Positions 1 through 64,000 of a DNA stretch of 64,000 nucleotides are shown here, one piece after another. The stretch comes from Pyropia yezoensis (Eukaryota; Rhodophyta; Bangiophyceae; Bangiales; Bangiaceae). The notes below the pieces were generated by a model. That model was given only the letters and a program-made list of their open reading frames with translations. It did no database searches and was not told where the DNA came from. The stretch spans positions 13,808,568 to 13,872,567 of the forward strand of contig CM020618.1 of the NCBI GenBank assembly GCA_009829735.1. Reading direction: 5' to 3'. How positions within the stretch are numbered: position 1 is the first letter of the stretch; each line of letters starts with the position of its first letter. Both the position numbers and the translations under genes were made by a program.

Positions 1-916
1 AAGCCGCGCGCCCCCGGCGCCGCGAGGCACATACCTGGGCCGTCCGCAGTGCTCGACAAGCGCACCCATCATCCGTCACGGGCAAAAAAAACCGGGACGG
101 GGTGCGCCTCCAATGATGGTTGTGAGAGAAGTGCCGGGCGGGGCGCTCTGCGGGAAGCGTCTAACTCCGGGGGCGAGTTGTGTGTGGGTGGGGGTGGGGA
201 CCAGGCCGCCCCAGGCGGCTGAGGCGACATGCTCTATGTGTGTGCAACGGCCCCCCCGCGACAAGGGCCAGCACTGTATGCCTCCCACTGCAGCCGGGCC
301 CCACATTGGTTGGCAGTATCGGCGATCGTGACCGTGTCGCCGCTGAGGTGCAAAGAGATGCGATTTGTGGCCGTGTGCTCGCGTTTTTACCGTGCGCATT
401 GCGACGCGCGCTCGAGCCGCGCGCATGTGGACCGATTGACGATCCACGTACAGTGTGCGTGTGGGGCCTGTCCTCAGCCTCCCAGGACGCGGGTGCGCGG
501 GTGGCCTGTAAAGCCGCGTTTTTGGACGGTGCATGGGAGAGAGGGTTCCAGAGCTCCATTGACAACAGACTCACGCGAGACCAGCACGGACGCGCGCCCG
601 ATGATGTGGAAGCAAGCGCTGCTTGCTCGGGCACCCATACGCGACCCCCCCCCCCCCCCCCTCCCCGTGTCAGTCGGAGGCGGGCGTGGGAGCGTGCCCC
701 GGACGCCCCTTTGCCTTCTCCAGGGGCCCCGTCCCACAGAGACGGGTAATTTCGTACCATCCAATCAGGGTGTGGCTTTGCTTTTCACGTGGCGCGTCTC
801 GTCGCCCGCTGTGGTGCACCAGGGCCAACGGGGGGGTACAATTTCGACGCGGGTGCCACACCAAGCCGTTGTGGTAACAGGCCTCGGCCATTGCACACGG
901 GCGGTACCACCTGCCG
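1..916. other. No gene recognised
   Basis: GC-rich sequence with short overlapping open frames on both strands and no recognisable protein motif. It contains a poly(C) tract near 647-662. I see no convincing coding region. Confidence 0.5.
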
Positions 917-1120
917 ATGGACACGTGGGGCACGGGGAATCGCGGTCTGTAGATACGACCCTCACCCACCCCTCAGCCGCTGCAATGGACACGTGGGGCT
1001 CGGGGAATCGCGGTTTGTAGATACGACCCTCACCCACCCCTCAGCCGCTGCAATGGACACGTGGGGCACGGGGAATCGCGGTTTGTAGATACGACCCTCA
1101 CCCACCCATCAGCCGCTGCT
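917..1120. repeat. 68-bp tandem repeat, three copies
   Basis: Three consecutive copies start at 917, 985 and 1053, each beginning ATGGACACGTGGGG and continuing through CGCGGTTTGTAGATACGACC to CAGCCGCTG. The copies differ at only a few bases. A 32-base poly(C) tract follows at 1148-1179. No function is evident. Confidence 0.9.
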
Positions 1121-1146
1121 GTGGTCCCCGGGGATGGGGGGCGGGC

Positions 1147-1180
<34 letters not shown>

Positions 1181-2902
1181 ATCCCCCACGCTTCCCGCCC
1201 CGTCCCGCCCGAGGGCCGCCTTGCTTTGCCATCATGGCATGATGTCGTCGAGATTATTTACACACGGTGCGGACGCACGGTCCACACAACCCCCCACTCC
1301 ACCCCACCCTTCGGCCCTGCGCGTGTGCCCGGCCGATGACATTTAATCAGGAACGGGCCAACTCTTTCGCTAGAAGACGCCGTGTCCGGCTGGGCCCCTC
1401 CACACCGCCCCGCCTCAACCTCCCCCCCACCAACGTCGCCGCCCCATCACGCCCAGTAAAGAGTACCTGTTTGCGGACGTCTGGCTTGCTACCCCATGAA
1501 GCAGCGTGAAGCACAGCAGCTCAGGACACAAAAAAACGCGCATAAAACCGGATAACTCATAGCGCTTCTTATGGTCAAGGGGTCCTCTGTTTCTCTTGCG
1601 CCAGTCTGTCTCCAGGTACCCGTTGGTGCCTGTCTGGCGCGTCTCTCTGCGCATTTTCTCGGTGTTGTGGAGAGTTTTCAACCAATGAGACACACCCGTT
1701 CTGACCCAGATGTCCGCCCTTAACTGGGTTGCCGCACACTCCCTCCCACCGACCTAACCGCCCCGTCTGTGTAGCCACAGCCCGGCCCCGCCACCGCCAT
1801 CACAGCCCGACCCCGCACCTCGGAGGATCCCCCGTGGCGGTGCGCACGTCCTTGACCGAGGGCGTGACACGGCTGGCCATTTGCGATCACGATAACTCTC
1901 GGCTACACCGCGCTCTCGCGATGCGCGGCAGGCTGTTGCGCGGTCGTCGCCGCCTGTGGAACGGCTGGCAGCGGAACGGCCTCGTGCAGGGGAGCATCAG
2001 TGTGAGGATGGTAAATCTGGTCCGGACAACGTCACGGAATGAATTCCCATTGGCTGAGAGACTGGATGCAGGTGGCACCCAGCTCGGCCCTCGCCCGCCC
2101 CAGTCGGCTGATCTTCTACCGCTGTGCTGTAGCATATCCCAAACCAGGCTACCGCATTGGCCGCTGAGGGGGCCATGCACGTACAGTGTACTGTACTGTA
2201 TGTACAGGTCACCTCGTTGGAAATCCAGCCCAAACAAAAACAAAAAAAAAACAAGACAACACTTGGTCGGATTTCTGGCTGGGGCTCCCCGCGCCTCCGT
2301 ACATACAGTACTGTAACCTCTGTTGACGTCCGCGTTTTGGTCCACCCCCTACACCCCGCGAGGACGTCAAGAGGAGCTCCTCGCCTGTGCGGGTCTAATA
2401 TTTTTATTTAGCGGCCACGACGATCATTGCTCGCCCTTCTGCCTCTCCCTTTGCGCGCTTTGACGGTCCCTGGGGGACCTCGTGGACCATCTGACGGACG
2501 CAGGTTCCTATGTAAACACTATGAAACTGGTGATTCTCTGGCCTGTCATATTTACCCGCCGTGGTCAGATTGTCCCGCGAGAAGGATACAGTGCTAGCGC
2601 CTCACTGCCATCCCGAATACCAACAAGTCACCCGCGGTCAGGCTACGAACCGACACTCCCCCGGCGAAAAAATGGACCAATCAGGCTGCGACTCGGACTG
2701 GGGCGACCGAGCAAACGCTGACGTGGTGCTGGACGGATGCTTGCTTTGTGGAAAGGGTGTCAATAAGGTGCAAGGCGAGACGACAGACGCGATCATCCTG
2801 TTGGATTAAATATCCCTATTATCTTCCTGTGTGCTGTGTGCCCTGTCCCTGGTGCATTCCCTGTGTGCCCTGTCCGTGCGCCGCGGGGGGGTACTCGTGA
2901 CG
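1121..2902. other. Intergenic region with poly(C) tract and a 13-bp inverted repeat
   Basis: No convincing gene. A poly(C) tract lies at 1148-1179. A perfect 13-bp inverted repeat, GTACTGTATGTAC at 2193-2205 and its complement at 2299-2311, encloses 93 bases. The part from about 2400 onward is more AT-rich and may hold the promoter of the gene that starts near 2903. Confidence 0.5.
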
Positions 2903-3559
2903 ATGCCGCGTCGGTCCATCCATACCGCCAATGGTGGCGCCCTGCACGGTGCCGTCGAGACGTTTGTGCTCGTGCTGCGGTTTTTTGGCCTGCTGACGGG
3001 CGTCCCCGGCGCCGCCTCCTCCCCCGTCAACGACCTCACGGCGGGGAGGAGCCGTAGCGGAATGGCTGCGGCGGCGATCTTTATTGCCCTTGAGTGGGAC
3101 AACACGTACTCCGTTCCTGGCCGTCTCAACAACCCCCGGCCGGCGGCGCGGCCAGAGCCTGTGGCCGCCCAGTATTTACCGACTGCCATGCTTATTGCCT
3201 GTTGGGCCGCTTGTGACCGCCTGCAGGGATCGGGTCTGGCACCCCGAGGGGCGGCAGCCGACGAAGAGCCCCTGCGGCTGATCTCCTCTGTGGTGGCACT
3301 CAACGCAGCCAAGGGACTCGCTGTTGCGGTTGCAGAGCTCGCCCTCCGGGCGGTGTGGCAAGACGCTCACCTGCCAGTGGCACACGTGGCACCGGCGTTT
3401 GCGGCGGACGTCTCTGCAATGCGACACTGTGTGGACGCTGCCAAGGCCCCTACCGGAGACAAAGGGGACCCGCCCGCGTCGGCGCTGGACCCCCCCGCCG
3501 GCTTGTTCAGTGCGAGTGGGTATCCCGAGGGAGATTATTTTTCGAATGTCCCTTTGTAG
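2903..3559 (+). CDS. Unknown protein, member of a local paralogous pair
   Basis: A 218-residue protein of no family I recognise. The ATG at 2903 is chosen because the translation from there (MPRRS...) aligns from its first residues with the gene at 4515-5300 on the other strand; the same frame is open back to an ATG at 2831. Shared blocks are FFGLLTG-PGAA near residue 30, a central LLIAC-type helical segment, and AVAELALR-VWQDAH near residue 145. It is Ala-rich with predicted helices, without an obvious signal peptide or catalytic motif. Its C-terminus is shorter than the paralogue's. The two genes face each other across about 950 bases. Confidence 0.6.
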   Translation: MPRRSIHTANGGALHGAVETFVLVLRFFGLLTGVPGAASSPVNDLTAGRSRSGMAAAAIFIALEWDNTYSVPGRLNNPRPAARPEPVAAQYLPTAMLIACWAACDRLQGSGLAPRGAAADEEPLRLISSVVALNAAKGLAVAVAELALRAVWQDAHLPVAHVAPAFAADVSAMRHCVDAAKAPTGDKGDPPASALDPPAGLFSASGYPEGDYFSNVPL

Positions 3560-3716
3560 GAGGTCCACGGCCCCGGCAGTGTGCGGGTGGTGTTTCTGCA
3601 CGACGGGTACTGGGTGTCCGTGGGGATGTATGGGTGGTTCTTGTACAAATTGTTTTCCATCGCGTTGTCCATCACGTGTCCAGGCCCCCACACGGGTGCC
3701 TGCGAAGCCCATTGCG

Positions 3717-3751
<35 letters not shown>

Positions 3752-4514
3752 CTCCCTATCTGGCGGCTACTGTACGCCATGGCCTTGTCGGGGTCCCCGG
3801 TCTTTTGTTTGTGGTCCATGGGACGGACACGGAGTACCCCAGACGCCCTCGGCCCGTGTGGAGGTCCCATTTCGAGGCGCAAGAGGGCAGTGTCGGCCAA
3901 GCAGGTCAGCACGGGCGCCTGGACGTGGGCCGACGTGTCTGTCGCGTCGCCCATTGTGGCGCGGCAGCTCGTATAGCGTAGCTGCGCGAGGACAAGAAGG
4001 TGAAAAAGTACTTGTCTGCCTGCCCCCCCCCCCCCCCACATTGTGGCCCGCATTGGTGAGTAGGGCGCGTGGACGATACGGTTTTTTGTACAGGTGGTGG
4101 GCCGGGGGCACGCTACACAACGCCAACGCACGGTCGGCCAAGGACACGACCACGGACACGACGTGTAGAAACATGGGAATGAGCTATGCAAAACATGACA
4201 CGCCTCCAACCCGCCCACATCTCTTTCACCATAGACAGAACATGTGGTCAAGTGTTGGCACAGAGGCGTTCCACATGCGACAAAGTAGCTCTCAATGGTG
4301 GGGCATGAAAAATCGCCCCCCCCCCCCCCCGAACAGAAAAGGCAGCATCCTTTACATGCTTACCGCACACACGACCAAGAGAGTCGTCGTGTGAGCTCCC
4401 GTAGGCGCTCTCCAAACGGGCGTTTCCCGACACGGCGTGGATGTACCGGGTGATGCACGGCACAGGGTCAAAGACAAAAGAAGGCGGGAGAGGTTTCTTG
4501 GGCCCTTACGTCCA
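3560..4514. other. Intergenic region between convergent paralogues
   Basis: No gene supported. It holds poly(C) tracts at 3721-3748, near 4022-4037 and near 4318-4331. It separates the 3' ends of the two convergent paralogous genes, so both terminators should lie here. Confidence 0.5.
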
Positions 4515-5300
4515 CTATCGCCCCCGTGTGCTGCGCATGGCCAGGCGCAGACTCCGGCGACGGGACGGCGGGGAGGCTTCCGGGACCGCCGCCTCCTCAA
4601 CGTGCTGCCCCGTAGCCTCTCCAGCGACAACAGCCGCTGTCGCGGTGGTGCCAGCTTCCAAGACGAGGTGCATGTCAGGGTACTTACTGACAACGGCCAG
4701 GTCCGCCGGGATACAAACCGCAGACGGCCATGCACCCGTGCCCGTGCCGGTGGGAGCCATTGCCGCGTCCACGCAACGCCGCATGGACGCAACGTCTGCG
4801 ACGGAAACGAAAGAAGCGGCGCGCACGGTGGGATGGGCGTCCTGCCACACCGAGCGGAGGGCCAGCTCGGCAATGGCGACGGACAGCCCCTCAGCCTCGT
4901 TGAACGCCATCAGAGAGTAGATCAGCCGCACGGGCTCTTGATCGGCTTCCGCCGCGTCCGCCGCCAGGCCACAACTCTGCAGCCGCCGACAGATGGCGCG
5001 ACACGCAATGAGCAAGGCCGTGGGCACGTGCTCGCAGGCCACCGGCTGCTCCCGAGCCGGAGGGCGCCCGACACTCGCACGGGCAGCCACACAGTGCAGG
5101 GTTTCACACTGGACAGCCACGGCCACCGCTGCTAGGGCCATTCCGCCGTGACGCATTGCCGCGGCGTCCGCGCTGATACGGGAAGCGGCGGCGCCGGGGG
5201 CACCCGTGAGCAAGCCAAAAAAGCGCAAGTAGGCTACAAACACATCGAGAGCAAAGTGAGCCGCCCCACCATGAAGGCTGTGCGCCGCATGCCCCGGCAT
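4515..5300 (-). CDS. Unknown protein, second member of the paralogous pair
   Basis: A 261-residue protein homologous to the product of 2903-3559. Both share FVxxLRFFGLLTGxPGAA near the N-terminus and AIAELALRSVWQDAH in the second half; by eye about half of the residues match in the central 150. This copy has a longer C-terminus ending in a basic segment (PSRRRSLRLAMRSTRGR) that could be a nuclear or nucleic-acid-binding tail. The ATG start matches the start chosen for the paralogue. The family is not recognised and no catalytic motif is visible. Confidence 0.6.
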   Translation of the reverse strand: MPGHAAHSLHGGAAHFALDVFVAYLRFFGLLTGAPGAAASRISADAAAMRHGGMALAAVAVAVQCETLHCVAARASVGRPPAREQPVACEHVPTALLIACRAICRRLQSCGLAADAAEADQEPVRLIYSLMAFNEAEGLSVAIAELALRSVWQDAHPTVRAASFVSVADVASMRRCVDAAMAPTGTGTGAWPSAVCIPADLAVVSKYPDMHLVLEAGTTATAAVVAGEATGQHVEEAAVPEASPPSRRRSLRLAMRSTRGR

Positions 5301-5399
5301 GACGGCAACGTTCCCCGGGGGGGCTGCTGCTCTCGAAAACCCGTCTCACAGGCGACACACGCACCGCACCGCCACCACCACCCGCCGACTTGGCCACCA

Positions 5400-5640
5400 C
5401 CCCGGGAGGTGGGCGAGGGGGGGAAGGGCAAGGAGCAACGAAGGGGCCACGCGGCTGTGGGGCGGGGGCGCGGCTCGGGAGCGGCACGCCAGCAGCGGTG
5501 CCGGCGCCGTTTGAAAAACCGCGCCGACCGTGCTGGCGCGATCCGCCCCCCTCCCCCAACAGAGCCGCCGCGCCCGTGCTCCCCCCTACGGCCAAGCCGC
5601 CGATCCACCTCCCTGGCGACGCCCTCCCCCCCCCCCCCCC
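5400..5640 (-). repeat. Single diverged, inverted copy of the 350-bp array unit
   Basis: Read on the minus strand this segment carries the landmarks of the tandem units at 13.8-15.2 kb and 27.4-29.1 kb in the same order: the GATCGGCGGC block, AGCACGGGCGCGGCGGC, CTGTTGGGGGAGG, the CGCGCCAGCAC...GGCGCGGTTT hairpin region, and the GCCGCGCCCCC block. It is clearly diverged from them and lies upstream, in gene orientation, of the minus-strand gene at 4515-5300. Confidence 0.7.
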
Positions 5641-6399
5641 CCCCCCCCGCCTCTCCACCGCCCGCCCCAACCAACGCTGGTCACCAACCCAGCCCAGACG
5701 ACGATCGGGCAAGTCGCAAAGGAGGGTCGTGGTGGCGCGAAGGCGTGGGTGAGCGGGCGTCCCGACAATGGCGCGTGGTGGTGCGGCTTCACGGAGAGGG
5801 GGCGGCGTGCGTGCGGGCCGCTTCAATATACAGACATCGCTGGCAGGGTCGGGGGCCGGAACGAGGGTCGCATCTTGCCAATGCGAGACGTGTCCGCTGT
5901 TTCCATGGGCGACCCGACCGCGCTTACAGCAGTGCCGGACGGCGTCCAAGATCCCTCGATTATGCAGGCCACGTGTGCTGCTCAGCGCTCAGCGTGTCCA
6001 GGCACTTTGTAGCGTAGCCAGTCCGGACCTAATGTCGACCACTCTCGATGCGATCCTTGGTCTCTGTGTACTGCATGAGATGTACGACATACCACTTTGT
6101 AGAGGAGACTGGGGGCAGTCAAATGGTATTTTTAATTTTCTGAGGCCTCTTGTTCTCTCTAAACTATGAGGAGGGAAGGCAAAAGTACCGTCAGTTATGT
6201 GCTCCCCAAAGTCGACCACGTCTTGGCGCCAATGGAGGCACCCGATGTGCTCCCCGTCGCGGGCTGGGTGGGTGCCCTGCCGGCGCGGGTGCGGGCGGGC
6301 GTCCTTTGCCGCCCACTGGAACGGGACCGATGCGCGCGCGGGCGCTTTGAGCTGCATTGCCGGCGGCTCGCCACTGGTGCGCCGTCGCTTTTTGGCTGT
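5641..6399. other. No gene recognised
   Basis: Poly(C) from about 5627 to 5649 is followed by unremarkable sequence. An AT-richer stretch lies near 6090-6190. No coding frame with recognisable features was found. Confidence 0.45.
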
Positions 6400-6960
6400 C
6401 CGCCGCGTCGCCGCGGGTGCTTGGCCACTTTCGGCCGGCGGTCGGGTGGCCGCGGGTGCTCGGCCGCTTGTGGTCTCTCGTCTGGTCGCCGCGAGTGCGC
6501 TGGTGCTTTTGGCTGGCCGTTGGGTACCCGCTGATGCCCCACCGCTATTGGACGGCCGTTGGTTCCTCGCGGATCATTCCACGGCTTCTTTTTGGGCGGC
6601 CGTCTGGTTGCGGCGGGTAGCGGTGCGTGCCTGGCCGCGCTTCACCTTCTGGGTGGTCGCGGCGGGTTCTCGGCCTGGCTGTTTTGTCTGCCAGTCTGCC
6701 ACGGGTGCTCGGCCGCTCCTGGCTCCCCGCCCGGTCGTAGCGGTTGAGCGGGTGCATTTCGCCACCCGGCTGGTCGCCGCTGGTGCCCCGCCGCTTTCAG
6801 CCAGCCGTGGGGTCCTGGCGGATCATGCCACGGGTGCGTTTGGCCCGCCGTTGGGCCGCCGCTGGTGCGCCGCCGCGTTTGGCTGGTGGTCGGGTCGCCG
6901 CGGAGTGCTCGGCCGCATGTGGCATCCCGCCCGGTCGTGGCGGGTGCGCACGCGTCCTTG
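6400..6960. repeat. Degenerate 39-bp minisatellite
   Basis: The motif GTCGCCGCGGGTGCTCGGCC recurs with a period of 39 bases in its first part (cores at about 6412, 6451, 6490 and 6529), then with more variable spacing. On the plus strand it would encode 13-residue repeats of the type R-x-VAAGA-x-PLxxx. Because both strands are open through the repeat, I treat it as repeat rather than gene. Confidence 0.6.
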
Positions 6961-7508
6961 GCCTCCCGGCGGGTCGCGGCGCGTGCGCAGGCGTGCTTGG
7001 CAGGTGTGCACGGCAGAAGCTATGGATGAACTCCCGTCGCCGGTCGACGCTGCAAGACTGCTTGGCTTCTCCCCAACGCATCCGCTGGTGTACCTTGCTC
7101 GTATCCTACAGGGGACGTGTGAGCAGGTGGCGTTGTGCACCAGTCACGAGGTAGCTTGCGCACAGAACCGACAGGACTGGCGGGTGGACACTCTCACACC
7201 CAAGCGACGTATGCTCTCACGGTTCTGTCCACGGCGGGCGTGATACCTCGTTCAGTGCACTGGCCATGCACCTGCTGCTACAACTGTGTGGGGCGCGGCC
7301 CACGTATCCACACAGACACACACCGGGTAGAAATGTCGGATGGTTAACGATGCCAGTGCTTCGTTCTTGCTCAGTGAGCACAAGTGATCCAAGTACGCGT
7401 CCAGCATTCAAGTACTCACGTTGGACGCCACGTGGCATGAAATGCATACGACGATCAATTACTACGTGTTCCGACGTTCTCCAAGACAGGGAACCAGGGC
7501 GGGTCCGT

Positions 7509-7522
7509 GTTATGTACTTAAC
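7509..7522. repeat. Near-palindrome GTTATGTACTTAAC
   Basis: A one-mismatch version of the GTTATGTACATAAC palindrome that recurs elsewhere in the window. It lies in a relatively AT-rich stretch (7380-8040) that has no clear gene. Confidence 0.6.
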
Positions 7523-7833
7523 GACACCAGTGCGTCTTGGTCCTCCAGGTCGCTCTTTGCGGCCGCATTCGTTTTGTACAAAACACAACCACATGAACCG
7601 TTATTCATTAAACCGCAAAGAAATCCGTGCCGCATCATGCGCCATCGTCATCGACTGCAAGAATGGGCACGATCGTCCGTATATTTTATGTCTGTCGATT
7701 TCGTTTGCGAGAGCAGTCCGCGTGATTTCCCACCGAATAAACGGTCAAGCCGCCTGTGAACCACATTCATGTGATCGAGTGCCCGATCCGCTGTGTTGAC
7801 AAGTCTTGGGGTTGGGGCCACTCGATCTGTGTC

Positions 7834-7850
7834 GCGTTATGTACATAACA
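7834..7850. promoter_or_regulatory. Palindromic element GTTATGTACATAAC
   Basis: A perfect 14-bp palindrome core (7836-7849) with partial matches to the 18-bp GCGTTATGTACATAACGC consensus. It is about 500 bases upstream of the ParB-like relic at 8349-8720. The main clusters of this element are at 20.56-20.80 kb and 36.1-36.4 kb. Confidence 0.6.
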
Positions 7851-8018
7851 GCACCCCCCCCCCCCTGATCTTGATGGCTTCCTCCCCGGCACACTCGTCA
7901 GTGTAAGTCGCGGTACTTGTTACTGTTAAATACCCTTTGAAGTGGTTGTGTAATGGCATGAGCAGCTTTGGTTGTTGTTGATTTTTTCACAAAGCACAAA
8001 TCGTTTGTCGGATGGGCT

Positions 8019-8180
8019 GGCGGGTCTTGTGAACAGGGCGCTGAGTGACACGTACAGTTGTGCGCGTCCCGTTCCTGTTCACTCCCGCCAACCGCGCGAT
8101 GGCGGGTCTTGTGATCAGGGCGCTGAGTGACACGTACAGTTGTGCGCGTCCCGTTCCTGTTCACTCCCACCAACCGCCGT
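8019..8180. repeat. 82-bp tandem duplication
   Basis: GGCGGGTCTTGTG begins at 8019 and again at 8101. Both copies continue through CGCTGAGTGACACGTACAG and GTCCCGTTCCTGTTCACTC. The two copies are almost identical, so the duplication is recent. Confidence 0.85.
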
Positions 8181-8348
8181 CGTCCTGCCGGACAGTTCCC
8201 CCTCTACTCGACGGACGTCCCCCGCCTTTCCACACCGCCTTTTTCCGGCTGGCGATTTTTTCCAGCCAAAGAACAATCCTTCCCGGTTCCCTGTTGTCCT
8301 CGACGGCAACCTGAGGCCTCTGGGCGGCTCGGGGGCATATCGACGGTG

Positions 8349-8720
8349 ATGGACGCCAATGGTGGTGGCCATCATGACCACGAACGCGACCACAGCACCG
8401 GTAGCTCTGGTTGCGGCCGTGTTGGTCACGACGGTGGTCCATACGGCGGATTCACTCGTGTCGGTGTCAGCGGCGGTGGTGGCGGTGATGACCGCAACGG
8501 GGGTGGATCTGGTAGTGGTACCGGCGAAGGACACCGCCACCGTCCGTCCTATGGCGGTGATCGCAACGGTGGCAACGAGGACCGCGACGTCGCTCCACTC
8601 TTGTCGTTCCATGGAGCTGGCTACGCGGCCTTGATTGACACGATGTGCGTGCATCGAGAATTTGGTCGCTCCGCCCCCGACCATGCTTTTCCTGTGGTGG
8701 ACGGCTCTCATCGCCTGTAA
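8349..8720 (+). pseudogene. Possible truncated relative of the RG-rich ParB-like gene
   Basis: A 123-residue frame begins with ATG, runs through a Gly/His/Arg/Asp-rich segment, and ends FPVVDGSHRL followed by a stop. The intact gene at 15.2-17.6 kb has the same order of features: a Gly/Arg/Asp-rich segment, then a domain containing FLLVDGAHRL. The intervening ParB-fold residues are missing here. I infer a truncated or degenerate paralogue. The alternative is a chance resemblance in GC-rich sequence, since only ten residues match well. Confidence 0.35.
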
Positions 8721-8800
8721 ACGCTGCGGCGTATGCTGGTGGGGGCGGACAGTGCGCCCGCCCACGACCATGCTTTTCCTGTGGTGGACGGCTCTCACCG
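8678..8800. repeat. 87-bp tandem duplication
   Basis: CGACCATGCTTTTCCTGTGG starts at 8678 and again at 8765, followed in both by TGGACGGCTCTCA. The duplicated segment includes the DNA for the VDGSHR motif at the end of the relic above. Confidence 0.75.
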
Positions 8801-9850
8801 CCCTTAGCTCTCATCGCCTTTACGCACTGCAGAGGCTGGTCGCTGGTACAGCGTTTCGGTTGTGGTAGGGGCCCCCAAATCCCATTCGATTCTACTCTGG
8901 TACGATGGGTTTTCTATACATTGACCACCCGACGCGCCCGTTTGGGCGATGGCGACTGCCCTGTACGCGCTGTACAACTCGGACCGGGCGTCTTTGTTTG
9001 ATTCATCTCTGCCCCCCCTTGCCGTCAACTTAACTTTGCTTCCCCACCACGACGCTGCTCCAGCCGGAGGGCCTTCCCGGGTCGTGTAGGCAACAACGGC
9101 CAAGAAAGTCCCTGAGGGAACTTGAGGAATGCGGGCTGGGATGGAGGGGGGAGAGGGACAGCTTGGGGGGGGGCCGCCGCCCCGGCCACAGCAGACGCCC
9201 CTCTATGCCAGTACCAGCCGCACCCACGCCGGTAGCAGCCGCTCTTTCCCGGCTACATCAGCCGCTTCCCGCCGCAACCACCGGCCATCCTGGCCAGCAA
9301 CCCTCACCGACCATCCGCACCGGTTACCGCCGCATGAAACCTCAGGTCGCCATCGCCACCGCTGACCATCGCTGTCAGCCACCCCCGCCGGCCACAGCCT
9401 CCTGTCCCCGCCGCCGGCAGCCACCCCACGCCACTGGCGGCCGCCACCCCACGCCACTGCCGCCAGCCACCACCGCTGGCCAACCACGCAGCCATCCCGG
9501 AGGCCACTGCCGCATGCAAAAGCCGTCGAGCGCCGCCGCCGGCCACCCCCACCGGCCACCCCAGCAGGCCACCGCCTCCGCAGCTGCCGCAGGCCACCAC
9601 CGCAGGCAATCTCCGCCGGTTACCCATGTCGGCCACCCTCACCTGCCCCCGCCGCAAGGCACACCCGCAGGCCACTGCCGCAGGCTGCTGCTGCCCGCTA
9701 TCTTCTCGCACCACTCCTCCCGGTTGCACCTGGGGTGCGGTGCGGCAGCTCGCCTCTGCCGCCTACGTGCACGACACGTGCAGGGACTGGCACACTCTGG
9801 GCTCTTAGCTGGCTCTATAATGGCTCCTCGAGTGGTCGAACCTTTAAAAC

Positions 9851-9881
<31 letters not shown>

Positions 9882-11256
9882 GTTACCAGGCATTTCACAA
9901 TGAACCTGGCACCGAGAGTTGTTATATGCAGACTCCTTTTGCACGGCGGAAGTAAACGGATAAAGTGATGGGGAGAGGGGTGGCCCATCTGAAAGAGCTT
10001 CTTAGTTGCTCTTGTTAACTTCCTCAAGCCCCAGACCGCCGCTACCCACCGCCACAGGCCACCCCGCATTGACCGCTGCCGCCAGGCGTCACAGCTGGCC
10101 CCCACCGCTGGCCCCTGTCGCCGGCCACGAAGGCGGCCCCCTGCAGCGGCCCACCACCGCAGTGAACCACCGCCGGCCCCTGCAGCCGGCCACCGTAGTG
10201 TATAATCGCCACAAGCCATCTCCACCGGCACCCCCCCCCCCCCTCCCCCCCGCCGACCCGCCCCGCCGCTCGCCACGGCGGCGGCCGGCCACTGCCGCAC
10301 GCCGCCTCATTCGGCCGCCACCGCACGCCACTCCTGCAGGCCGCCCTCGCGGGCAATCGCCGCGGGCAGGCCCCTCCGGCCGTCCCCGCCGGTAATTGCC
10401 GCAGGCAATCGCCACAGGTAAGCCCCTCCGGCTGTCCTCGCCGGCCATCCCCAGCGGCCGTCCCCGCCGGCCATACCCCGCCTGAACGACGGCAAAAACC
10501 CAGCTTTTCTTCCATCTTGTGGTACGCACCGTCGCTGTGCGTCTTGGCTTACCCTCATAAAAAATGGTGGGAAGACGACATCTATAGGCAATTAAAACGC
10601 CTCATAGCCGACGACAAAAATGAACAGTCGGCCCGCACAGGGGTGTGAAGGGGGGTTCAGGGGGCCACTTGACAAGTCGCGGAGTGGCGTAACGGCTGAA
10701 AAAGAGGCTTGGCAAGGTGGCAAGGATCCCGGCTCAAGGATCACTGCGCGGACTGCACACGCCGTGCCCCACAGCGCAATGGCCACACAGCATTCGGCGA
10801 GGGGATAGGGCGCAGTTTGGGAGTGTGACACCCCCTCTCTTGACGCAATCACGAATGTGGTCAAGCACGCCTTTCCACCCTGTGCTTGAGTGAGGTCGGT
10901 CCTGTCGGCCCAGCACAAGAAACACGGGACGTGCTTGAGCCTGGGCACGGCATCACAGGCTCCCAATCTATTGTATTGAGACCGGACCTGATCTGCCTCG
11001 TGCAAGGCGCCTCTCGGATTATCAGGGAGAAGACGCGTGGGGCCTGTAGCCTCTTTGGCAGCACCACAGTACCGTTCCCCTGCGGGCGGCCCCCTTCCCA
11101 GGACGGATGCGCGTCGGCCTGTGTGGGCTCTCCGCCACCCTTTCCGCTCTCCCGCCCCCCCCCCCTCCCCCCCCCCCCTTCCCGCCCTCGTCACCCTCCA
11201 CAAACTGTTTTTTTGCATTCGCCTTGCCCGTCCCAAACCCCAGCCGGGCCTGGATC
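8801..11256. other. GC-rich region with two blocks of degenerate CCACCGC/GCCGG repeats
   Basis: Two similar blocks, about 9190-9690 and 10030-10470, are built of short degenerate motifs such as GCCACCGCAGGCCACC and CACCGCCGGCC. Open frames exist on both strands and have repeat-like Pro/His/Ala or Gly/Trp/Arg composition, so I do not call genes. A poly(C) tract lies at 9854-9881. From 10600 to 11250 I see no recognisable gene; this stretch precedes the RING-like gene. Confidence 0.5.
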
Positions 11257-12252
11257 ATGTCGGCTGACCGCAACTACCAGCCGCGCAGCTCGGATGACGA
11301 CACGGGGGAGCGGCACGGGCGCCGGCCCCCCCGGCGGTCCTCTCGGTTGGCCGAGCGGGCTGGGCGCTCATCGGAGAGAGCGGAGGCGGATATCGCGGTG
11401 TTGACGGGTAGCGGAGCGGTCGGGTACTCGGCGGGGGTCCACGGGGGGGCTCGTGTCCCCCCGCCCATCATCGATTTGACCGATGACACGGCCACAGATC
11501 CTGTCGATGCCTCCCAGGGTGCAGCGGGCATGCCGGGGTCATCCACAGCCGCGACGGCGCCCGCCCGCTCTCTGAGCGCCGCGCTCGACAACCTCAGCAC
11601 GGCGGCGACGACGCCCCATGGCTCGCGTGGCCAGGATGTCTTTGTGATGGGCCGTGTACCACAGGCGGGCTCTATCCCACAGGGGGGGTCCGCGGCGGGG
11701 GTGGTGGCGACTGCCCCCCCGTCTGGGCCGGTGGCCAGCGCCCCTGTGGCGCACGGGCCGTGGCCGGCACTGCCAGCGGGTCTGCGCGTGCCCGTGATGC
11801 ACGTCGATGTCTCGCTTCCGGGCATGTCCCCGGTGCCTGATGTGGGTACGATGCGTGCGGTTTATGTGGCGACTGCCCCCCCGTCTGGGCCGGTGGCCAA
11901 CGTCCCTGCGGCGCGCGGGTCGTGGCCGGCACTGCCAGCGGGTCTGCGCGTGCCCGTGGGGGGCGCTGGCGGCGGGGCCGGTGGCATGTGCCCGGTGCCC
12001 GCATGGGCAATGTCCATGCTCCCGTCGTTCCCACTGCAGGCTGCGGACGCGGCTGGTGCTGAGGACCCGTGCAGTATCTGTTTGGAAGAGTTTCAGGCTG
12101 GGGACAAGGTGCGCCGCCGGCCGTGTATGTGCGTGTTTCACAGCGGCGAGATTGAAGAGTGGTTGTCACACAAGGGCAACTGCCCTGTGCTTGTCATGCG
12201 GACCGTGGTTGAGTACCTCGGCTCCTCTGAGCGCTTTACGGGGAGTGAGTAG
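11257..12252 (+). CDS. RING-like protein with a SUMO-interacting motif
   Basis: A 331-residue protein. Residues 1-60 are polar and basic. PPIIDLTDD near residue 70 is a textbook SUMO-interacting motif. The middle is Pro/Ala/Val-rich and holds an internal duplication of about 54 residues beginning VATAPPSGPV (copies from about 11704 and 11866). The C-terminal 60 residues hold a RING-H2-like signature: CSIC, then PCMCVFH, then EEWL and NCP. The usual GH is MC here, the next Cys position is not obvious, and the last pair reads CPVL, so zinc coordination is incomplete. The layout resembles SUMO-targeted ubiquitin ligases, but catalytic activity is doubtful. The ATG at 11257 is the first in frame after a pyrimidine tract. 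Confidence 0.7.
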   Translation: MSADRNYQPRSSDDDTGERHGRRPPRRSSRLAERAGRSSERAEADIAVLTGSGAVGYSAGVHGGARVPPPIIDLTDDTATDPVDASQGAAGMPGSSTAATAPARSLSAALDNLSTAATTPHGSRGQDVFVMGRVPQAGSIPQGGSAAGVVATAPPSGPVASAPVAHGPWPALPAGLRVPVMHVDVSLPGMSPVPDVGTMRAVYVATAPPSGPVANVPAARGSWPALPAGLRVPVGGAGGGAGGMCPVPAWAMSMLPSFPLQAADAAGAEDPCSICLEEFQAGDKVRRRPCMCVFHSGEIEEWLSHKGNCPVLVMRTVVEYLGSSERFTGSE

Positions 12253-13799
12253 CCGCTTGCATGACCTGGTGTCGCCGTCACCGGGCGGGTCGTGGAATGG
12301 GGCTGTGCAGGCGCAAGTACATGGCCTGCCCCACCCAATCCATGGAGCACGTTGCATTGCACCGGCGGGGTGGACCAGGGGCGAAGGGTGGTCTGCTGGG
12401 GCGTGGGTGTCGGGCGGGCGTGCGAGGGGGGCGGCAGGTGTTGGGTCCCCAAGCGTAAATGTAGCGCGCGGGGGGCCCACACTTTACCCTTGAGTTGATT
12501 GGCGAGTGCAAGGCTGGCGAGGGCTATGACCGGGTCAGGGTGTTCGCCCTGCCCACGTCACGCTGGTGGTGACTGTCGGGCGCGGGGAGAGGCCCGGTTT
12601 TTCACAGATGAACCACCGCAAAGAACTTGGCACTCGTGCACGCGCACACATTAAGCGTATCGCCGGGCAGTCTTGAACTCCCGCCCCGCCTGCGACCGCG
12701 CGCGTCGCCTCGCATTCCGCTCCCGCCAAACCGTCTGCGTGTGAACGCCCTTCTACTCGTTGCTGTACTACACGCTTGCCCCGCTACGGACCCCCCCCAG
12801 AAGGGGAAGCGCCGGCGAGACCCCATTTTTGTGAGAAGCATGAGGACAACCTTGTCGAGGGGTATGCGCAGAGTTTTTTTTTTTTTTTTTCTTTTGCCAG
12901 CACATGCTAAAGGTTCAGGAAGACGCCCTCAATCGGGCTTGCGGGTTGCGGATGCGATTGCGAAACCCCTCTCGCGGTACCGTCCGCCCCAGCTTTCTCT
13001 ATTTTTTTGTGTACTTTCTGTTGACGTTTCGTCGGCCGACGCACGCACGCGCTGCATATGTAGATACGATCATCATGTGAGGCATCATGCGCTGTGCTAT
13101 TTATTTACAAAAGCATATGACGCGGAGGGCGTACCTCTGTCTCCCGACCGTCCCCTGCATGTGCGCCCCACAGCCGCTGTCAAAACGGACCGGCATTGTA
13201 CTGTGGAAAAGGGAAACCCGCTATGGAAGGGCTATGAACGCGCATTCCTCAGCTGGGGGTGCTGGACGTTAAAGAGTGCTGGCTGGCTGATACTCACCCA
13301 GTCATCGAGACCCGACCGCGTGCTGAGTTTTTATCGGTTAATGCTCGCGAAGTCGTCACCCGGAGCCTTCCCGCAAATGTGTGCCCCGCAAATTTTCGCG
13401 TAGGGGGGGGGGGGGGGCCTCCCCCGGGGGGGGGGGGGAGGGGGGGGGGGTGTGCGTTGCGGCTCGAATTGCGTTGGACACATGCACACGCGCGTGCGGG
13501 TGTGGGCGCGCGCAGGGGGACAACGTGAAGAGGGGTCCAAGCGGGGGGGTAGCCTGCGGAGCGCAAAGGACCGCTTGCATTTCTGCGTTCATGGTCCACA
13601 GCAATGCAGGACGCCAATAATATCGCCAGGCAGTGCAAGGAGTGTTGACTGACCCATCACCTGGCGCGCACAGGCGAGCAGAGTGGAATTTATCGCGTCA
13701 AGAGGAAAACATGTCCTAAAACAACCTCTGTACGTACGGTCGTTTTTCCTTGACCATTTATTAATTTGCCGCTCTGATTTCGAAACGGGGTGCTGTGAC
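12253..13799. other. No gene recognised; G-rich tract at 13405-13450
   Basis: Several short frames overlap on both strands without recognisable motifs. A run of G interrupted by one C/T-rich palindromic step (GGCCTCCCCCGGGG) occupies about 13405-13450. A T-rich run lies near 12877-12891. Confidence 0.45.
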
Positions 13800-15240
13800 G
13801 CGCACGCATTCGTGCACCCACGCACGCATTTGTGCACCCACGCACGCGCGCATGCATGCGCGCGGCGCCCGATGAACGGGCAAGCACGCGCGCATGCGTG
13901 CACGCGCGGCCCCGTCCCCCCACCGCTCTCCCCGCCGCGCTCTGTGCGTCCAACCCCCCACCCCTCCCTTTCCTGGTTGTGCCGCGCCCTCTCACTCTCA
14001 CCCTCTCCACGGTGTGCCGCGCCCCCTCCCTTCACCCACCCTCCCTTTCCCGGTTGCGCCGCGCCCTCTCCCCTATTCCCAACCACCCTCTCCACGGTGT
14101 GCCGCGCCGCCTCCCTTCCCACACCCCACCCCCCCACCCCCCCCGCTGCTGGTTGCGGCCAAGGCGGCGGGTTGTGTGGTGTTGGCGGCGACCGGACCGG
14201 TGCGTTTATTGTGGGGGGGGGGAGGGGAGAGGAGGGGGCGTAAGGACGAGGGGGGGAGAGTGTGGGAGGGGTGGGGTGGAGGATCGGCGGCCGGCCGGGG
14301 GGGAGCACGGGCACGGCGGCTCTGTTGGGGGAGGGGGGCAGGTCGCGCCAGCACCGGCGGCGCGGTTTCTTGAAACCGCGCCGCCGCCGCTGCTGGTGTG
14401 CTGCCCCCAAGCCGCGCCCCCACCCCACGGCCGCTGATTCTCTGCCGTGCCCTTTTCGCCTCTTTCCCCCCACCCCCCTCCCCCACCTCCTCCCCCCCCG
14501 CAGGTGGCAGCGGCCAAAGCGGCAGGAGGTGGTAGTTGCGGCGGTTGTAGCGGCCGGACCGGTGCGTTTGTTGCGGGGGGGGGGGGGGAGAGGAGGGAGC
14601 GTAACGAGGAGGGAGGGAGAGTGTGGAAGGGGTGGGGTGGCGGATCGGCGGCCGGCCGAGGGGGAGCACGGGCGCGGCGGCTCTGTTGGGGGAGGGGGGC
14701 AGGTCGCGCCAGCACCGGCGGCGCGGTTTCTTGAAACCGCGCCGCCGCCGCTGCTGGTGTGCTGCCCCCAAGCCGCGCCCCCACCCCACGGCCGCCGATT
14801 CTCTGCCGTTCCTGTTTTTGCTTTTTCCCCCCCACCCCCCTCCCCCCCCCCCCCCCCCCCCGCAGGGGGTAGCGGCCAAGGTGGCGGGTTGTGTGGCGGT
14901 TGTAGCGGCCGGACCGGTGCGTTTGTTGTGGGGAGGGGGGGGGGAGAGGAGGGGGCGTAAGGAGGAGGGGGGGAGAGTGTGGGAGGGGTGGGGTGGAGGA
15001 TCGGCGGCCGGCCGGGGGGGAGCACGGGCACGGCGGCTCTGTTGGGGGAGGGGGGCAGGTCGCGCCAGCACCGGCGGCGCGGTTTTTTTAAACCGCGCCG
15101 CTGCCACTGCTGGTGTGCTTCCCCCAAGCCGCGCCCCCACCCCACGGCCGCCGATTAGCTGCCGTGCCTTTTTCGCCTCTTCCCCCCCACCCCCCTCCCC
15201 CCCCCCCCCCCCCCCCCGCAGGTGGTAGCGGCCATGGCGG
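13800..15240 (+). repeat. Tandem array 1: about 360-bp units with hairpins and poly(C)-CAG
   Basis: Three units follow a CpG/ACGC-rich leader. Each has, in order: the TCGGCGGCCGGCC block, an AGCACGGGC...GGCGGCTCTGTTGG block, a hairpin (14-bp arms GGCGGCGCGGTTTC and complement around TT at 14356-14385 and 14717-14746, a variant near 15073), a GCTGGTGTGCT block, poly(C), then GCAG followed by GTGGTAGCGGCCA. The period is 361 then about 356 bases. The leader and units match array 2 at 27.4-29.1 kb. The last GCAG/GTGGTAGCGGCC junction leads straight into the ParB-like gene. Confidence 0.9.
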
Positions 15241-17621
15241 TGGGCTGGGTGGTGTTGGCGGTATGTGTGGTGCGCGTGGTGGCGACGCCGACACCTCTTC
15301 GTGGCTCTATAGGACCGATGGCACCGGGAGAGGCCTGTGGTGGTGCCCGTGGTGGTGGCCGTGGCGGTGTTGGCGGCGGTGGTGGTGGCGGTTCCCGGGG
15401 TGGTGCCCGGAGCGGTTCCCGTGGCGGTCCCCGTGGTGGCGGTAGCGATGGTGGACGTGGCGGTGCCCGCGGTGGTGGTAGTGGTGGTGGTAGCGGTGGT
15501 GGACGTGGCGGTATCTCTAGTGGTGGCAGCATCGGTCACGGATCCGATAATGGCGACCGAGGAGTCGCCCTGCGAAACGCTGATCGCGACGGACGTGGTG
15601 ACGATGACGGCGGACGTCGGGATAGCCGCGGCACTGACCGACTTGGTCACGCTTTTCGCGACGCCGGCCGGCCTCGCACGACCTGCCGAGACACTACCGA
15701 TCGCGGTCGCGGTCACGCTTGAAGCACCGATCGCGGTGGACGTGGAGGCGATGACGGCGGACGTCGAGCTGATGGCGGCGGACGTCGAGCTGATGGCGGG
15801 GCTGACCGACCTCGCGCGACTTCCCGTGATGCTACTGATCGTGGTCGCGGTCACGCTCGAAGCACCGATCGTGGTGGACGCGGAGGCGATGACGGCGGAC
15901 GTCGGGCCGATGGCGGCGGACGTCGAGCTGATGGCGGGGCTGACCGACCTCGCACGACTTCCCGTGACGCTACTGATCGTGGTCGCGGTCACGCTCGAAG
16001 CACCGATCGTGGTGGACGCGGAGGCGATGAAGGCGGACGTCGGGCTGATGGCGGGGCTGACCGACCTCGCACGACTTCCCGTGACGCTGAGCGTGGACGC
16101 AGTCGTAGCGCCGAGCGTGAAGGTCGGTGTGACGGTCGGGGTGGCGGTGGTGGTGGCGGTGGTGGTGGCGGAGGTGGTGCATCAGCGGGAGCGGGTGGGG
16201 CGGGCCGACCAGGCGGTGGTGGAGATGGCGACGGTCATGGCGTCGCTGGCGGCAGATCTGGTCGTCGTGCTGGCACCGGCGGAGCGAGTGGGTCCGGCGG
16301 ACCGGGCAGTGGTGGAGACGGCGATGGCCGTGACGTCGCTGATGACAGTCGTTCTGACAGCAACTCTCGGGCCCCGTCTGACGATGAGCAGCTACCACCA
16401 GCACCAGGGGATGTTCCAGTACCGCATATGGACAGTGGCGTTGTGACGGCGTCGGCGCCTACATGGGTCGGTCCTACCAGCGACTACGTTATCACGACGA
16501 AGCTGTATGTACCGATCGAGGCCATTCGCATTGCCCCGCGGACGGTGCGTACTATCAACCGCGGCACTGTCGACGAACAGCTGCGGTCGTACCGCGACTT
16601 TGGTTATACGACCACGTACGGAATGATATCCGTATGCGCAGACCCAGAGTGTCCCGGGGCCGAGGATAGGTTCTTACTCGTGGACGGCGCTCATCGACTG
16701 ACGGCGCTGCGGGAGCTGCACAAGGAAGGGCACGCCAACGCTGTCGGTGAGGTGCAAGTGGCGGTCATCGTTCGGCGGGACGGGCAACCCGTGACGCTCA
16801 TGATGGCCCTCACGTTGGGGGTGCGCGCCAACTCGACGGCCGCCAAGGCCAAGGAGATGAGCGACGTGGACAACATCCGCTTCATTACAAGCTGGCTACG
16901 AGAGTACAACGACCGCCAACCTTTGCGCAAGAAGCAGTCTCTGTTCCAGCACAGTATGTCGGACCTCATTCGCATCTTCTACAACTACATGGACAACCGC
17001 AAGCAGGACCCCATGGACGTGGACCTTGCTTACCGTGAGTCCGATGAGGTGGACCGTGAACAAGAGGACCAAGACGACGCGACCGTCAGGGGCGGCCCGG
17101 AAACGTCCCGTATTGGCAAGGCCGTCTTGCGACGCATGATCAAGATTGCCCTGATCTACATTGAGGACAAGCGGTCTCGCGAATACATTATCAAGCGCAT
17201 CACCGACTCTGTGGGCTCACGGGGCGAGCACGCCATGACGACCGAGTCGTGCGCGTCTCCGGCACTTTGCACTTTGGGGGGCGTACCGCTGGTGTACTGC
17301 AATGAGGTGCGCCTGTGGATGCTCCAGGTCGGTTGGGAGTGGACGGGTCGTCGCGACGCGGACAACAATGCCATCCGGCCGCTGACACGGGGCACCGACT
17401 CTGCACTCTTTGCTACTCTTGTCTATTTCGTGCGCTTCGCGATCAACGAAGCGAAGTTGCGGCGCACCCTTCTTCGCATGGCATCGGCCAAGGGCCGTGC
17501 AATTGCAGAGGCGCAGGCGCTTACGGCTGAGTGTGCCGTTTTCACACACAGAGCGCCTCTGACGGACGTTTTGAAGCAGGAGCGTCGCCGACAGAACCTC
17601 TCGCTGCTGGATGAGCTCTAG
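15234..17621 (+). CDS. RG/RD-rich protein with a ParB/sulfiredoxin-like domain
   Basis: One frame runs from the ATG at 15234 to TAG at 17619-17621, broken only by TGA at 15720-15722. The N-terminal third is Gly/Arg/Asp-rich (RGG-like) and includes 46-residue repeats. From the internal ATG at 16428 a 397-residue folded part follows. Its motif LLVDGAHRLTAL (D86 to R90 counted from that ATG) matches the DG-x-HR signature of ParB-N/sulfiredoxin-like domains, which in relatives bind nucleotides or cut DNA. The remaining 270 residues are helical and not recognised; a standard ParB helix-turn-helix was not identified. The safe start is 16428. The TGA arises where sister repeats have CGA, so it looks like a nonsense change. 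Downstream the same frame remains open past the TAG. Confidence 0.65.
15723..16095 (+). repeat. 138-bp coding repeats
   Basis: Copies start at 15723, 15861 and 15999 (the last partial) with AGCACCGATCG. Each full unit encodes 46 residues of the type STDRGGRGGDDGGRRADG. The period is a multiple of three, so the repeats preserve the frame of the ParB-like gene. The codon just before copy 1 is TGA, and just before the other copies it is CGA. Confidence 0.9.
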
Positions 17622-18167
17622 GTGTTGGTCCTTACCAAGTACGACGCTCCGCAGCCACCGGCCCGAGCCGTCTTGGCTGCGGGTGGCGGTGGCGGCGGCA
17701 AGGGCAAGGGCAAGGGTCGACTCGGAAGCAAGGGCACGGCGGCGTCGGGTGGTGCAGAAGACCCTTTCCGGTTTGTCGAAGACCTGTCGTTTGACGAGCT
17801 CTTCTCCCCCGCGTGGGCAGCCAAGGTGCGGGCCTTCATAACCCCTCCCCCGGATGAGCAGGACCGCCCTCTCCCTACTGATTCAGTCACCGCGTCGGGT
17901 ACGGCGCCGGCGGCTACCAGGGCCAGCTTACGTGAAGGGGGTGGCAATAGTGCCGTTGCGGGGACCAGGCCTGATGCCGATGCCCGCATGGGTCGCCGTC
18001 CTACCGGTGGCGATGGTGACGGCGACGGTGACGGCGACGATGCTGGGAGCGGAGCTGGGAGCGGAGCTGGGAGCGGAGGTGGTGGAGGTGATGGTGGGGT
18101 CGGTGGCGGAGGTGATGGCGAGGTTGTAGGTTCACGTGACCGGCACCGACGGGGCCGCTGGTGGTGA
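17622..18167 (+). CDS. Open-frame continuation after the ParB-like gene
   Basis: This frame is the direct continuation of the ParB-like gene after its TAG at 17619 and has no ATG for its first 120 codons. It encodes a GKGKGKG basic-Gly segment, a plausible folded stretch (PFRFVEDLSFDELFSPAWAA), and then a GD-rich linker. It ends where the GD-rich linker of the next frame (+1) begins. I infer that it is the middle part of a larger protein linking the ParB-like part to the dioxygenase part. It might instead be read-through sequence or the product of a splice form I cannot see. Confidence 0.4.
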   Translation: MLVLTKYDAPQPPARAVLAAGGGGGGKGKGKGRLGSKGTAASGGAEDPFRFVEDLSFDELFSPAWAAKVRAFITPPPDEQDRPLPTDSVTASGTAPAATRASLREGGGNSAVAGTRPDADARMGRRPTGGDGDGDGDGDDAGSGAGSGAGSGGGGGDGGVGGGGDGEVVGSRDRHRRGRWW

Positions 18168-20301
18168 CGGTGGTGACGGTGGCGACGGTGGTGACGGTGG
18201 CGACGGTGACGACAATGGCGACGGTGGTGACGGTGGCGACGGTGACGACAATGGCGACGGTGGCGACGGCGAGGGCAGTGGCGTCGGCGAGGGCGGTGGC
18301 GACGGCGGAGGTGGTGGTGACGGTGGCGACGGCGGAGGTGGTGGTGACGGTGGCGACGGCGGGGGTGGTGGGGGCGATGGTGACGGTGGCGAGGGCGGGG
18401 ACGAGGCACCCGCTGTGCCTGACGTTGCGGGCACAGCCGGCCCCGAGAAGCTGGCCAACGGTGGCGACGGTGCCGTCGGCGACGGGGGCGTTCGCAAGTC
18501 AAACCGACTCACGCGCCCGCGCAAATCACCTTCGGAACAGAACGCTTCTGATTCTAGTGGCGGAGCGCCTGTGCCACCGCCCGAAAAGAAGCGTCGCCGG
18601 ACGGCGCCGCGAAAGAAGGGGAAGAGAGGTGCTGGTGCTCCCGGTGGCCGCGGAAGCGCTGGCAGTCAAGGGGGTGGCCGTGGACAAGGTGGCGGCCATG
18701 GGGTGTTTGCTCGCAAGCGCACTGTCACACTAGGGCGTCCAAGTGTTCCAGGAGGCTCTCAGAAGGACGACGAAGAGGCCTATGAGGATACCGTACCCGA
18801 CATTCCGGACAGTATGAAGGAGGCGGCCAAGGAGAATCGCCGGGCATTGGACCTCTCTTCCGGGCCTCGTGATACTGCTGTGCGGACGACGCTGCCGCCC
18901 TTTGCTCTCCTGCTGCCCCTGGAGCACCAGAGCCGTGACTTTGTTCCACGGTCCACGTGGGACGCAATGGGTAATGCAGCGGAGACGCTCATGTGTAACC
19001 GTGGCTTGGCGCTTCTTGACTACACATACCTGGCCCTGGACATGCCCAGCGCCCCCCCCGCCGCAGTGGAGCGCGATCGACATATCCCCGACACCCGTTT
19101 GCTGCTGACCAACCTAGCGCGTATCCAGTACGGGACCGAGCTTGTCGAGCGAGGCTGCACGGTGTTCAAGCACGCGATGACCTGCATGACCCGTGTGGAG
19201 GGTGGTGGTGGCGCGGAAGTCGACGTCGACGGCGCTGCCGTCTCGTCTGGATTATCCACACCCCCGACCAAGATGGACCTCGTCGGCAATTTTCTTCATT
19301 CTGTAGTCAACAAGTTTCCGGGTGAAGCCGCGCTCAAGGACGAAGACCCGATGTGGACGCCCATCCACAACGTCGACCTTGGCAAGTTCGACGAAACCGC
19401 AATGAAACGTGGTCAGGGGCGGCTCACCGTGCGACAGTTGGCTCTGGCCGCCAATGGGGACGATAAGGACGCGGACGACTTGTACAAGACCAAGCTGCAC
19501 TGTGACATGCTGATGGCTGCCATGGCTCACCAAGTGCTGGTCGGTGCACAGACGGCGCAGCAGCTTAATGAGCGCCCACTGGTGCGGGTGCCCCAGTCTG
19601 GCGCCCGAGTATTGCTGACCACCTTTCGAGCGGTGCGGCAACAGCCACACGTGGACGCCACTGTCCGGGCCGAGAAACCAGACCCCCCTAGTGACCAGAA
19701 TGCCGACGACAGCCGCCGAGTGCCGCTGCAGACGTTCTCGCGCCCGCGCAGCCACAACTACTTTGCCATGGCGGCCGGTAAGGATGGGTTCACTGTGGTT
19801 GTGTATCCCGGCAGCTTTCACGTTGTCCATCGCCTGGAGAAGAAGCTGGATGTCCCGCATCTGGTGAGACCTGAGAGGGTGGTTGTGCATGCGGGGGGTC
19901 TCCTCGTCGTCCGCGCGGACGTTGCTCACTGTGGTGCCAGTCACGAGGACGATCTCTGGCGACTGCGCGCCGCGCCGGCATTGCTGTCCTGCTCGCACTC
20001 CATCCGGCTGCACCTCTACCTACAACGTTTTGACGAGCCGCTGAAAAACGCCATATACAAGGTCCCGGAGTGGTTGTTTGGTGAGGGCGTTGGCGCCCCG
20101 TGTCTCGAGCCGAGCAAGTGCAAGAATTGTGGCGAAATGGTGTACGCCAGTGACGTGGACGATGCCCACCCTGCAGAAGGGGCGGACGTATCAGAAACCT
20201 CGTCCCGCGACAAGGAAGATCAAGATGATGCAGAGGACTCTCAGCAGTCGAGCTCGTCGGATGAAGACTACGATGCTCGACGGCCGCCGAGGGTTGTGTA
20301 G
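18136..20301 (+). CDS. 2-oxoglutarate/Fe(II) dioxygenase-like protein with GD-rich N-terminus
   Basis: A 721-codon frame. Residues 1-95 are collagen-like Gly/Asp repeats. Near residue 150 there is a strong nuclear-localisation-type cluster (KKRRRTAPRKKGKRG). The C-terminal half carries the double-stranded beta-helix signature: HVD at residues 505-507 (HxD iron ligands), DVAH with His near 598 as the third ligand, and SIR-x-H with Arg near 624 for 2-oxoglutarate. A CKNC pair follows, then an acidic Ser-rich tail. This family oxidises protein or nucleic-acid substrates; JBP/TET-like or PhyH-like roles are possible but not shown. There is no ATG before residue 227, so the true start is probably upstream in another frame, reached by frameshift or splicing near 18130. 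Confidence 0.65.
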   Translation: MTGTDGAAGGDGGDGGDGGDGGDGDDNGDGGDGGDGDDNGDGGDGEGSGVGEGGGDGGGGGDGGDGGGGGDGGDGGGGGGDGDGGEGGDEAPAVPDVAGTAGPEKLANGGDGAVGDGGVRKSNRLTRPRKSPSEQNASDSSGGAPVPPPEKKRRRTAPRKKGKRGAGAPGGRGSAGSQGGGRGQGGGHGVFARKRTVTLGRPSVPGGSQKDDEEAYEDTVPDIPDSMKEAAKENRRALDLSSGPRDTAVRTTLPPFALLLPLEHQSRDFVPRSTWDAMGNAAETLMCNRGLALLDYTYLALDMPSAPPAAVERDRHIPDTRLLLTNLARIQYGTELVERGCTVFKHAMTCMTRVEGGGGAEVDVDGAAVSSGLSTPPTKMDLVGNFLHSVVNKFPGEAALKDEDPMWTPIHNVDLGKFDETAMKRGQGRLTVRQLALAANGDDKDADDLYKTKLHCDMLMAAMAHQVLVGAQTAQQLNERPLVRVPQSGARVLLTTFRAVRQQPHVDATVRAEKPDPPSDQNADDSRRVPLQTFSRPRSHNYFAMAAGKDGFTVVVYPGSFHVVHRLEKKLDVPHLVRPERVVVHAGGLLVVRADVAHCGASHEDDLWRLRAAPALLSCSHSIRLHLYLQRFDEPLKNAIYKVPEWLFGEGVGAPCLEPSKCKNCGEMVYASDVDDAHPAEGADVSETSSRDKEDQDDAEDSQQSSSSDEDYDARRPPRVV

Positions 20302-20563
20302 TACTTGACAGCGTTGTCTCTCTTTTCTCCGACTGCTTTGGTAGTGTTGTTTTCTGTCGTTTGTGGAAAGGTGGAGGACGTGGCCCGTTGGCTTTGTCAT
20401 GTGATAATGTCTCGGCGAGGTGTTCACGCCCAGTCTGCAGGTGTCGATTTTCATAACGAGGACTCTGCACGGCTCGCCTAACTGTCCACGACACAATCAC
20501 GCTGCTGATGAGACGACTCAGTCGGCGTGCGTGCCTCTTGTCTTTGGGCACAACCCCTGGTTA

Positions 20564-20800
20564 GCGTTATGTACATAACGCGACCACTGGACGGGCGCTC
20601 GTGCGACGGGGCAAGAAACATCTGGCAGGATTACATTTGCTCAGCAAGGAAGGGTGGACAAGCCCGCCGCTGTGTCGTTGCGAAAAATCATCCCACCGGG
20701 GCCAGACTGCATTGCAATCTCGTGAGACGCGTTATGTACATAACGCGAGCACGGGCTCGGCGCGGGTGCTCTGACACCTCGCGATGTTATGTACATAACA
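20564..20800. promoter_or_regulatory. Palindrome cluster 1 (GCGTTATGTACATAACGC)
   Basis: Perfect copies lie at 20564-20581 (18 bp), 20728-20747 (20 bp with flanking CG) and 20785-20800 (16 bp, TGTTATGTACATAACA). They sit in the roughly 750-bp gap between the dioxygenase gene and the next plus-strand gene. Their two-fold symmetry is what a dimeric DNA-binding protein would recognise. Confidence 0.85.
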
Positions 20801-21049
20801 AACTCATGGTTCCGATGCTGTAATTCTTTTAAATGCTTGGTAGATATGTTGGTAAAGGACAACTCGGACGAGGCGTTCCCTGTACTGGAAGCAAATTCAT
20901 TTGTACTTAAGGTACGTCCAGTGTCAGTCTCCTTGCCGGTCTCCTCTCGGCACCGTCATCGCCGTTCCTCTCCACGTCTACTGCCGGCACGGTGCGACCT
21001 TGGCTGCGTTCTCTTCCGCAGTTTGTGGCCCCTTCTCTGCGTCACCACC

Positions 21050-22582
21050 ATGCCGTCAAGTGATTCTGTAGAGGTGGTCAACCTTGTCACAATCTTCGCA
21101 GAGCGTGCCGCGTTGGCGGTAGCGCGAGCAGAGACGTCTTCACCATCTTTGCCGTATCCTTGTGGGGTTGTCGTTTACGTCCTTGGGTCTTTGCGTGATC
21201 TGTTTGTCCTCCATTCCCTGGAGGGCAGGGGAGGGCTCCTGCTACGCTCTGGGACATGGGCTGATCTTGTCGACTGGTGCTAGCACCATTGCCGGCCTAT
21301 GGTTGACATGGATCCGGTCTATCTGTGGGACAGAGTGGGCCAACCCAGGCTACATTCCCGCACTCGCTGGCTGCACGATAGCATCGCGCACGGGGTCTAT
21401 GAAGCCGTGTGGGTACTGAAGCGGTTCGTAGCAGTACCGCGTGCTTCCTTCAGTCGTGGTCGGGTACTGCGCTTTGCATCCGGGTCGCGGTGGCACACAG
21501 TGGCAACCGCGAGCGGTACTGTCCCCCGTGCTGGGGCCGAAGACCGCTCGGATGACGAGGACATGCACCGGCAGCGGACCGCTAGGCTGGTGCCCGTCCC
21601 CGCGGATGAGGATGTTGACGTGAGGGTGTGGCAACTGCTGCTTGTACTGGGCGGCGAGGTTGATGGCGTTGCCGAGCTCTGTCGTTGGGCGTCCCGCCGA
21701 CGGTGTCAGACGGAAGAGGAGGGCGCCCCAGATCGCCCCGTAAGGGGAAGTTGGTGCGCGTGTCCCAGGCTAGCGCAACACCTACTGCTTCGCGACGTGC
21801 TCGGTGTGGGTGGTCGCCGCACCCCGTCAGACACTGTGGACGACGACGACGACGACCTGTCCACCTTTCGTGCATTTGAGCACGTTATTTCCATGTCGTG
21901 TTACTACTGTCTTGAGCAACATCTCCGGCGGGCATCCCGGTCCACATGGACTGCACACAAGGGTGAGCAGGAACGGCAGTACGAGGAGCGTCTAGCCGGC
22001 TGTTCGGACGGCGTGGCAGCCCAAATTCGGACTATTGTTCGCGACGTCGTTTCTGGTTGGGATGTCGTGGCGCGCAGTCGGGGTTTTCGCTCCGCCGAGG
22101 TGATGCTGTCCACGCACATGCTCTGGTGCCCGTCTGTGGGATTCTTCGTGGCGCTGGGGCGGCCATTGGATGCAGAGGACAACCTCACATCGCCCGACGG
22201 ACAGGCAGTGGACCTGCACACCAGCAAAGAGCCGGTCCGTGGTGGCACTGTCCCGGTACAACGGCAGAGCGCAGTGTGAGGCCAGCAGTCGGATGGACAA
22301 GATGATGAGCAGAGGGCGGTGGGGAGGCTGACGCCACTTGCAGATGCTCAGCTCCGTGCGGCCGCTGGCACCATGCTTGAGCACGTACACGTGTGCACCG
22401 GCGCAGACCGCCTGGGTATTACGGTGACGCGCGACCTGCTGGGCCGCGGAGGTCGAGGGGACGCGAGCGCCGCGACCCTAGCGGGCGACGGTGACGACGT
22501 ATCTTACACAGGACAGCGGCGTCGTAAGCAGCGCAAGGTCGTGGGCTTCTTGACCGTGGAGGACTACAGGCACCCAGAGTGA
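21050..22582 (+). CDS. Unknown protein, frame interrupted by two stops
   Basis: The ATG at 21050 has a good context (CACCACCATGCC). The same frame continues through TAG (21281-21283) and TGA (22277-22279) to TGA (22580-22582). The three open parts are 77, about 330 and about 100 codons. An internal ATG at 21299 could start the 326-residue middle part alone. Features seen: helical N-terminus, an acidic run DTVDDDDDD near 21840, and a CYYCLEQH segment. No family is recognised. The frame also stays open into the methyltransferase gene downstream, so the parts could belong to one larger product or a decaying one. Confidence 0.45.
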
Positions 22583-22804
22583 GACCGCCTGTCTGGCAAT
22601 GTGCCTAGAGTACTGCGCAGCGTCTTGGCGGGGCTGACTGCGTTTTCAAGCCCCCCCCCCGCTGGCCGCGGGGTTACGGCGCCTGCGTGGGCGACGGCGT
22701 CTACCGTCCCTCGTCGGGGGCTGTCACCTGCGCCCGACCGTTGTGCATCTTCCGCCAGAACGATTGAGTTGGCGTTTCGTGCTGACTGCAGAGTGGCTGG
22801 CTTG

Positions 22805-24309
22805 ATGGCGGAGCAGCAGGTGGTGGGAGGGTGTCAATCCGGGCTGTCAATTGGCCGAGGGGCGGCGTTGCTGTGTGGGGATGGCCGGCAGGACCGGCCG
22901 TGTCAGCAGCCTCAGCGGCCCGACGGCCCCGGTGATGCTCCGCAGTCTGACCTGGGGGAAGCCTGGGGCGTGCTGGATGATGCCATGGGCCAGGTATGTG
23001 CGACCTACGCTTTTGGGTTTGATGACTTGCTTTCGGCACATGCCACAAAAGTGGCGACGCGGTCCAACGCGTCTCGTCGCAGGGGTGGTGGCGGAGCGGG
23101 TGGCATCCTCGGGGACGGTAGCGGCGGGGGGGGGGCGACGACAACCTCTACACCGACAGGCGAGCACACCCTCCCTCCCTTTATTAGTTCTTCGGTACAG
23201 CTGGTGCTCTGTGATCCTCCGTACAACATTCGGGCGGACAGGAGCCTGGAACAGTCTGCACATGACGTGTTTACCTCTGACGACATGCAGCGTGCCGCCC
23301 GGTTGTTCCAGACCGTTGTCCGCCCTGGCGGCCATGTGCTCATTTTTTGCTCTGCGGGTCAGCTGGGTCCGTGGATGGACACGCTCAAGGCGCTCAAGGA
23401 TAAGGACCCGGTGGGGAGGAAGAGCCTGTCGGCGTTTCGAGTGGACGGCCACCCGCTGGTGGCGATCAAGGACGCACACGCGGTGAACTCGCTGCGGCAA
23501 AGCACGACCAACCTGTCCAACAAGGTCGAGTTTATTGTCCACGCCACGCGCGCTGGGGTGTCCCAGGAAGAGTGCTACGCCATGGTCAACTACCATACTT
23601 GGAACGCTGTGCCGTCGCGGTTCCTGGCACACGACAATGTCATTGACAATGTGAGACCGCCACACTTTAAGGAGGTGGTGCTTCGATGGCGGGACGGGTC
23701 GCGGCAATGGATACGACCAGAGCAAAAGTGTCTCGCCCTCATCCTCGAGCTCATATTGCGGTTTTCCAGCTCGGGGACATCGTACTGGACACGTTTGCGG
23801 GGACGTGTGTGACGGCGGCAGCGTGTGTACGGGCCGTCCTGGGCCAGCACCGTTTGGTCATCAGCTGCGACTCGGATGCTGTGGTCATGGACGCGAGTCG
23901 GGCTCGTCTGCGTCGGGAGTTTGTCAACCAGGTGCTGGTGGGGGGCTACGAAAGCTCGGGGGTCGTCACATCCGATGTCATTGCGGCCGCACGGACAATC
24001 GAAGCCGCGTCGGTCGCTGCTGCTACAGCTACAACAGCAGCAGGGGCGGTGGGGGAGACCGGCAGCGAGGGTCGAGGCGGTAGTGGTGCTGCTGTCGTGG
24101 AGGAGATTGAGCTGATGATCAACCCACCCTCGTCTGTCATGGGAGATGATGCTGCTGTCTGGGAGCCCCCCCCGGGCAGCCCTGCCATTCTGCCTTGTCG
24201 TTGGAGCTGGTGCGATACTTTTCCGGGCGGTGGGCCATGCAAGCAGACGCTGAACGGGTGGACCGCGTGGCACAGACGCCCGGGCTGCCGCGACCTGGGG
24301 CATAAGTGA
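22805..24309 (+). CDS. DNA amino-methyltransferase (DPPY class), frameshifted
   Basis: The ATG at 22805 precedes ALLCGDGRQ, the usual beginning of the catalytic domain of beta-class DNA methyltransferases. LCDPPYNIR (D near residue 137) is motif IV, so the predicted product is N6-methyladenine or N4-methylcytosine. PGGHVLIFC matches the strand after it. RPEQKCLALILELI leads to motif I, VLDTFAGT, but that lies one frame back (-1) near 23765, so a base is missing or the gene is damaged. The C-terminal part then appears to slip again near a run of C at 24165-24171. Motif order IV before I fits the beta class. It lies between the unknown gene upstream and the SET gene downstream on the same strand. 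Confidence 0.7.
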
Positions 24310-25340
24310 ATGTCGAGGTGGCCCGCCTGGAAGGCGTTGGCGTCGGGAGCTGGCCGCGCCTGTACCAGTGCGCCCTCGCCGTGGAGGACGCGGAGGTCGC
24401 GCTGCACGTGTCGGCCGCACACCAGGAGCTGTACGTTGCCCAAAGCCGCTTGGCGGGTGGGACGGCCGGTCGTGGCGTCTTTGCGTTGCGCCCGTTCAAG
24501 CGACAGGACGCGATTGGACCTTTTTGGGGGGCCATTGTGTACGCTGACCTCACAAAGCAGCGGGTCAAGACGCCGCGGTATGCCGCTTCTGTGCTGCGTG
24601 CCCCCGGCCCCACGGCGCGGGAGTTTTCGGAGCGCGCGATGGAAGTGGTGTTTGACGAACTGGACGTAGATGGCCCGAATGACGCGGTAGAGGCGGACGT
24701 CGGGGGGGGTGGGCCGAATAAGCAGGAGCACGCTGACGTTCGCCCTCGCCACCACCGCCGCCGTTGGTACGATGGCGAAGAAGGGGGGGGGGGTGGTCGC
24801 ACAATGCGAAAGCGACACAACCAAAAAGGCCACAACCACGGCGGCGGCGGCCCTGCTGCTGACCTCGGTACCGGACCATTGGCTGGGTGCAGGGGCGTGC
24901 CGACATCTCTGTTTATCGTACCGTCACCACTGTGTGTGACAGCCTATGTCAATGACGGACGGGCAACGTCCCCGGTTGATGCCGAAGCGACATTGGCCCG
25001 GACGGGCGCCGGGCCCGCGGACAGCGATGGGAGACGAGGCGGCGCCGGCGGCAGACGTGGCGACCGGGGAGCCGTCCGGCTGGTGCGACCAAACGTGGTC
25101 ATCTTCGCCAATGCCGACGACGCGCAGCTGGTACGGCTGACGCCTGCACACTTTGTCAGGCCCGACATGATGGTGGTCATCGCGCTGAGGGACATTGCCG
25201 TTGGTGAGGAGCTCGTTGCGGATTACGGGCCGGACTATGTCCTTTCTTCGGCCGACTGGGAGCGACGCGGCCGGGCTAGTGGGGCGGGCGTGCTCCTGAG
25301 CCACTCGACACCCCACACGTTTGCCCCCATGAGCGGGTGA
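24306..25340 (+). CDS. SET-domain protein
   Basis: A 344-codon frame with SET-domain landmarks in order: AGRGVFALRPFKRQDAIGPF near residue 55 (the GxG start of SET), YVNDGR near residue 210, RPNVVIFAN near residue 250, and AVGEELVADYGPDY near residue 305. Such domains transfer methyl groups from S-adenosylmethionine to lysine, on histones or other proteins. The canonical NHS of NHSxxPN is not obvious, and a Gly/Arg/His-rich insert splits the domain. There is no ATG before the domain; the frame is open upstream to an ATG at 24237 except for TAA at 24303-24305. I take it as a real but possibly broken SET gene directly behind the methyltransferase. Confidence 0.65.
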   Translation: MNVEVARLEGVGVGSWPRLYQCALAVEDAEVALHVSAAHQELYVAQSRLAGGTAGRGVFALRPFKRQDAIGPFWGAIVYADLTKQRVKTPRYAASVLRAPGPTAREFSERAMEVVFDELDVDGPNDAVEADVGGGGPNKQEHADVRPRHHRRRWYDGEEGGGGGRTMRKRHNQKGHNHGGGGPAADLGTGPLAGCRGVPTSLFIVPSPLCVTAYVNDGRATSPVDAEATLARTGAGPADSDGRRGGAGGRRGDRGAVRLVRPNVVIFANADDAQLVRLTPAHFVRPDMMVVIALRDIAVGEELVADYGPDYVLSSADWERRGRASGAGVLLSHSTPHTFAPMSG

Positions 25341-25382
25341 AGAGTGGGGTGGGGTGTGCCCTTTTTTCGTTCGCACGTTGGC

Positions 25383-25410
25383 GGGGGGGGGGGGGGGGGG
25401 GGGGGGGGGG
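25383..25410. repeat. Poly(G) tract
   Basis: An uninterrupted run of 28 G directly after the SET gene, one of many long homopolymers in the window. Confidence 0.9.
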
Positions 25411-25573
25411 CGGGGGGCGGTCTTGCAGACACGCAGGTGGGGGAGCGAAACGTGTGAACATCAGCCACGCATACGCACGGAGAAAAGCTACGAAGAAAAG
25501 CCAGGATGAAGAAGAAAACAACAGAGAGACAATACAAAGCCGACGCCAGCCAGCCGGTGGCTGTGGCTCCCTG

Positions 25574-26665
25574 TCAACGGCGGCCAGGCTCCGGCCCTGC
25601 CGGCTGGTTCAAACCCCCACCCCCACCCAATCCGCCCCCGCACCCGCCCCCACCGGCGTCATCCGACCCCTCAAGGGAGTCGTCGTCGCCGCCCCGCTGC
25701 CGTGCAGGGCCTGCACGCCCGACTGCGTCGCAGAGCTCCTCGTTTCGGCGCCTCTGGTGTGCCAAGTCGTCGGACATCGTGTGTAGATTCCTCGAGGATT
25801 CGAGGAGCCTCTCCGACATCCCGGCCAAGATGCTCAGCGCCTCAGTGACGTGAGGAGTGGCGGGGTCGGACTCCCGGGACACGCGCACGGGACCTACCTC
25901 CGTGGATGGTCCGCCAGTGAACACCACGTTGGGCACGTCAGTACGCAGCAGCGCGGCCAGATTGTTGGTCGTCTGGAGCAGGTGCTGTACGAGTGCGGCT
26001 TGCTCTGCCACCCGGCGGTTGAGGTCCTCCATCACCCCACGGCGCGCGCCCGTAAGTCTGCGACGGAGGAGCTGCCTCTTCGTCACTCTGCCCGCCTGGC
26101 CATCCTGTTCGGCGGCCCCCTATGCCCCAGTGTCCGGTTCGAAAAAACCGATGCGCGTCAGCACGTCTTTGTTGCTGGTAAGGGGTGACTCGTCGGGTGC
26201 GGGGCCCGCCCCACCTGCCCCCTCCTCCTCGTCGTCGTCAATGGCGGCATCATAGCACGGGGGCGGCTGCGCCGCCGCCGCACCCATTCCCCCGCCCGGT
26301 GCGGCCGCCGCGGAGTCGATGGCGCGCTCACCTGCCGCGCCGCCCTCGCCGGCCCACTCGGATGGCGCCCGTTTCCCGCGCGTCGTAGACACGCGCCGCA
26401 TGAAGTTTAGCACGGCGTCCCTGACGGCCGTCGACAGGTCCAGCCGTCCCGGGTTCCTCAGTTCGACTTTACGTCTGGTCCTTGCCGGTCCTGCCCCACT
26501 GCCGCCGTCTGCCTCGCTATGGGCCTCGAGTGCCAGGCGCCGAAAAGACGCCACAGCTTCATCGGCAACGTCAAAGACAGTGCGGAGTACATCTGGGTGC
26601 ACATCACGCGCGACGGCCAGCCGGGCCTTGGCGGCCGAGACGCGGCGCGCAGGGTGCCGAGGCAT
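25574..26665 (-). CDS. Unknown coiled-coil-like protein, one in-frame TAG
   Basis: The start at 26665 (MPRHPARR...) is preferred to the longer frame beginning at 26791. The first 182 codons end in TAG at 26120-26122; the same frame then stays open to 25574. Seen in order: a basic N-terminus, a helical segment, an acidic run (DDDEEEG), then after the TAG a helical stretch with heptad-like spacing (MEDLNRRVAEQAALVQHLLQ) that may form a coiled coil, and a Gly-rich tail. The family is not recognised. It is the only minus-strand gene between 13 and 36 kb and converges with the SET gene. Confidence 0.45.
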
Positions 26666-26791
26666 GTCAGCGTAGCAGGGCCCGCCACCGCCGCCGCCGA
26701 CGACCACACACCGGCAAACGGCGCGTCCAGGCAACGTTTGCCAGTCACACACGAGCCAGCAGCAGCCGTGCGCCCGTCTCAGGGCCGTCAC

Positions 26792-27167
26792 AGGAAATGC
26801 GAATCAGAACAAAGCGATATTTTGGCTGCCTTTAGTTCCATGCTAAATAGCCACGGGTGAGTCCCGGCATGTGTCCGGTGGCCTATGCCAGGACGAAATT
26901 CCGGTAGTCTATGAGGTTTTGATTCTGCAGGCTTGTCCGGCGAGTAGTCTTATTGTCTTTTCCTGTGACAACCGACGGCGGTCTATATACATAATACCGG
27001 ATACACCACGTTTCCCAGTCCATTGATCGATTGCAGTAGGGGTTACACAAACTCCGCGCTTTTTCAGATGTCCGCGCACACGGAGTTTGCTCTACGATTT
27101 AGCCGTCTGTCGATCTTACGAACGATTCTCCATTGTGGGCCCACAGCTCACACCCTTGCCACGAACC

Positions 27168-27198
<31 letters not shown>

Positions 27199-27409
27199 AA
27201 AGGAACCGCCCCCTCCTAATGAATCTCCCCTCCTATATAATGAACCACCCCCTCCGAATGAACCGCCCCTCACTCTGATCTTGAGGGCGACGATCGCCAA
27301 GGGATGTGCTGAAAAGTCCTGTGGCTTTTCCGCAAACTACCAGTGTGTAATACGCAGGACAAAAATCGTCGGGACAAAAATCGTCGTTTCCCGGGGCGCA
27401 CGTCTCGCG
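26792..27409. other. AT-richer intergenic region
   Basis: Lies between the divergent minus-strand gene and array 2. A pyrimidine tract occupies about 27171-27195. A short direct repeat of AACCxCCCCCTCC-type sequence follows at 27200-27270. No gene recognised. Confidence 0.45.
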
Positions 27410-29068
27410 GGCGTGGGCGCGCGAATGCATGCGCGCATGCGCGCGAACGCCCTCCCGCGCCCTCGCTCATGCGTGTGCGCGGACCGTGCGCGTGCATCCA
27501 CGGGCATGCCCGCGCGCATGCGTGCACGCGCGGCCCCCACTCCCCACCGCCCTCTCCACGGTGTGCCGCGCCCCTTCCCTTCCCCCACCTCTCCCTTTCC
27601 TGGTTGTGCCGCGCCCTCTCCCCCATTCCCGACCACCCTCTCCACGGTGTGCCGCCCCCCCCCCCTTCCCCCCCCCCCCCCCCCCCCCCCCCGCAGGTGG
27701 CAGCGGCCAAGGCGGCGGGCTGTGTGGCGGTTGTAGCGGCCGGACCCGTGCGTTTGTTTTGGGGGGGGCGGGGGGGGCGAGAGAAGGGGGCGTGAGGAGG
27801 AGGGGGGAGAGTGTGGGAGGGGCGGGGTGGAGGATCGGCAGCCGGCCGGGGGGGAGCACGGGCGCGGCGGCTCTGTTGGGGGAGGGGGGCAGGTCGCGCC
27901 AGCACCGGCGGCGCGGGTTTTCAAACCGCGCCGCCGCCGCTGCTGGTGTGCTGCCCCCAAGCCACGCCCCCACCCCACGGCCGCTGATTCTCTGCCGTGC
28001 CCTTTTCGCCTCTTCCCCCCCACCCCCCTCCCCCCCCCCCCCCCACCCCGTAGGTGGTAGCGGCCAAGGCGGCGGGCTGTGTGGCGGTGGCGGCGGCGGG
28101 ACCGGTGCGTTTGTTGCGGGGGGGGCGTGAGGAGGGGGCGTAACGAGGAGGGAGGGAGAGTGTGGGAGGGGTGGGGTGGAGGATCGGCGGTCGGCCGGGG
28201 GGGAGCACGGGCGCGGCGGCTCTGTTGGGGGAGGGGGGCAGGTCGCGCCAGCACCGGCGGCGCGGTTTCTTTAAACCGCGCCGCCGCCGCTGCTTGTGTG
28301 CTGCCCCCAAGCCGGGCCCCCACCACACGGCCGCCGATTAGCTGCCGTGCCTTTTTCGCCTCTTCCCCGCCACCCCCCCCCCTCCCCCCCCCCCCCCCGC
28401 AGGTGGTAGCGGCCAAGGCGGCGGGTTGTGTGGCGGTTGTAGCGGCCGGACCGGTGCGTTCGTTGTGGGGGGGGGGGGGGGAGAAGAGGGGGCGTAAGGA
28501 GGAGGGGGGGACAGTGTGGGAGAGGTGGGGTTGAGGATCGGCGGCCGGCCGGGGGGGAGCACGGGCGCGGCGGCTCTGTTGGGGGAGGGGGGCAGGTCGC
28601 GCCAGCACAGGTGGCGCGGATTCTTGAAACCGCGCCGCCGCCGCTGCTGGTGTGCTGCCCCCAAGCCGCGCCCCCACCCCACGGCCGCCGATTCTCTGCC
28701 GTGCCTGTTTTTGCCTCTTCCCCCCCACCCCCCTCCCCCCCCCCCCCCCCCCCCGCAGGGGGTAGCGGCCAAGGCGGCGGGCTGTGTGGCGGTGGCGGCG
28801 GCGGGACCGGTGCGTTTGTTGCGGGGGGGGCGTGAGGAGGGGGCGTGAGGAGGAGGGGGGGAGAGTGTGGGAGGGGCGGAGTGGCGGATCGGCAGCCGGC
28901 CGGGGGGGAGCACGGGCGCGGCGGCTCTGTTGGGGGAGGGGGGCAGGTCGCGCCAGCTCCGGCGGCGCGGATTCTTGAAACCGCGACGCCGCCGCTGCTG
29001 GTGTGCTGCCCCCAAGCCGGGCCCCCACCCCACGGCCGCCGATTAGCTGCCGTGCCTTTTTCGCCTCT

Positions 29069-29104
<36 letters not shown>

Positions 29105-29120
29105 CAGGTGGTAGTGGCCA
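27410..29120 (+). repeat. Tandem array 2: 350-360-bp units homologous to array 1
   Basis: The leader (27410-27660, with GCGCGCATGCGTGCACGCGCGG and CCACGGTGTGCCGC) matches 13800-14110. Hairpin cores then recur near 27907, 28256, 28610 and 28961, that is about every 350 bases. Each unit has poly(C) then GCAG and GTGGTAGCGGCCAAGGCGGCGGG. The last junction, near 29105, leads directly into the next gene, just as array 1 leads into the ParB-like gene. Some units carry changes in the hairpin stem. Confidence 0.9.
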
Positions 29121-29209
29121 AGGCGGCGGGCTGGGTGGTGTTGCTGTGTCTGGCGGCCCAGCCTGCGGGTGTTGGGGCGGCAACGAGGCCGGTGGGTCCG
29201 CTGGTGGGG

Positions 29210-30982
29210 ATGGCGGTTACGCCTCCGGTGGCTGACCCGGCTGCCGCGTCGGCGGTGGCGGTGTCGGCAATCGAGTCAGTCGTGTCAGCGGGTACGGTGC
29301 CTGCCGCGTCGGCGTCGGCCGCGGCAGACGTGGTGGCCGAGCCGGGCCGGTGTGGCGCCGGCGGAGCCGACGGTCTCGGCTGCAGCGGCGCCACCGGCAG
29401 TGTCGTTGGAGGCGGCGTCGGCGGGCAAGTGCACGGCAGCCTCGGTGGGTGTGGCGGCGACCGTCGCGTCAACCGTGTCGGCGGGCATGTGGACGGCGGC
29501 GTCGGGGGGCGTGGCGCCGGCGGAGCCGCCGGCCGAGTCGGCGGCTGCGATGCCGGTCGCCGAGTCGGTTGGTGTGGTGCATGAGGCGGCACAGACTGAC
29601 CCGGCGGTCGAGGCGGAGGCGCAAATGTCGGGCGTAGCCCAGCTGATGGGGTCACCAGTGCGGGCGGCCGATCCGTTGGAGCGGCTGAAGGAGATGGACT
29701 TTGACGTCGACGAGATTGTGCCGGTGCGACCGGGCGGGTCTGCGCCTGTAGTGGCAGACGAGCCGGCGGAGACCATGCTGGACGTCACTCACCCGGTGGT
29801 GAGGTCCGCGGTGACGGGAGCGGCGGCCGTTGGTACCGACCCGGCGGGGGGTGCCATGGCCACGCGGGGTGACACGACGAGTGCCCTCGGACTGGTGCAT
29901 GCTGTGACACCCTCTTTGCTCGCATGGGCCCGCAGGCGACGTCCCAGGCCGACGCATTGTGTGTCATCCAGACCACGTCGGCCCTTCTTCGTTGCGACCC
30001 GGGTGTACGGGTTCCCAATGCCGCTGTTGCCCACCTGTCCCGTCTGTACCAGCCGCACGCGAGTGAAACGGTTGTGGTACGTGAGATGGCAACCACTGTG
30101 AGGCACGCCCTTCGCGCCCCGGGCTTGGCCAACCTGCTGCGCGCCAACCTCGAGGCACTCGTGGACATGTTTGTCATCCCCATCATGGTTCCGAACGTGT
30201 GGCGGGCAAGAAAGGCAATCGACGACCTGTCGTTTCGGGCGGCGGCGGCGGTGGCGCCAGCGCCCACCCTAATGATGATCACCGGCGGGTCGGGGCAAAA
30301 GCGGCTGCGTCTCACCGCGCCTGGCGGTCCTGGTGGCCCCGCGGGTCCGGCTGCGCGTCTCACCGCGCCCGGTGGTCCTGGTGGCCCCGCGGGTCCGGCT
30401 GCGGCGCCGTCTCCCCGGTTTTTGGCGCTGACCCCCCCCCGCGCGGCCGGTCGTCGACCTGGGGCGGACGCGCCGCCGGCGACGCATCCCGCGCAAGGTG
30501 CGCGTGCAGCAGACGCTGGCAGTGGGGGTGGTCCGGAGCTCGCCCACTTCAGCCGCGAGATGGTCGCTGCCGTCGGCGCCGCCTGCTCAAAACTGTTGCA
30601 CGATCACGGGTCGCTGGCCGATTATCCCTCCTGGCCGCACCAAGTGACTTTTTTTCACACCGCCTGGTCCATGGGTGTCTGGCCCCCCGAGGCTCAGAGG
30701 TTCCTACTGAGCGCGTGTAGCGCATACACTGCCATCGTCCACCGCGCGGTGCTGGCGGGCAAGGGAGGTGCTGCGGTGCCGCAGCCACAGCCGTTGAATC
30801 TACACACCCGCCTATGGTCGCATTTGGTCGAGTCTGGCCGCAGCCTTTCCGCCCTTGGGCGGGGTCATGGCGACGGCAAGCTTGTCCCGGAAGGCGCAGG
30901 CAGCCCCGACGACGTGGCCCTGCTGATGTCCATGCCCGGGTCGTTGGCAATGTTGCCGACAGACTTCTTCGTCGCCTTTTAA
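29210..30982 (+). CDS. Unknown Ala/Val-rich protein
   Basis: The ATG at 29210 follows the last array unit. The N-terminal 200 residues are Ala/Val/Ser-rich with PAEP repeats and contain a frame change near 29360. Then comes DPLERLKEMDFDVDEIVPV, which looks like folded sequence. A change of frame near 29900 would be solved by a 41-base intron 29895-29935 (GTGCAT...CCGCAG), giving TTSALGL joined to ATSQADAL. The C-terminal part is helical, has a 16-residue collagen-like duplication (RLTAPGGPGGPAGPA, period 48 bases from about 30308), and ends FFVAF before TAA. No family is recognised. The helicase gene follows on the same strand. Confidence 0.5.
29895..29935 (+). other. Candidate 41-base intron
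   Basis: GTGCAT at the left edge and CCGCAG at the right edge. Removing it joins two open frames that otherwise differ by one phase and each look coding near the junction. GT and AG pairs are frequent by chance, so this is only a candidate. Confidence 0.3.
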
Positions 30983-31016
30983 AGAGGTAGACGCATGGAA
31001 AACCGTCATATGCGAC

Positions 31017-31466
31017 ATGACGGCGTTGCTGTTTTCGTCCGTCCTTGGCTCTCCGGGTGCTGCTACTGCTGTCGCGCCGGCTGCGGCCCGGTTTTCACGT
31101 GTTGCGAGTGTGACAGCCTCAAACACTGGCGTCGGGTGGCTGGTAGCCCCCAGTCCACACTTCCGACGGACCGCCCGGCAGGTCATCCGCTGCCTGTCCG
31201 GTGTGGGTGAGCCGGGGGGCACTGGGGCTGATTTGTGGTCCATCACGGACCTGTTGGATGGGTGTGCACCCGTCCCGTCCGATGAGGGGTGGCGCGCAGT
31301 GTCCGCCCGCGAGACCACCAGCGCTCCCGCCCCGGGTGTGTCGTCGGGTGGCCCCCCACGGCCTTTTGACGCCCTGCGCGTCATCGAAAACGCCCTGCAC
31401 TTGCTGGACGTCTCGGTGCGCGCTCGCGGGGAAGATCGTGCCTGGAACGGTGTCCCCCTGCAGTAG
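31017..31466 (+). CDS. N-terminal open part in frame with the helicase
   Basis: The ATG at 31017 opens 149 codons to TAG at 31464-31466. The next frame, open after the TAG, is the helicase frame itself. The sequence starts with a hydrophobic stretch (MTALLFSSVLG) and includes a helical segment FDALRVIENALHLLDV. It is probably the N-terminus of the helicase protein, separated from it by a nonsense change, a read-through stop, or an undetected intron. As an independent gene it has no recognisable domain. Confidence 0.4.
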   Translation: MTALLFSSVLGSPGAATAVAPAAARFSRVASVTASNTGVGWLVAPSPHFRRTARQVIRCLSGVGEPGGTGADLWSITDLLDGCAPVPSDEGWRAVSARETTSAPAPGVSSGGPPRPFDALRVIENALHLLDVSVRARGEDRAWNGVPLQ

Positions 31467-31487
31467 TTTTCCGTATGTACGGCGCTT

Positions 31488-34400
31488 GTGCGGAGCAGCC
31501 GGCAAGTGTTGGCGGACGTGGGCGCGGGGCGCCCGCCTGCGGACTCACCCGGCGAGTCGGTTAAGCTGAGGGCGAGCGGAGCGCTCGCCCGTGTCTTGCA
31601 CCTGCTCATGCGACTGGACATCCACCGAGACGTGAAGCGCACACGGGGTGTCGTCCAAAGGGCCTTGGTCTCGTGCCTCATCCTACTCTCCGACCACAAG
31701 CAGTTCTGCACGCACTTTGATATCATGGACGTGGCAAACCTGGCCCCCGTTGTCAACGAGTGCATGGAGGCACTCCCGTGGCTTTGCGAGCTTCTTATCG
31801 GGCACGTGGAGGCGGACCGGTCACTATACAACTGGTTGTACTTCGCGGCCGTCCATAACCTGGTGCGGACGCCTCTTGCGGTTGGCGTGTGGGCATCTCG
31901 GCGGGTGTTGGCCCAGTCAACGTTGGATTGGTTGGCGTCACCGTTGGGCCTGCGGCCCTGGGTCGGAAAAATCGGTGGTACGACCTGTTCGGGGTCCCTC
32001 CACGCGCTGAAGGGTGCGCTCTGTCCGCCGGCCAGGCCTGGCAAGCGGGCCAGCCCCCTGAACGTACGACTACGTCAGCGCATCGACGAAGTACTGAGCG
32101 GGTATGCTGTGCCAGACGACGCAGAGGCGGGTGTGGGTGCAGCAGCAGCTGCCGCCGGTGCTGGTGCGGTTGCGGCGGCTGCCGCTGGGGCGGGTGCAGC
32201 AGCTGCCGCTGGGGCGGGTGCCGGCTCAGGAGCCGAGGACGATGGACCGCCACCCGCAACGCCCGGTGTGGACAGGGCGAGCGCACCAGGTGACCCAGAC
32301 GCCTTCTTCATTGGCGACGACGCGGGGGGCAAAGTCGAGTTTGTGTGCTACCTACCCGCAGTGGCAGTCCCAGACAATATGTTGGCTGCGCAGGCAGCTT
32401 CCCCTGTCTACAATGCGGAACCCTGCAACGTCATTGTGTTCATTGACGACGACGATGACTGGAATGACGCAGAGAACGATGACGTGACTGTGGTCAGTTT
32501 GGCCCGGGTGGTCCGGGCCGGCCAACTGGTCGGGCAGCGGCGGACGTCCTCCGCCACTGGGGCGGCCGCCCATGTGGCAGTAGCTCAGAGTGCTGCCACC
32601 TCTGTCACGACGGTAGCTGCCACCTCCTCCGCGAAGGCTGCCGTCCCAGGCGGGCCCTCTACGCCCGAGGTTGCTGTCACCGCTGCTGCTCCCGATGCTC
32701 CATCGGCGGCAAGTATGGCCACAGGCGCGGCGGATGCTGTGGCTGTGGGTGCTCCTGGCGTTGGTGGGGCTCCTGCGGGCACGGCGGCCGTGGCCGACGC
32801 GGGTGTTGGCGGAGGTGCACCTGCTGAACCTGGTACTGCTGCAACCGACACCGCGGGGGTGGCTGCTGTGGGCACGGCAGTGGCTCGGGGGGAGGAGCCC
32901 TCTCTCGCTTTGCCGGCAGTTGCAGACGAGGGGGGAGCTGTTGTTGGAGGTGAGACTGCCGGCGTAGGAGGTTCTTGTATCGGTTCCCCGGCTGGTGGGG
33001 GGGACGCGTCTCCCACTGCTGCACCTCTGCCCGCGGCGGCGGCGGCGGCGGCGGGGGGTGATGCCAGCCAGGCCAGTCCTCCCACACTGTGTGGCGCGGA
33101 TGGTGATCGGGTGGCGCTCGGTCAGCTGACGCCCTGTACGTCCGAGTCGGGGTGGAAGGGTGTCCCAACCCACCTGCGCCCGTCCCCGTTGTACGCAAGA
33201 GAACCTGGGGGCCACTGGCAGGCCATCGTTGTCGCCACCTTGTGCCAGCTCGCCGCCCGCGGTACAGAGGCGGTGGCGCAGTCTATCGAAGGGAGCAACA
33301 AGGGCCATGGCGGCGGCGGCGGGCGCAGTGGGCGCGTGACCACATCGTCATTGTGCTCCCGCTTTGGCGTGGCTCGCATCGACGCGCCCATCACCCTCTC
33401 GTCGCCGCAGGTGGAGGGCTCCATCCTGGACGACCCGCGGGCGTGTCGCATGTGCAACGTGCTCGTGCGCATGCCCGCCCCCCGGGGTGGTCCCCCCGGT
33501 GGGGGCGGCCGCCCTACCGGGGGATCCGCTGAGCGCCACCACCGCCGCCACAAGGACCGCGGGGGAGAGTGTCAAGTGGACCCCACAGACGCCACCCCAG
33601 GTGATTTGTGTGCCTTTTGGGTACCGGAACCCGTCGGCTCGGTGTGCAGCACCCCCGTGGACGCCGTGTTTATTGGCCGCTGCGAGGACAAGGAGGGGCA
33701 ACTCGGCGGGGGGGTTGGTGGCCCACCGCCCGCGGGGGCAGGCCAGTTGTGGGTGGACAAGACGCCTGGCCCGGGGCTGGACGAGGGGGACAATGACGCC
33801 GGCACGGCGCGCCACGGTGGCGCATCCAGTCCCCCCCGGCGGTGGTGGTTTGCGGTGCGTCGTTCAGACGTGCGGCGGATGCTCCATCGCCGGACGGCGA
33901 ATGTGGTCGTCACCCTGTCTCATAGTGTCCTGTCGGACAGCCGCGAGTTTGGCGGCCTCGGCCACTGCGACCTTCTTCCGCCAGTCATGCAGAGGGCGCT
34001 CGCCATCCACGCAACGCCTCCGCACGGGGGACAGCAGGTGGTACCTGTACCAGCACCGGGGCCTCCCCCCCTGCAGAGTTCTCCTCCACGCTACGCCCAC
34101 CTGGACGAGCTCCAGTGGCGCGCAGTCGATTGCATGCGCCGGGGGCTGTTGTCGGACGAGTGTGACGTGCAGCTGGTGACGGGCCCCCCCGGGACGGGCA
34201 AGACACGCGCCATTGTCTCCATGGTGGACATGGTACTTGGGACCCTGCCAGACGGACGGGTGCTGCTGACGTCGCGCACCAACACGGCATGCGACGAGCT
34301 GTTGGACGCAGTGCACGAGTTGTTCTGTCCATCGGGGGCTGCCAGTCGACACGGCGTCGCGAAACCCGATGCCGTGACGCTCCTCCGTGTGGGTAAACCC

Positions 34401-35768
34401 CCTCCGGATGGCCACCGTGCCAAGACAACGCACATTGACGCCGTGGTGGACGAGCGCCTTCCTGTCGCCTACCCGTCCGTGACAGCCGCGGTGGAACGGG
34501 CAAGGGCACGAGTGGCCGATGTGGGCCGCCGTGTGGATCGTTCCCGCGCCCAGGGTGCAGAGCCGGGCGCGGGTGGGTCACAAAACCTCCTCAAGGAATG
34601 TGCCGATGCGGAGCAAGCCCTGGAGGCTGCCTTGCGTCGCCAGCAGCGTGCGGAACGGGAGCTCCGCAAGCGCATCGTGGGCGGCGCGTCCGTCATTGTC
34701 ACAACAACGTCAACGTCGACGGGGGCGCTCGTGGGGGGTCAAGGCTTTGACGCCATTATCATTGACGAGGGTGCGGCAACAAGCGTCCCTGCGTCTGTCG
34801 CCGCCATTGTTCGCGCCAAGCGGGCGGGGCGTGCGGGTGGCTCGTCAGACGAGGAAGAGGGCGGTCATCCGGCAGAGCGGACCAAGTGCATTGTCCTTGT
34901 TGGCGACAATGCCCAGCTGAGGCCGAGCGCCGGCATGGAGTACAGAGGCGAGACACGGCCGATGACATCAAGCGTTTTTGAGCGGCTCGCCAGGCTTCTG
35001 TCCGCTTGCGTCATCCTCTCCGTGCAGTACCGCATGTGGCCGCTGTTATGGTCCCTCCTCCGAGAAGTCTTTTACCGGCACATTGGCGTATGGTCGGACG
35101 GGCGCGGGCCCAAGGCCCGACATGAGGAGGGGTTTGGAACACCCGCGTGGCTAAACCATCCAAGTCGGCGTATTCGCTTTGGAGGGCTGCAAGTGACAGA
35201 CACTTCCCGCCTGCCGGCCAACGATCGGGCGCACAAGTCGGGTTCCACCACCTCCAACAACAAGAGCCTGATCAACGTTGCAGAGCTTCGGTTGGTCGAG
35301 ATGGCTCTTACGGATCTACTGCTGGCGTGGGCGACGTCCAGCGGGGCTACCGAGCTGAAGGTGATGCTCATCAGCCCGTACACTGCGCAGCGGAACAAGC
35401 TGAATGAAGTGGTGCAGTCGGTGAGAGACAGCAGGCGGCTGCCCCGCAGACCATGCGCCGACGTCAGGGTGTCCACCGTGGATGGCTGCCAAGGCGCTTC
35501 TGTGGACTGTGTCATACTCTCCCTCGTGCGGTCAGAGCCTGGTGCGCCACCCGGCGGGAGCACCGACTTTTTGTCCGACGAGCGGCGCGTGAACGTCATG
35601 ATGTCGCGGGCACAGAGCCATCTCCACGTGATTCGTGACATGGACTACCTTTCAAGCTCTGGGGGTGTGTCGAGGAGCTGGTGGGAAAACGTCCGCCATA
35701 GGTGGAGCCGTCCAGATCGACCGGGCCGCGAGCACATCAACATTGTGGCTCCCGACAGGGTGTTCTAG
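31488..35768 (+). CDS. UPF1/Sen1-like superfamily 1 helicase
   Basis: A 1426-codon frame. Residues 1-200 are helical. Residues 210-700 are mostly low-complexity Ala/Val/Thr/Gly with one acidic run (DDDDDWNDAEND). The C-terminal 550 residues are an SF1 helicase of the UPF1-like group: motif I GPPGTGKT near 899, DEGAAT as motif II (D near 1093), LVGDNAQLRPS motif III, LSVQYRM motif IV region, VSTVDGCQGASVD motif V, and DERRVNVMMSRAQ motif VI. It should use ATP to unwind RNA or DNA with 5'-3' polarity. UPF1 and Sen1 normally have Gln soon after DEA in motif II; here that Gln is not seen. The frame has no ATG at its start, and the part upstream of TAG 31464 is in frame. Confidence 0.85.
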   Translation: MRSSRQVLADVGAGRPPADSPGESVKLRASGALARVLHLLMRLDIHRDVKRTRGVVQRALVSCLILLSDHKQFCTHFDIMDVANLAPVVNECMEALPWLCELLIGHVEADRSLYNWLYFAAVHNLVRTPLAVGVWASRRVLAQSTLDWLASPLGLRPWVGKIGGTTCSGSLHALKGALCPPARPGKRASPLNVRLRQRIDEVLSGYAVPDDAEAGVGAAAAAAGAGAVAAAAAGAGAAAAAGAGAGSGAEDDGPPPATPGVDRASAPGDPDAFFIGDDAGGKVEFVCYLPAVAVPDNMLAAQAASPVYNAEPCNVIVFIDDDDDWNDAENDDVTVVSLARVVRAGQLVGQRRTSSATGAAAHVAVAQSAATSVTTVAATSSAKAAVPGGPSTPEVAVTAAAPDAPSAASMATGAADAVAVGAPGVGGAPAGTAAVADAGVGGGAPAEPGTAATDTAGVAAVGTAVARGEEPSLALPAVADEGGAVVGGETAGVGGSCIGSPAGGGDASPTAAPLPAAAAAAAGGDASQASPPTLCGADGDRVALGQLTPCTSESGWKGVPTHLRPSPLYAREPGGHWQAIVVATLCQLAARGTEAVAQSIEGSNKGHGGGGGRSGRVTTSSLCSRFGVARIDAPITLSSPQVEGSILDDPRACRMCNVLVRMPAPRGGPPGGGGRPTGGSAERHHRRHKDRGGECQVDPTDATPGDLCAFWVPEPVGSVCSTPVDAVFIGRCEDKEGQLGGGVGGPPPAGAGQLWVDKTPGPGLDEGDNDAGTARHGGASSPPRRWWFAVRRSDVRRMLHRRTANVVVTLSHSVLSDSREFGGLGHCDLLPPVMQRALAIHATPPHGGQQVVPVPAPGPPPLQSSPPRYAHLDELQWRAVDCMRRGLLSDECDVQLVTGPPGTGKTRAIVSMVDMVLGTLPDGRVLLTSRTNTACDELLDAVHELFCPSGAASRHGVAKPDAVTLLRVGKPPPDGHRAKTTHIDAVVDERLPVAYPSVTAAVERARARVADVGRRVDRSRAQGAEPGAGGSQNLLKECADAEQALEAALRRQQRAERELRKRIVGGASVIVTTTSTSTGALVGGQGFDAIIIDEGAATSVPASVAAIVRAKRAGRAGGSSDEEEGGHPAERTKCIVLVGDNAQLRPSAGMEYRGETRPMTSSVFERLARLLSACVILSVQYRMWPLLWSLLREVFYRHIGVWSDGRGPKARHEEGFGTPAWLNHPSRRIRFGGLQVTDTSRLPANDRAHKSGSTTSNNKSLINVAELRLVEMALTDLLLAWATSSGATELKVMLISPYTAQRNKLNEVVQSVRDSRRLPRRPCADVRVSTVDGCQGASVDCVILSLVRSEPGAPPGGSTDFLSDERRVNVMMSRAQSHLHVIRDMDYLSSSGGVSRSWWENVRHRWSRPDRPGREHINIVAPDRVF

Positions 35769-36059
35769 TCGGGAGTATGTGGGGGGGGGGGGGGGGGGGG
35801 GGCGGGGCGGGTGGGAGGGGGGGTGGGACTGTGCGGCACCCCCTCTTTTTTTTGCTTTGAAGGTGTCGCTGGTCATGTGGTGACCGGTTGTTCCCCAGTG
35901 TAGTTGAAAACTGGTATAGTTGACGTTTTGAGTTGCGTGACAGGTTGGTGGAGGCTCACATGGCAAGGCACTCGTGTTGGGCGATGGGGAAGGGGGGGGG
36001 GGGGGGTGGGGGGGGGAGGGGGCGTGTGTGGCCCATGGTACCACCATCAGTCTTGAGTC

Positions 36060-36440
36060 ACGCCATGTTGTTTGCATAACGCAACAGATGGGTAGGTTTC
36101 ATGGTCGGATGTTGGCCGGGACTTGGCCAAGGCAGACCGAGTCGCGTTATGTACATAACGCGTCTGGCGAGCACTTGGCATCGTCCCGACAGATTGCCGA
36201 GGCTGACCGTGTGGCGTTATGTACATAACGCGTGAGGTGAGCCTTTTTGAGAATCTGGTAGGTGTGGTACGGTAGACAGACCGTGGCGCGTTATGTACAT
36301 AACGCTCTAGTGATGTTTGTCGAGATAGTTCGCCAGAGCTGATCGTGTCGATGTACATAACGCGACAGGTGAGCCAATGGAGAATCTGGGAGTCGTGGCT
36401 TGTCAGATGGACCGTGGGGCGTTATGTACTTAACGCTCTT
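36060..36440. promoter_or_regulatory. Palindrome cluster 2, iteron-like array
   Basis: Copies of GCGTTATGTACATAACGC lie at 36143-36162 (20 bp with flanking CG), 36214-36231 and 36288-36305. There are imperfect ones near 36349-36364 and at 36419-36436 (one mismatch), and a weak one near 36070. Centres are about 61-74 bases apart. A short left flank of the form GACCGTGTGG precedes most copies, so the unit is about 70 bp. The array begins about 300 bases after the helicase stop. Confidence 0.9.
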
Positions 36441-37189
36441 CGGATCTTTGTCGAGATTGCTATGTGTCGACGCGTGAATAAGTGTTTTCCGATTGCGTCA
36501 TGATTTTGATGCTTTGGTATTTGTTAATTTCTTTTCGGCAAATTGACTACTTTCATGAGGGAAAGGGGGGTGGTGGGGGGCGAAAAGTTGAACTTGCCTG
36601 TTCACCATTTACGAGTCGGGTGCGGTGCCGTTTCCAGACATGTGATAGCCTCGTCGTCAGGTCGATTCGATCGTTTGACCTCGTCGGCGATGGTGTGGGC
36701 TGCCGCCAAGCGACTTGGCCCCCCCCCCCCCCCCCCCCCCGCACCCTCGTGCCGCCAAGGGACTTGCTCTCACGCCTCACTCACGCCTCACTGTCCCTCA
36801 AACACTCACACACGCACTCGTGCGTCACTGCCTCTCAAACAGCCCACAAGGCGCACATCACCAGGGCGGTGACACGCCACTGCTCAGCAGGTGGTGGCTT
36901 GGTCTGCGATGAAAATTAGGGTCATTAAACCCACCACTCAGTGTCACAAAAATGACTCGGACACACGCAGGACCCACCATTCGCTCATTAAAAGCTCCAT
37001 AGATCATTGACATCTGATCGACCCCTCAATGGGCGCGCGCACCTCTAGTGATGAACGCCACGCGCTCTAGCCCGGGTATGGGCATTTCGCACGGTTCACA
37101 TAATTTTCTTGCATAGCTACCCTTTGGTGGGCAGGAGGACATCCCTGGGGGCAGGCTCGAATGCGCTCGAGCACGCTCACAGAAGAAAG
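36441..37189. other. No gene recognised
   Basis: Includes a poly(C) tract about 36719-36740. Short frames only. The sequence is less GC-rich than most of the window. Confidence 0.45.
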
Positions 37190-37305
37190 TCAGGTGGGAG
37201 TGGGGGGGAAACCATAAAGAGAGGGCGAGGGGCGGGGGAGGGGGCACGAATTGAATTTCGAATTCCGAGGAGCCCGATCACCGGCCGACACCGACGCTAA
37301 GTAGA
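37190..37305 (+). repeat. Direct repeat, left copy
   Basis: GGGAAACCATAAA, then GGGCGGGGGAGGGGGCACGA, then ATTGAA-TTCGAATTC, then GAGGAGCCCGATCACC and GACACCGACGC. The same order recurs at 38970-39080. The two copies are 1.78 kb apart. Confidence 0.85.
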
Positions 37306-38969
37306 TACACGGCACTTCCTGAAAAGAGCAAAAGTGACAGATGAGATATGCGTGGAGAGAGGACTTGAAAACGTCTTGCCACCAGCCGTCAAAGATACCC
37401 CACTAAAGGATATGAGGGAGCGGAGAGAAAAAGAGATCTTGAGAAGAGTGTTCTGAAGCCTCCAGGGCTGTTGTCCGGGATTGGTCATTGATGGACAGAC
37501 ACCACTTTTTTTACATGTCTAAATCCCAGTGCTCAGTACACTGAATCCGCACCGCCCAACCCGCCTCCACGGGAAGAAGGGGCCGAAGTGATCTACTAGG
37601 AAGGGGGGAGAGGGTCGTGAGAAGATGGTGGACAGAGTGGTGGAAGACAGGCGGCAGACAGCAGGCAGAAGAAGCAGGATGGAGAGGAACAATCATGGCA
37701 AGCAGCGAGTAAAGGGAGGAGCGTCAAAAAAGAGTCCCCCACATCGCACTCAGCTCTTTTGCCGTACAGTGGTATTGACCTCTTCACTGCCTACCAATCG
37801 GTCACCCCCACTAAGTTCTCGACCGCTCACTGCATACCGATGCCCCCCCCCCCCACACTCACGAGCACGAATCAGGCACCCAGCTCCTTTCTTCATATTG
37901 TCCATCGGGATGCTGGCAGCCCGCCCTGCCGGCGCGTAAAGAAGTGAGGGGCTATAGAGGCAAAGGGACCAAGGAACGCATGCAAAGGACACAGAAAAGA
38001 AATGGACAGCAGGGGGGGGCAGGTCGAAACGAGTCAGACATCAAATAAGACCCAGAGAGCCCCAGCGAGCGGGGAAAGGCTCGATAGGCAAGGACGTCCC
38101 TCCCGCCCCCTCAGACGCCCGCTCCCACGCCACGTGCACCGCCGCCGCCCACGCGACAACAATCATGGTGGCCACCGCACGCACTCGCCAGCAGGCCATT
38201 TCCACCGCCCGCCGAAGTGAAGACGGCGCACCATGAAGGGCCAACTGGTCAGCATTGGCAGCAGCGCCGAGGGCGATCGCCGCGCGGCCCACCGCCGACC
38301 CCCCCAGCTCCCCCCTCCGCCCGGCGACGGTGGGCGTGGGCGTCAGCGGCGGCCGGTGGAGGCTGGAGCGGTCACCGCCCGGGCACGCCTGCGCGGGCGC
38401 CCACCGCTCAAACGCTGAGCGGTGGGAGACCGCCACGGACAGGGCGTGGCGGTCGGCGACTGCGGCGGCGGCTGCCGTGGCGGCCGGCGACAGGTAGGAC
38501 GAGTCAATGGTGGTAGTGGAGGTGGAGGTGGGCGGGGGCGGACGGGGCTAGGGGGAGGAGCATGCACTACGGTCTAAGTCGATGGCGAACGACGTGAAGG
38601 TGTCGGAGGGCGGGTCACGCGGCATGGGTACGCGATCACCGCCGTGCAACTCCTGCACGCCTCGGATACGTGTCCCGAAATGTGAGGCGCGCGCGGCGGA
38701 ATCGGTCGTCCTGAGCAAGAGGAATGGGGAATTGCAGCAGTAGAAGAGAGGAAAAGATATCCCGTCTGTCCAGAGAGAGAAAAGGACTGTTGGCCGGGAA
38801 GTCTCAAACGCTCTGGGTCTCGCGGAGAGGATAGGAGTCTTTTTTTGTTCCGCTGACGAGTCCCAATCCCTTCTCAGAGTCTGGGACCGAATCTGGAACG
38901 TTTTTTAGATCGCTACAGACTTTGAGGCAGTGCTGTGTAGGGTAGGAGGGCCGTCTTTGTCAAGAGGGG
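37306..38969. other. Segment between the two direct repeats
   Basis: No coding frame is convincing; short purine-rich and GC-rich frames overlap on both strands. The segment could be the body of a non-autonomous element or simply spacer DNA between duplicated ends. Confidence 0.4.
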
Positions 38970-39080
38970 CGGGGTGGGAGTGGCGGGGAAACCATAAAAA
39001 GAGGGCGACGGGCGGGGGAGGGGGCACGAATTGAAGTTCGAATTCTGAGGAGCCCGATCACCTGCTGACACCGACGCGGA
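38970..39080 (+). repeat. Direct repeat, right copy
   Basis: Matches 37190-37305 with scattered substitutions (for example GAAGTTCGAATTCTGAGG here and GAATTTCGAATTCCGAGG on the left). Confidence 0.85.
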
Positions 39081-39599
39081 TCAAACGGGAGGGGAGGGGA
39101 TTTGGGCGGCGGCGCGAGATGATGTTGAATTGGACGGTGACGTGGGTGTCCGGGGATGGGTGCTCTCATCCGTCGGCCGCACGTTCAGCCACAGGCAGGT
39201 CAGGTCAGTCGCTTCCCTCGGCGCCCCCCGGGTCTGACGAGAGCCGTAGGTCAACGCGGCCCGCACGGTGTCGTGTGCTGGTGTCAGGCCATTTGGATGC
39301 ACCGCGCAGTGAGCTTGCAGCATGGCAATGCCGTCTGTGGCGGTGGGTTTGAGGTACACGACTGCCCCCCCTCCCCCCCCCACCAAGACGTCCAGGATGA
39401 CATTTTTCCCAAACGGTGCTCGTAGTGTATTGCAAACGGACGGGGCTTACCGGAAGCACCAAAAGGCTGGGTGCCCGCGTCCCGGCACGCCGCTCCACAT
39501 GCACCGTGGCGAGCAGGCAGTGCCGAGGGTGGGTTCAATTGCAGTGTTGCTATTGCCCCACAGCACGGTGGCGGTCACTCTCCCAATACGTGCCGTCGG

Positions 39600-39671
39600 G
39601 AGGGGGGGAGGGGGGGGGGGGGGGGGCGCGGGGGGGGGGGGGGGGAGGTGGGGGGGGGGGGGGGGGGGGGG
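39600..39671. repeat. Poly(G)-rich tract
   Basis: About 70 bases consisting almost only of G with a few A, T and C. No gene is recognised between 39081 and 40441, though a short (CCACCGCCG)n stretch lies near 39840-39900. Confidence 0.85.
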
Positions 39672-40367
39672 CGCTCGCTCGCCATGGTTGGGCGAGCCGC
39701 ACGGATGCTGGCGTGTCAGTCGGCTCAAATGCCACAGTGCATGCGGTGCACTCCGTCCCGCACCCACCGTCGCGCTACTGGCGGCTGCCATGAGCACAGC
39801 GTCTGTGCGCGGTCTGCAATCGGGCCACCAACCCCATCACCACCACCGCCGCCGCCACATCACCACCGCCAGCCCCACCACCGCCACCGCCGCCGCCGCC
39901 GCGCCACAGGACACTCTCACGGCAGCCACCGTCGGCCATGGGTGCCGCGGAGATGAGAAGGACCTTTCATTTCCGGGGCGGCGAGCTAAGGCCACGAGAC
40001 AGCCCACAGGGGCACGTGGCGGTGCGAGCATCCTCCGCTCTGCCCCCTGCCCGAGAGGTAGCGTCGGTTGGGGGGTGGCGGGGGGCGGGCGGCGGGGGGG
40101 GGAGGGGGGGGACGGGAGGGGGTTGGGAGGACCTGGACCGCCGGCCTCCTGACGGCCCGTGCAGCCCATCGCCAGCGTCTACAGCACGCGTACGGCATCG
40201 AGTGAGGACCCCGGCCCGGGTGGTGCCTTGCCAGACAATAAATAAGGCGGTTGGTGGTGCCCCGTGGTTCCCCATCTTTGCCAACCCCATCAGCCACCGT
40301 CGACAATCCCACCCACCCACCCTTCTCACAGTCGTTCCCACACACACAACCCGCTCTTCCGCCTCCA

Positions 40368-40392
40368 CCCCCCCCCCCCCCCCCCCCCCCCC

Positions 40393-40427
<35 letters not shown>
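40368..40427. repeat. Poly(C) tract directly upstream of the Fanzor-like gene
   Basis: Sixty bases of C with a single T at 40393. It ends 14 bases before the start codon at 40442, so it is probably in the 5' untranslated region or marks a 3' splice site region. Confidence 0.9.
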
Positions 40428-40428
<1 letters not shown>

Positions 40429-40441
40429 CCCCGGATTCACA

Positions 40442-41542
40442 ATGAACGATGATGACGACGGCAGCGACCAAGACATTGGCGTCGACGGGCTGGACGGCGA
40501 CACCACCTCAGACGAGGAGGGGGACCCGGCACAAGAGCAGGCGTACGTTCAAGACGCACGCAACGTGGTGACGCTCAAGCGGGCGGTGCTCGCCGCCAAC
40601 CTGAGCCGCCTGCAGGGCGTGTCTGCACCCCACGGGGGCGACGCGGCCTCGTCGGCCGACTGGTCTGCCGCCGTCGCGGAGTTGCAGCAGGCGGCCAAGG
40701 ATGAGGAGGCGGCGGGCCCCCTCGACGGCGCCGGCGAGGACCTCATCGCGGCCATCACAGGCGCGGCACAGGCGGTCAGCGTGTACTGTGGTGGTCGGGC
40801 GGCGCCAAGCGAGGCCGAGGTGGAGCTCGCCGCACGCGCCAAGACGGCCGCTGGGCTGATTGGCGTGGCCGCCGCGGGCTTGCCCCGGCGCGAGGCTGCC
40901 ACTGACGCACCGCCCGCCCGCAAGGGGCGTACGCAAAAGTGTAGCGGATGTGGCGAGCCCGGGCACAAGGTCACCTCTTGCAAGGCCCCGGCTGGTGCAG
41001 GGCCCGCGGCCGCTGCCGCCGCCGCTGCCGCTGCCGCCGCCGTCCCGGCGGCGGCGGCGGCGGCCGCGTCCAAGTGTCGCGACTGCCTGGGAGGGGGCCA
41101 CAGCAGCGGGGACGCCGCCTGCCCGGTGCAGCGGCACTGTGGGGGCGTGTCAGCGGCCTACGACCGCGGTGTCAACCCTGACTGCAAGGACCCGCTTCAG
41201 AGCACTGGAGGGCAGACGCGGGCGTGTACCGTGCCGGTGGGCGTCCTCGCGAGGGCGGTGTTTGGGGACGACAAGGACGACGCCGACACGCGCGCGGCGG
41301 TGGAGACGGCGCTGCAAGCAGAGCTGAAGGACCTCTCTGGGGCGGCTACCAAGCTCCGCTTCCTCATGCTCCGCGTCCTCGACGTGGAATTGCGCCGCCT
41401 GGTGTCCACCGTCGCGGACGCAGCCGCCGACGACGCCGACTGGACGGGGGCCGTGCCCGCAAACTGGGCGCCCTTCTGGCTGTGGTTGGCCTACGCCTGC
41501 GGCTGCGAGGGTGTGTCTGGCAGTCCCCTGCAGGCGGGCACC
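40442..41542 (+). CDS. Fanzor1-like nuclease, N-terminal part, split by a retrotransposon
   Basis: The ATG at 40442 opens 367 codons up to the insertion. The first 40 residues are acidic (MNDDDDGSDQD). Two zinc-knuckle-like motifs follow: CSGCGEPGHKVTSC (C-x2-C-x4-H-x4-C, first Cys codon at 40940) and CRDC...GH...C (first Cys codon at 41075). Poly-Ala runs lie between them. The frame is cut after codon ACC at 41540-41542 and resumes with no gap or shift at 52372, behind the element. Zinc knuckles bind single-stranded nucleic acid in other proteins. This extension is not part of the core Fanzor fold as I know it and may hold extra RNA- or DNA-binding functions. Confidence 0.75.
41538..41542. 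repeat. Target-site duplication GCACC, left copy
   Basis: The five bases before the left LTR equal the five bases after the right LTR (52367-52371). Confidence 0.95.
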
Positions 41543-41905
41543 TGTAGCACAATAGGGATCCGTCGCGCGTCCACTCTCAGGGAACACTCACCAAGGGGGA
41601 TCGGCACCAACGTCACCGGGAGGCCACGGTTGCTGTCCTTGGAGCGCAAGCCACGGGACCAAGATGGGAGCCCAAATGGGAGGGGTTTGTTGTTCTACCT
41701 TGGCCGGCGGTGGATTCGCCACCGGCCCCCTCGTTATAAACCCTCGGAGACACTACTAACTACCCTCCACCCCAAGATGCAAGTCCCTCTGGTCATACGT
41801 AACTTATAGATACCGTGACCAGCTCGGACTCTCAAATTGGAAGTTAAGGATTATAAGTAGCCCCCCTAATATTAGGGTCACAATACGGACAACCATATTG
41901 CTACA
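41543..41905 (-). repeat. LTR (3' LTR in element orientation)
   Basis: 363 bp, identical to 52004-52366 except at 41854. It holds GTTATAAAC, which reads as a TATA-like sequence on both strands. Confidence 0.97.
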
Positions 41906-41907
41906 TA

Positions 41908-41917
41908 TCCCCCTCTT
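41908..41917 (-). other. Polypurine tract
   Basis: AAGAGGGGGA on the minus strand lies two bases before the 3' LTR, the usual place for the primer of plus-strand DNA synthesis. Confidence 0.8.
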
Positions 41918-42491
41918 AGATTCGGCCCGTCCTCGGGTCGAGTTGCATTCGGGGTACCGAATGTAAGTGGGTCACGTGACCGTTTACCCGTCGGGTGGGG
42001 CTTTGCGCCCCGTCACGACAGACACCCCTTTTCGAGGTTGTCCGAGGGGGGTGCCCCCCTTTGTGTGGTACACACACGATCCGTTTTCCGGACCGTTAAT
42101 TTCCCGATGCGGGTTTTTGTTCACGACCCCCCTTTCCGAGGGGTGGTGCAAGCGGATCCGCCACCAGGTGCCTGGTGGTAGGGGGGCCCCTCTCGTGTGG
42201 ACGATTGAGTGGGGGGCGGGGGCTGCCCGCGTTGCGTGGGGGCGGTTGGGGGTGACCCCCCTTTGCTTACCCCGTGTGGGGGGGTGGCCCCGTCCCGCCC
42301 AGGTGCCTGGGTGGAGCGCGTTCGTAGCCCCGTGGGGCGCGGGTCGACCCGCGTGCCTGCGGCGCTTCTCGTGGCCGTTTGTGGTCATAAGCGCGGGTGT
42401 CCGCGCTTCCCTGGCTCGTCCCGGTTATCCGACCGTACCGGGTTGTAGCCGTCGACGGCTTGTGGGCGCGGGGGACTCCGCACCCGTTATC

Positions 42492-43676
42492 ATGTCCTAT
42501 CCCCAGGTGCTTGAAGAGGAGGAAGACCTCCTGATCGGGGAGGAGATGGAGGACGACGCGCCTGTCGGTCCCGACGCCGCGCGTTACGGGGTGAGCTCGT
42601 CTGACGACGACGGGCCTGCGGTGTCCGTCCGTCTGTCGGCCGGAGGACTGTCGTCCGTGTGCAGCGGCACGACGGTGCCGTCGGCCGGAGGTCAACCCGG
42701 CGGTCAACCGCGCGTGGCGGCTTCTACCCCCTCTCTGCCGGCTGCCCGGATGGAGCCTGGTGCCGGTGCCGGCTCACCGCAGGTACCTCAAGATGGTCCG
42801 CCCTGCGGCGGAGGTGGCGACCCGCAGCCGACTCCGGCTGGTCAAGGTGGTCCGGGTGTCCGGGCGGTGACTCCTCGAGGCGGTCCCGACGTTGACGCGG
42901 GTGGTGGTGGCGGTGCGACACCCGGTGCGGTGGGTCAAGACGGTGCGGGTGTCCGCACGGCCGGGGCTCCGGCTCCGGAGGCTGTCCAAGTGCCTTCCAC
43001 TTCCGAGGCGGGGGCTACGCCGACGGGTGGTGCCGGCGCCGGTACCATACCTGCGGTGCCGCGGGTGTCGAGCGGTCAAGACGCTCCTTCTCCCATGGCG
43101 GTTGACACCGGGAGTTACTCCGGGCGGGCGCCCGCCCTTCTTCTTCCTCCTCGGCCTCGTCCATCTCCGACGTCGGCCCCTCTGCCGGTGGTGCGTCCCC
43201 CGGCGCCCCCGATTCTTCCTGGTCCTGCCCGGGTTGCCCCGTTGGGTGGCGGCGTCGCCGTGGCGGCGGGTCAACCCGCCATGTCGGTGTCCGACTTGGT
43301 GGCTCGGGTTCGAGGCCTCACGGTGCAAGAGTCGATGGAGTCCGATGGGCGTATGCGGGTGGACTTCCACCTGGTGCATCCCCGTGGAGAATCCTCCCGG
43401 CGCGTCAAGGTGGACCCGTGCTGGGAGCGGGAGTTGGTGCGGCTGGTCAACCAGCCGAACGCGGTCCGGGTGGAACACCATTGGATCCTGAGTCAGCCGG
43501 ACGACCGGCATGCGCAGCTCTGGCGCACCCGGGTGGGACGGGGTGAGGTCTACCTCGACCCCAACTTCGGGGTCTGCGACCTGATTGCCCCCGCGTTGCC
43601 GCGGGAGATTGACTACCCGGCTAGTGCTCGGGGATTGCGGCGGCGGCGGAGCCGGTTGCGTTTGGGGAGACGGTGA
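42492..43676 (+). CDS. Antisense ORF A of the retrotransposon, unknown
   Basis: A 394-residue protein read opposite to gag-pol. The ATG at 42492 is the first in a frame open from 41967. The N-terminus is acidic (LEEEEDLLIGEEMEDDAP), the middle is Pro/Gly/Ala/Val-rich, and the last 130 residues look folded (SDLVARVRGLTVQESMESDG onward) and end in an Arg cluster. Amino-acid use is normal on this strand and odd on the other, which supports real coding. It overlaps ORF B by four bases in the -1 frame. Extra antisense ORFs between pol and the 3' LTR are known in some plant Ty3/gypsy groups; homology to these could not be tested here. Confidence 0.7.
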   Translation: MSYPQVLEEEEDLLIGEEMEDDAPVGPDAARYGVSSSDDDGPAVSVRLSAGGLSSVCSGTTVPSAGGQPGGQPRVAASTPSLPAARMEPGAGAGSPQVPQDGPPCGGGGDPQPTPAGQGGPGVRAVTPRGGPDVDAGGGGGATPGAVGQDGAGVRTAGAPAPEAVQVPSTSEAGATPTGGAGAGTIPAVPRVSSGQDAPSPMAVDTGSYSGRAPALLLPPRPRPSPTSAPLPVVRPPAPPILPGPARVAPLGGGVAVAAGQPAMSVSDLVARVRGLTVQESMESDGRMRVDFHLVHPRGESSRRVKVDPCWERELVRLVNQPNAVRVEHHWILSQPDDRHAQLWRTRVGRGEVYLDPNFGVCDLIAPALPREIDYPASARGLRRRRSRLRLGRR

Positions 43677-44938
43677 GCCGTACCGGTCGGTATCCCGACT
43701 TTGACTACTACCCGGGGGTACCCCCGTATCTGTCGTTGACGGCTCCCTACCCGCCCATGGCGGGGTTGAAGTCGGCGTCGAGTTGGCGACGTAATCATGG
43801 TGTCATGGCGGATGCGTTCCGCACGGATATAACGTGTGCGTTGCAGACCGGCAACGGTCGTGCTCCGGTATACACTCCCGTGCGCCCGCCGCTATGGCAG
43901 GAGGGGTGGGAACCCGCCCCTGCTTTCCGGTTTGACACCGGCTCCTGCCTCCGATACTTCGGGAGTGTGTTGGCCTCCCGGCCGGTCCACCCGTTGCAGG
44001 GTACCTTCACCCTTGAGGTTACCCTCGGGCAGGCTTCATCCTTCTTGCTGTCCGTCCGCCGGCAGGGTCGTCTGTTTCATCTTCCGACGGGTGTCCGTCG
44101 GCACATCGCGCAGTTGGGCGTGGATCTGATAGCTGCCAAGACCGGGTTGGCCCGGGAGTTCGAAGCCCTGCTGGCTGTTCACGATGCCGTGAACTGGGCT
44201 GGGGTGTTGGCCCTTCCCCCGTACCGGGACCCGCAGGCTGGGGCTTCCCCCTTGCCTCGTCACTCGTTGCGTGTCCGGCGTACTCAGCCGGGTGAGCCTA
44301 GTTGCCATGGGTGGGCGTCCACCGAGGCCGTTCCTGACCTGGGTATTCCCATGGTTATCCATGACCCTCTTCAGGTCCTTGCTCCGTGGTTCGGTAACCC
44401 GATGCCGGCGGCGGTTGGCCGTCGTCCCCGAGAGTGGGGCTCTGTGGGTGGGGATCGTGAGGTGTCCCGTCGTCGGGCGGAGTACCGCCGTGGTTACGGT
44501 GGAGCCCCTTCGGTAGGGTCCTACCGGGCCTCGTATCAGGTGCCACCGGCTCCGGTGGTAGCCGTGTCGGCTCCTGTGGCTCCTCTGGCTGCGCCAGTGT
44601 CACCTCCCGCCCCTGTCCTACATGACGGGGGTCCCCGTCTCTGGTATGAAGGCGTTGACGCCCTTGTTACCCGCGCAATGCGTGGGGGTCTCTCTGTTAG
44701 CTGGGGGGATATCCCCCCAGGTGCTGCGCTGGTTGGGTCAGCGCGTTGCTTTGGTGGCGTGCTGGACCGCCTCCAGAAAGCTCTGGAGGACGTGGAGGCT
44801 GGCCGCAGCACCCTCGTCCAGCTATGCACCGAGGTAACTCGGGTGGTCGACCGTCGTGACATTGCCGACCGGTGGAGCACGGAGGTATACGCGCTTACGC
44901 GTGAAATGCCTCCCTCGGGCAGTGGGTCTACCCACTGA
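43673..44938 (+). CDS. Antisense ORF B of the retrotransposon, unknown
   Basis: About 420 codons in the -1 frame relative to ORF A, with the first ATG at 43757 and another at 43805. It could be made by -1 frameshifting at TTTGGGG (43661-43667) shortly before ORF A's stop or by starting at an internal ATG. The product has a Tyr/Pro-rich start (YPDFDYYPGVPPYLS), a likely folded middle (FTLEVTLGQASSFLLSVRRQ), a Pro/Ala/Val linker, and a helical C-terminal 100 residues. No known domain is recognised. Size and position could suit a structural or regulatory accessory protein, but that is a guess. Confidence 0.65.
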   Translation: MSRTGRYPDFDYYPGVPPYLSLTAPYPPMAGLKSASSWRRNHGVMADAFRTDITCALQTGNGRAPVYTPVRPPLWQEGWEPAPAFRFDTGSCLRYFGSVLASRPVHPLQGTFTLEVTLGQASSFLLSVRRQGRLFHLPTGVRRHIAQLGVDLIAAKTGLAREFEALLAVHDAVNWAGVLALPPYRDPQAGASPLPRHSLRVRRTQPGEPSCHGWASTEAVPDLGIPMVIHDPLQVLAPWFGNPMPAAVGRRPREWGSVGGDREVSRRRAEYRRGYGGAPSVGSYRASYQVPPAPVVAVSAPVAPLAAPVSPPAPVLHDGGPRLWYEGVDALVTRAMRGGLSVSWGDIPPGAALVGSARCFGGVLDRLQKALEDVEAGRSTLVQLCTEVTRVVDRRDIADRWSTEVYALTREMPPSGSGSTH

Positions 44939-45419
44939 GGAGTGCTATTTGTTTGTGAGGGAGAGGGCCCCGGCAACCCTTATGGTAGCCGGGTAGTAGT
45001 GAGTATAAACTCATCCCCCGCTGGGGGCATTGCTTGCCTCTGTTTGCTGCCCTGGGGAGTACCCCTTCTGGCTCAGTGGTGCCTTGCCTCCCGCCCAACT
45101 TCTTCCGGTTGGTTCATGCTTGGGGAGGTTATCCTCCCTCACTTTGTGTCTTGGCTTGGGGAGGTCATCCTCCCGTGTAAGCTCCCTAGTTACTTCGATA
45201 TTATCGGAGTTAGCCTTTACCTTTAAGTTAACTTATTAAGGTTCAGGTTTTTTCTTAGTTACCTAAGCTTAGCTCTACTTAGTTACCTAAGCTTGGTTCG
45301 ACTTAGAAACCTAAGTCTGATTTGACTTAGAAACCTAAGTCTGCCGTAACCATGTCACACCCTACTTAGTAGGTATAAGCCTCACCCCCCAACAGCCGAA
45401 GTCGGTGTCGGTTGGGTTG
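44939..45419. other. Spacer between ORF B and the end of pol
   Basis: AT-richer than the rest of the element and without a gene. It separates two convergent coding units, so both should end transcription or processing here. It contains four 24-bp repeats listed separately. Confidence 0.6.
45254..45349. repeat. 24-bp tandem repeat, four copies
   Basis: Copies start at 45254, 45278, 45302 and 45326. Each holds the inverted repeat CTTAG-NN-ACCTAAG (TTACC in the first two copies, AAACC in the last two). Confidence 0.9.
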
Positions 45420-48400
45420 TTACAGTAGGCGTCGTCGCCTCATGTACGGCATGAGGAGTTGGCGGGGTATATTCGCCGCCTGTTCCCAGGTGGGTGAGTC
45501 GTATCCGACCCACATAACCTTGACGTACCAGGGTCCTGGTATGTCCGGGTCGGTGTGTCCGACCACGCTCTCTACTTGGTATGGAATCCCATCCGGTCCC
45601 ACCGGGTCATCCGACCGGTGGGTTGTAAGAGCTTCATGTAGCAACCCAGCCGGTACCGGCTGAGGCTGTTCCGGCTTCGGAGCAGGTGTGACATCATTCA
45701 TACTGATGCGTTGGATCTCCGTATCGGAGTGTAAGATAACAGAGTGGTCATCTCTGTGGAGGATCTGGTACGGTCCCTTGACCGGTTGCATAAGCTTGTT
45801 CCCTCGGAACTTCTGGTGTCTGATATAGACCCAGTCACCTGTTACCAGGGTTGCGTTGCGCACCCGTAGTCGGGCGTCGAAGTTCTTCTTATACCGAAGT
45901 TGTGTTCTGTCAAGGGCACCCTTGAGCTTAGGAATCATCCACGATAGCTTGGCCAACCAAGCTAGGTGGATGCGTTCGGCGGGTCGGCCCTTCGGTGTAT
46001 CATACCGAGTGCACCTGCCGGGTGGCAGCGTCAGGTTACCGACGCCTAGTGGCATGACCCACTCCAGCGGAGCAATGTCTGTGCTCCGATGTGGCCTGGC
46101 ATTGTATGCCAGGGTGAGTACGGACAGAAGCCTGTCCCAAGTGTTCGTGTGCTCGGCCACGTAGCACTGTAGCATCTTTACGATGGTGCGGTTGAACCGC
46201 TCCACCTGCCCGTTGGACTGCGGGTGGTAGTCGGATGCCCGACGTGGTTCGATACCGAACATGCCCAGGACCTTCGTGCAGAATGCCGACGTAAGGTTTG
46301 CTCCGTTATCGGAGAGGAGTTGCTTCATGACTCCGTATGCACTGATCCAGTGGTCAACCACTGCGTTCATGATCGTGTATGCCGTATCATTCGGGATGGC
46401 TGCCGCTCTTGACAGCTTAGTGAAGCGGTCAGACATGACCAGGATGTACCTGTTCCCTTCTTCCGTTATCGGAAGTGGCCCGAGTATGTCGATAGCGACT
46501 TGCTCGTTGGGCCCATCAGGTGGGAATAGCTTCATGGCAGACGCCTGCCTATGTAGACTCATGCGGTTACGTGCACAGGGGTGGCATCCCCGTACGTGGT
46601 CGACCACGTCGACGGCCATTGCTGGCCAGTAGAAGAACCTTCGCATTGCTGCGAACATACGTGAACCCCCCGGATGTCCGGCTGTAGGGTTCTCATGTTC
46701 TCGTTCCATGACGGCTTGCCGTAAGGACACGGGAACCACGACTTGATGTCGTCCATCGGCGGGTGCCCGCCGGTATATGAGTCCGTCTTCGTTCTCGGAG
46801 AAGATGCCGGCTGTACCGGCCAGGAGGTTAGCACGATGACGTCTACAGTCATCGTCGTTGGCCTGTGCCTCGCGGAAGTCCGCGAGGGTCAATGGGCACG
46901 CAAGGTGTGCCATGGTATGGTCAACCATACCCTGGGTAGCATTACCCACCATGCACACCGGTACTACCGGGATGTCCTCGTCCACCGGGCGGGTATCCCC
47001 GCTCGGGGTGTCGAGTCGAGACAACGCGTCTCCGAGGTGGTGGGTTGACCCAGCCTTATACACCGTGCGGTAGTCGTGCTCGGCCATCTTCAGCCTCCAT
47101 CGGGCTAGCCTCCCATGGCTATCGGAATCCTTGTCACCAAGGTTGAGGAGCCATCGTAGGGGTTCGTGGTCGGACCTCACGATGAACCTGGAGCCCTCCA
47201 GGTATGGACGGAGCAGTTGCACTGCCCATATAACTCCGAGGCATTCACGCTCGGTGGCACTATAGTTCCGCTCAGCCGGGTTGAGTGTCCGGCTGAAGTA
47301 CCCTACCGGACGTAGGTCCGGGATAACGTTATCGGTACCGATCAACGTCTCTCCCTGTAACAGGGTGCATCCCACTTGTGTATCACACGCATCGACATCG
47401 ATGACGAAGGTACCCCGTCTATGCGGTAACGCAAGGACGGGTGGGGCTAGTAGGGCTCGCTTCAGCGACTCGAATGCCTCCTCTTCGCTAGGCGAAGGGG
47501 GTTGGAGTACCTTGGGTAAGGTACTGCTCGTAAGAACCGTTAACGGTTTAGCTATCCGAGCGAAGTCCTTGACGAACCGTCGGTATACATTGCACATTCC
47601 CAGGAAGCTCTTGAGCTGCGTCTGGGTGTTAGGGAACCGGGCATCCCGGAGTGCCCGGGTATTGGCTTCGAGTACCCCTAGTTTACCAGGGGTTATCTGG
47701 TGGCCCAGATATTCGACCGTCTGTTGGAAGAAGGCGCACTTCTTCAGACGCAGGGTTACCCCGGCGTTCCTCAAGAGGGTGAGTACCTCGTCAACATGTT
47801 GTACATGGTCATCCATGTTACGCGAGAAGACGATGACGTCATCGAGGTACACTAGGCAGTTACGCCACTTCACCCCAGACAGTATGATGTCGATAGCCCG
47901 CTGGAATGTAGCGGGGGCGTTGGACAATCCGAAGGGCATCCTTAGGAACTCGTACACTCCACTGTGACAGACGAATGCCGTCTTGGGGATATCCTCGTCC
48001 GCCACCGGGATCTGCCAGTATCCGGCATTGCAGTCGATGGTGGTAAACACCGTAGCCTCCCCCAGGGAGTCGATGCATTCATCCATCCTTGGTAAAGGGT
48101 ATGAGTCCTTCTTGGTAACCAAGTTGAGGCGTCGATAATCGATGCAAAACCGAGGGGTTTGATCCTTCTTCGGCACAATAACGACTGGGGCACCCCATTC
48201 CGACATCGAAGGTCGGATCACCTTAGCTTCACTCATCCTCTTCACTTCTCCATCAACGATCTCTCGTTGCATAGGTCCCGCTCGGTGCGGTTGTGAGCGG
48301 GCGGGCCGTGCGCCTGGTACCAGGCCTATACGATGTTGGGTTGCCCCAATGGTCCCCAAGGCCCCGCCTGTCCACATAACGTCATGCTTTCTTAGCATCC

Positions 48401-49586
48401 GTCGTACCCCTTCGGCTACCGAAGGGGGAAGGTGGTCGAGGTTAGCCTCGGCCAGTGCCTTCAAGGCCTCTTGGTCCTTTGGCGGCAGGTCCGCCGGAGC
48501 CGCCGATGGGTTAGGCTTCCCGTCATCGGGTTGCTGTCGCTCGGTGGTCTCGGCGACCGCCAGTACTTCAAGTGGTTCCACTTGACCTTCCTTATCCGGG
48601 GTAAGGATATCTCCTTCGTAGAGTTCGGCAATCCCGAGGATAGTTCCCTTCGGGAGGGTGACTGCCTTACGGCGGTAGTTCGCCATCACTAGGAGGGACG
48701 ACCCTCCTGCTGGGAGGTCTATGAGACCGTTGGCCATGGTCAACCCATGGCGCTTGTACGTCCGTAGGTTGGACTGGACTCTGCAGATGCCTGCGAGGTC
48801 GCAGTTAACCGGGAGGACTGTCTCCGACAACGGCTCAAAGCGAGTTCGCTTGGCCAACCGAAGTGTCTTCGGCTCGACGCTTGCGTACACCTCAGCCACG
48901 TTAACGTGGCTTCCTTGTAGCGTCAGGTCCCTGACGATAGCCGTGTGTCCTCGCTTCGTCCCGTCGGCTTCTTGAAGCTCGACGGTCCTCCGGCCTGGCC
49001 GGATTGCATCAACGTGAACGTTGATGAAGGTGCACCCCAGTATGCAGGGCACCGATAGCGTTTCACATACCAGGAAGTCAACTTCCGTGGTGAGATCCCC
49101 GATGGTAACCCGCAGCGACATCGCTGCGGTCGTACGAATGAGTCGACCATTCGCGTCCTTGATGGTGGGTCCCCGAGTCACTCTGACTCGTGGAAGCCAC
49201 TTGTCCGGGAGGGTATCCTTCCGGATAAGGTTGGGTCCAGCCCCTGTGTCCAGTACAGGGTAGTACGATCGTGTCGACTGGGGGTCAACCCCCAGTGTGG
49301 CTGATACCTTGAAGTTCTCCAAGGTAAACAACACATGTCCTACACCGATATCCGGTGTAGCTCGGGCATCCTGAACAGGGCCCTTGTCTGGTTCAACGTG
49401 AAGGGGCTTCCCGTCCTCTCCTCCCAACCTCGGAGGTTGGTCATCAATCCCCTGACGCCGTGTCGTCGGGGCCGGAAGGTGTACCCGGGGGTTGATGCGG
49501 CGTCGGCTCAACCGCGCTCTCCGTGGGGCTTTCCCCGCGGTACTCCGGGGTGGCTTGCTTGGGTGACCCCAGCGCCCCCCGGTCAT
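45420..49586 (-). CDS. pol: Pol polyprotein of the chromovirus
   Basis: 1388 residues from the ATG at 49586; the frame is open further upstream into the end of gag. Domains: aspartic protease with DTGAG at 113-117; reverse transcriptase about 440-630 with D518 (TTIDCNAGYWQIP) and YLDD at 580-583; RNase H about 725-860 starting FVIDVDACD; integrase with zinc-binding H964 or H971, C1001 and C1004, and the catalytic triad D1033, D1093, E1129; and a chromodomain-like end (YQVESVVG, VMWVGYDSPTWEQAANI). All catalytic residues that can be checked are present, so it looks functional. It is probably made as a gag-pol fusion by -1 frameshifting at 49601-49607. The stop is TAA at 45420-45422. Confidence 0.97.
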   Translation of the reverse strand: MTGGRWGHPSKPPRSTAGKAPRRARLSRRRINPRVHLPAPTTRRQGIDDQPPRLGGEDGKPLHVEPDKGPVQDARATPDIGVGHVLFTLENFKVSATLGVDPQSTRSYYPVLDTGAGPNLIRKDTLPDKWLPRVRVTRGPTIKDANGRLIRTTAAMSLRVTIGDLTTEVDFLVCETLSVPCILGCTFINVHVDAIRPGRRTVELQEADGTKRGHTAIVRDLTLQGSHVNVAEVYASVEPKTLRLAKRTRFEPLSETVLPVNCDLAGICRVQSNLRTYKRHGLTMANGLIDLPAGGSSLLVMANYRRKAVTLPKGTILGIAELYEGDILTPDKEGQVEPLEVLAVAETTERQQPDDGKPNPSAAPADLPPKDQEALKALAEANLDHLPPSVAEGVRRMLRKHDVMWTGGALGTIGATQHRIGLVPGARPARSQPHRAGPMQREIVDGEVKRMSEAKVIRPSMSEWGAPVVIVPKKDQTPRFCIDYRRLNLVTKKDSYPLPRMDECIDSLGEATVFTTIDCNAGYWQIPVADEDIPKTAFVCHSGVYEFLRMPFGLSNAPATFQRAIDIILSGVKWRNCLVYLDDVIVFSRNMDDHVQHVDEVLTLLRNAGVTLRLKKCAFFQQTVEYLGHQITPGKLGVLEANTRALRDARFPNTQTQLKSFLGMCNVYRRFVKDFARIAKPLTVLTSSTLPKVLQPPSPSEEEAFESLKRALLAPPVLALPHRRGTFVIDVDACDTQVGCTLLQGETLIGTDNVIPDLRPVGYFSRTLNPAERNYSATERECLGVIWAVQLLRPYLEGSRFIVRSDHEPLRWLLNLGDKDSDSHGRLARWRLKMAEHDYRTVYKAGSTHHLGDALSRLDTPSGDTRPVDEDIPVVPVCMVGNATQGMVDHTMAHLACPLTLADFREAQANDDDCRRHRANLLAGTAGIFSENEDGLIYRRAPADGRHQVVVPVSLRQAVMEREHENPTAGHPGGSRMFAAMRRFFYWPAMAVDVVDHVRGCHPCARNRMSLHRQASAMKLFPPDGPNEQVAIDILGPLPITEEGNRYILVMSDRFTKLSRAAAIPNDTAYTIMNAVVDHWISAYGVMKQLLSDNGANLTSAFCTKVLGMFGIEPRRASDYHPQSNGQVERFNRTIVKMLQCYVAEHTNTWDRLLSVLTLAYNARPHRSTDIAPLEWVMPLGVGNLTLPPGRCTRYDTPKGRPAERIHLAWLAKLSWMIPKLKGALDRTQLRYKKNFDARLRVRNATLVTGDWVYIRHQKFRGNKLMQPVKGPYQILHRDDHSVILHSDTEIQRISMNDVTPAPKPEQPQPVPAGLLHEALTTHRSDDPVGPDGIPYQVESVVGHTDPDIPGPWYVKVMWVGYDSPTWEQAANIPRQLLMPYMRRRRLL

Positions 49587-49594
49587 CCTTCCTC

Positions 49595-51784
49595 TTACTC
49601 GTTTCCCGCCCTTGGTAGGGTGCTGTCCGCCGGGACATCCGGCTGAGGAGGTGCCCCCTCGACGGCCAGTACTCCACCTCGAGCTGGCTGCCTACCCGGT
49701 GCGGGTCCGGGTGCTCGGGGGGGATACCCCCCGGTGGATGCCTTGCGTTGCGCCGCTGCCCGCCGAGACTCCTCGGGGATGAGTGGGCAGGAAGACACCC
49801 AGTGCTGGGGATCCCCACACAACATACATCCGGACGTGCCGGTCCCCCCTTGAGGTCGCATCGGGGTAGCCCCGTAGCTACGGTTGCCTCCCTCGGGCGC
49901 CCGAGTGCCTGCTCCCTGGTAGGCCTTGGGTCCTTGGGTCAACCGGAACATGGACTCCCCCAACCGGTTGGGTCGGCCCGCAATCTGCGGGGGTGCCTCC
50001 GTGCGCACCGCCCATGTTGGCAAGGGTTGGTGAGGGTTACCCGTCACCGGGGAGTACCCCGTAGTCCGCACATACGGGACGCGCCGTCCCGTTCCTTCGT
50101 TGACCTGGAACTGGGTTCCAGCCGGGGCGATGTACGCTACCGTACCATGTTCATCAATCACCGGCGTCGCCGGTAGCAACAGGTGGCCCTGTTGGTCGAC
50201 TAGAGGGTCATCCTCACCAATAGGGGTATGTTCGGTCGCCACCAGTACTGGTGCGGCCTTACGTTCCACCTTCTCTTGCCTCGGTACCGGGGTAAGACTG
50301 GGCTTGCCTCCCTCACCCTTGGGCTTCGGGGCCAAGGCACACTCCGGGTGTAGAACCCGGTAGGCGTCCCCTAGGGACTTGCACATATGCATCAGTCGAC
50401 TGAAGTTCGTCCGTGCCGTGTTGGCGCCCCGTGCGGATATCCGCACGTAGTTGGGTACTCCTGCGAACAGGATGGCCCGTAGCTCCCCTTCTCCGAGGAG
50501 CTTCCCCAGCTCGTAGTCGAGCTCTTGGATCCGGCGTCCAAACATCTCCTCATCCTCCCAGGACTGGGCGGTGGCAGTGCGAAGGGCCCGATAGTGGTCC
50601 TCGCACTTGTCCTCACTGAGGTAGCTGCTCAGCAGCTCCTTCAATATCCCACGGTAATCCATGGGGGTGGCCGCGACCCTCATTCCCGGCATCGGGGATG
50701 CCTGGCGAAGAATGCCTCGCACCCGTTCATCAACAAAGAACGGGAGGATCTCCAGAGCCAGCCCCTCGTTAACGAGCGCCTTGTCTGCGGCTGCCTTGAA
50801 GCTGGTCAAGAAGCCGATGACTGCCAACGGGCGTCCGTTCGGCCCCCCGAACATAGGGACTCCCTTCATAAGGGTCTGCATAGAGCGGATCGCCCGATGC
50901 GACGTATTACGCATCGATTCCGATACGGTGGTAGAGCGGTCCTCCAAACGATAACGTTCCGGAGTAAGAACCGACCGGAAGACCTCGTTGACGATCTCCG
51001 TGTCAGCGTCCTGGATATCCAGTCGCTTAGCCAGTTGATGAGCGAACTCATCGGACTCCATCCGCTTCAGTAGGCTCGCAGTTACCTGCGCGGTCATAGC
51101 TTCCACCACTGAAGATGGTACTTCAGGCGTCGGCACCTCGGGAACCCGAGTTGCCTGGCCTCCTTCGTCGTGGGGGTACTGCGAGAGGGTACCTCCTCCT
51201 CCAATAACCGACTCTCCCCCGGCGTACGTATCTGCAGGGTCGTGTCCGCGGAGTCCGCTTCGGGTGCTCCGAGCGTATCGCTCCGTGTGACTCCGTTCCA
51301 ACTCTGCCGACGAGTCGGACCCATACCCCATTGTGTCCGGGGGTTGTCCAGGAGTAGCAACACCGGGGTTGACCCTGGTGGACTCCGAAAGTAGTCCGGC
51401 CGGTTCGAACCGTACCGGTGTGGGAGGAACACGACGGGGTCCCGTCGTGTGCCGTGTTGACATCAACACTGCCATTGCGTCCTCCGTCCGATCTTGACGG
51501 GCGTCGAGCCCGGAAAACCGGGCCTCGATGCGGGCCAATGATGCCATCAGGGAATCCCCTGGTGAAGGAGGCGGCGGAGTGAGGTCGGTCGACGACAGTT
51601 GAGGCGGGCCCCCGCCTCCTGCCGTCCGAGCCGTGCCAAACGTCGATCCGGCACCGGAAAGCATTGGCGTCTCAATGTTATCGATCGGGTTCCCGATCCC
51701 GGTTCCCGTAGTCACCTCCGGAGTCGGCGTCGACGCCGATCCGTCATCTTGAACGTTCCCCGTCTCTTGGGTAGACATAGTCAC
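49595..51784 (-). CDS. gag: Gag protein of the chromovirus
   Basis: 729 residues, with possible starts at residues 1 and 3. The N-terminal 200 residues are polar and Pro/Thr/Gly-rich. The central part (about residues 230-480) is helical and fits a retrotransposon capsid. Near residue 650 a CCHC zinc knuckle, CMLCGDPQHWVSSC (C-x2-C-x4-H-x4-C), should bind the element's RNA. The stop is TAA at 49595-49597, with the slippery heptamer just before it. Pol begins in the -1 frame. Confidence 0.95.
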   Translation of the reverse strand: MTMSTQETGNVQDDGSASTPTPEVTTGTGIGNPIDNIETPMLSGAGSTFGTARTAGGGGPPQLSSTDLTPPPPSPGDSLMASLARIEARFSGLDARQDRTEDAMAVLMSTRHTTGPRRVPPTPVRFEPAGLLSESTRVNPGVATPGQPPDTMGYGSDSSAELERSHTERYARSTRSGLRGHDPADTYAGGESVIGGGGTLSQYPHDEGGQATRVPEVPTPEVPSSVVEAMTAQVTASLLKRMESDEFAHQLAKRLDIQDADTEIVNEVFRSVLTPERYRLEDRSTTVSESMRNTSHRAIRSMQTLMKGVPMFGGPNGRPLAVIGFLTSFKAAADKALVNEGLALEILPFFVDERVRGILRQASPMPGMRVAATPMDYRGILKELLSSYLSEDKCEDHYRALRTATAQSWEDEEMFGRRIQELDYELGKLLGEGELRAILFAGVPNYVRISARGANTARTNFSRLMHMCKSLGDAYRVLHPECALAPKPKGEGGKPSLTPVPRQEKVERKAAPVLVATEHTPIGEDDPLVDQQGHLLLPATPVIDEHGTVAYIAPAGTQFQVNEGTGRRVPYVRTTGYSPVTGNPHQPLPTWAVRTEAPPQIAGRPNRLGESMFRLTQGPKAYQGAGTRAPEGGNRSYGATPMRPQGGTGTSGCMLCGDPQHWVSSCPLIPEESRRAAAQRKASTGGYPPRAPGPAPGRQPARGGVLAVEGAPPQPDVPADSTLPRAGNE
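49601..49607 (-). promoter_or_regulatory. Likely -1 ribosomal frameshift site GGGAAAC
   Basis: On the minus strand the gag codons read GCG GGA AAC GAG TAA, so G-GGA-AAC fits the X-XXY-YYZ slippery pattern three bases before the gag stop. A -1 slip enters the pol frame, which is open from here. GC-rich sequence follows and could fold into the required downstream structure. Confidence 0.75.
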
Positions 51785-51985
51785 AATCAGTCAACCGACG
51801 CAACGACCACCACGAATAAGAGAGCGAGGGGGTAGATTGGGGAGAGTAACAGTAGGTCACAGTCACAGGTAAAAACTCAACACAATCGATCAGGTCGCAA
51901 CACCACGAGTACAAGAAAAGGACCGGATCCCTATCCGTGTGCCAGGGCCGAAGACGGCGTCACCACAAGGGTGACGGAAACCCGT

Positions 51986-52002
51986 CCCCTGCTGCTCCAC
52001 CA
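51986..52002 (-). other. Primer-binding site
   Basis: TGGTGGAGCAGCAGGGG on the minus strand, next to the 5' LTR. It starts with TGG, complementary to a tRNA CCA end, and would pair with a tRNA ending GCTGCTCCACCA. The tRNA cannot be named from this alone. Confidence 0.7.
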
Positions 52003-52003
52003 A

Positions 52004-52366
52004 TGTAGCACAATAGGGATCCGTCGCGCGTCCACTCTCAGGGAACACTCACCAAGGGGGATCGGCACCAACGTCACCGGGAGGCCACGGTTGCTGTCCT
52101 TGGAGCGCAAGCCACGGGACCAAGATGGGAGCCCAAATGGGAGGGGTTTGTTGTTCTACCTTGGCCGGCGGTGGATTCGCCACCGGCCCCCTCGTTATAA
52201 ACCCTCGGAGACACTACTAACTACCCTCCACCCCAAGATGCAAGTCCCTCTGGTCATACGTAACTTATAGATACCGTGACCAGCTCGGACTCTCAAATTG
52301 GAAGTTAAGGATTAGAAGTAGCCCCCCTAATATTAGGGTCACAATACGGACAACCATATTGCTACA
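52004..52366 (-). repeat. LTR (5' LTR in element orientation)
   Basis: 363 bp, with one difference from the other LTR (G at 52315). Confidence 0.97.
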
Positions 52367-52371
52367 GCACC
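52367..52371. repeat. Target-site duplication GCACC, right copy
   Basis: Matches 41538-41542. Confidence 0.95.
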
Positions 52372-53847
52372 GTGTGTGCGGGCTGTGGCAAGGGGCGGGC
52401 CAACACGCGGATGGCGCGCGCCCGCTCTGTGGTGACAACGAGCCACCCGCTGCTGGCAGAGGCGCTCTCCTACGCCCTGACGCAGGTGATGGCCGTCACG
52501 GCAGCTGCGTGCGACCGGTATCTTCCAGCGAGCAACAACACGGCACGATGGCAGCCCGTCGCCACCATCGTGGCCACCCACGCCGGGCGGTGTGTGGACG
52601 CGGCGTGTCGCAAGCTGGGCGCCAAGGCGGCCAAGGACGCGCTGGCCACTCCCCCCGCTGCAACGGCTGCTCCAGCGGGCGGCTCTGCCTGGGACTCGGA
52701 GCGGCGGCTGACGCGGTGGGCGGCCGCGCGCTTCCGCGCGGGTACCGCGGACAAGGCAACGCCGGGCCGGTGGGGCCTCGACGGCGTCCCCCAGCATCTG
52801 GTCCAGGCGCTGGCGCAACGGGTAGCCGTCATGCGGGCGGCCATGCCACCCTCTGTGGCTGGCCTCTTTCCAGCAACGCCTGTGAAGAAGCGCCGCTGGT
52901 GGGCGTACGTGCCGTTTCTCCTCCACGTCCTGAATGTGGGTGTGGGGAGCCCGTACGCCCTCATCCCTGGCGCCCGAGCGGTGCTCCACGGGCACGGCAC
53001 GCTGGTGCCGGACAAGATGCTCGCCCTGTTGCGGGCAGTTTCGGCCGCCACTGGCGTAGGGGTGCGTGGCCACCCCAGTCTTCGGGCATGGCCAGAGCTG
53101 CGAACAGGCGGTGCAGCGGTGCTGGCCGCCATGGCTGGTGTCGGTGGCCGCGCCAACCGGGCCTCCCCCCAGCTGTCTACCGACGGCGTGGCGGTGACGT
53201 TTTTTCTGTCTCGACCCGACACGGCCGCAGAGGCCGAGGCGCGGGCGGTGGCCTGGGCCAGGAAGCTGGACGGCGGTGGACGTGCGCGGGACCGCGGCTA
53301 CAAAGGCTTTGCGTCCCGGGCGGGGGTACTGACGCAGCTCGAGCGGGCTGGCCTGCCGTTGGCGCGCGTCCGGTGGCTCCAGATGGTCGGTGGAGACCCG
53401 GGACGGTCTGCCGTGCTGTCGGCAGCACCGGGTGAGCGCGTGGCGACGGCAGACCTCCCAGCCCGCCCCGCTGTAGCCGCGATGCGCGCAGCGTGGTCCC
53501 GCCACATGGGCTTGGACGCGCTCAACCGGGCGGCCGTGGCGCTTCTGCGTGGGGCGGGCGTCCAAGACAAGGTGGCGGCAGCCGCAACCGTGCCCGACGG
53601 CCACCCACCGGGGGGGTCTAGGAAGCGGGCGGCGGCGGGTGCCCCGGCTGCAGGGGCGGGGACAGGGGGGAGCCGTTCCAAGCGACAAGCGCGGCGGTCG
53701 TCACCCGAGGGCAGCGACGATGATGCGGCGGCGGTGGCCCCGGCGGCGGCGGGTGGGACGACGCCCCCCGAGGCAAGGACCTACCAGACGGCGAGCCCCG
53801 GCGGTGGCCACGGGCGCGTGCGGCGTGGGCCGCAGGCATCCATCTGA
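52372..53847 (+). CDS. Fanzor1-like nuclease, middle part with RuvC-I
   Basis: This continues the host frame after the retrotransposon: 491 codons to TGA at 53845-53847. CAGCGKG near the start may complete a zinc site with the CGC just before the insertion. Fanzor/TnpB landmarks follow: PYALIPGAR near residue 198, then TDGVAVTF-FLSR near 270, then RuvC-I, VGGDPGRSAVLS, with the catalytic Asp codon at 53395-53397. The sequence then goes into a basic low-complexity stretch rich in Ala, Gly and Arg. RuvC-II and RuvC-III are beyond the TGA in the same frame. Fanzors are RNA-guided DNA nucleases related to TnpB and usually ride on transposons. Confidence 0.8.
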   Translation: MCAGCGKGRANTRMARARSVVTTSHPLLAEALSYALTQVMAVTAAACDRYLPASNNTARWQPVATIVATHAGRCVDAACRKLGAKAAKDALATPPAATAAPAGGSAWDSERRLTRWAAARFRAGTADKATPGRWGLDGVPQHLVQALAQRVAVMRAAMPPSVAGLFPATPVKKRRWWAYVPFLLHVLNVGVGSPYALIPGARAVLHGHGTLVPDKMLALLRAVSAATGVGVRGHPSLRAWPELRTGGAAVLAAMAGVGGRANRASPQLSTDGVAVTFFLSRPDTAAEAEARAVAWARKLDGGGRARDRGYKGFASRAGVLTQLERAGLPLARVRWLQMVGGDPGRSAVLSAAPGERVATADLPARPAVAAMRAAWSRHMGLDALNRAAVALLRGAGVQDKVAAAATVPDGHPPGGSRKRAAAGAPAAGAGTGGSRSKRQARRSSPEGSDDDAAAVAPAAAGGTTPPEARTYQTASPGGGHGRVRRGPQASI

Positions 53848-55470
53848 CGGGCCCGCCGCACCCAGCTCGCCACCTCGGTGCGGCGTGTGCTGCGTCGCAC
53901 GCGCCTGTCCCGGTGGACTGTGCCCCGTCACGAGGCGGAAAAGGTGGCACGGTGGCTGGTGGACCCCACTGCCGCGGCGGGCGACAGTGCCAGCGGCACC
54001 ACCCTAGACGCGCCGCTGCAGAACCGGGTGGACGCGCTGCCCCGGCGCAAGGGGTGTCGTCGACTGGCACCCGTCCCCGGCCTTCGCTACAGCCTGAGTG
54101 CCGCCCACTTTCGGGAGGCCAGCGGCGGTAACTTTTTGGCCCGTGCGTGGAAGCAGTGGCGGGCACGCAGCGGTACTGAGGCGGGACCGGTGGCGGTGGC
54201 GGTGGCGGGACTGGTGGCGGCGGCGGCGGGTGACGGAGGCGGCGTCGCTGGCCACCTACCACCCGTCGACTTGGCAGCAGCACACGGCACGATGCGTACC
54301 GGCGACGACGGCAAGCACCTGCAGGCAACGCTCGAGTGGGCCGCCCGTCGCGACACGGCCGCGTACGGCCAGCGATTTGGCGCGCAAGCCACGCGACACC
54401 TGCGGACGGCGCGTGTGCGCAAGGCCATCCAACGCGGCCGCTTTGCTGCCTCGGTGGCGCGGGACCTGACCGGCGGCCTCCTTCGCCAGGTCCGTGGCGG
54501 CGGCGCGGTCGTCGTGGCCATGGGCACCGCGCGCGTGCGCGGGGGGGACGTTTGGCTCCGCCGCCACCTCCGACGGCTGTGCTGGTTTGTCGACCAGGAC
54601 GAGTTCAACACCAGCCAGGCGTGCTCCGAGTGTCACGACAAGATGGTGCTCATCTACCCGACGGGCAACTCCCCCCCCAAGATTCCAAGAGAGCTGAATG
54701 GGCCGCCGGCCGGCCCTCTGCCGTCGACACGGCGTGTGCGGATGGCGGCTGGGTCGCGTCGGGGGCGGCCAAAGCGGGCCCTCCCCTCTGCTACCCACGT
54801 GACGCGCCGAGGGCCAGACCCCGACGCCTACCGGGAGGCCGTCCGAGCCACTGCCCGTGCTGCTGCTGTGGCGCGGCGCGCGGCCGCGCTGGCCGCCTGT
54901 GCCGTCGAGGACCGCGCCGTCTATGCCGACCCGAGGCGGCTGAGCGAGTGGGCGGCCAAGGGCTGCTACACGTGCTCTCTCGCGGCCCCACAAGGCCCCG
55001 GTCACCCAGCGCCACACCCGCCCGTGATTCGCAATCGGGACGACGTTGCGGCCCGCAACATTGCGTGGGTGGCCGCTCGTCGTCTCAAGGGTACCAATGT
55101 GTGGCCTTTCAAGCGCCCGTTTGGTATGAGGTGGGCCTGGACGACCAAGCGTCCTCCCAGTGGTGTTCCCGTCCCGCCTGTGCGTCGCACCCGTGCGACT
55201 ACGCGGGTCGATGTATGGCCCGTACTCGCTGCAGTGGACACTGTCGTCGACGGTGGTGGTGGCGGTGGCGGTGGCGGTGGCGGTGGCGGTGGCGGTGGCG
55301 GTAGGGGGGTTGTCGACGGCGACGCGACGGCGGCGTCCTTTACGACGCGACGCGGTGCTCCTGGTGGGGAACAGGTGGCGGCGGCCGGCAGTGCCATGGA
55401 CGGGGTACGTCGGGCGGAGACGGGGGCGACAGACGCGCCCCGTGGTCTGGTGGACACTGCAAGGCGCTAA
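53848..55470 (+). CDS. Fanzor1-like nuclease, C-terminal part with RuvC-II/III and zinc finger
   Basis: Same frame as the middle part; there is no ATG near the beginning, so it must be a continuation. YSLSAAHFREASGGN near 54090 matches the conserved segment after RuvC-I in Fanzor1 proteins. VVVAMGTARV then DEFNTSQACSECH (Glu codon at 54601-54603) form the RuvC-II region and first zinc-ribbon pair; this DEF-x-TS form is typical of Fanzor rather than bacterial TnpB. CYTC is the second pair, and NRDDVAARNIAW holds the RuvC-III Asp (codon 55039-55041). All expected acidic residues are present. The tail has a (GGTGGC)n run of Gly codons at about 55255-55302. Without the retroelement and the TGA the whole frame is about 1,400 codons. 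Confidence 0.85.
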   Translation, partial: RARRTQLATSVRRVLRRTRLSRWTVPRHEAEKVARWLVDPTAAAGDSASGTTLDAPLQNRVDALPRRKGCRRLAPVPGLRYSLSAAHFREASGGNFLARAWKQWRARSGTEAGPVAVAVAGLVAAAAGDGGGVAGHLPPVDLAAAHGTMRTGDDGKHLQATLEWAARRDTAAYGQRFGAQATRHLRTARVRKAIQRGRFAASVARDLTGGLLRQVRGGGAVVVAMGTARVRGGDVWLRRHLRRLCWFVDQDEFNTSQACSECHDKMVLIYPTGNSPPKIPRELNGPPAGPLPSTRRVRMAAGSRRGRPKRALPSATHVTRRGPDPDAYREAVRATARAAAVARRAAALAACAVEDRAVYADPRRLSEWAAKGCYTCSLAAPQGPGHPAPHPPVIRNRDDVAARNIAWVAARRLKGTNVWPFKRPFGMRWAWTTKRPPSGVPVPPVRRTRATTRVDVWPVLAAVDTVVDGGGGGGGGGGGGGGGGGRGVVDGDATAASFTTRRGAPGGEQVAAAGSAMDGVRRAETGATDAPRGLVDTARR

Positions 55471-55690
55471 GACAGCGCACATCTTGCCCGTGACCCTCAC
55501 CTACCACGGGGTGCGTCAGCCGCCCCCTTTTTCGCCGACGAGCCAATTATGGGTAATTGTCGGCCGATCACTAGTAGGTTAGACGCCGGCTTTTCCCGGG
55601 GACCTTTCCCAGGATGAGTCGGATGTTTCCCGGAGGGGTTTAACCGATAGTTATGACGAGGTTAATAGGCTTTTTTCCGAGTGGAACTTG
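55471..55690 (+). ncRNA. Possible guide-RNA (omega RNA) region after the Fanzor-like gene
   Basis: A non-coding stretch less GC-rich than both neighbours, directly downstream of the Fanzor stop. It contains repeated CCCGGGGACC / TTTCCCAGG / TTTCCCGGAGGGG elements that could pair with each other. In known systems the guide RNA lies at or overlaps the 3' end of the nuclease gene near the transposon end. There is no direct proof here. Confidence 0.25.
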
Positions 55691-55869
55691 ATCCGCTCAC
55701 CGAGCTACTTGGATCCCCCCCACAGCCACTGGGCCAAGCGGGGAGGGGACGAGTCGTCCTGGCAATCGCGGCGGGGACGAGGGCGCGCGGCCTCACGCCT
55801 AAGTCACCCGCCTGGTCACCTCTACCTGGCGCAGCTCCCTTGCCCCCGCCCCCCTTCGCTGACTCAAGT

Positions 55870-56802
55870 TCACCACTTGGTCACCTCCACCTTGGGCAGC
55901 TCCGTCCCGTTGAGCCGCTCGAGGGACTTGATGAGCGCCTGCGTGCCGAGGTCCCCCTCCCCCACCGCGCACAGCGACACGTACAGCTGCTGCGCGAGCG
56001 CCAGTCCCGGCAGCGCAATGTTGAGCCGCTGGCACTCGCCCAGCGCAATGCCCAGGTCCTTGACAAAGTGGCGGACGTAAAAGCCCGGCGCCATGTCCCG
56101 CCCCAGCACCCGCGGGGCGTACGACTCGATGGAGAAGGAGCCGGCGCCCCCCCCCCGGATGGCCCCGAGGTACGCCTCCAGGTCCAGCCCCGCCTTGTGT
56201 GCGTACAGGAGGCCCTCGCACATGCCCAGCATGGACGACGCGATCGTCACCTGGTTGGCCATCTTGCAGTGCTGGCCCGTGCCGGCGGCGCCAAAGTAGG
56301 TAACTGTCGCGGCAAAGCAGTCGAGCAGCGGCCGCACCGCGGCGGCCGCGTCCGCGTCGCCACCGACCATGACGCTGAGGGTGCCCTTGCGGGCGCCCAC
56401 ATCCCCGCCCGTGACGGGCGCATCCAGGACGTGGCAGCCACGGGCAGACGCGTCAGCCGCCAGCTCCGCCGCCAGCGCCGGCTCCGAGGTGGTCAGGTCC
56501 ACCACCACCCCCCCCGGCCGGAGCGTCGACAGCACCCCATCGGGCCCCCCAATGACCGCCCGCACGTCGGTCGGGTAGCCGACCATGGTGAACACCACGT
56601 CCGACGCTGCCGCCACCGCCGCGGGCGACGCCGCCAGCGTGGCGCCCGCGTCGACCAGCGGCTGGGCCTTGGCCGCCGTCCGGTTGTAGACGGTCAGGCT
56701 GGTGTAGCCCGCGCCGTAGATGTGGCGCGCCATGTGCGCGCCCATCACGCCCGTGCCAATCCACCCCACCCGCGTGACGCCAGCGGCCGCACGGGGGATC
56801 AT
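55870..56802 (-). CDS. Beta-hydroxyacid dehydrogenase (3-hydroxyisobutyrate dehydrogenase-like)
   Basis: An intact 310-residue protein. VGWIGTGVMGAHMARHI at residues 11-27 is the NAD(P)-binding Rossmann motif (GxGxMG). DAPVTGGDVGARKGTLSVM near residue 125 is the substrate-binding signature, and GQHCKMANQ near 180 carries the catalytic Lys. ARxxGxD-type ending motifs follow in the helical C-terminal domain. Length and motif spacing are those of the 3-hydroxyisobutyrate dehydrogenase/glyoxylate reductase family, which reduces or oxidises small hydroxyacids with NAD(P)(H). No targeting peptide is evident, so a cytosolic enzyme is likely; the exact substrate cannot be told. It lies tail-to-tail with the Fanzor-like gene. 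Confidence 0.93.
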   Translation of the reverse strand: MIPRAAAGVTRVGWIGTGVMGAHMARHIYGAGYTSLTVYNRTAAKAQPLVDAGATLAASPAAVAAASDVVFTMVGYPTDVRAVIGGPDGVLSTLRPGGVVVDLTTSEPALAAELAADASARGCHVLDAPVTGGDVGARKGTLSVMVGGDADAAAAVRPLLDCFAATVTYFGAAGTGQHCKMANQVTIASSMLGMCEGLLYAHKAGLDLEAYLGAIRGGGAGSFSIESYAPRVLGRDMAPGFYVRHFVKDLGIALGECQRLNIALPGLALAQQLYVSLCAVGEGDLGTQALIKSLERLNGTELPKVEVTKW

Positions 56803-57371
56803 GGTGGGGGGTGGGGGGGGGGGATCGCGGGGAAGGGATAAAACACGACAAGGGGCGGGGGCGAGAGCGCGCGCAGCGGTTCCGCGACGAGAGCTGGATG
56901 GCAGCCAGAGAAGCCGGGACGGGTAGGGGGGCCGGGAGGGAGGCGGGGGTAAGAGGAAACGGGCAAGTGCCAGACCGGGGGACAGGCGGGGAACGAGCCG
57001 TGCAGGGCGACAGGGATCGATGTGCTGGGGGTGGCAGGCCGACAGCGGTTTTGGGTACTCACATACGTATCCATACGTCGATTGGGAAAGAGGGGGCGCC
57101 CCCCAACCCTCTCCTCGACACTTTCCCCATTGGATCCAGGCTCTTTCCTGTGCCCCGACTGGTCACTCTGGGCGATGCGCAGTGCTGGTGCGTCACGGCG
57201 CGGACCAGACGGCTGCGCCCTCGTGGCGGGGCGCCCTCCGTCCGCCTGCCTCGCCGTCTGGCCAGTGGCAGAGAGACCCGCGGCGGGCACACGGCAGCGT
57301 AGGACGTGGCGCGCGCTCGCGGCAGAGGCGCGCGGCGCCCACCGCCCCTCCACTCCCCCCCCCAACCCCTC
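56803..57371. other. Intergenic region
   Basis: Holds the promoter of the dehydrogenase gene and the 3' end of the thioredoxin-like gene. No further gene is supported. Confidence 0.5.
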
Positions 57372-59758
57372 TCAGGACGCCCCGACTGCCGCACGGAGGT
57401 CCGTCACGGTCAGGGGCCCGGCGTACTCGATCACCCCCCGCCCCCCCCCCACCAGCAGGACCGTCGGGAAGCCGTCGATGACGACCGACCCCCCCCCGTC
57501 CCCTCTGGCGGGGGCTCTTGTCCCCCTCTCGGCCGCCCCCCCCCAGGGTCACGCCCCCCCCCCCCACGCCCGCCGTCCCGCCGGGCACGCCCGCCACGGT
57601 GGAGCCGTCCACCTCAAACACCGCCCCCGCCGGCCAGCCCGCCGCAAACGCGCGGACGGTGGCCATGGCGGCCTGGGAAAAGCCGCACCACGGCGCGTGC
57701 ACCAGCACCACCGACAGGGGGGGGCCGCCCCGCCGCCCGCCGCCGCCGCCGACGCCAACGCCGCCGCCACCGCCGTCACCGTCACCGCCGCCGCCGCCGG
57801 CCACGGCGCGGGGGCGACCCGCCTCGGCGGCCAGGCGGTCCACCCCCACGACCGGCAGCGTCAGCAGCGGCGGGTAGGCCACCGACGGCCACGCAAGGGG
57901 CCCCGCCGGCGCGCGCGGCGGGGGCGTCGGCACCGCCTCGCCGCGGCCAAACGCCGCCACCGTCTGCGCGGCGGCGGCGGGGGAGCCGAGCACCGCCCGG
58001 GCGGTGGCGGGCGGCAGCCGCAGCAGCCGGTCGGTGGGCGCGTGCACCAGCAGCACCGACCCGGTGGGGGGGGGCGGGGGGGGGGCGGGCGGCGGCGCGT
58101 CCGCCGCGGCAAGGCGCGCCAGCCACCCGGCGTAGCGGGTGGCGTCGACCCAGCCCCACAGGACGGACGCGGGGGGGGGGGCGCCGTCACCACGGCGGCG
58201 TGGGGGGAGGGGCGCCACCCCGCCGGGGGCGTCGGCCCACGCCGGCGACGCGCCGTCGGTGGTGGCCGCCCCGTCTGCCGCCGCCGCTGCAGACGCGGCG
58301 GCCTCCCCAGCCGCGGCCAGCACCGCCGCCACGCCCGCACTCTCCCCGTCCACCCCCTCCCGTGTGTCGAGCAGCAACACCGCGGCGGGCCCTCCGGCGG
58401 TCTTGTCTGGCCGTGGCCATGTCACCCCCGTCAAGGGGTTCCGTGCGCCCATGTCCTTCTCCCCCCCCCCCCCCCCCCCCCCAGAGCGCCGACGTGTACA
58501 CGGCGGGGGACACCTCGGCCAGCCGCCGGGACGGGCGCAGTAGGGTGGCCCGCGCCCACGCCACCAGCGCCACCGCATCTGACGCGTTCCCGCCATACGC
58601 CACCCCAACCGATGACCCAGACCGGGTGCCGACAATGGGCGACGGTGGGGGGGGGGCGGGGGCGCTCCCCGCAGAGCCACACCCCCAGCCGTCGCCGCCG
58701 CCGCCGCCGCCGCCGTCAGGGGCAGCCGCCGTGGGGTCCACCACAAACGAGGCCTGCGGGAGCGCCGCGGCGGCGCGCGAAAACGCGGCCAGCAGCGTGT
58801 CCCACCCGCCGCCGGCGCCGGCCGGCGGCAGCGTCAGCAACACTGCCGGCGGCGGCGCCACGCCGGCATCGCCGCCGTCGTCCGCTGGCCCGCCGGGGGC
58901 GGCGGCACCGCCAGACAAAGTGGCGGCAGCAGCGGCCGCAGCGACGGGGACAGGGGCAGCGACACCCGCCCCCCCCCCCGGCAGTGGCGCGTACACCCCC
59001 GACAGCCAGCCGGCGGTGGCGGAAGAACCCGGCGGCCACCTCCACGGCCGGCCGCCCCCCACCGCCGCCCGCGCAGCGGACGGCCTCATGGTCGGCGGCG
59101 GCGGCAGCAGCGCCGCCGGTGCTGGCGCTGGCAGTGCTCTTACACAGCTGCCACCCGTCCGTCCCGCCCCCTCCCCACCCCCCCCGCCAACGGCGTCTCC
59201 CCCCCGGGCGGCAACGTGCACGGCCGCTGACGGGTGTCTGCGAAGCGCCGCGACCGCCGCGTCGGCGACCGCCGTCGGGCTGGTGCCCAGCGGGAGGGGC
59301 TCGGCGGTCCACCCCCCCCCTCCCCCCCCCCCCGGCGGGGGCGCCCCAAACAGCACCAACGACGGCAGCAGCGGCGCGGAGCGGAGTGCCTCCACCGCCG
59401 CGGTGGCGGCGCCGACGTGGCGCCTCCGGGTGGCGGGGAAGAGCCAAAGCCGGCCGCGCCCTTCGGCGGCGCGGGTGGCCGCGTCGGCCGCCGCCGCCGC
59501 CGCGGAAGCCGTGTCATCGCCGTACAGGTCGTGGACGGTGACGGTGACGGGGGTGGTGGCGAGGAAGGGGGGCGAGTAGCCACACGCCCGGAGGGCGGCG
59601 GTGACGGCAGGGAGGGTGACGCGTGCAGCAGCGGCAGCGTCGACAGACCAGGCGGCAACAAAGAGGACGAGCGTGAAGGGGGTGAGGGGCAGGAGGCCCG
59701 CCAGGGCGCCCAGAGTGGCGGGAGGGGGGGGTGGGATGGGCGTGCACATGGCCTCCAT
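57372..59758 (-). CDS. Secreted thioredoxin/PDI-like protein, frame broken at poly(G) tracts
   Basis: The ATG at 59758 is followed by a signal peptide (LLPLTPFTLVLFVAAWSVDA, residues 22-41). The N-terminal frame runs to the poly(C) tract 58461-58482 (poly-Gly on the coding strand), after which the protein continues in another frame (EKDMGARNPLTGVTW). Near the C-terminus is a thioredoxin-fold domain with the active-site-like APWCGFSQ, then after another frame change VVIDGFPTVLLVGG and EYAGPLTVTDLRAAV, ending at TGA 57372-57374. WCGFS in place of WCGHC means one redox Cys. Upstream domains look like inactive thioredoxin folds. An ER protein-folding role is likely. Frame changes at homopolymers may be sequencing errors. 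Confidence 0.6.
58461..58482. repeat. Poly(C) tract inside a coding region
   Basis: 22 C in a row; it encodes Gly on the minus strand. The protein-coding frame changes here. Confidence 0.9.
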
Positions 59759-62104
59759 AGCGGAGTGGGGCTGCAGGGTTTGGCAGAGAAGGGTGGGAGA
59801 TAGGGGGAAGGGGGGGGGAGGGGGGACAGGTGGGGTGTGCCGCACCGAGGGGGTGCCGCGTCGGCACAGAGCAGTGGCAGGTTGTCACTGCGGCGGTCAC
59901 TTGCCGGTCGCAGTGCGGGTGCGCAGGCGTTCCACGTTGAGACTTCCTACAGCGGATCAGAGCTCCATCCTAACGATCGCGGAAGGCTCTCCGAACGTGT
60001 AGATAGTGTCAGCTGGCGTGCCTGGGCCCCGCCAATCACCGCGAGGAAGAAAAAGCGTTGACGGGGGGAAACATCTTTGAAGCACAAACAAGAAGAATGA
60101 CATGGCCGAAATAGGATGCACATGAATACTGGAGTCGTGCCAGTTGTGGTGTCCTCGCGAACCCTGCCATCCCGCTGTCGTGGCAGGCGCCCCAGCATGA
60201 TAGCAGTGGTGTTCGGGGAAAGGAACCCGCGTTGTGGCGTGGTTTACCGACGCGGCGCGGCGCTCTGAAACGTCGTCCCTTGTGGGGGGGGGGGGCGGCA
60301 GGGCGCCTGTGCGGACAGTGACGCGGGCGCTGGCGGTCCAGTGCCGTGGCGCCCCCCGCCGCAGCGTTGGGGCTCCCCCACGGCAGCTAGTGGGATGGGT
60401 TGCCCTCTGTCTCTGGGTGTGGCCGCGGGAGCGGTGGTTCCTTTGTAGTGTGTAGTTTCCCTCTTCCGCTCGACCCGTTGGGGTGATCCCCTTGGCGAGG
60501 GTCTCGCGGTCGCTGCGTTCGGGCCTGCCTTTTGGGGTTGCCGCTGTGGGCGGAAACCGCCACTTCCGCTGCGCGGCGGCCACCACTGCTGCGGTGGCGA
60601 GACGGCTGCCCAAAATTCTGGAGGACGTAGCGGCGGTGGCGGCTGGCGTCGACAGCGTGAGCAGCGGGACGTGGCAGCGGTGGCAGTGACGGGGGGGGGA
60701 GCTCTGTCGTCTGTAGGCCCCCCAAGCGGCCATCCATCCCGCCGGGCATGCATGGAATGAGCGTCATTCACAGACGCCCGCTTCCACGTCTGATCTTTCC
60801 CCCCGCACACGGCATCGCAAGCAGGACATTCTGCCCGTCGTCGCCTGCCGCCAACGAAAGCTTCTTCCTCCGCGCACTGTGGGAGCGATGCCTCGTTGCG
60901 GTTGCGGCGGTCGACCACAACCAGAGACGGCGTGCCACCGCCGCCCGGGGATCGCCGGTCGTCGCCGCCGTGTTGACGTCAAAGCCAGCTGCTACCACCA
61001 CCGCCGCCGCCCCCCTCTGACGGCCTGGGACTCGACGCCATCCCTCAAAAATGAGGGGCTCGCCCCCGCTGTTGATGGTGGCTCACTGCGAGGGCAACGT
61101 CAACGAGCACTGTCTCAGCGGCCGTAGGAGGAAGGGGGCGGATGGCGGTGGGGGATGGGGAGAGTTCCCGTGTCGCTTGATGCCCTCATTCCCCGCCGCC
61201 GCCTGCATCCCCGTCGCCGGACGCCTCCGCCGCCGCCAGCCGAGTGCGATGTGTCGTCGACACCAGCGCCCACCCGTGGTGGCTGCGCGCCGCCGCCCGT
61301 CCCGCTGCGCCCCCTCGACGGCCAGCCGCCGCCGCACTGACGCTGGCGCCCCAACATCCCTTGACCGTGATGACGGGGGCGGGGATGGCCGCGTCAGTGG
61401 GCACGGCCGCCCCCTCTGCCAGCGAGTTCTGAACAGCATTCGCGGCGGGGCCGCAGCTGTCCCCCCATAAGTGGACGTTGGTCGTCTGCGGCCGCATCGG
61501 GGTCCCAGAGAGCATGGGTTTTCTTGAAAGACGAGCCCAAATGTTCAAAGTGAGCGTTCAACATGCCACATCTGACTGCGAAAAGGCCTTTCGAGGAAAG
61601 ATTTCCGGCGCGCAAAGTGAAGAAAAAGTGGCTGTGCCCGCGTTTCTTCGTGCGTGACCCATCCACACTTGGCTCCTCTTCCGTCCTGGTAGGCGCCACC
61701 GCTGGTGCACCACGCTCGCGTACATACCGCGCGCGCTGCCCCTCCTTCCGGTATTCATACGCTGGTGCGGGGCGTCGCGCGGGCAGAGGCCGCTTAACTG
61801 TCGAGTGAGCGGGTGCTCGGCCGCCGCTGGCCAGCCTCCTGTTGCTTCCCCGCCCCTCTGACCTCCCCCCCCCCCCCTCCTTCCCCCCACTTCTCCATGC
61901 CCCAAACCTCCCCCGCCCCACCTCCTCACGCGCCGTCATCCCCACGGTACCCGTGCTGCCCCCCTTGCAACCCCGCCTGCCTGCCCCCCCCCCTCCAAGC
62001 CCGTCGCACCGACGCGCGGCGTCTCCCCTTCCCCCTCTTCCCCCCCAACCCCCCTCGGCGGGCCCGCGTCCCGTCATGCGCGCGCCCGGCTGGGGGGCCC
62101 CAGC
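59759..62104. other. Intergenic region between divergent genes
   Basis: 2.3 kb between the minus-strand thioredoxin-like gene and the plus-strand gene at 62105. Open frames exist on both strands but have the mirrored composition expected of non-coding GC-rich DNA. No RNA gene was recognised. Confidence 0.4.
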
Positions 62105-63067
62105 ATGGCGTCATTGCCCCCGCTGCCGTGGCGCGTCGCCACCGCCGCCGCCGCCCCGGCCGCCGCCGGCAGCCACCCGCGGGGGCCCCCAGTGACGGCC
62201 ACGCTGGTGCCCGCGCTGCTCGGCGACTGGCGCGACGCGGCGGCCGCGTTTGTGGCGGCCGGCCTTCTGGGTCCCGCGGGCCCCGCGGCCGAGGCGGGCG
62301 GCGGCCCGCCGGCGGGTGCGGCGGCCGTCCCCGCCCCCGCCATCCGCCCGTCCCTGGCGGCCGCCCTCTCCCACCTGGGCGCCGAGGCGGCCGCGTCCCT
62401 GGCGCACCACCTGCCTGCCGACGCGGTCGGGGGAACCCCCCTGGGGGCGGGGGGGTGGTGGCCCGCCGCCGCCGACAGCCACGCCGCCCCCGCTCGGCTC
62501 TTGCCGGCGGCAGTGGCGGGCGGTGGCGGGCGCCTGTTTGTCGATGCCGCAACGTCTGCCCCCACCGCCGCGGCCTTTCACCAGGCCGTTGCCTCGCTGG
62601 TCGCGGCGGTAGCCCGCGAGCCCGCGGCACTCCCGTTGGTCCTGGGGGGGGTCCTCGCGTCTGCAGCCGCCGCCGACGCGGCGGTGGCGTCGGCGGCCGC
62701 CGCGGCCGCCGCCGCGTTGACAGCGCCCTACCCCAACGGCGGTGGAGGTGGTGGTGGCAATGGGAGCAGCGGCGGCGGCGCGGCCGGCGCGTCGGTGGAC
62801 GGCGTCGGCGGGCCGGCGCCCATCCCCGTGGAGCGGCTCGCGTGGGACTATGTCGCCGCCCTGACCGCCGCGGCGGTGGTGGCGGCGGGCCGGGCGGCGG
62901 CGGCGCTGGGCGCCCTCGGCAGCCGACCGGCGGTGGAGGAGCACGCGCTGCGGCGGCTGGTGGCGCTTGCGGGGGCCACCATTGTTTGGGGGGGCGGGGG
63001 GGAGGGGGGGGTGGCCGCTGACATGGGCGCCGTTGCGCCTGCCTGCGGAGGTGCGTCGGGTTGTGGT

Positions 63068-63102
<35 letters not shown>

Positions 63103-64000
63103 GGGTGGCGTGAATGGCTGCGGCGGCGGCGGCAGGGGGGGGGGGGGGGGGGGGCTGGCGGTGGCGTCATGGGCATTCCGCCGGCCATGACCACCGGCTC
63201 GGCTGCCAGCAGCCGCGACGGCGGCGGCAGCTCCGGCGGCGGTGGTGTTGGCGGCGGCGGCAGCGGGTCGGCGAGCTCTGGTGGCGTCGGCGTCTACGCA
63301 GCCGCCGCCGCCCCGTCGACGCCGGCAACGGCGGCGGCGGCGGCGGACGGGTCGGCCGACGCAGTCGCGCGGGCCAACCGGCACGCTGCCCTCGACGCGT
63401 GGGCGCGTGTCGTCGGCCTCTTCTCTGTCGGCCGGCCCGGCGCGGCGGCGGGCCGTCTCGACCCCCACCTCCGCGGCCTCCTCCGGGCGTGCCGGACGCC
63501 CGCCCTCGAGCGGGGGCTCCCTTTTGTCAAGCGCGGGACGGCGCTCTTCCGCAAAACCCACAGCCTCATGTGGTCGGGGGGGGGGGGCGGGGGGAAGGCC
63601 GCCGCCGCCGCCGCCGCCACCGCCGCCACTGCCGCCGCCGCGGCCACCGCCGCCACCGCGGCGGCCGCTGCGGCTGCTGCAGCGGCTGATGCGCCCGACG
63701 GCGCCGCCGGTCGCGACGGGCCGTCATCGGCCGCGGGCGGTGTGGGCGGGGCGGGCGGGGGTGCGGGGGGTGCCGGCGGCGTGCCGGCGGGGGCACATGT
63801 GGGGAGAGGGAGGGGCAGTGGGGGGGGCCTCTTGGCGGCCCCGCCGCCACCGGCGGGTGCGACGAGCGCGGCGCGGGCCAAGGCCGCCGAGGCGACCGCC
63901 GCGGAGCTGCTCCGTGCCCTGCGCTACGTTTGCGTCGAGGCCGAGGGGCCGGGCGGGTGGGCCCCCGCCGACAGCCGTCGTGGCAGCAGCAGCAGTGGTG
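62105..64000 (+). CDS. Unknown Ala/Gly-rich protein, runs off the window
   Basis: The ATG at 62105 (GGCCCCAGCATGG) opens 361 codons of Ala/Gly-rich but folded-looking sequence, for example PIPVERLAWDYVAALTAAAV and RPAVEEHALRRLVALAGATI. A poly(G) tract at about 63137-63154 is followed by a frame one base back that stays open to the end of the window. This includes ATG codons at 63169 and 63187 and the segments HAALDAWARVVGLFSVGRPG and FVKRGTALFRKTHSLMW. I read this as one gene with a homopolymer frame change, or two exons. Repeats of helices separated by Ala runs suggest a helical scaffold. The family is not recognised. Confidence 0.5.

Follow-up and report, generated by a model that had tools for sequence, protein, structure and literature searches.

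Is the interrupted reading frame at positions 40442-55470 of a 64,000-nucleotide stretch of Pyropia yezoensis contig CM020618.1 (the window, meaning the whole stretch analysed) a single nuclease gene caught at the moment of its inactivation, or one part of a larger object? The initial annotation, made from the sequence alone, described a Fanzor1-type RNA-guided nuclease gene split by a fresh retrotransposon. This one-gene, one-insertion reading covers only a corner of the object; the larger finding is a repeated unit, 45.9 kb long or more, in which the gene lies.

Layout of the gene and its interruptions

The Fanzor/TnpB-like gene lies in three pieces on one strand, with the following features in and near it.

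37308..38937, no strand assigned: second nested insert, 1.63 kb, with imperfect 12-bp inverted ends and a TA duplication
40442..41542, + strand: part A of the Fanzor-like gene, an open frame with its start codon at 40442
40940-40981 and 41075-41122, + strand: two CCHC-type zinc knuckles in part A, from a pattern search on the translation
41538..41542, + strand: left copy of the target duplication GCACC
41543..52366, - strand: Ty3/gypsy LTR retrotransposon, 10.8 kb, inside the Fanzor-like gene, recognised by pol domains, LTRs and target duplication
41543..41905, - strand: its 3' LTR, 363 bp, 99.7% identical to the 5' LTR
45420..49691, - strand: pol ORF with RVT_1 (E 3.4e-36), RNase H, H2C2 and rve
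49595..51790, - strand: gag-like ORF, named from its position (zf-CCHC_2 only at E 0.072)
52004..52366, - strand: 5' LTR, 363 bp
52367..52371, + strand: right copy of the target duplication GCACC
52367..53844, + strand: part B, with the RuvC-I motif GGDPG
53845-53847, + strand: in-frame TGA stop codon
53848..55470, + strand: part C, with FREASG, DEFNTSQACSEC, CYTC and NRDDVAARNI

The claim that the two flanks of the retroelement jointly encode the Fanzor/TnpB landmarks in order was borne out, with all of them found on a single strand: TDGVAV starting at about 53179, VGGDPG (with GGDPG at 53389-53403), the YSLSAAHFREASG landmark with FREASG (54109-54126), DEFNTSQACSEC (54598-54633), the second CxxC, CYTC (54964-54975), and NRDDVAARNI starting at 55033. 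Chance falls far short of explaining this order: in its loose form the motif, [TS][TS]xxCxxC...CxxC...RD, occurs once among the 317 six-frame ORFs of at least 100 aa in the window (66,728 aa) and 0.016 times per set in 500 shuffled sets, and the strict form ending in [DN]RDxxAAxN[IM] occurs once in the window and in none of 1000 shuffled sets. A profile search for the knuckles of part A returned only zf-CCHC_6 at E 0.62.

The retrotransposon is indeed a recent arrival, as annotated, since its LTRs differ by one mismatch (362/363 identical) and its target duplication is intact. It resembles other Ty3/gypsy elements in the RT-RNase H-integrase order of pol, in LTRs with TG...CA ends and in the 5-bp duplication, and differs from them by carrying, between pol and its 3' LTR, a pair of long antisense ORFs. 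When the retroelement is left out, the Fanzor-like frame is continuous across the insertion site. The TGA at 53845-53847 is a second, independent break of the gene for which the retroelement does not account.

Within the P. yezoensis genome, parts A, B and C gave 81, 88 and 93 matches, of which 73, 86 and 88, respectively, were clustered into Fanzor-like loci; distant Fanzor matches (30-42% identity) and helicase matches (41-44%) were left out. The clustering yielded 75 full or partial loci, 62 of them with all three parts of the gene and 17 with open frames of at least 1445 aa. In the 20 loci that were read for the residue pattern, the four motifs were matched in 17, 20, 19 and 18, respectively. 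A copy caught in interruption had been thought unusual; interruption proved common, as about 10 of the 75 loci have gaps of more than 4 kb inside the gene, a count made from coordinates, with the insert of the window alone read as sequence. The count is given as approximate because one of the 11 loci with such gaps (C1:11679486) looks like two adjacent copies. The second nested insert of the window is missing from the copies behind loci L042, L059 and L060.

The repeated unit and its right end

The Fanzor-like gene is the rightmost gene of a repeated unit that measures 45.9 kb or more; the window holds the following parts of this unit.

1..55652, + strand: right-hand part of the giant repeated unit, from piecewise in-order DNA matches to other copies
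11050..12252, + strand: RING finger ORF (PF13639 E 1e-8, above cut-off), in a stretch repeated in other copies
15723..17621, + strand: possible DUF262/ParB-like ORF, a weak assignment (PF03235 E 0.051, below cut-off), repeated in copies up to 17500
18130..20301, + strand: ORF of no recognised family (only PF17848 zinc ribbon, E 0.0049, below cut-off)
22583..24309, + strand: possible adenine/cytosine DNA methyltransferase in overlapping ORFs (22583-23812 and 23671-24309), with a DPPYNI motif
24306..25340, + strand: SET domain ORF (PF00856 E 1.6e-6, above cut-off), repeated in copies from 24944 on
31467..35768, + strand: IGHMBP2/UPF1-like SF1 helicase ORF, a 1433 aa open frame (PF13087 E 7.9e-33, PF13086 E 1.3e-22)
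55633..55652, + strand: right end of the unit, GAGGGGTTTAACCGATAGTT, shared by all 20 copies read

The helicase ORF also matched TIGR00376 at E 9e-37, below the cut-off of that model, and all scores of the candidate methyltransferase were under their cut-offs (PF01555 E 0.0078, CcrM E 0.0096, RsrI in PDB E 0.26). Positions 18853-20301 had no match in PDB or NCBIfam; an HxD...H...R pattern in ORF 18130-20301 hints at a 2OG dioxygenase, and is taken as a lead only. A Pfam scan of 22 unit ORFs, out of the 317 six-frame ORFs in the window, found no transposase domain, CACTA-type or other, no tyrosine-recombinase captain and no DNA polymerase B with integrase, the hallmarks of Starships, Polintons and other giant elements.

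The right end was studied in 20 copies, the best part-C matches with the window copy included. The unit ends at the same base (55652 in the window) in all 20, and the exact 20 bases are found in 16. Allowing up to two mismatches, this 20-mer occurs at 80 places and its reversed control at none; no terminal inverted repeat of it was found in the window at up to three mismatches. Beyond the right end the flanks are unrelated (25.6% mean identity), with A as the first base in 15 of 20. The final bases ...ATAGTT (...ATAGTG in locus L012) are what we take to be a loose reminder of CACTA ends.

Could the long repeat instead be a mosaic, in which a short mobile Fanzor-like element consisting of the gene and the right end stands beside separate helicase and SET repeats, often adjacent or recently fused? 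We regard this as unlikely. One C2 copy aligns to the window in consecutive pieces spanning 45.9 kb, the two inserts excepted, and the unit extends at least 2.5 kb leftward beyond the window. Sequence comparison with other copies covers the stretches up to 17500 and from 24944 on, which leaves room for the mosaic, and the spacing across the interval between them fits (7.6 kb in the C2 copy and 7.8 kb in the window). Clustering of 71 of 85 helicase rows gave 57 helicase loci, of which 43 carry part C on the same strand and no more than 15 kb downstream (for the null, a mean of 0.31 and a maximum of 3 in 1000). In 40 of the 57 this distance is 5.0-7.3 kb, which argues against a mosaic, whereas the eight loci with part C only at 15-60 kb, the six with none within 60 kb and the two variants of the stretch between helicase and gene are on its side. 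Of the left segment, 21 of 95 rows (the long matches) were used, and 19 of these 21 have part C within 120 kb, a figure that stands without a random control; a second helicase family has no Fanzor matches within 60 kb. The mosaic would also find support in the 17 of 80 right ends that lie more than 60 kb from any Fanzor part. The single one of these that was read, L074, was considered as an independent copy of about 210 nt and rejected, its first 87-95 nt matching another repeat that is present in loci L051 and L070 and that abuts the unit in L070 as well; L074 is thus a remnant beside that other repeat.

The candidate guide-RNA scaffold and tests of family membership

Two further features lie at the 3' end of the gene and in the flank beyond it.

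55433..55652, + strand: candidate guide-RNA (omega RNA) scaffold, overlapping the gene end, proposed from fold and low divergence
55653..55672, + strand: flank expected to act as guide, should the TnpB/Fanzor rule hold here

The last 220 nt of the unit are predicted to fold strongly (z -5.2), whereas a length of 182 does little better than shuffles (z -1.49), and the fold differs in two of five other copies tested. Divergence over the last 181 nt is 1.36%, compared with 2.5% in the preceding coding stretch and 4.0% in an intergenic one, making the 3' noncoding end the least variable of the three stretches compared. Covariation analysis found one-sided changes only and no compensatory change, and an Rfam search over the window gave no matches at gathering scores. 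By their fold and low variation, the last ~220 nt are a candidate guide-RNA scaffold.

Formally, membership of the Fanzor family is not proven. The TnpB/Fanzor residue pattern named in the initial annotation stands, while the assignment as Fanzor1-type is not established: PF07282 fell below its cut-off, no Fanzor was among the PDB matches listed and one spacing lies outside the published motif. The RuvC-I aspartate is present in the window copy (GGDPG) and in relatives P0004 and P0005 (GVDPG in both), which are 55-64% identical, as well as in P0013 (SVDPG), which is 38-39% identical and also has EEHNSSQACSGC. The pattern is partly kept in all three: P0004 lacks the second CxxC, which is also unseen in P0013, and P0005 has K in place of the E of DEF. 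In the published motif [TS][TS]xx is followed by a C4 zinc finger, for which TSQACSEC and CYTC of the window copy are the candidate halves. As in Fanzor1 in the available text of Bao and Jurka 2013 (PMC3627910), there is a RuvC D, a [TS][TS]xx-CxxC, a second CxxC, an RD 20 residues on from CYTC (published range 5-50 after the zinc finger) and occurrence as multicopy repeats; carriage by a mobile element agrees with the 75 loci and with the common right end and unrelated flanks of the copies read. Unlike Fanzor1 as described there, the protein has 404 residues from D to [TS][TS], including a low-complexity linker, where 125-275 are published; its two zinc pairs are separated by 110 residues, its length is ~1450 aa, and it has two N-terminal knuckles and no significant profile match.

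The profile search proposed in the initial annotation returned PF07282 on part C at 18.3 bits (E 0.0027), under the curated cut-off of 26.3, and the same model searched through the whole genome gave no matches. None of the PDB matches listed for the nuclease (in one search, the best 60 of 296) was named Fanzor or TnpB, and those obtained were rejected as chance only (scFv linkers, designed repeats, L25). These missing matches weigh little, because the E. coli TnpB InsQ also has no chain named Fanzor among its own 36 PDB matches. A profile comparison with InsQ as single TnpB was uninformative (probability 0.8%), and two AlphaFold2 models, with mean pLDDT of 35.7 and 38.0, were too poor for a fold search.

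It is accordingly worth weighing whether the protein is some other zinc-binding transposon protein that came to the TnpB/Fanzor pattern by convergence, a reading made attractive by the lack of a significant profile, PDB or structural match, by the unusual length together with the two knuckles, and by the one discordant spacing. Convergence is nevertheless quite improbable, given the ordered DPG ... E-x-N-[TS]-S-Q-A-C-x-x-C ... NRDxxAAxN[IM], the C-terminal part of which appears in 0 of 1000 shuffles, the retention of DPG, E and [TS]SQxCxxC in P0013 at so low an identity, and the position of the gene beside a structured 3' end of low variation, an arrangement also found in TnpB/Fanzor elements.

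Proposed explanation and comparison with known systems

Large algal viruses have a gene content resembling the helicase, SET, possible DNA methyltransferase and RING set of the unit. That the unit is an endogenous large DNA virus or a segmental duplication, its copies made by duplication rather than transposition, is very unlikely even with Fanzors known in giant viruses (in the available text of PMC10432273), since segmental duplication fits poorly with 20 copies that lie on three contigs and both strands and share one right end amid unrelated flanks, and the 22 scanned ORFs hold no capsid, polymerase or packaging domain, and the nuclease, helicase and ORF 18853-20301 (the last two for close relatives only) have no relatives in the viral contigs searched.

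The object is probably a dead TnpB/Fanzor-like nuclease gene that, together with its candidate guide scaffold, closes off the right side of a mobile DNA element of P. yezoensis, giant in size (at least 45.9 kb). The sequences directly show the repeated unit with its sharp right end, the residue pattern, the nested insertion and the reduced variation of the 3' end; nuclease activity, RNA guidance and the mode of movement of the unit are what we infer beyond these. The intact nuclease of ~1450 aa would start with an N-terminal extension bearing the two zinc knuckles and continue with a split RuvC-type site around a zinc ribbon, with the D of GGDPG, the E of DEF and the D of NRD as its residues. 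Transcripts of the final ~220 nt would act as guide-RNA scaffold and read on into flanking DNA, so that each insertion would take its guide from its landing site. Cleavage of the unoccupied sister or allelic site could then favour copying of the element by repair, with the helicase and chromatin-type genes possibly aiding replication or regulation. In the window copy, the gypsy element and the nonsense codon would have ended protein production, and the scaffold end persists.

The closest red-algal parallel is CMe-1A of Cyanidioschyzon merolae, a Fanzor1 family element with about 150 copies of about 3 kb (available text of PMC3627910), which is alike in host group, high copy number and lack of determined TIRs or target duplications, and unlike in size and in that no helicase or SET gene is mentioned for it in that text. 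Chondrus crispus has enlarged EnSpm/CACTA elements of 16-20 kb with 4-5 ORFs (cited in PMC6431247, the accessible text of which does not mention Fanzor); these are likewise large multi-gene DNA elements of a red alga, whereas the unit here is more than twice their size and shows no CACTA transposase in the ORFs scanned. SpuFz1, GtFz1 and PpFz1 share the D-E-D (or N) triad, and their guide RNA, in which the 3' flank supplies the guide, can extend into the gene, according to the accessible parts of PMC10432273 and PMC11423790; activity was demonstrated there and is proposed here.

The literature cited, as far as its text was available, places Fanzors on ordinary transposons or viruses, with the red-algal case in print at about 3 kb. 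A unit that spans 45.9 kb or more and includes a helicase, chromatin-type genes and a terminal Fanzor-like gene would link giant eukaryotic elements with RNA-guided nucleases. A more far-reaching version, possible though doubtful, is that giant eukaryotic elements (at least 46 kb) carry an RNA-guided nuclease whose scaffold is their own right end and in which each insertion writes a new guide, so that up to 80 scattered guides might be served in trans by ~17 open nuclease genes, dead copies might still supply guides, and the nuclease might prevent loss of the element. The ~75 loci, with 17 open genes and broken genes that keep their 3' end, would form a natural experiment on whether the nuclease, or the scaffold alone, keeps a copy in place. 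Among the copies, pN/pS was 0.53 in part C and 0.45 in part B (190 pairs each), values that suggest constraint.

Interrupted gene and its copies

The initial annotation had described a Fanzor1-type RNA-guided nuclease gene at 40442-55470 split by a fresh retrotransposon, and the split is confirmed, with three same-strand gene pieces and the following arrangement:

40442-41542 (+), first piece of the Fanzor/TnpB-like gene (part A)
41543-52366 (-), Ty3/gypsy element separating the first and second pieces
52367-53844 (+), second piece (part B)
53845-53847, TGA codon
53848-55470 (+), third piece (part C)

The gypsy element is flanked by a GCACC target duplication, has RT, RNase H and integrase domains in its pol ORF, and is bounded by LTRs of 363 bp each with TG...CA ends and 1 mismatch, the age of the insertion being expressed only as this 1 difference in 363 bp. 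With the element left out, the reading frame is unbroken over the empty site, and parts B and C share one frame with the TGA as their sole separator; the insertion and the TGA are therefore two independent breaks in the gene. Two long overlapping plus-strand ORFs lie antisense to the gypsy element between its pol and 3' LTR (41967-43676, 569 aa; 43625-44938, 437 aa), for which Pfam returned nothing significant.

Across the 107.5 Mb genome (the window's contig comprising 43,592,136 bases), there were at least 81, 88 and 93 matches to parts A, B and C, respectively. Locus clustering, which left out distant matches, gave 75 loci, 62 of them complete for all three parts and 49 of these 62 free of internal gaps of at least 300 bp. 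Gaps of more than 4 kb were present inside the gene at about 10 loci, including the window copy, and 17 copies had open frames of at least 1445 aa without stops. Values of pN/pS among 20 copies (0.53 for part C and 0.45 for part B; 190 pairs each) indicate that the protein is under moderate constraint. The same genome also contains a more distant family of Fanzor-like sequences, with identities of about 30-42% (C2:7469228-7472362, C1:9124602-9127769, C2:15531244-15534501 and others) and would be useful for a deeper alignment.

Relationship of the protein to Fanzor and TnpB

All of the Fanzor/TnpB landmarks initially read from the window copy were found there in the expected order. The strict pattern [TS]SQxCxxC ... 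CxxC ... [DN]RDxxAAxN[IM] had 1 match among the 317 six-frame ORFs of the window and none in 1000 shuffled sets, and regular expressions across 20 loci recovered VGGDPG in 17, the DEFNTSxxCxxC form in all 20, CYTC in 19 and NRDDVAARN[IM]A in 18. Three relatives, P0004, P0005 and P0013 (63%, 55% and 38-39% identity), retained the DPG motif and [TS]SQxCxxC; the preceding E was present in P0004 and P0013 and replaced by K in P0005, and NRDxxAAxN was seen in P0004 alone, P0005 and P0013 having different ends.

The ordered residue pattern speaks for a Fanzor/TnpB-like protein. Against this, Pfam PF07282 matched the window gene at 18.3 bits, short of the 26.3 cut-off, and NCBIfam gave no match. PF07282 had 0 matches over the whole genome and none to P0004, P0005 or P0013 scanned singly, with two of six alignment members matching when E values up to 10 were allowed. 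No Fanzor or TnpB was named among the matches listed in PDB searches (60 of 296 listed in one search), and AlphaFold2 mean pLDDT was 35.7 with six sequences and 38.0 with eight. The Fanzor motif published in PMC3627910 is D-X(125,275)-[TS][TS]xx-C4-X(5,50)-RD, to which the gene conforms except in two spacings, namely a D-to-[TS][TS] distance of 404 and a separation of 110 residues between the two cysteine pairs of the C4. Because of these profile, PDB and pLDDT results and the two divergent spacings, the gene is classified as Fanzor/TnpB-like rather than as a Fanzor1 member.

A giant repeated unit

The initial interpretation was partly supported and also outgrown, as the gene forms the end part of a very large mobile unit. 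The right end of this unit, at window position 55652, fell on the identical base in all 20 copies read (the window's included), with the terminal sequence GAGGGGTTTAACCGATAGTT exact in 16 and differing at the last base in copy L012. The 30 nt past this end were unrelated between the 20 copies (mean identity 25.6%), with A as the first base in 15. The right-end motif occurred at 80 places in the genome at up to 2 mismatches (46 forward, 34 reverse) versus 0 for a reversed control. Directly past the right end is a host 3-hydroxyisobutyrate dehydrogenase-like gene (55870-57162 (-); PF03446, PF14833), the unit ending ~220 bp beyond its stop codon.

The left end of the unit was not present within the window, which was homologous to other copies at 35306, 32183, 25300, 10500, 3800 and 1, as was a further 2.5 kb leftward of the window. 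One copy on contig C2 gave an ordered piecewise match over the stretches compared, starting at 21330633 and reaching the right end of that copy at 21376550, a span of 45.9 kb; for window 17500-24943, what agrees is the spacing (7.6 kb in the C2 copy versus 7.8 kb in the window). After subtraction of two nested inserts, the unit occupies 43.2 kb of the window. A nested insert of 1.63 kb (37308-38937), with imperfect 12-bp inverted ends and a TA duplication, was missing from three compared copies.

Families recognised in the window copy of the unit
IGHMBP2/UPF1-like helicase: PF13087, E 7.9e-33
SET domain: E 1.6e-6
RING finger: E 1e-8
Possible DNA methyltransferase: DPPYNI; PF01555 E 0.0078 and CcrM E 0.0096, both below cut-off

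The window copy additionally holds ORFs without an assigned family, and Pfam scans of 22 of the unit's ORFs detected no transposase domain. The helicase and the Fanzor/TnpB-like gene travel together: at 43 of 57 helicase loci, part C followed on the same strand no more than 15 kb downstream (1000 random placements: mean 0.31, maximum 3), and it was within 60 kb at 51, with none at the other 6. Part C was also within 120 kb of 19 of 21 left segments, a count without random control. Tandem repeats of about 355 bp form two arrays (14001-15261 and 27550-29143) that are of one family and about 90% alike, each upstream of one of the unit's ORF groups, and ORFs 2810-3559 (+) and 4515-5345 (-), of no known family, form an inverted pair with protein stretches similar by eye (FFGLLTG.PGAA...). 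A second UPF1-like helicase family (14 places in the genome, 41-44% identical, open up to 1940 aa) had no Fanzor matches within 60 kb and may represent a related giant unit that lacks Fanzor.

No report of the unit was found among the matches listed in open-licence PMC literature on Fanzors together with red algae, Pyropia or Porphyra, helicases, giant elements or the gene content of large elements, nor in that on giant red-algal transposons, Pyropia transposable elements and UPF1-like helicase transposons; PMC10711439 contained none of six red-algal, helicase and large-transposon terms. Among the matches listed, the nearest systems are the Cyanidioschyzon element CMe-1A, with about 150 copies of about 3 kb (PMC3627910), and the Chondrus EnSpm elements (16-20 kb; PMC6431247).

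The 3' end and a possible mechanism

According to PMC10432273, the guide RNA of known Fanzors can overlap the gene, its 3' flank being the guide. Between 20 copies of the unit, divergence was 1.36% in the last 181 nt and 2.5% in the 120 coding nt just before them; in a stretch of about 560 nt upstream of the gene, compared at 16 loci from a second set of 20, it was 4.0%. The last 220 nt folded better than 100 shuffles (z -5.2), with z of -2.6, -3.5, -3.0 and -1.5 at lengths of 80, 120, 150 and 182 nt. The window fold persisted across 96% of pair cells, a level that the high similarity between copies could by itself explain; changes in the fold were one-sided, with no compensatory changes, and alternative folds were preferred by two of five copies tested (L015 and L074). 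With its low variation and its folding, the 3' end still resembles the guide-RNA scaffold that a TnpB/Fanzor element would be expected to have at its right end.

The nearest Fanzor part was within 2.5 kb at 53 of the 80 right ends and at 5-22 kb at 10, with none within 60 kb at 17. L074, the one right end read among these 17, matches window 55445-55654 at 95%; it was rejected as a short independent copy and is a remnant beside another repeat, because the sequence ahead of the match resembles that repeat, also seen at loci L051 and L070. The end of this other repeat (L074 1-87, L051 905-998, L070 1254-1341) adjoins broken pieces of the unit, meeting it at the equivalents of window 55445 and 30488, and may come from a mobile element with frequent insertions into the unit.

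The most likely mechanism is that an intact nuclease would bind RNA made from the unit's right end, with the flank beyond that end serving as guide, and would cut matching unoccupied DNA, which may favour the unit's being retained or copied. That the protein acts as a nuclease, that it binds RNA and that the unit transposes are inferences. The window copy can no longer encode the whole protein, and its 3' end is still in place.
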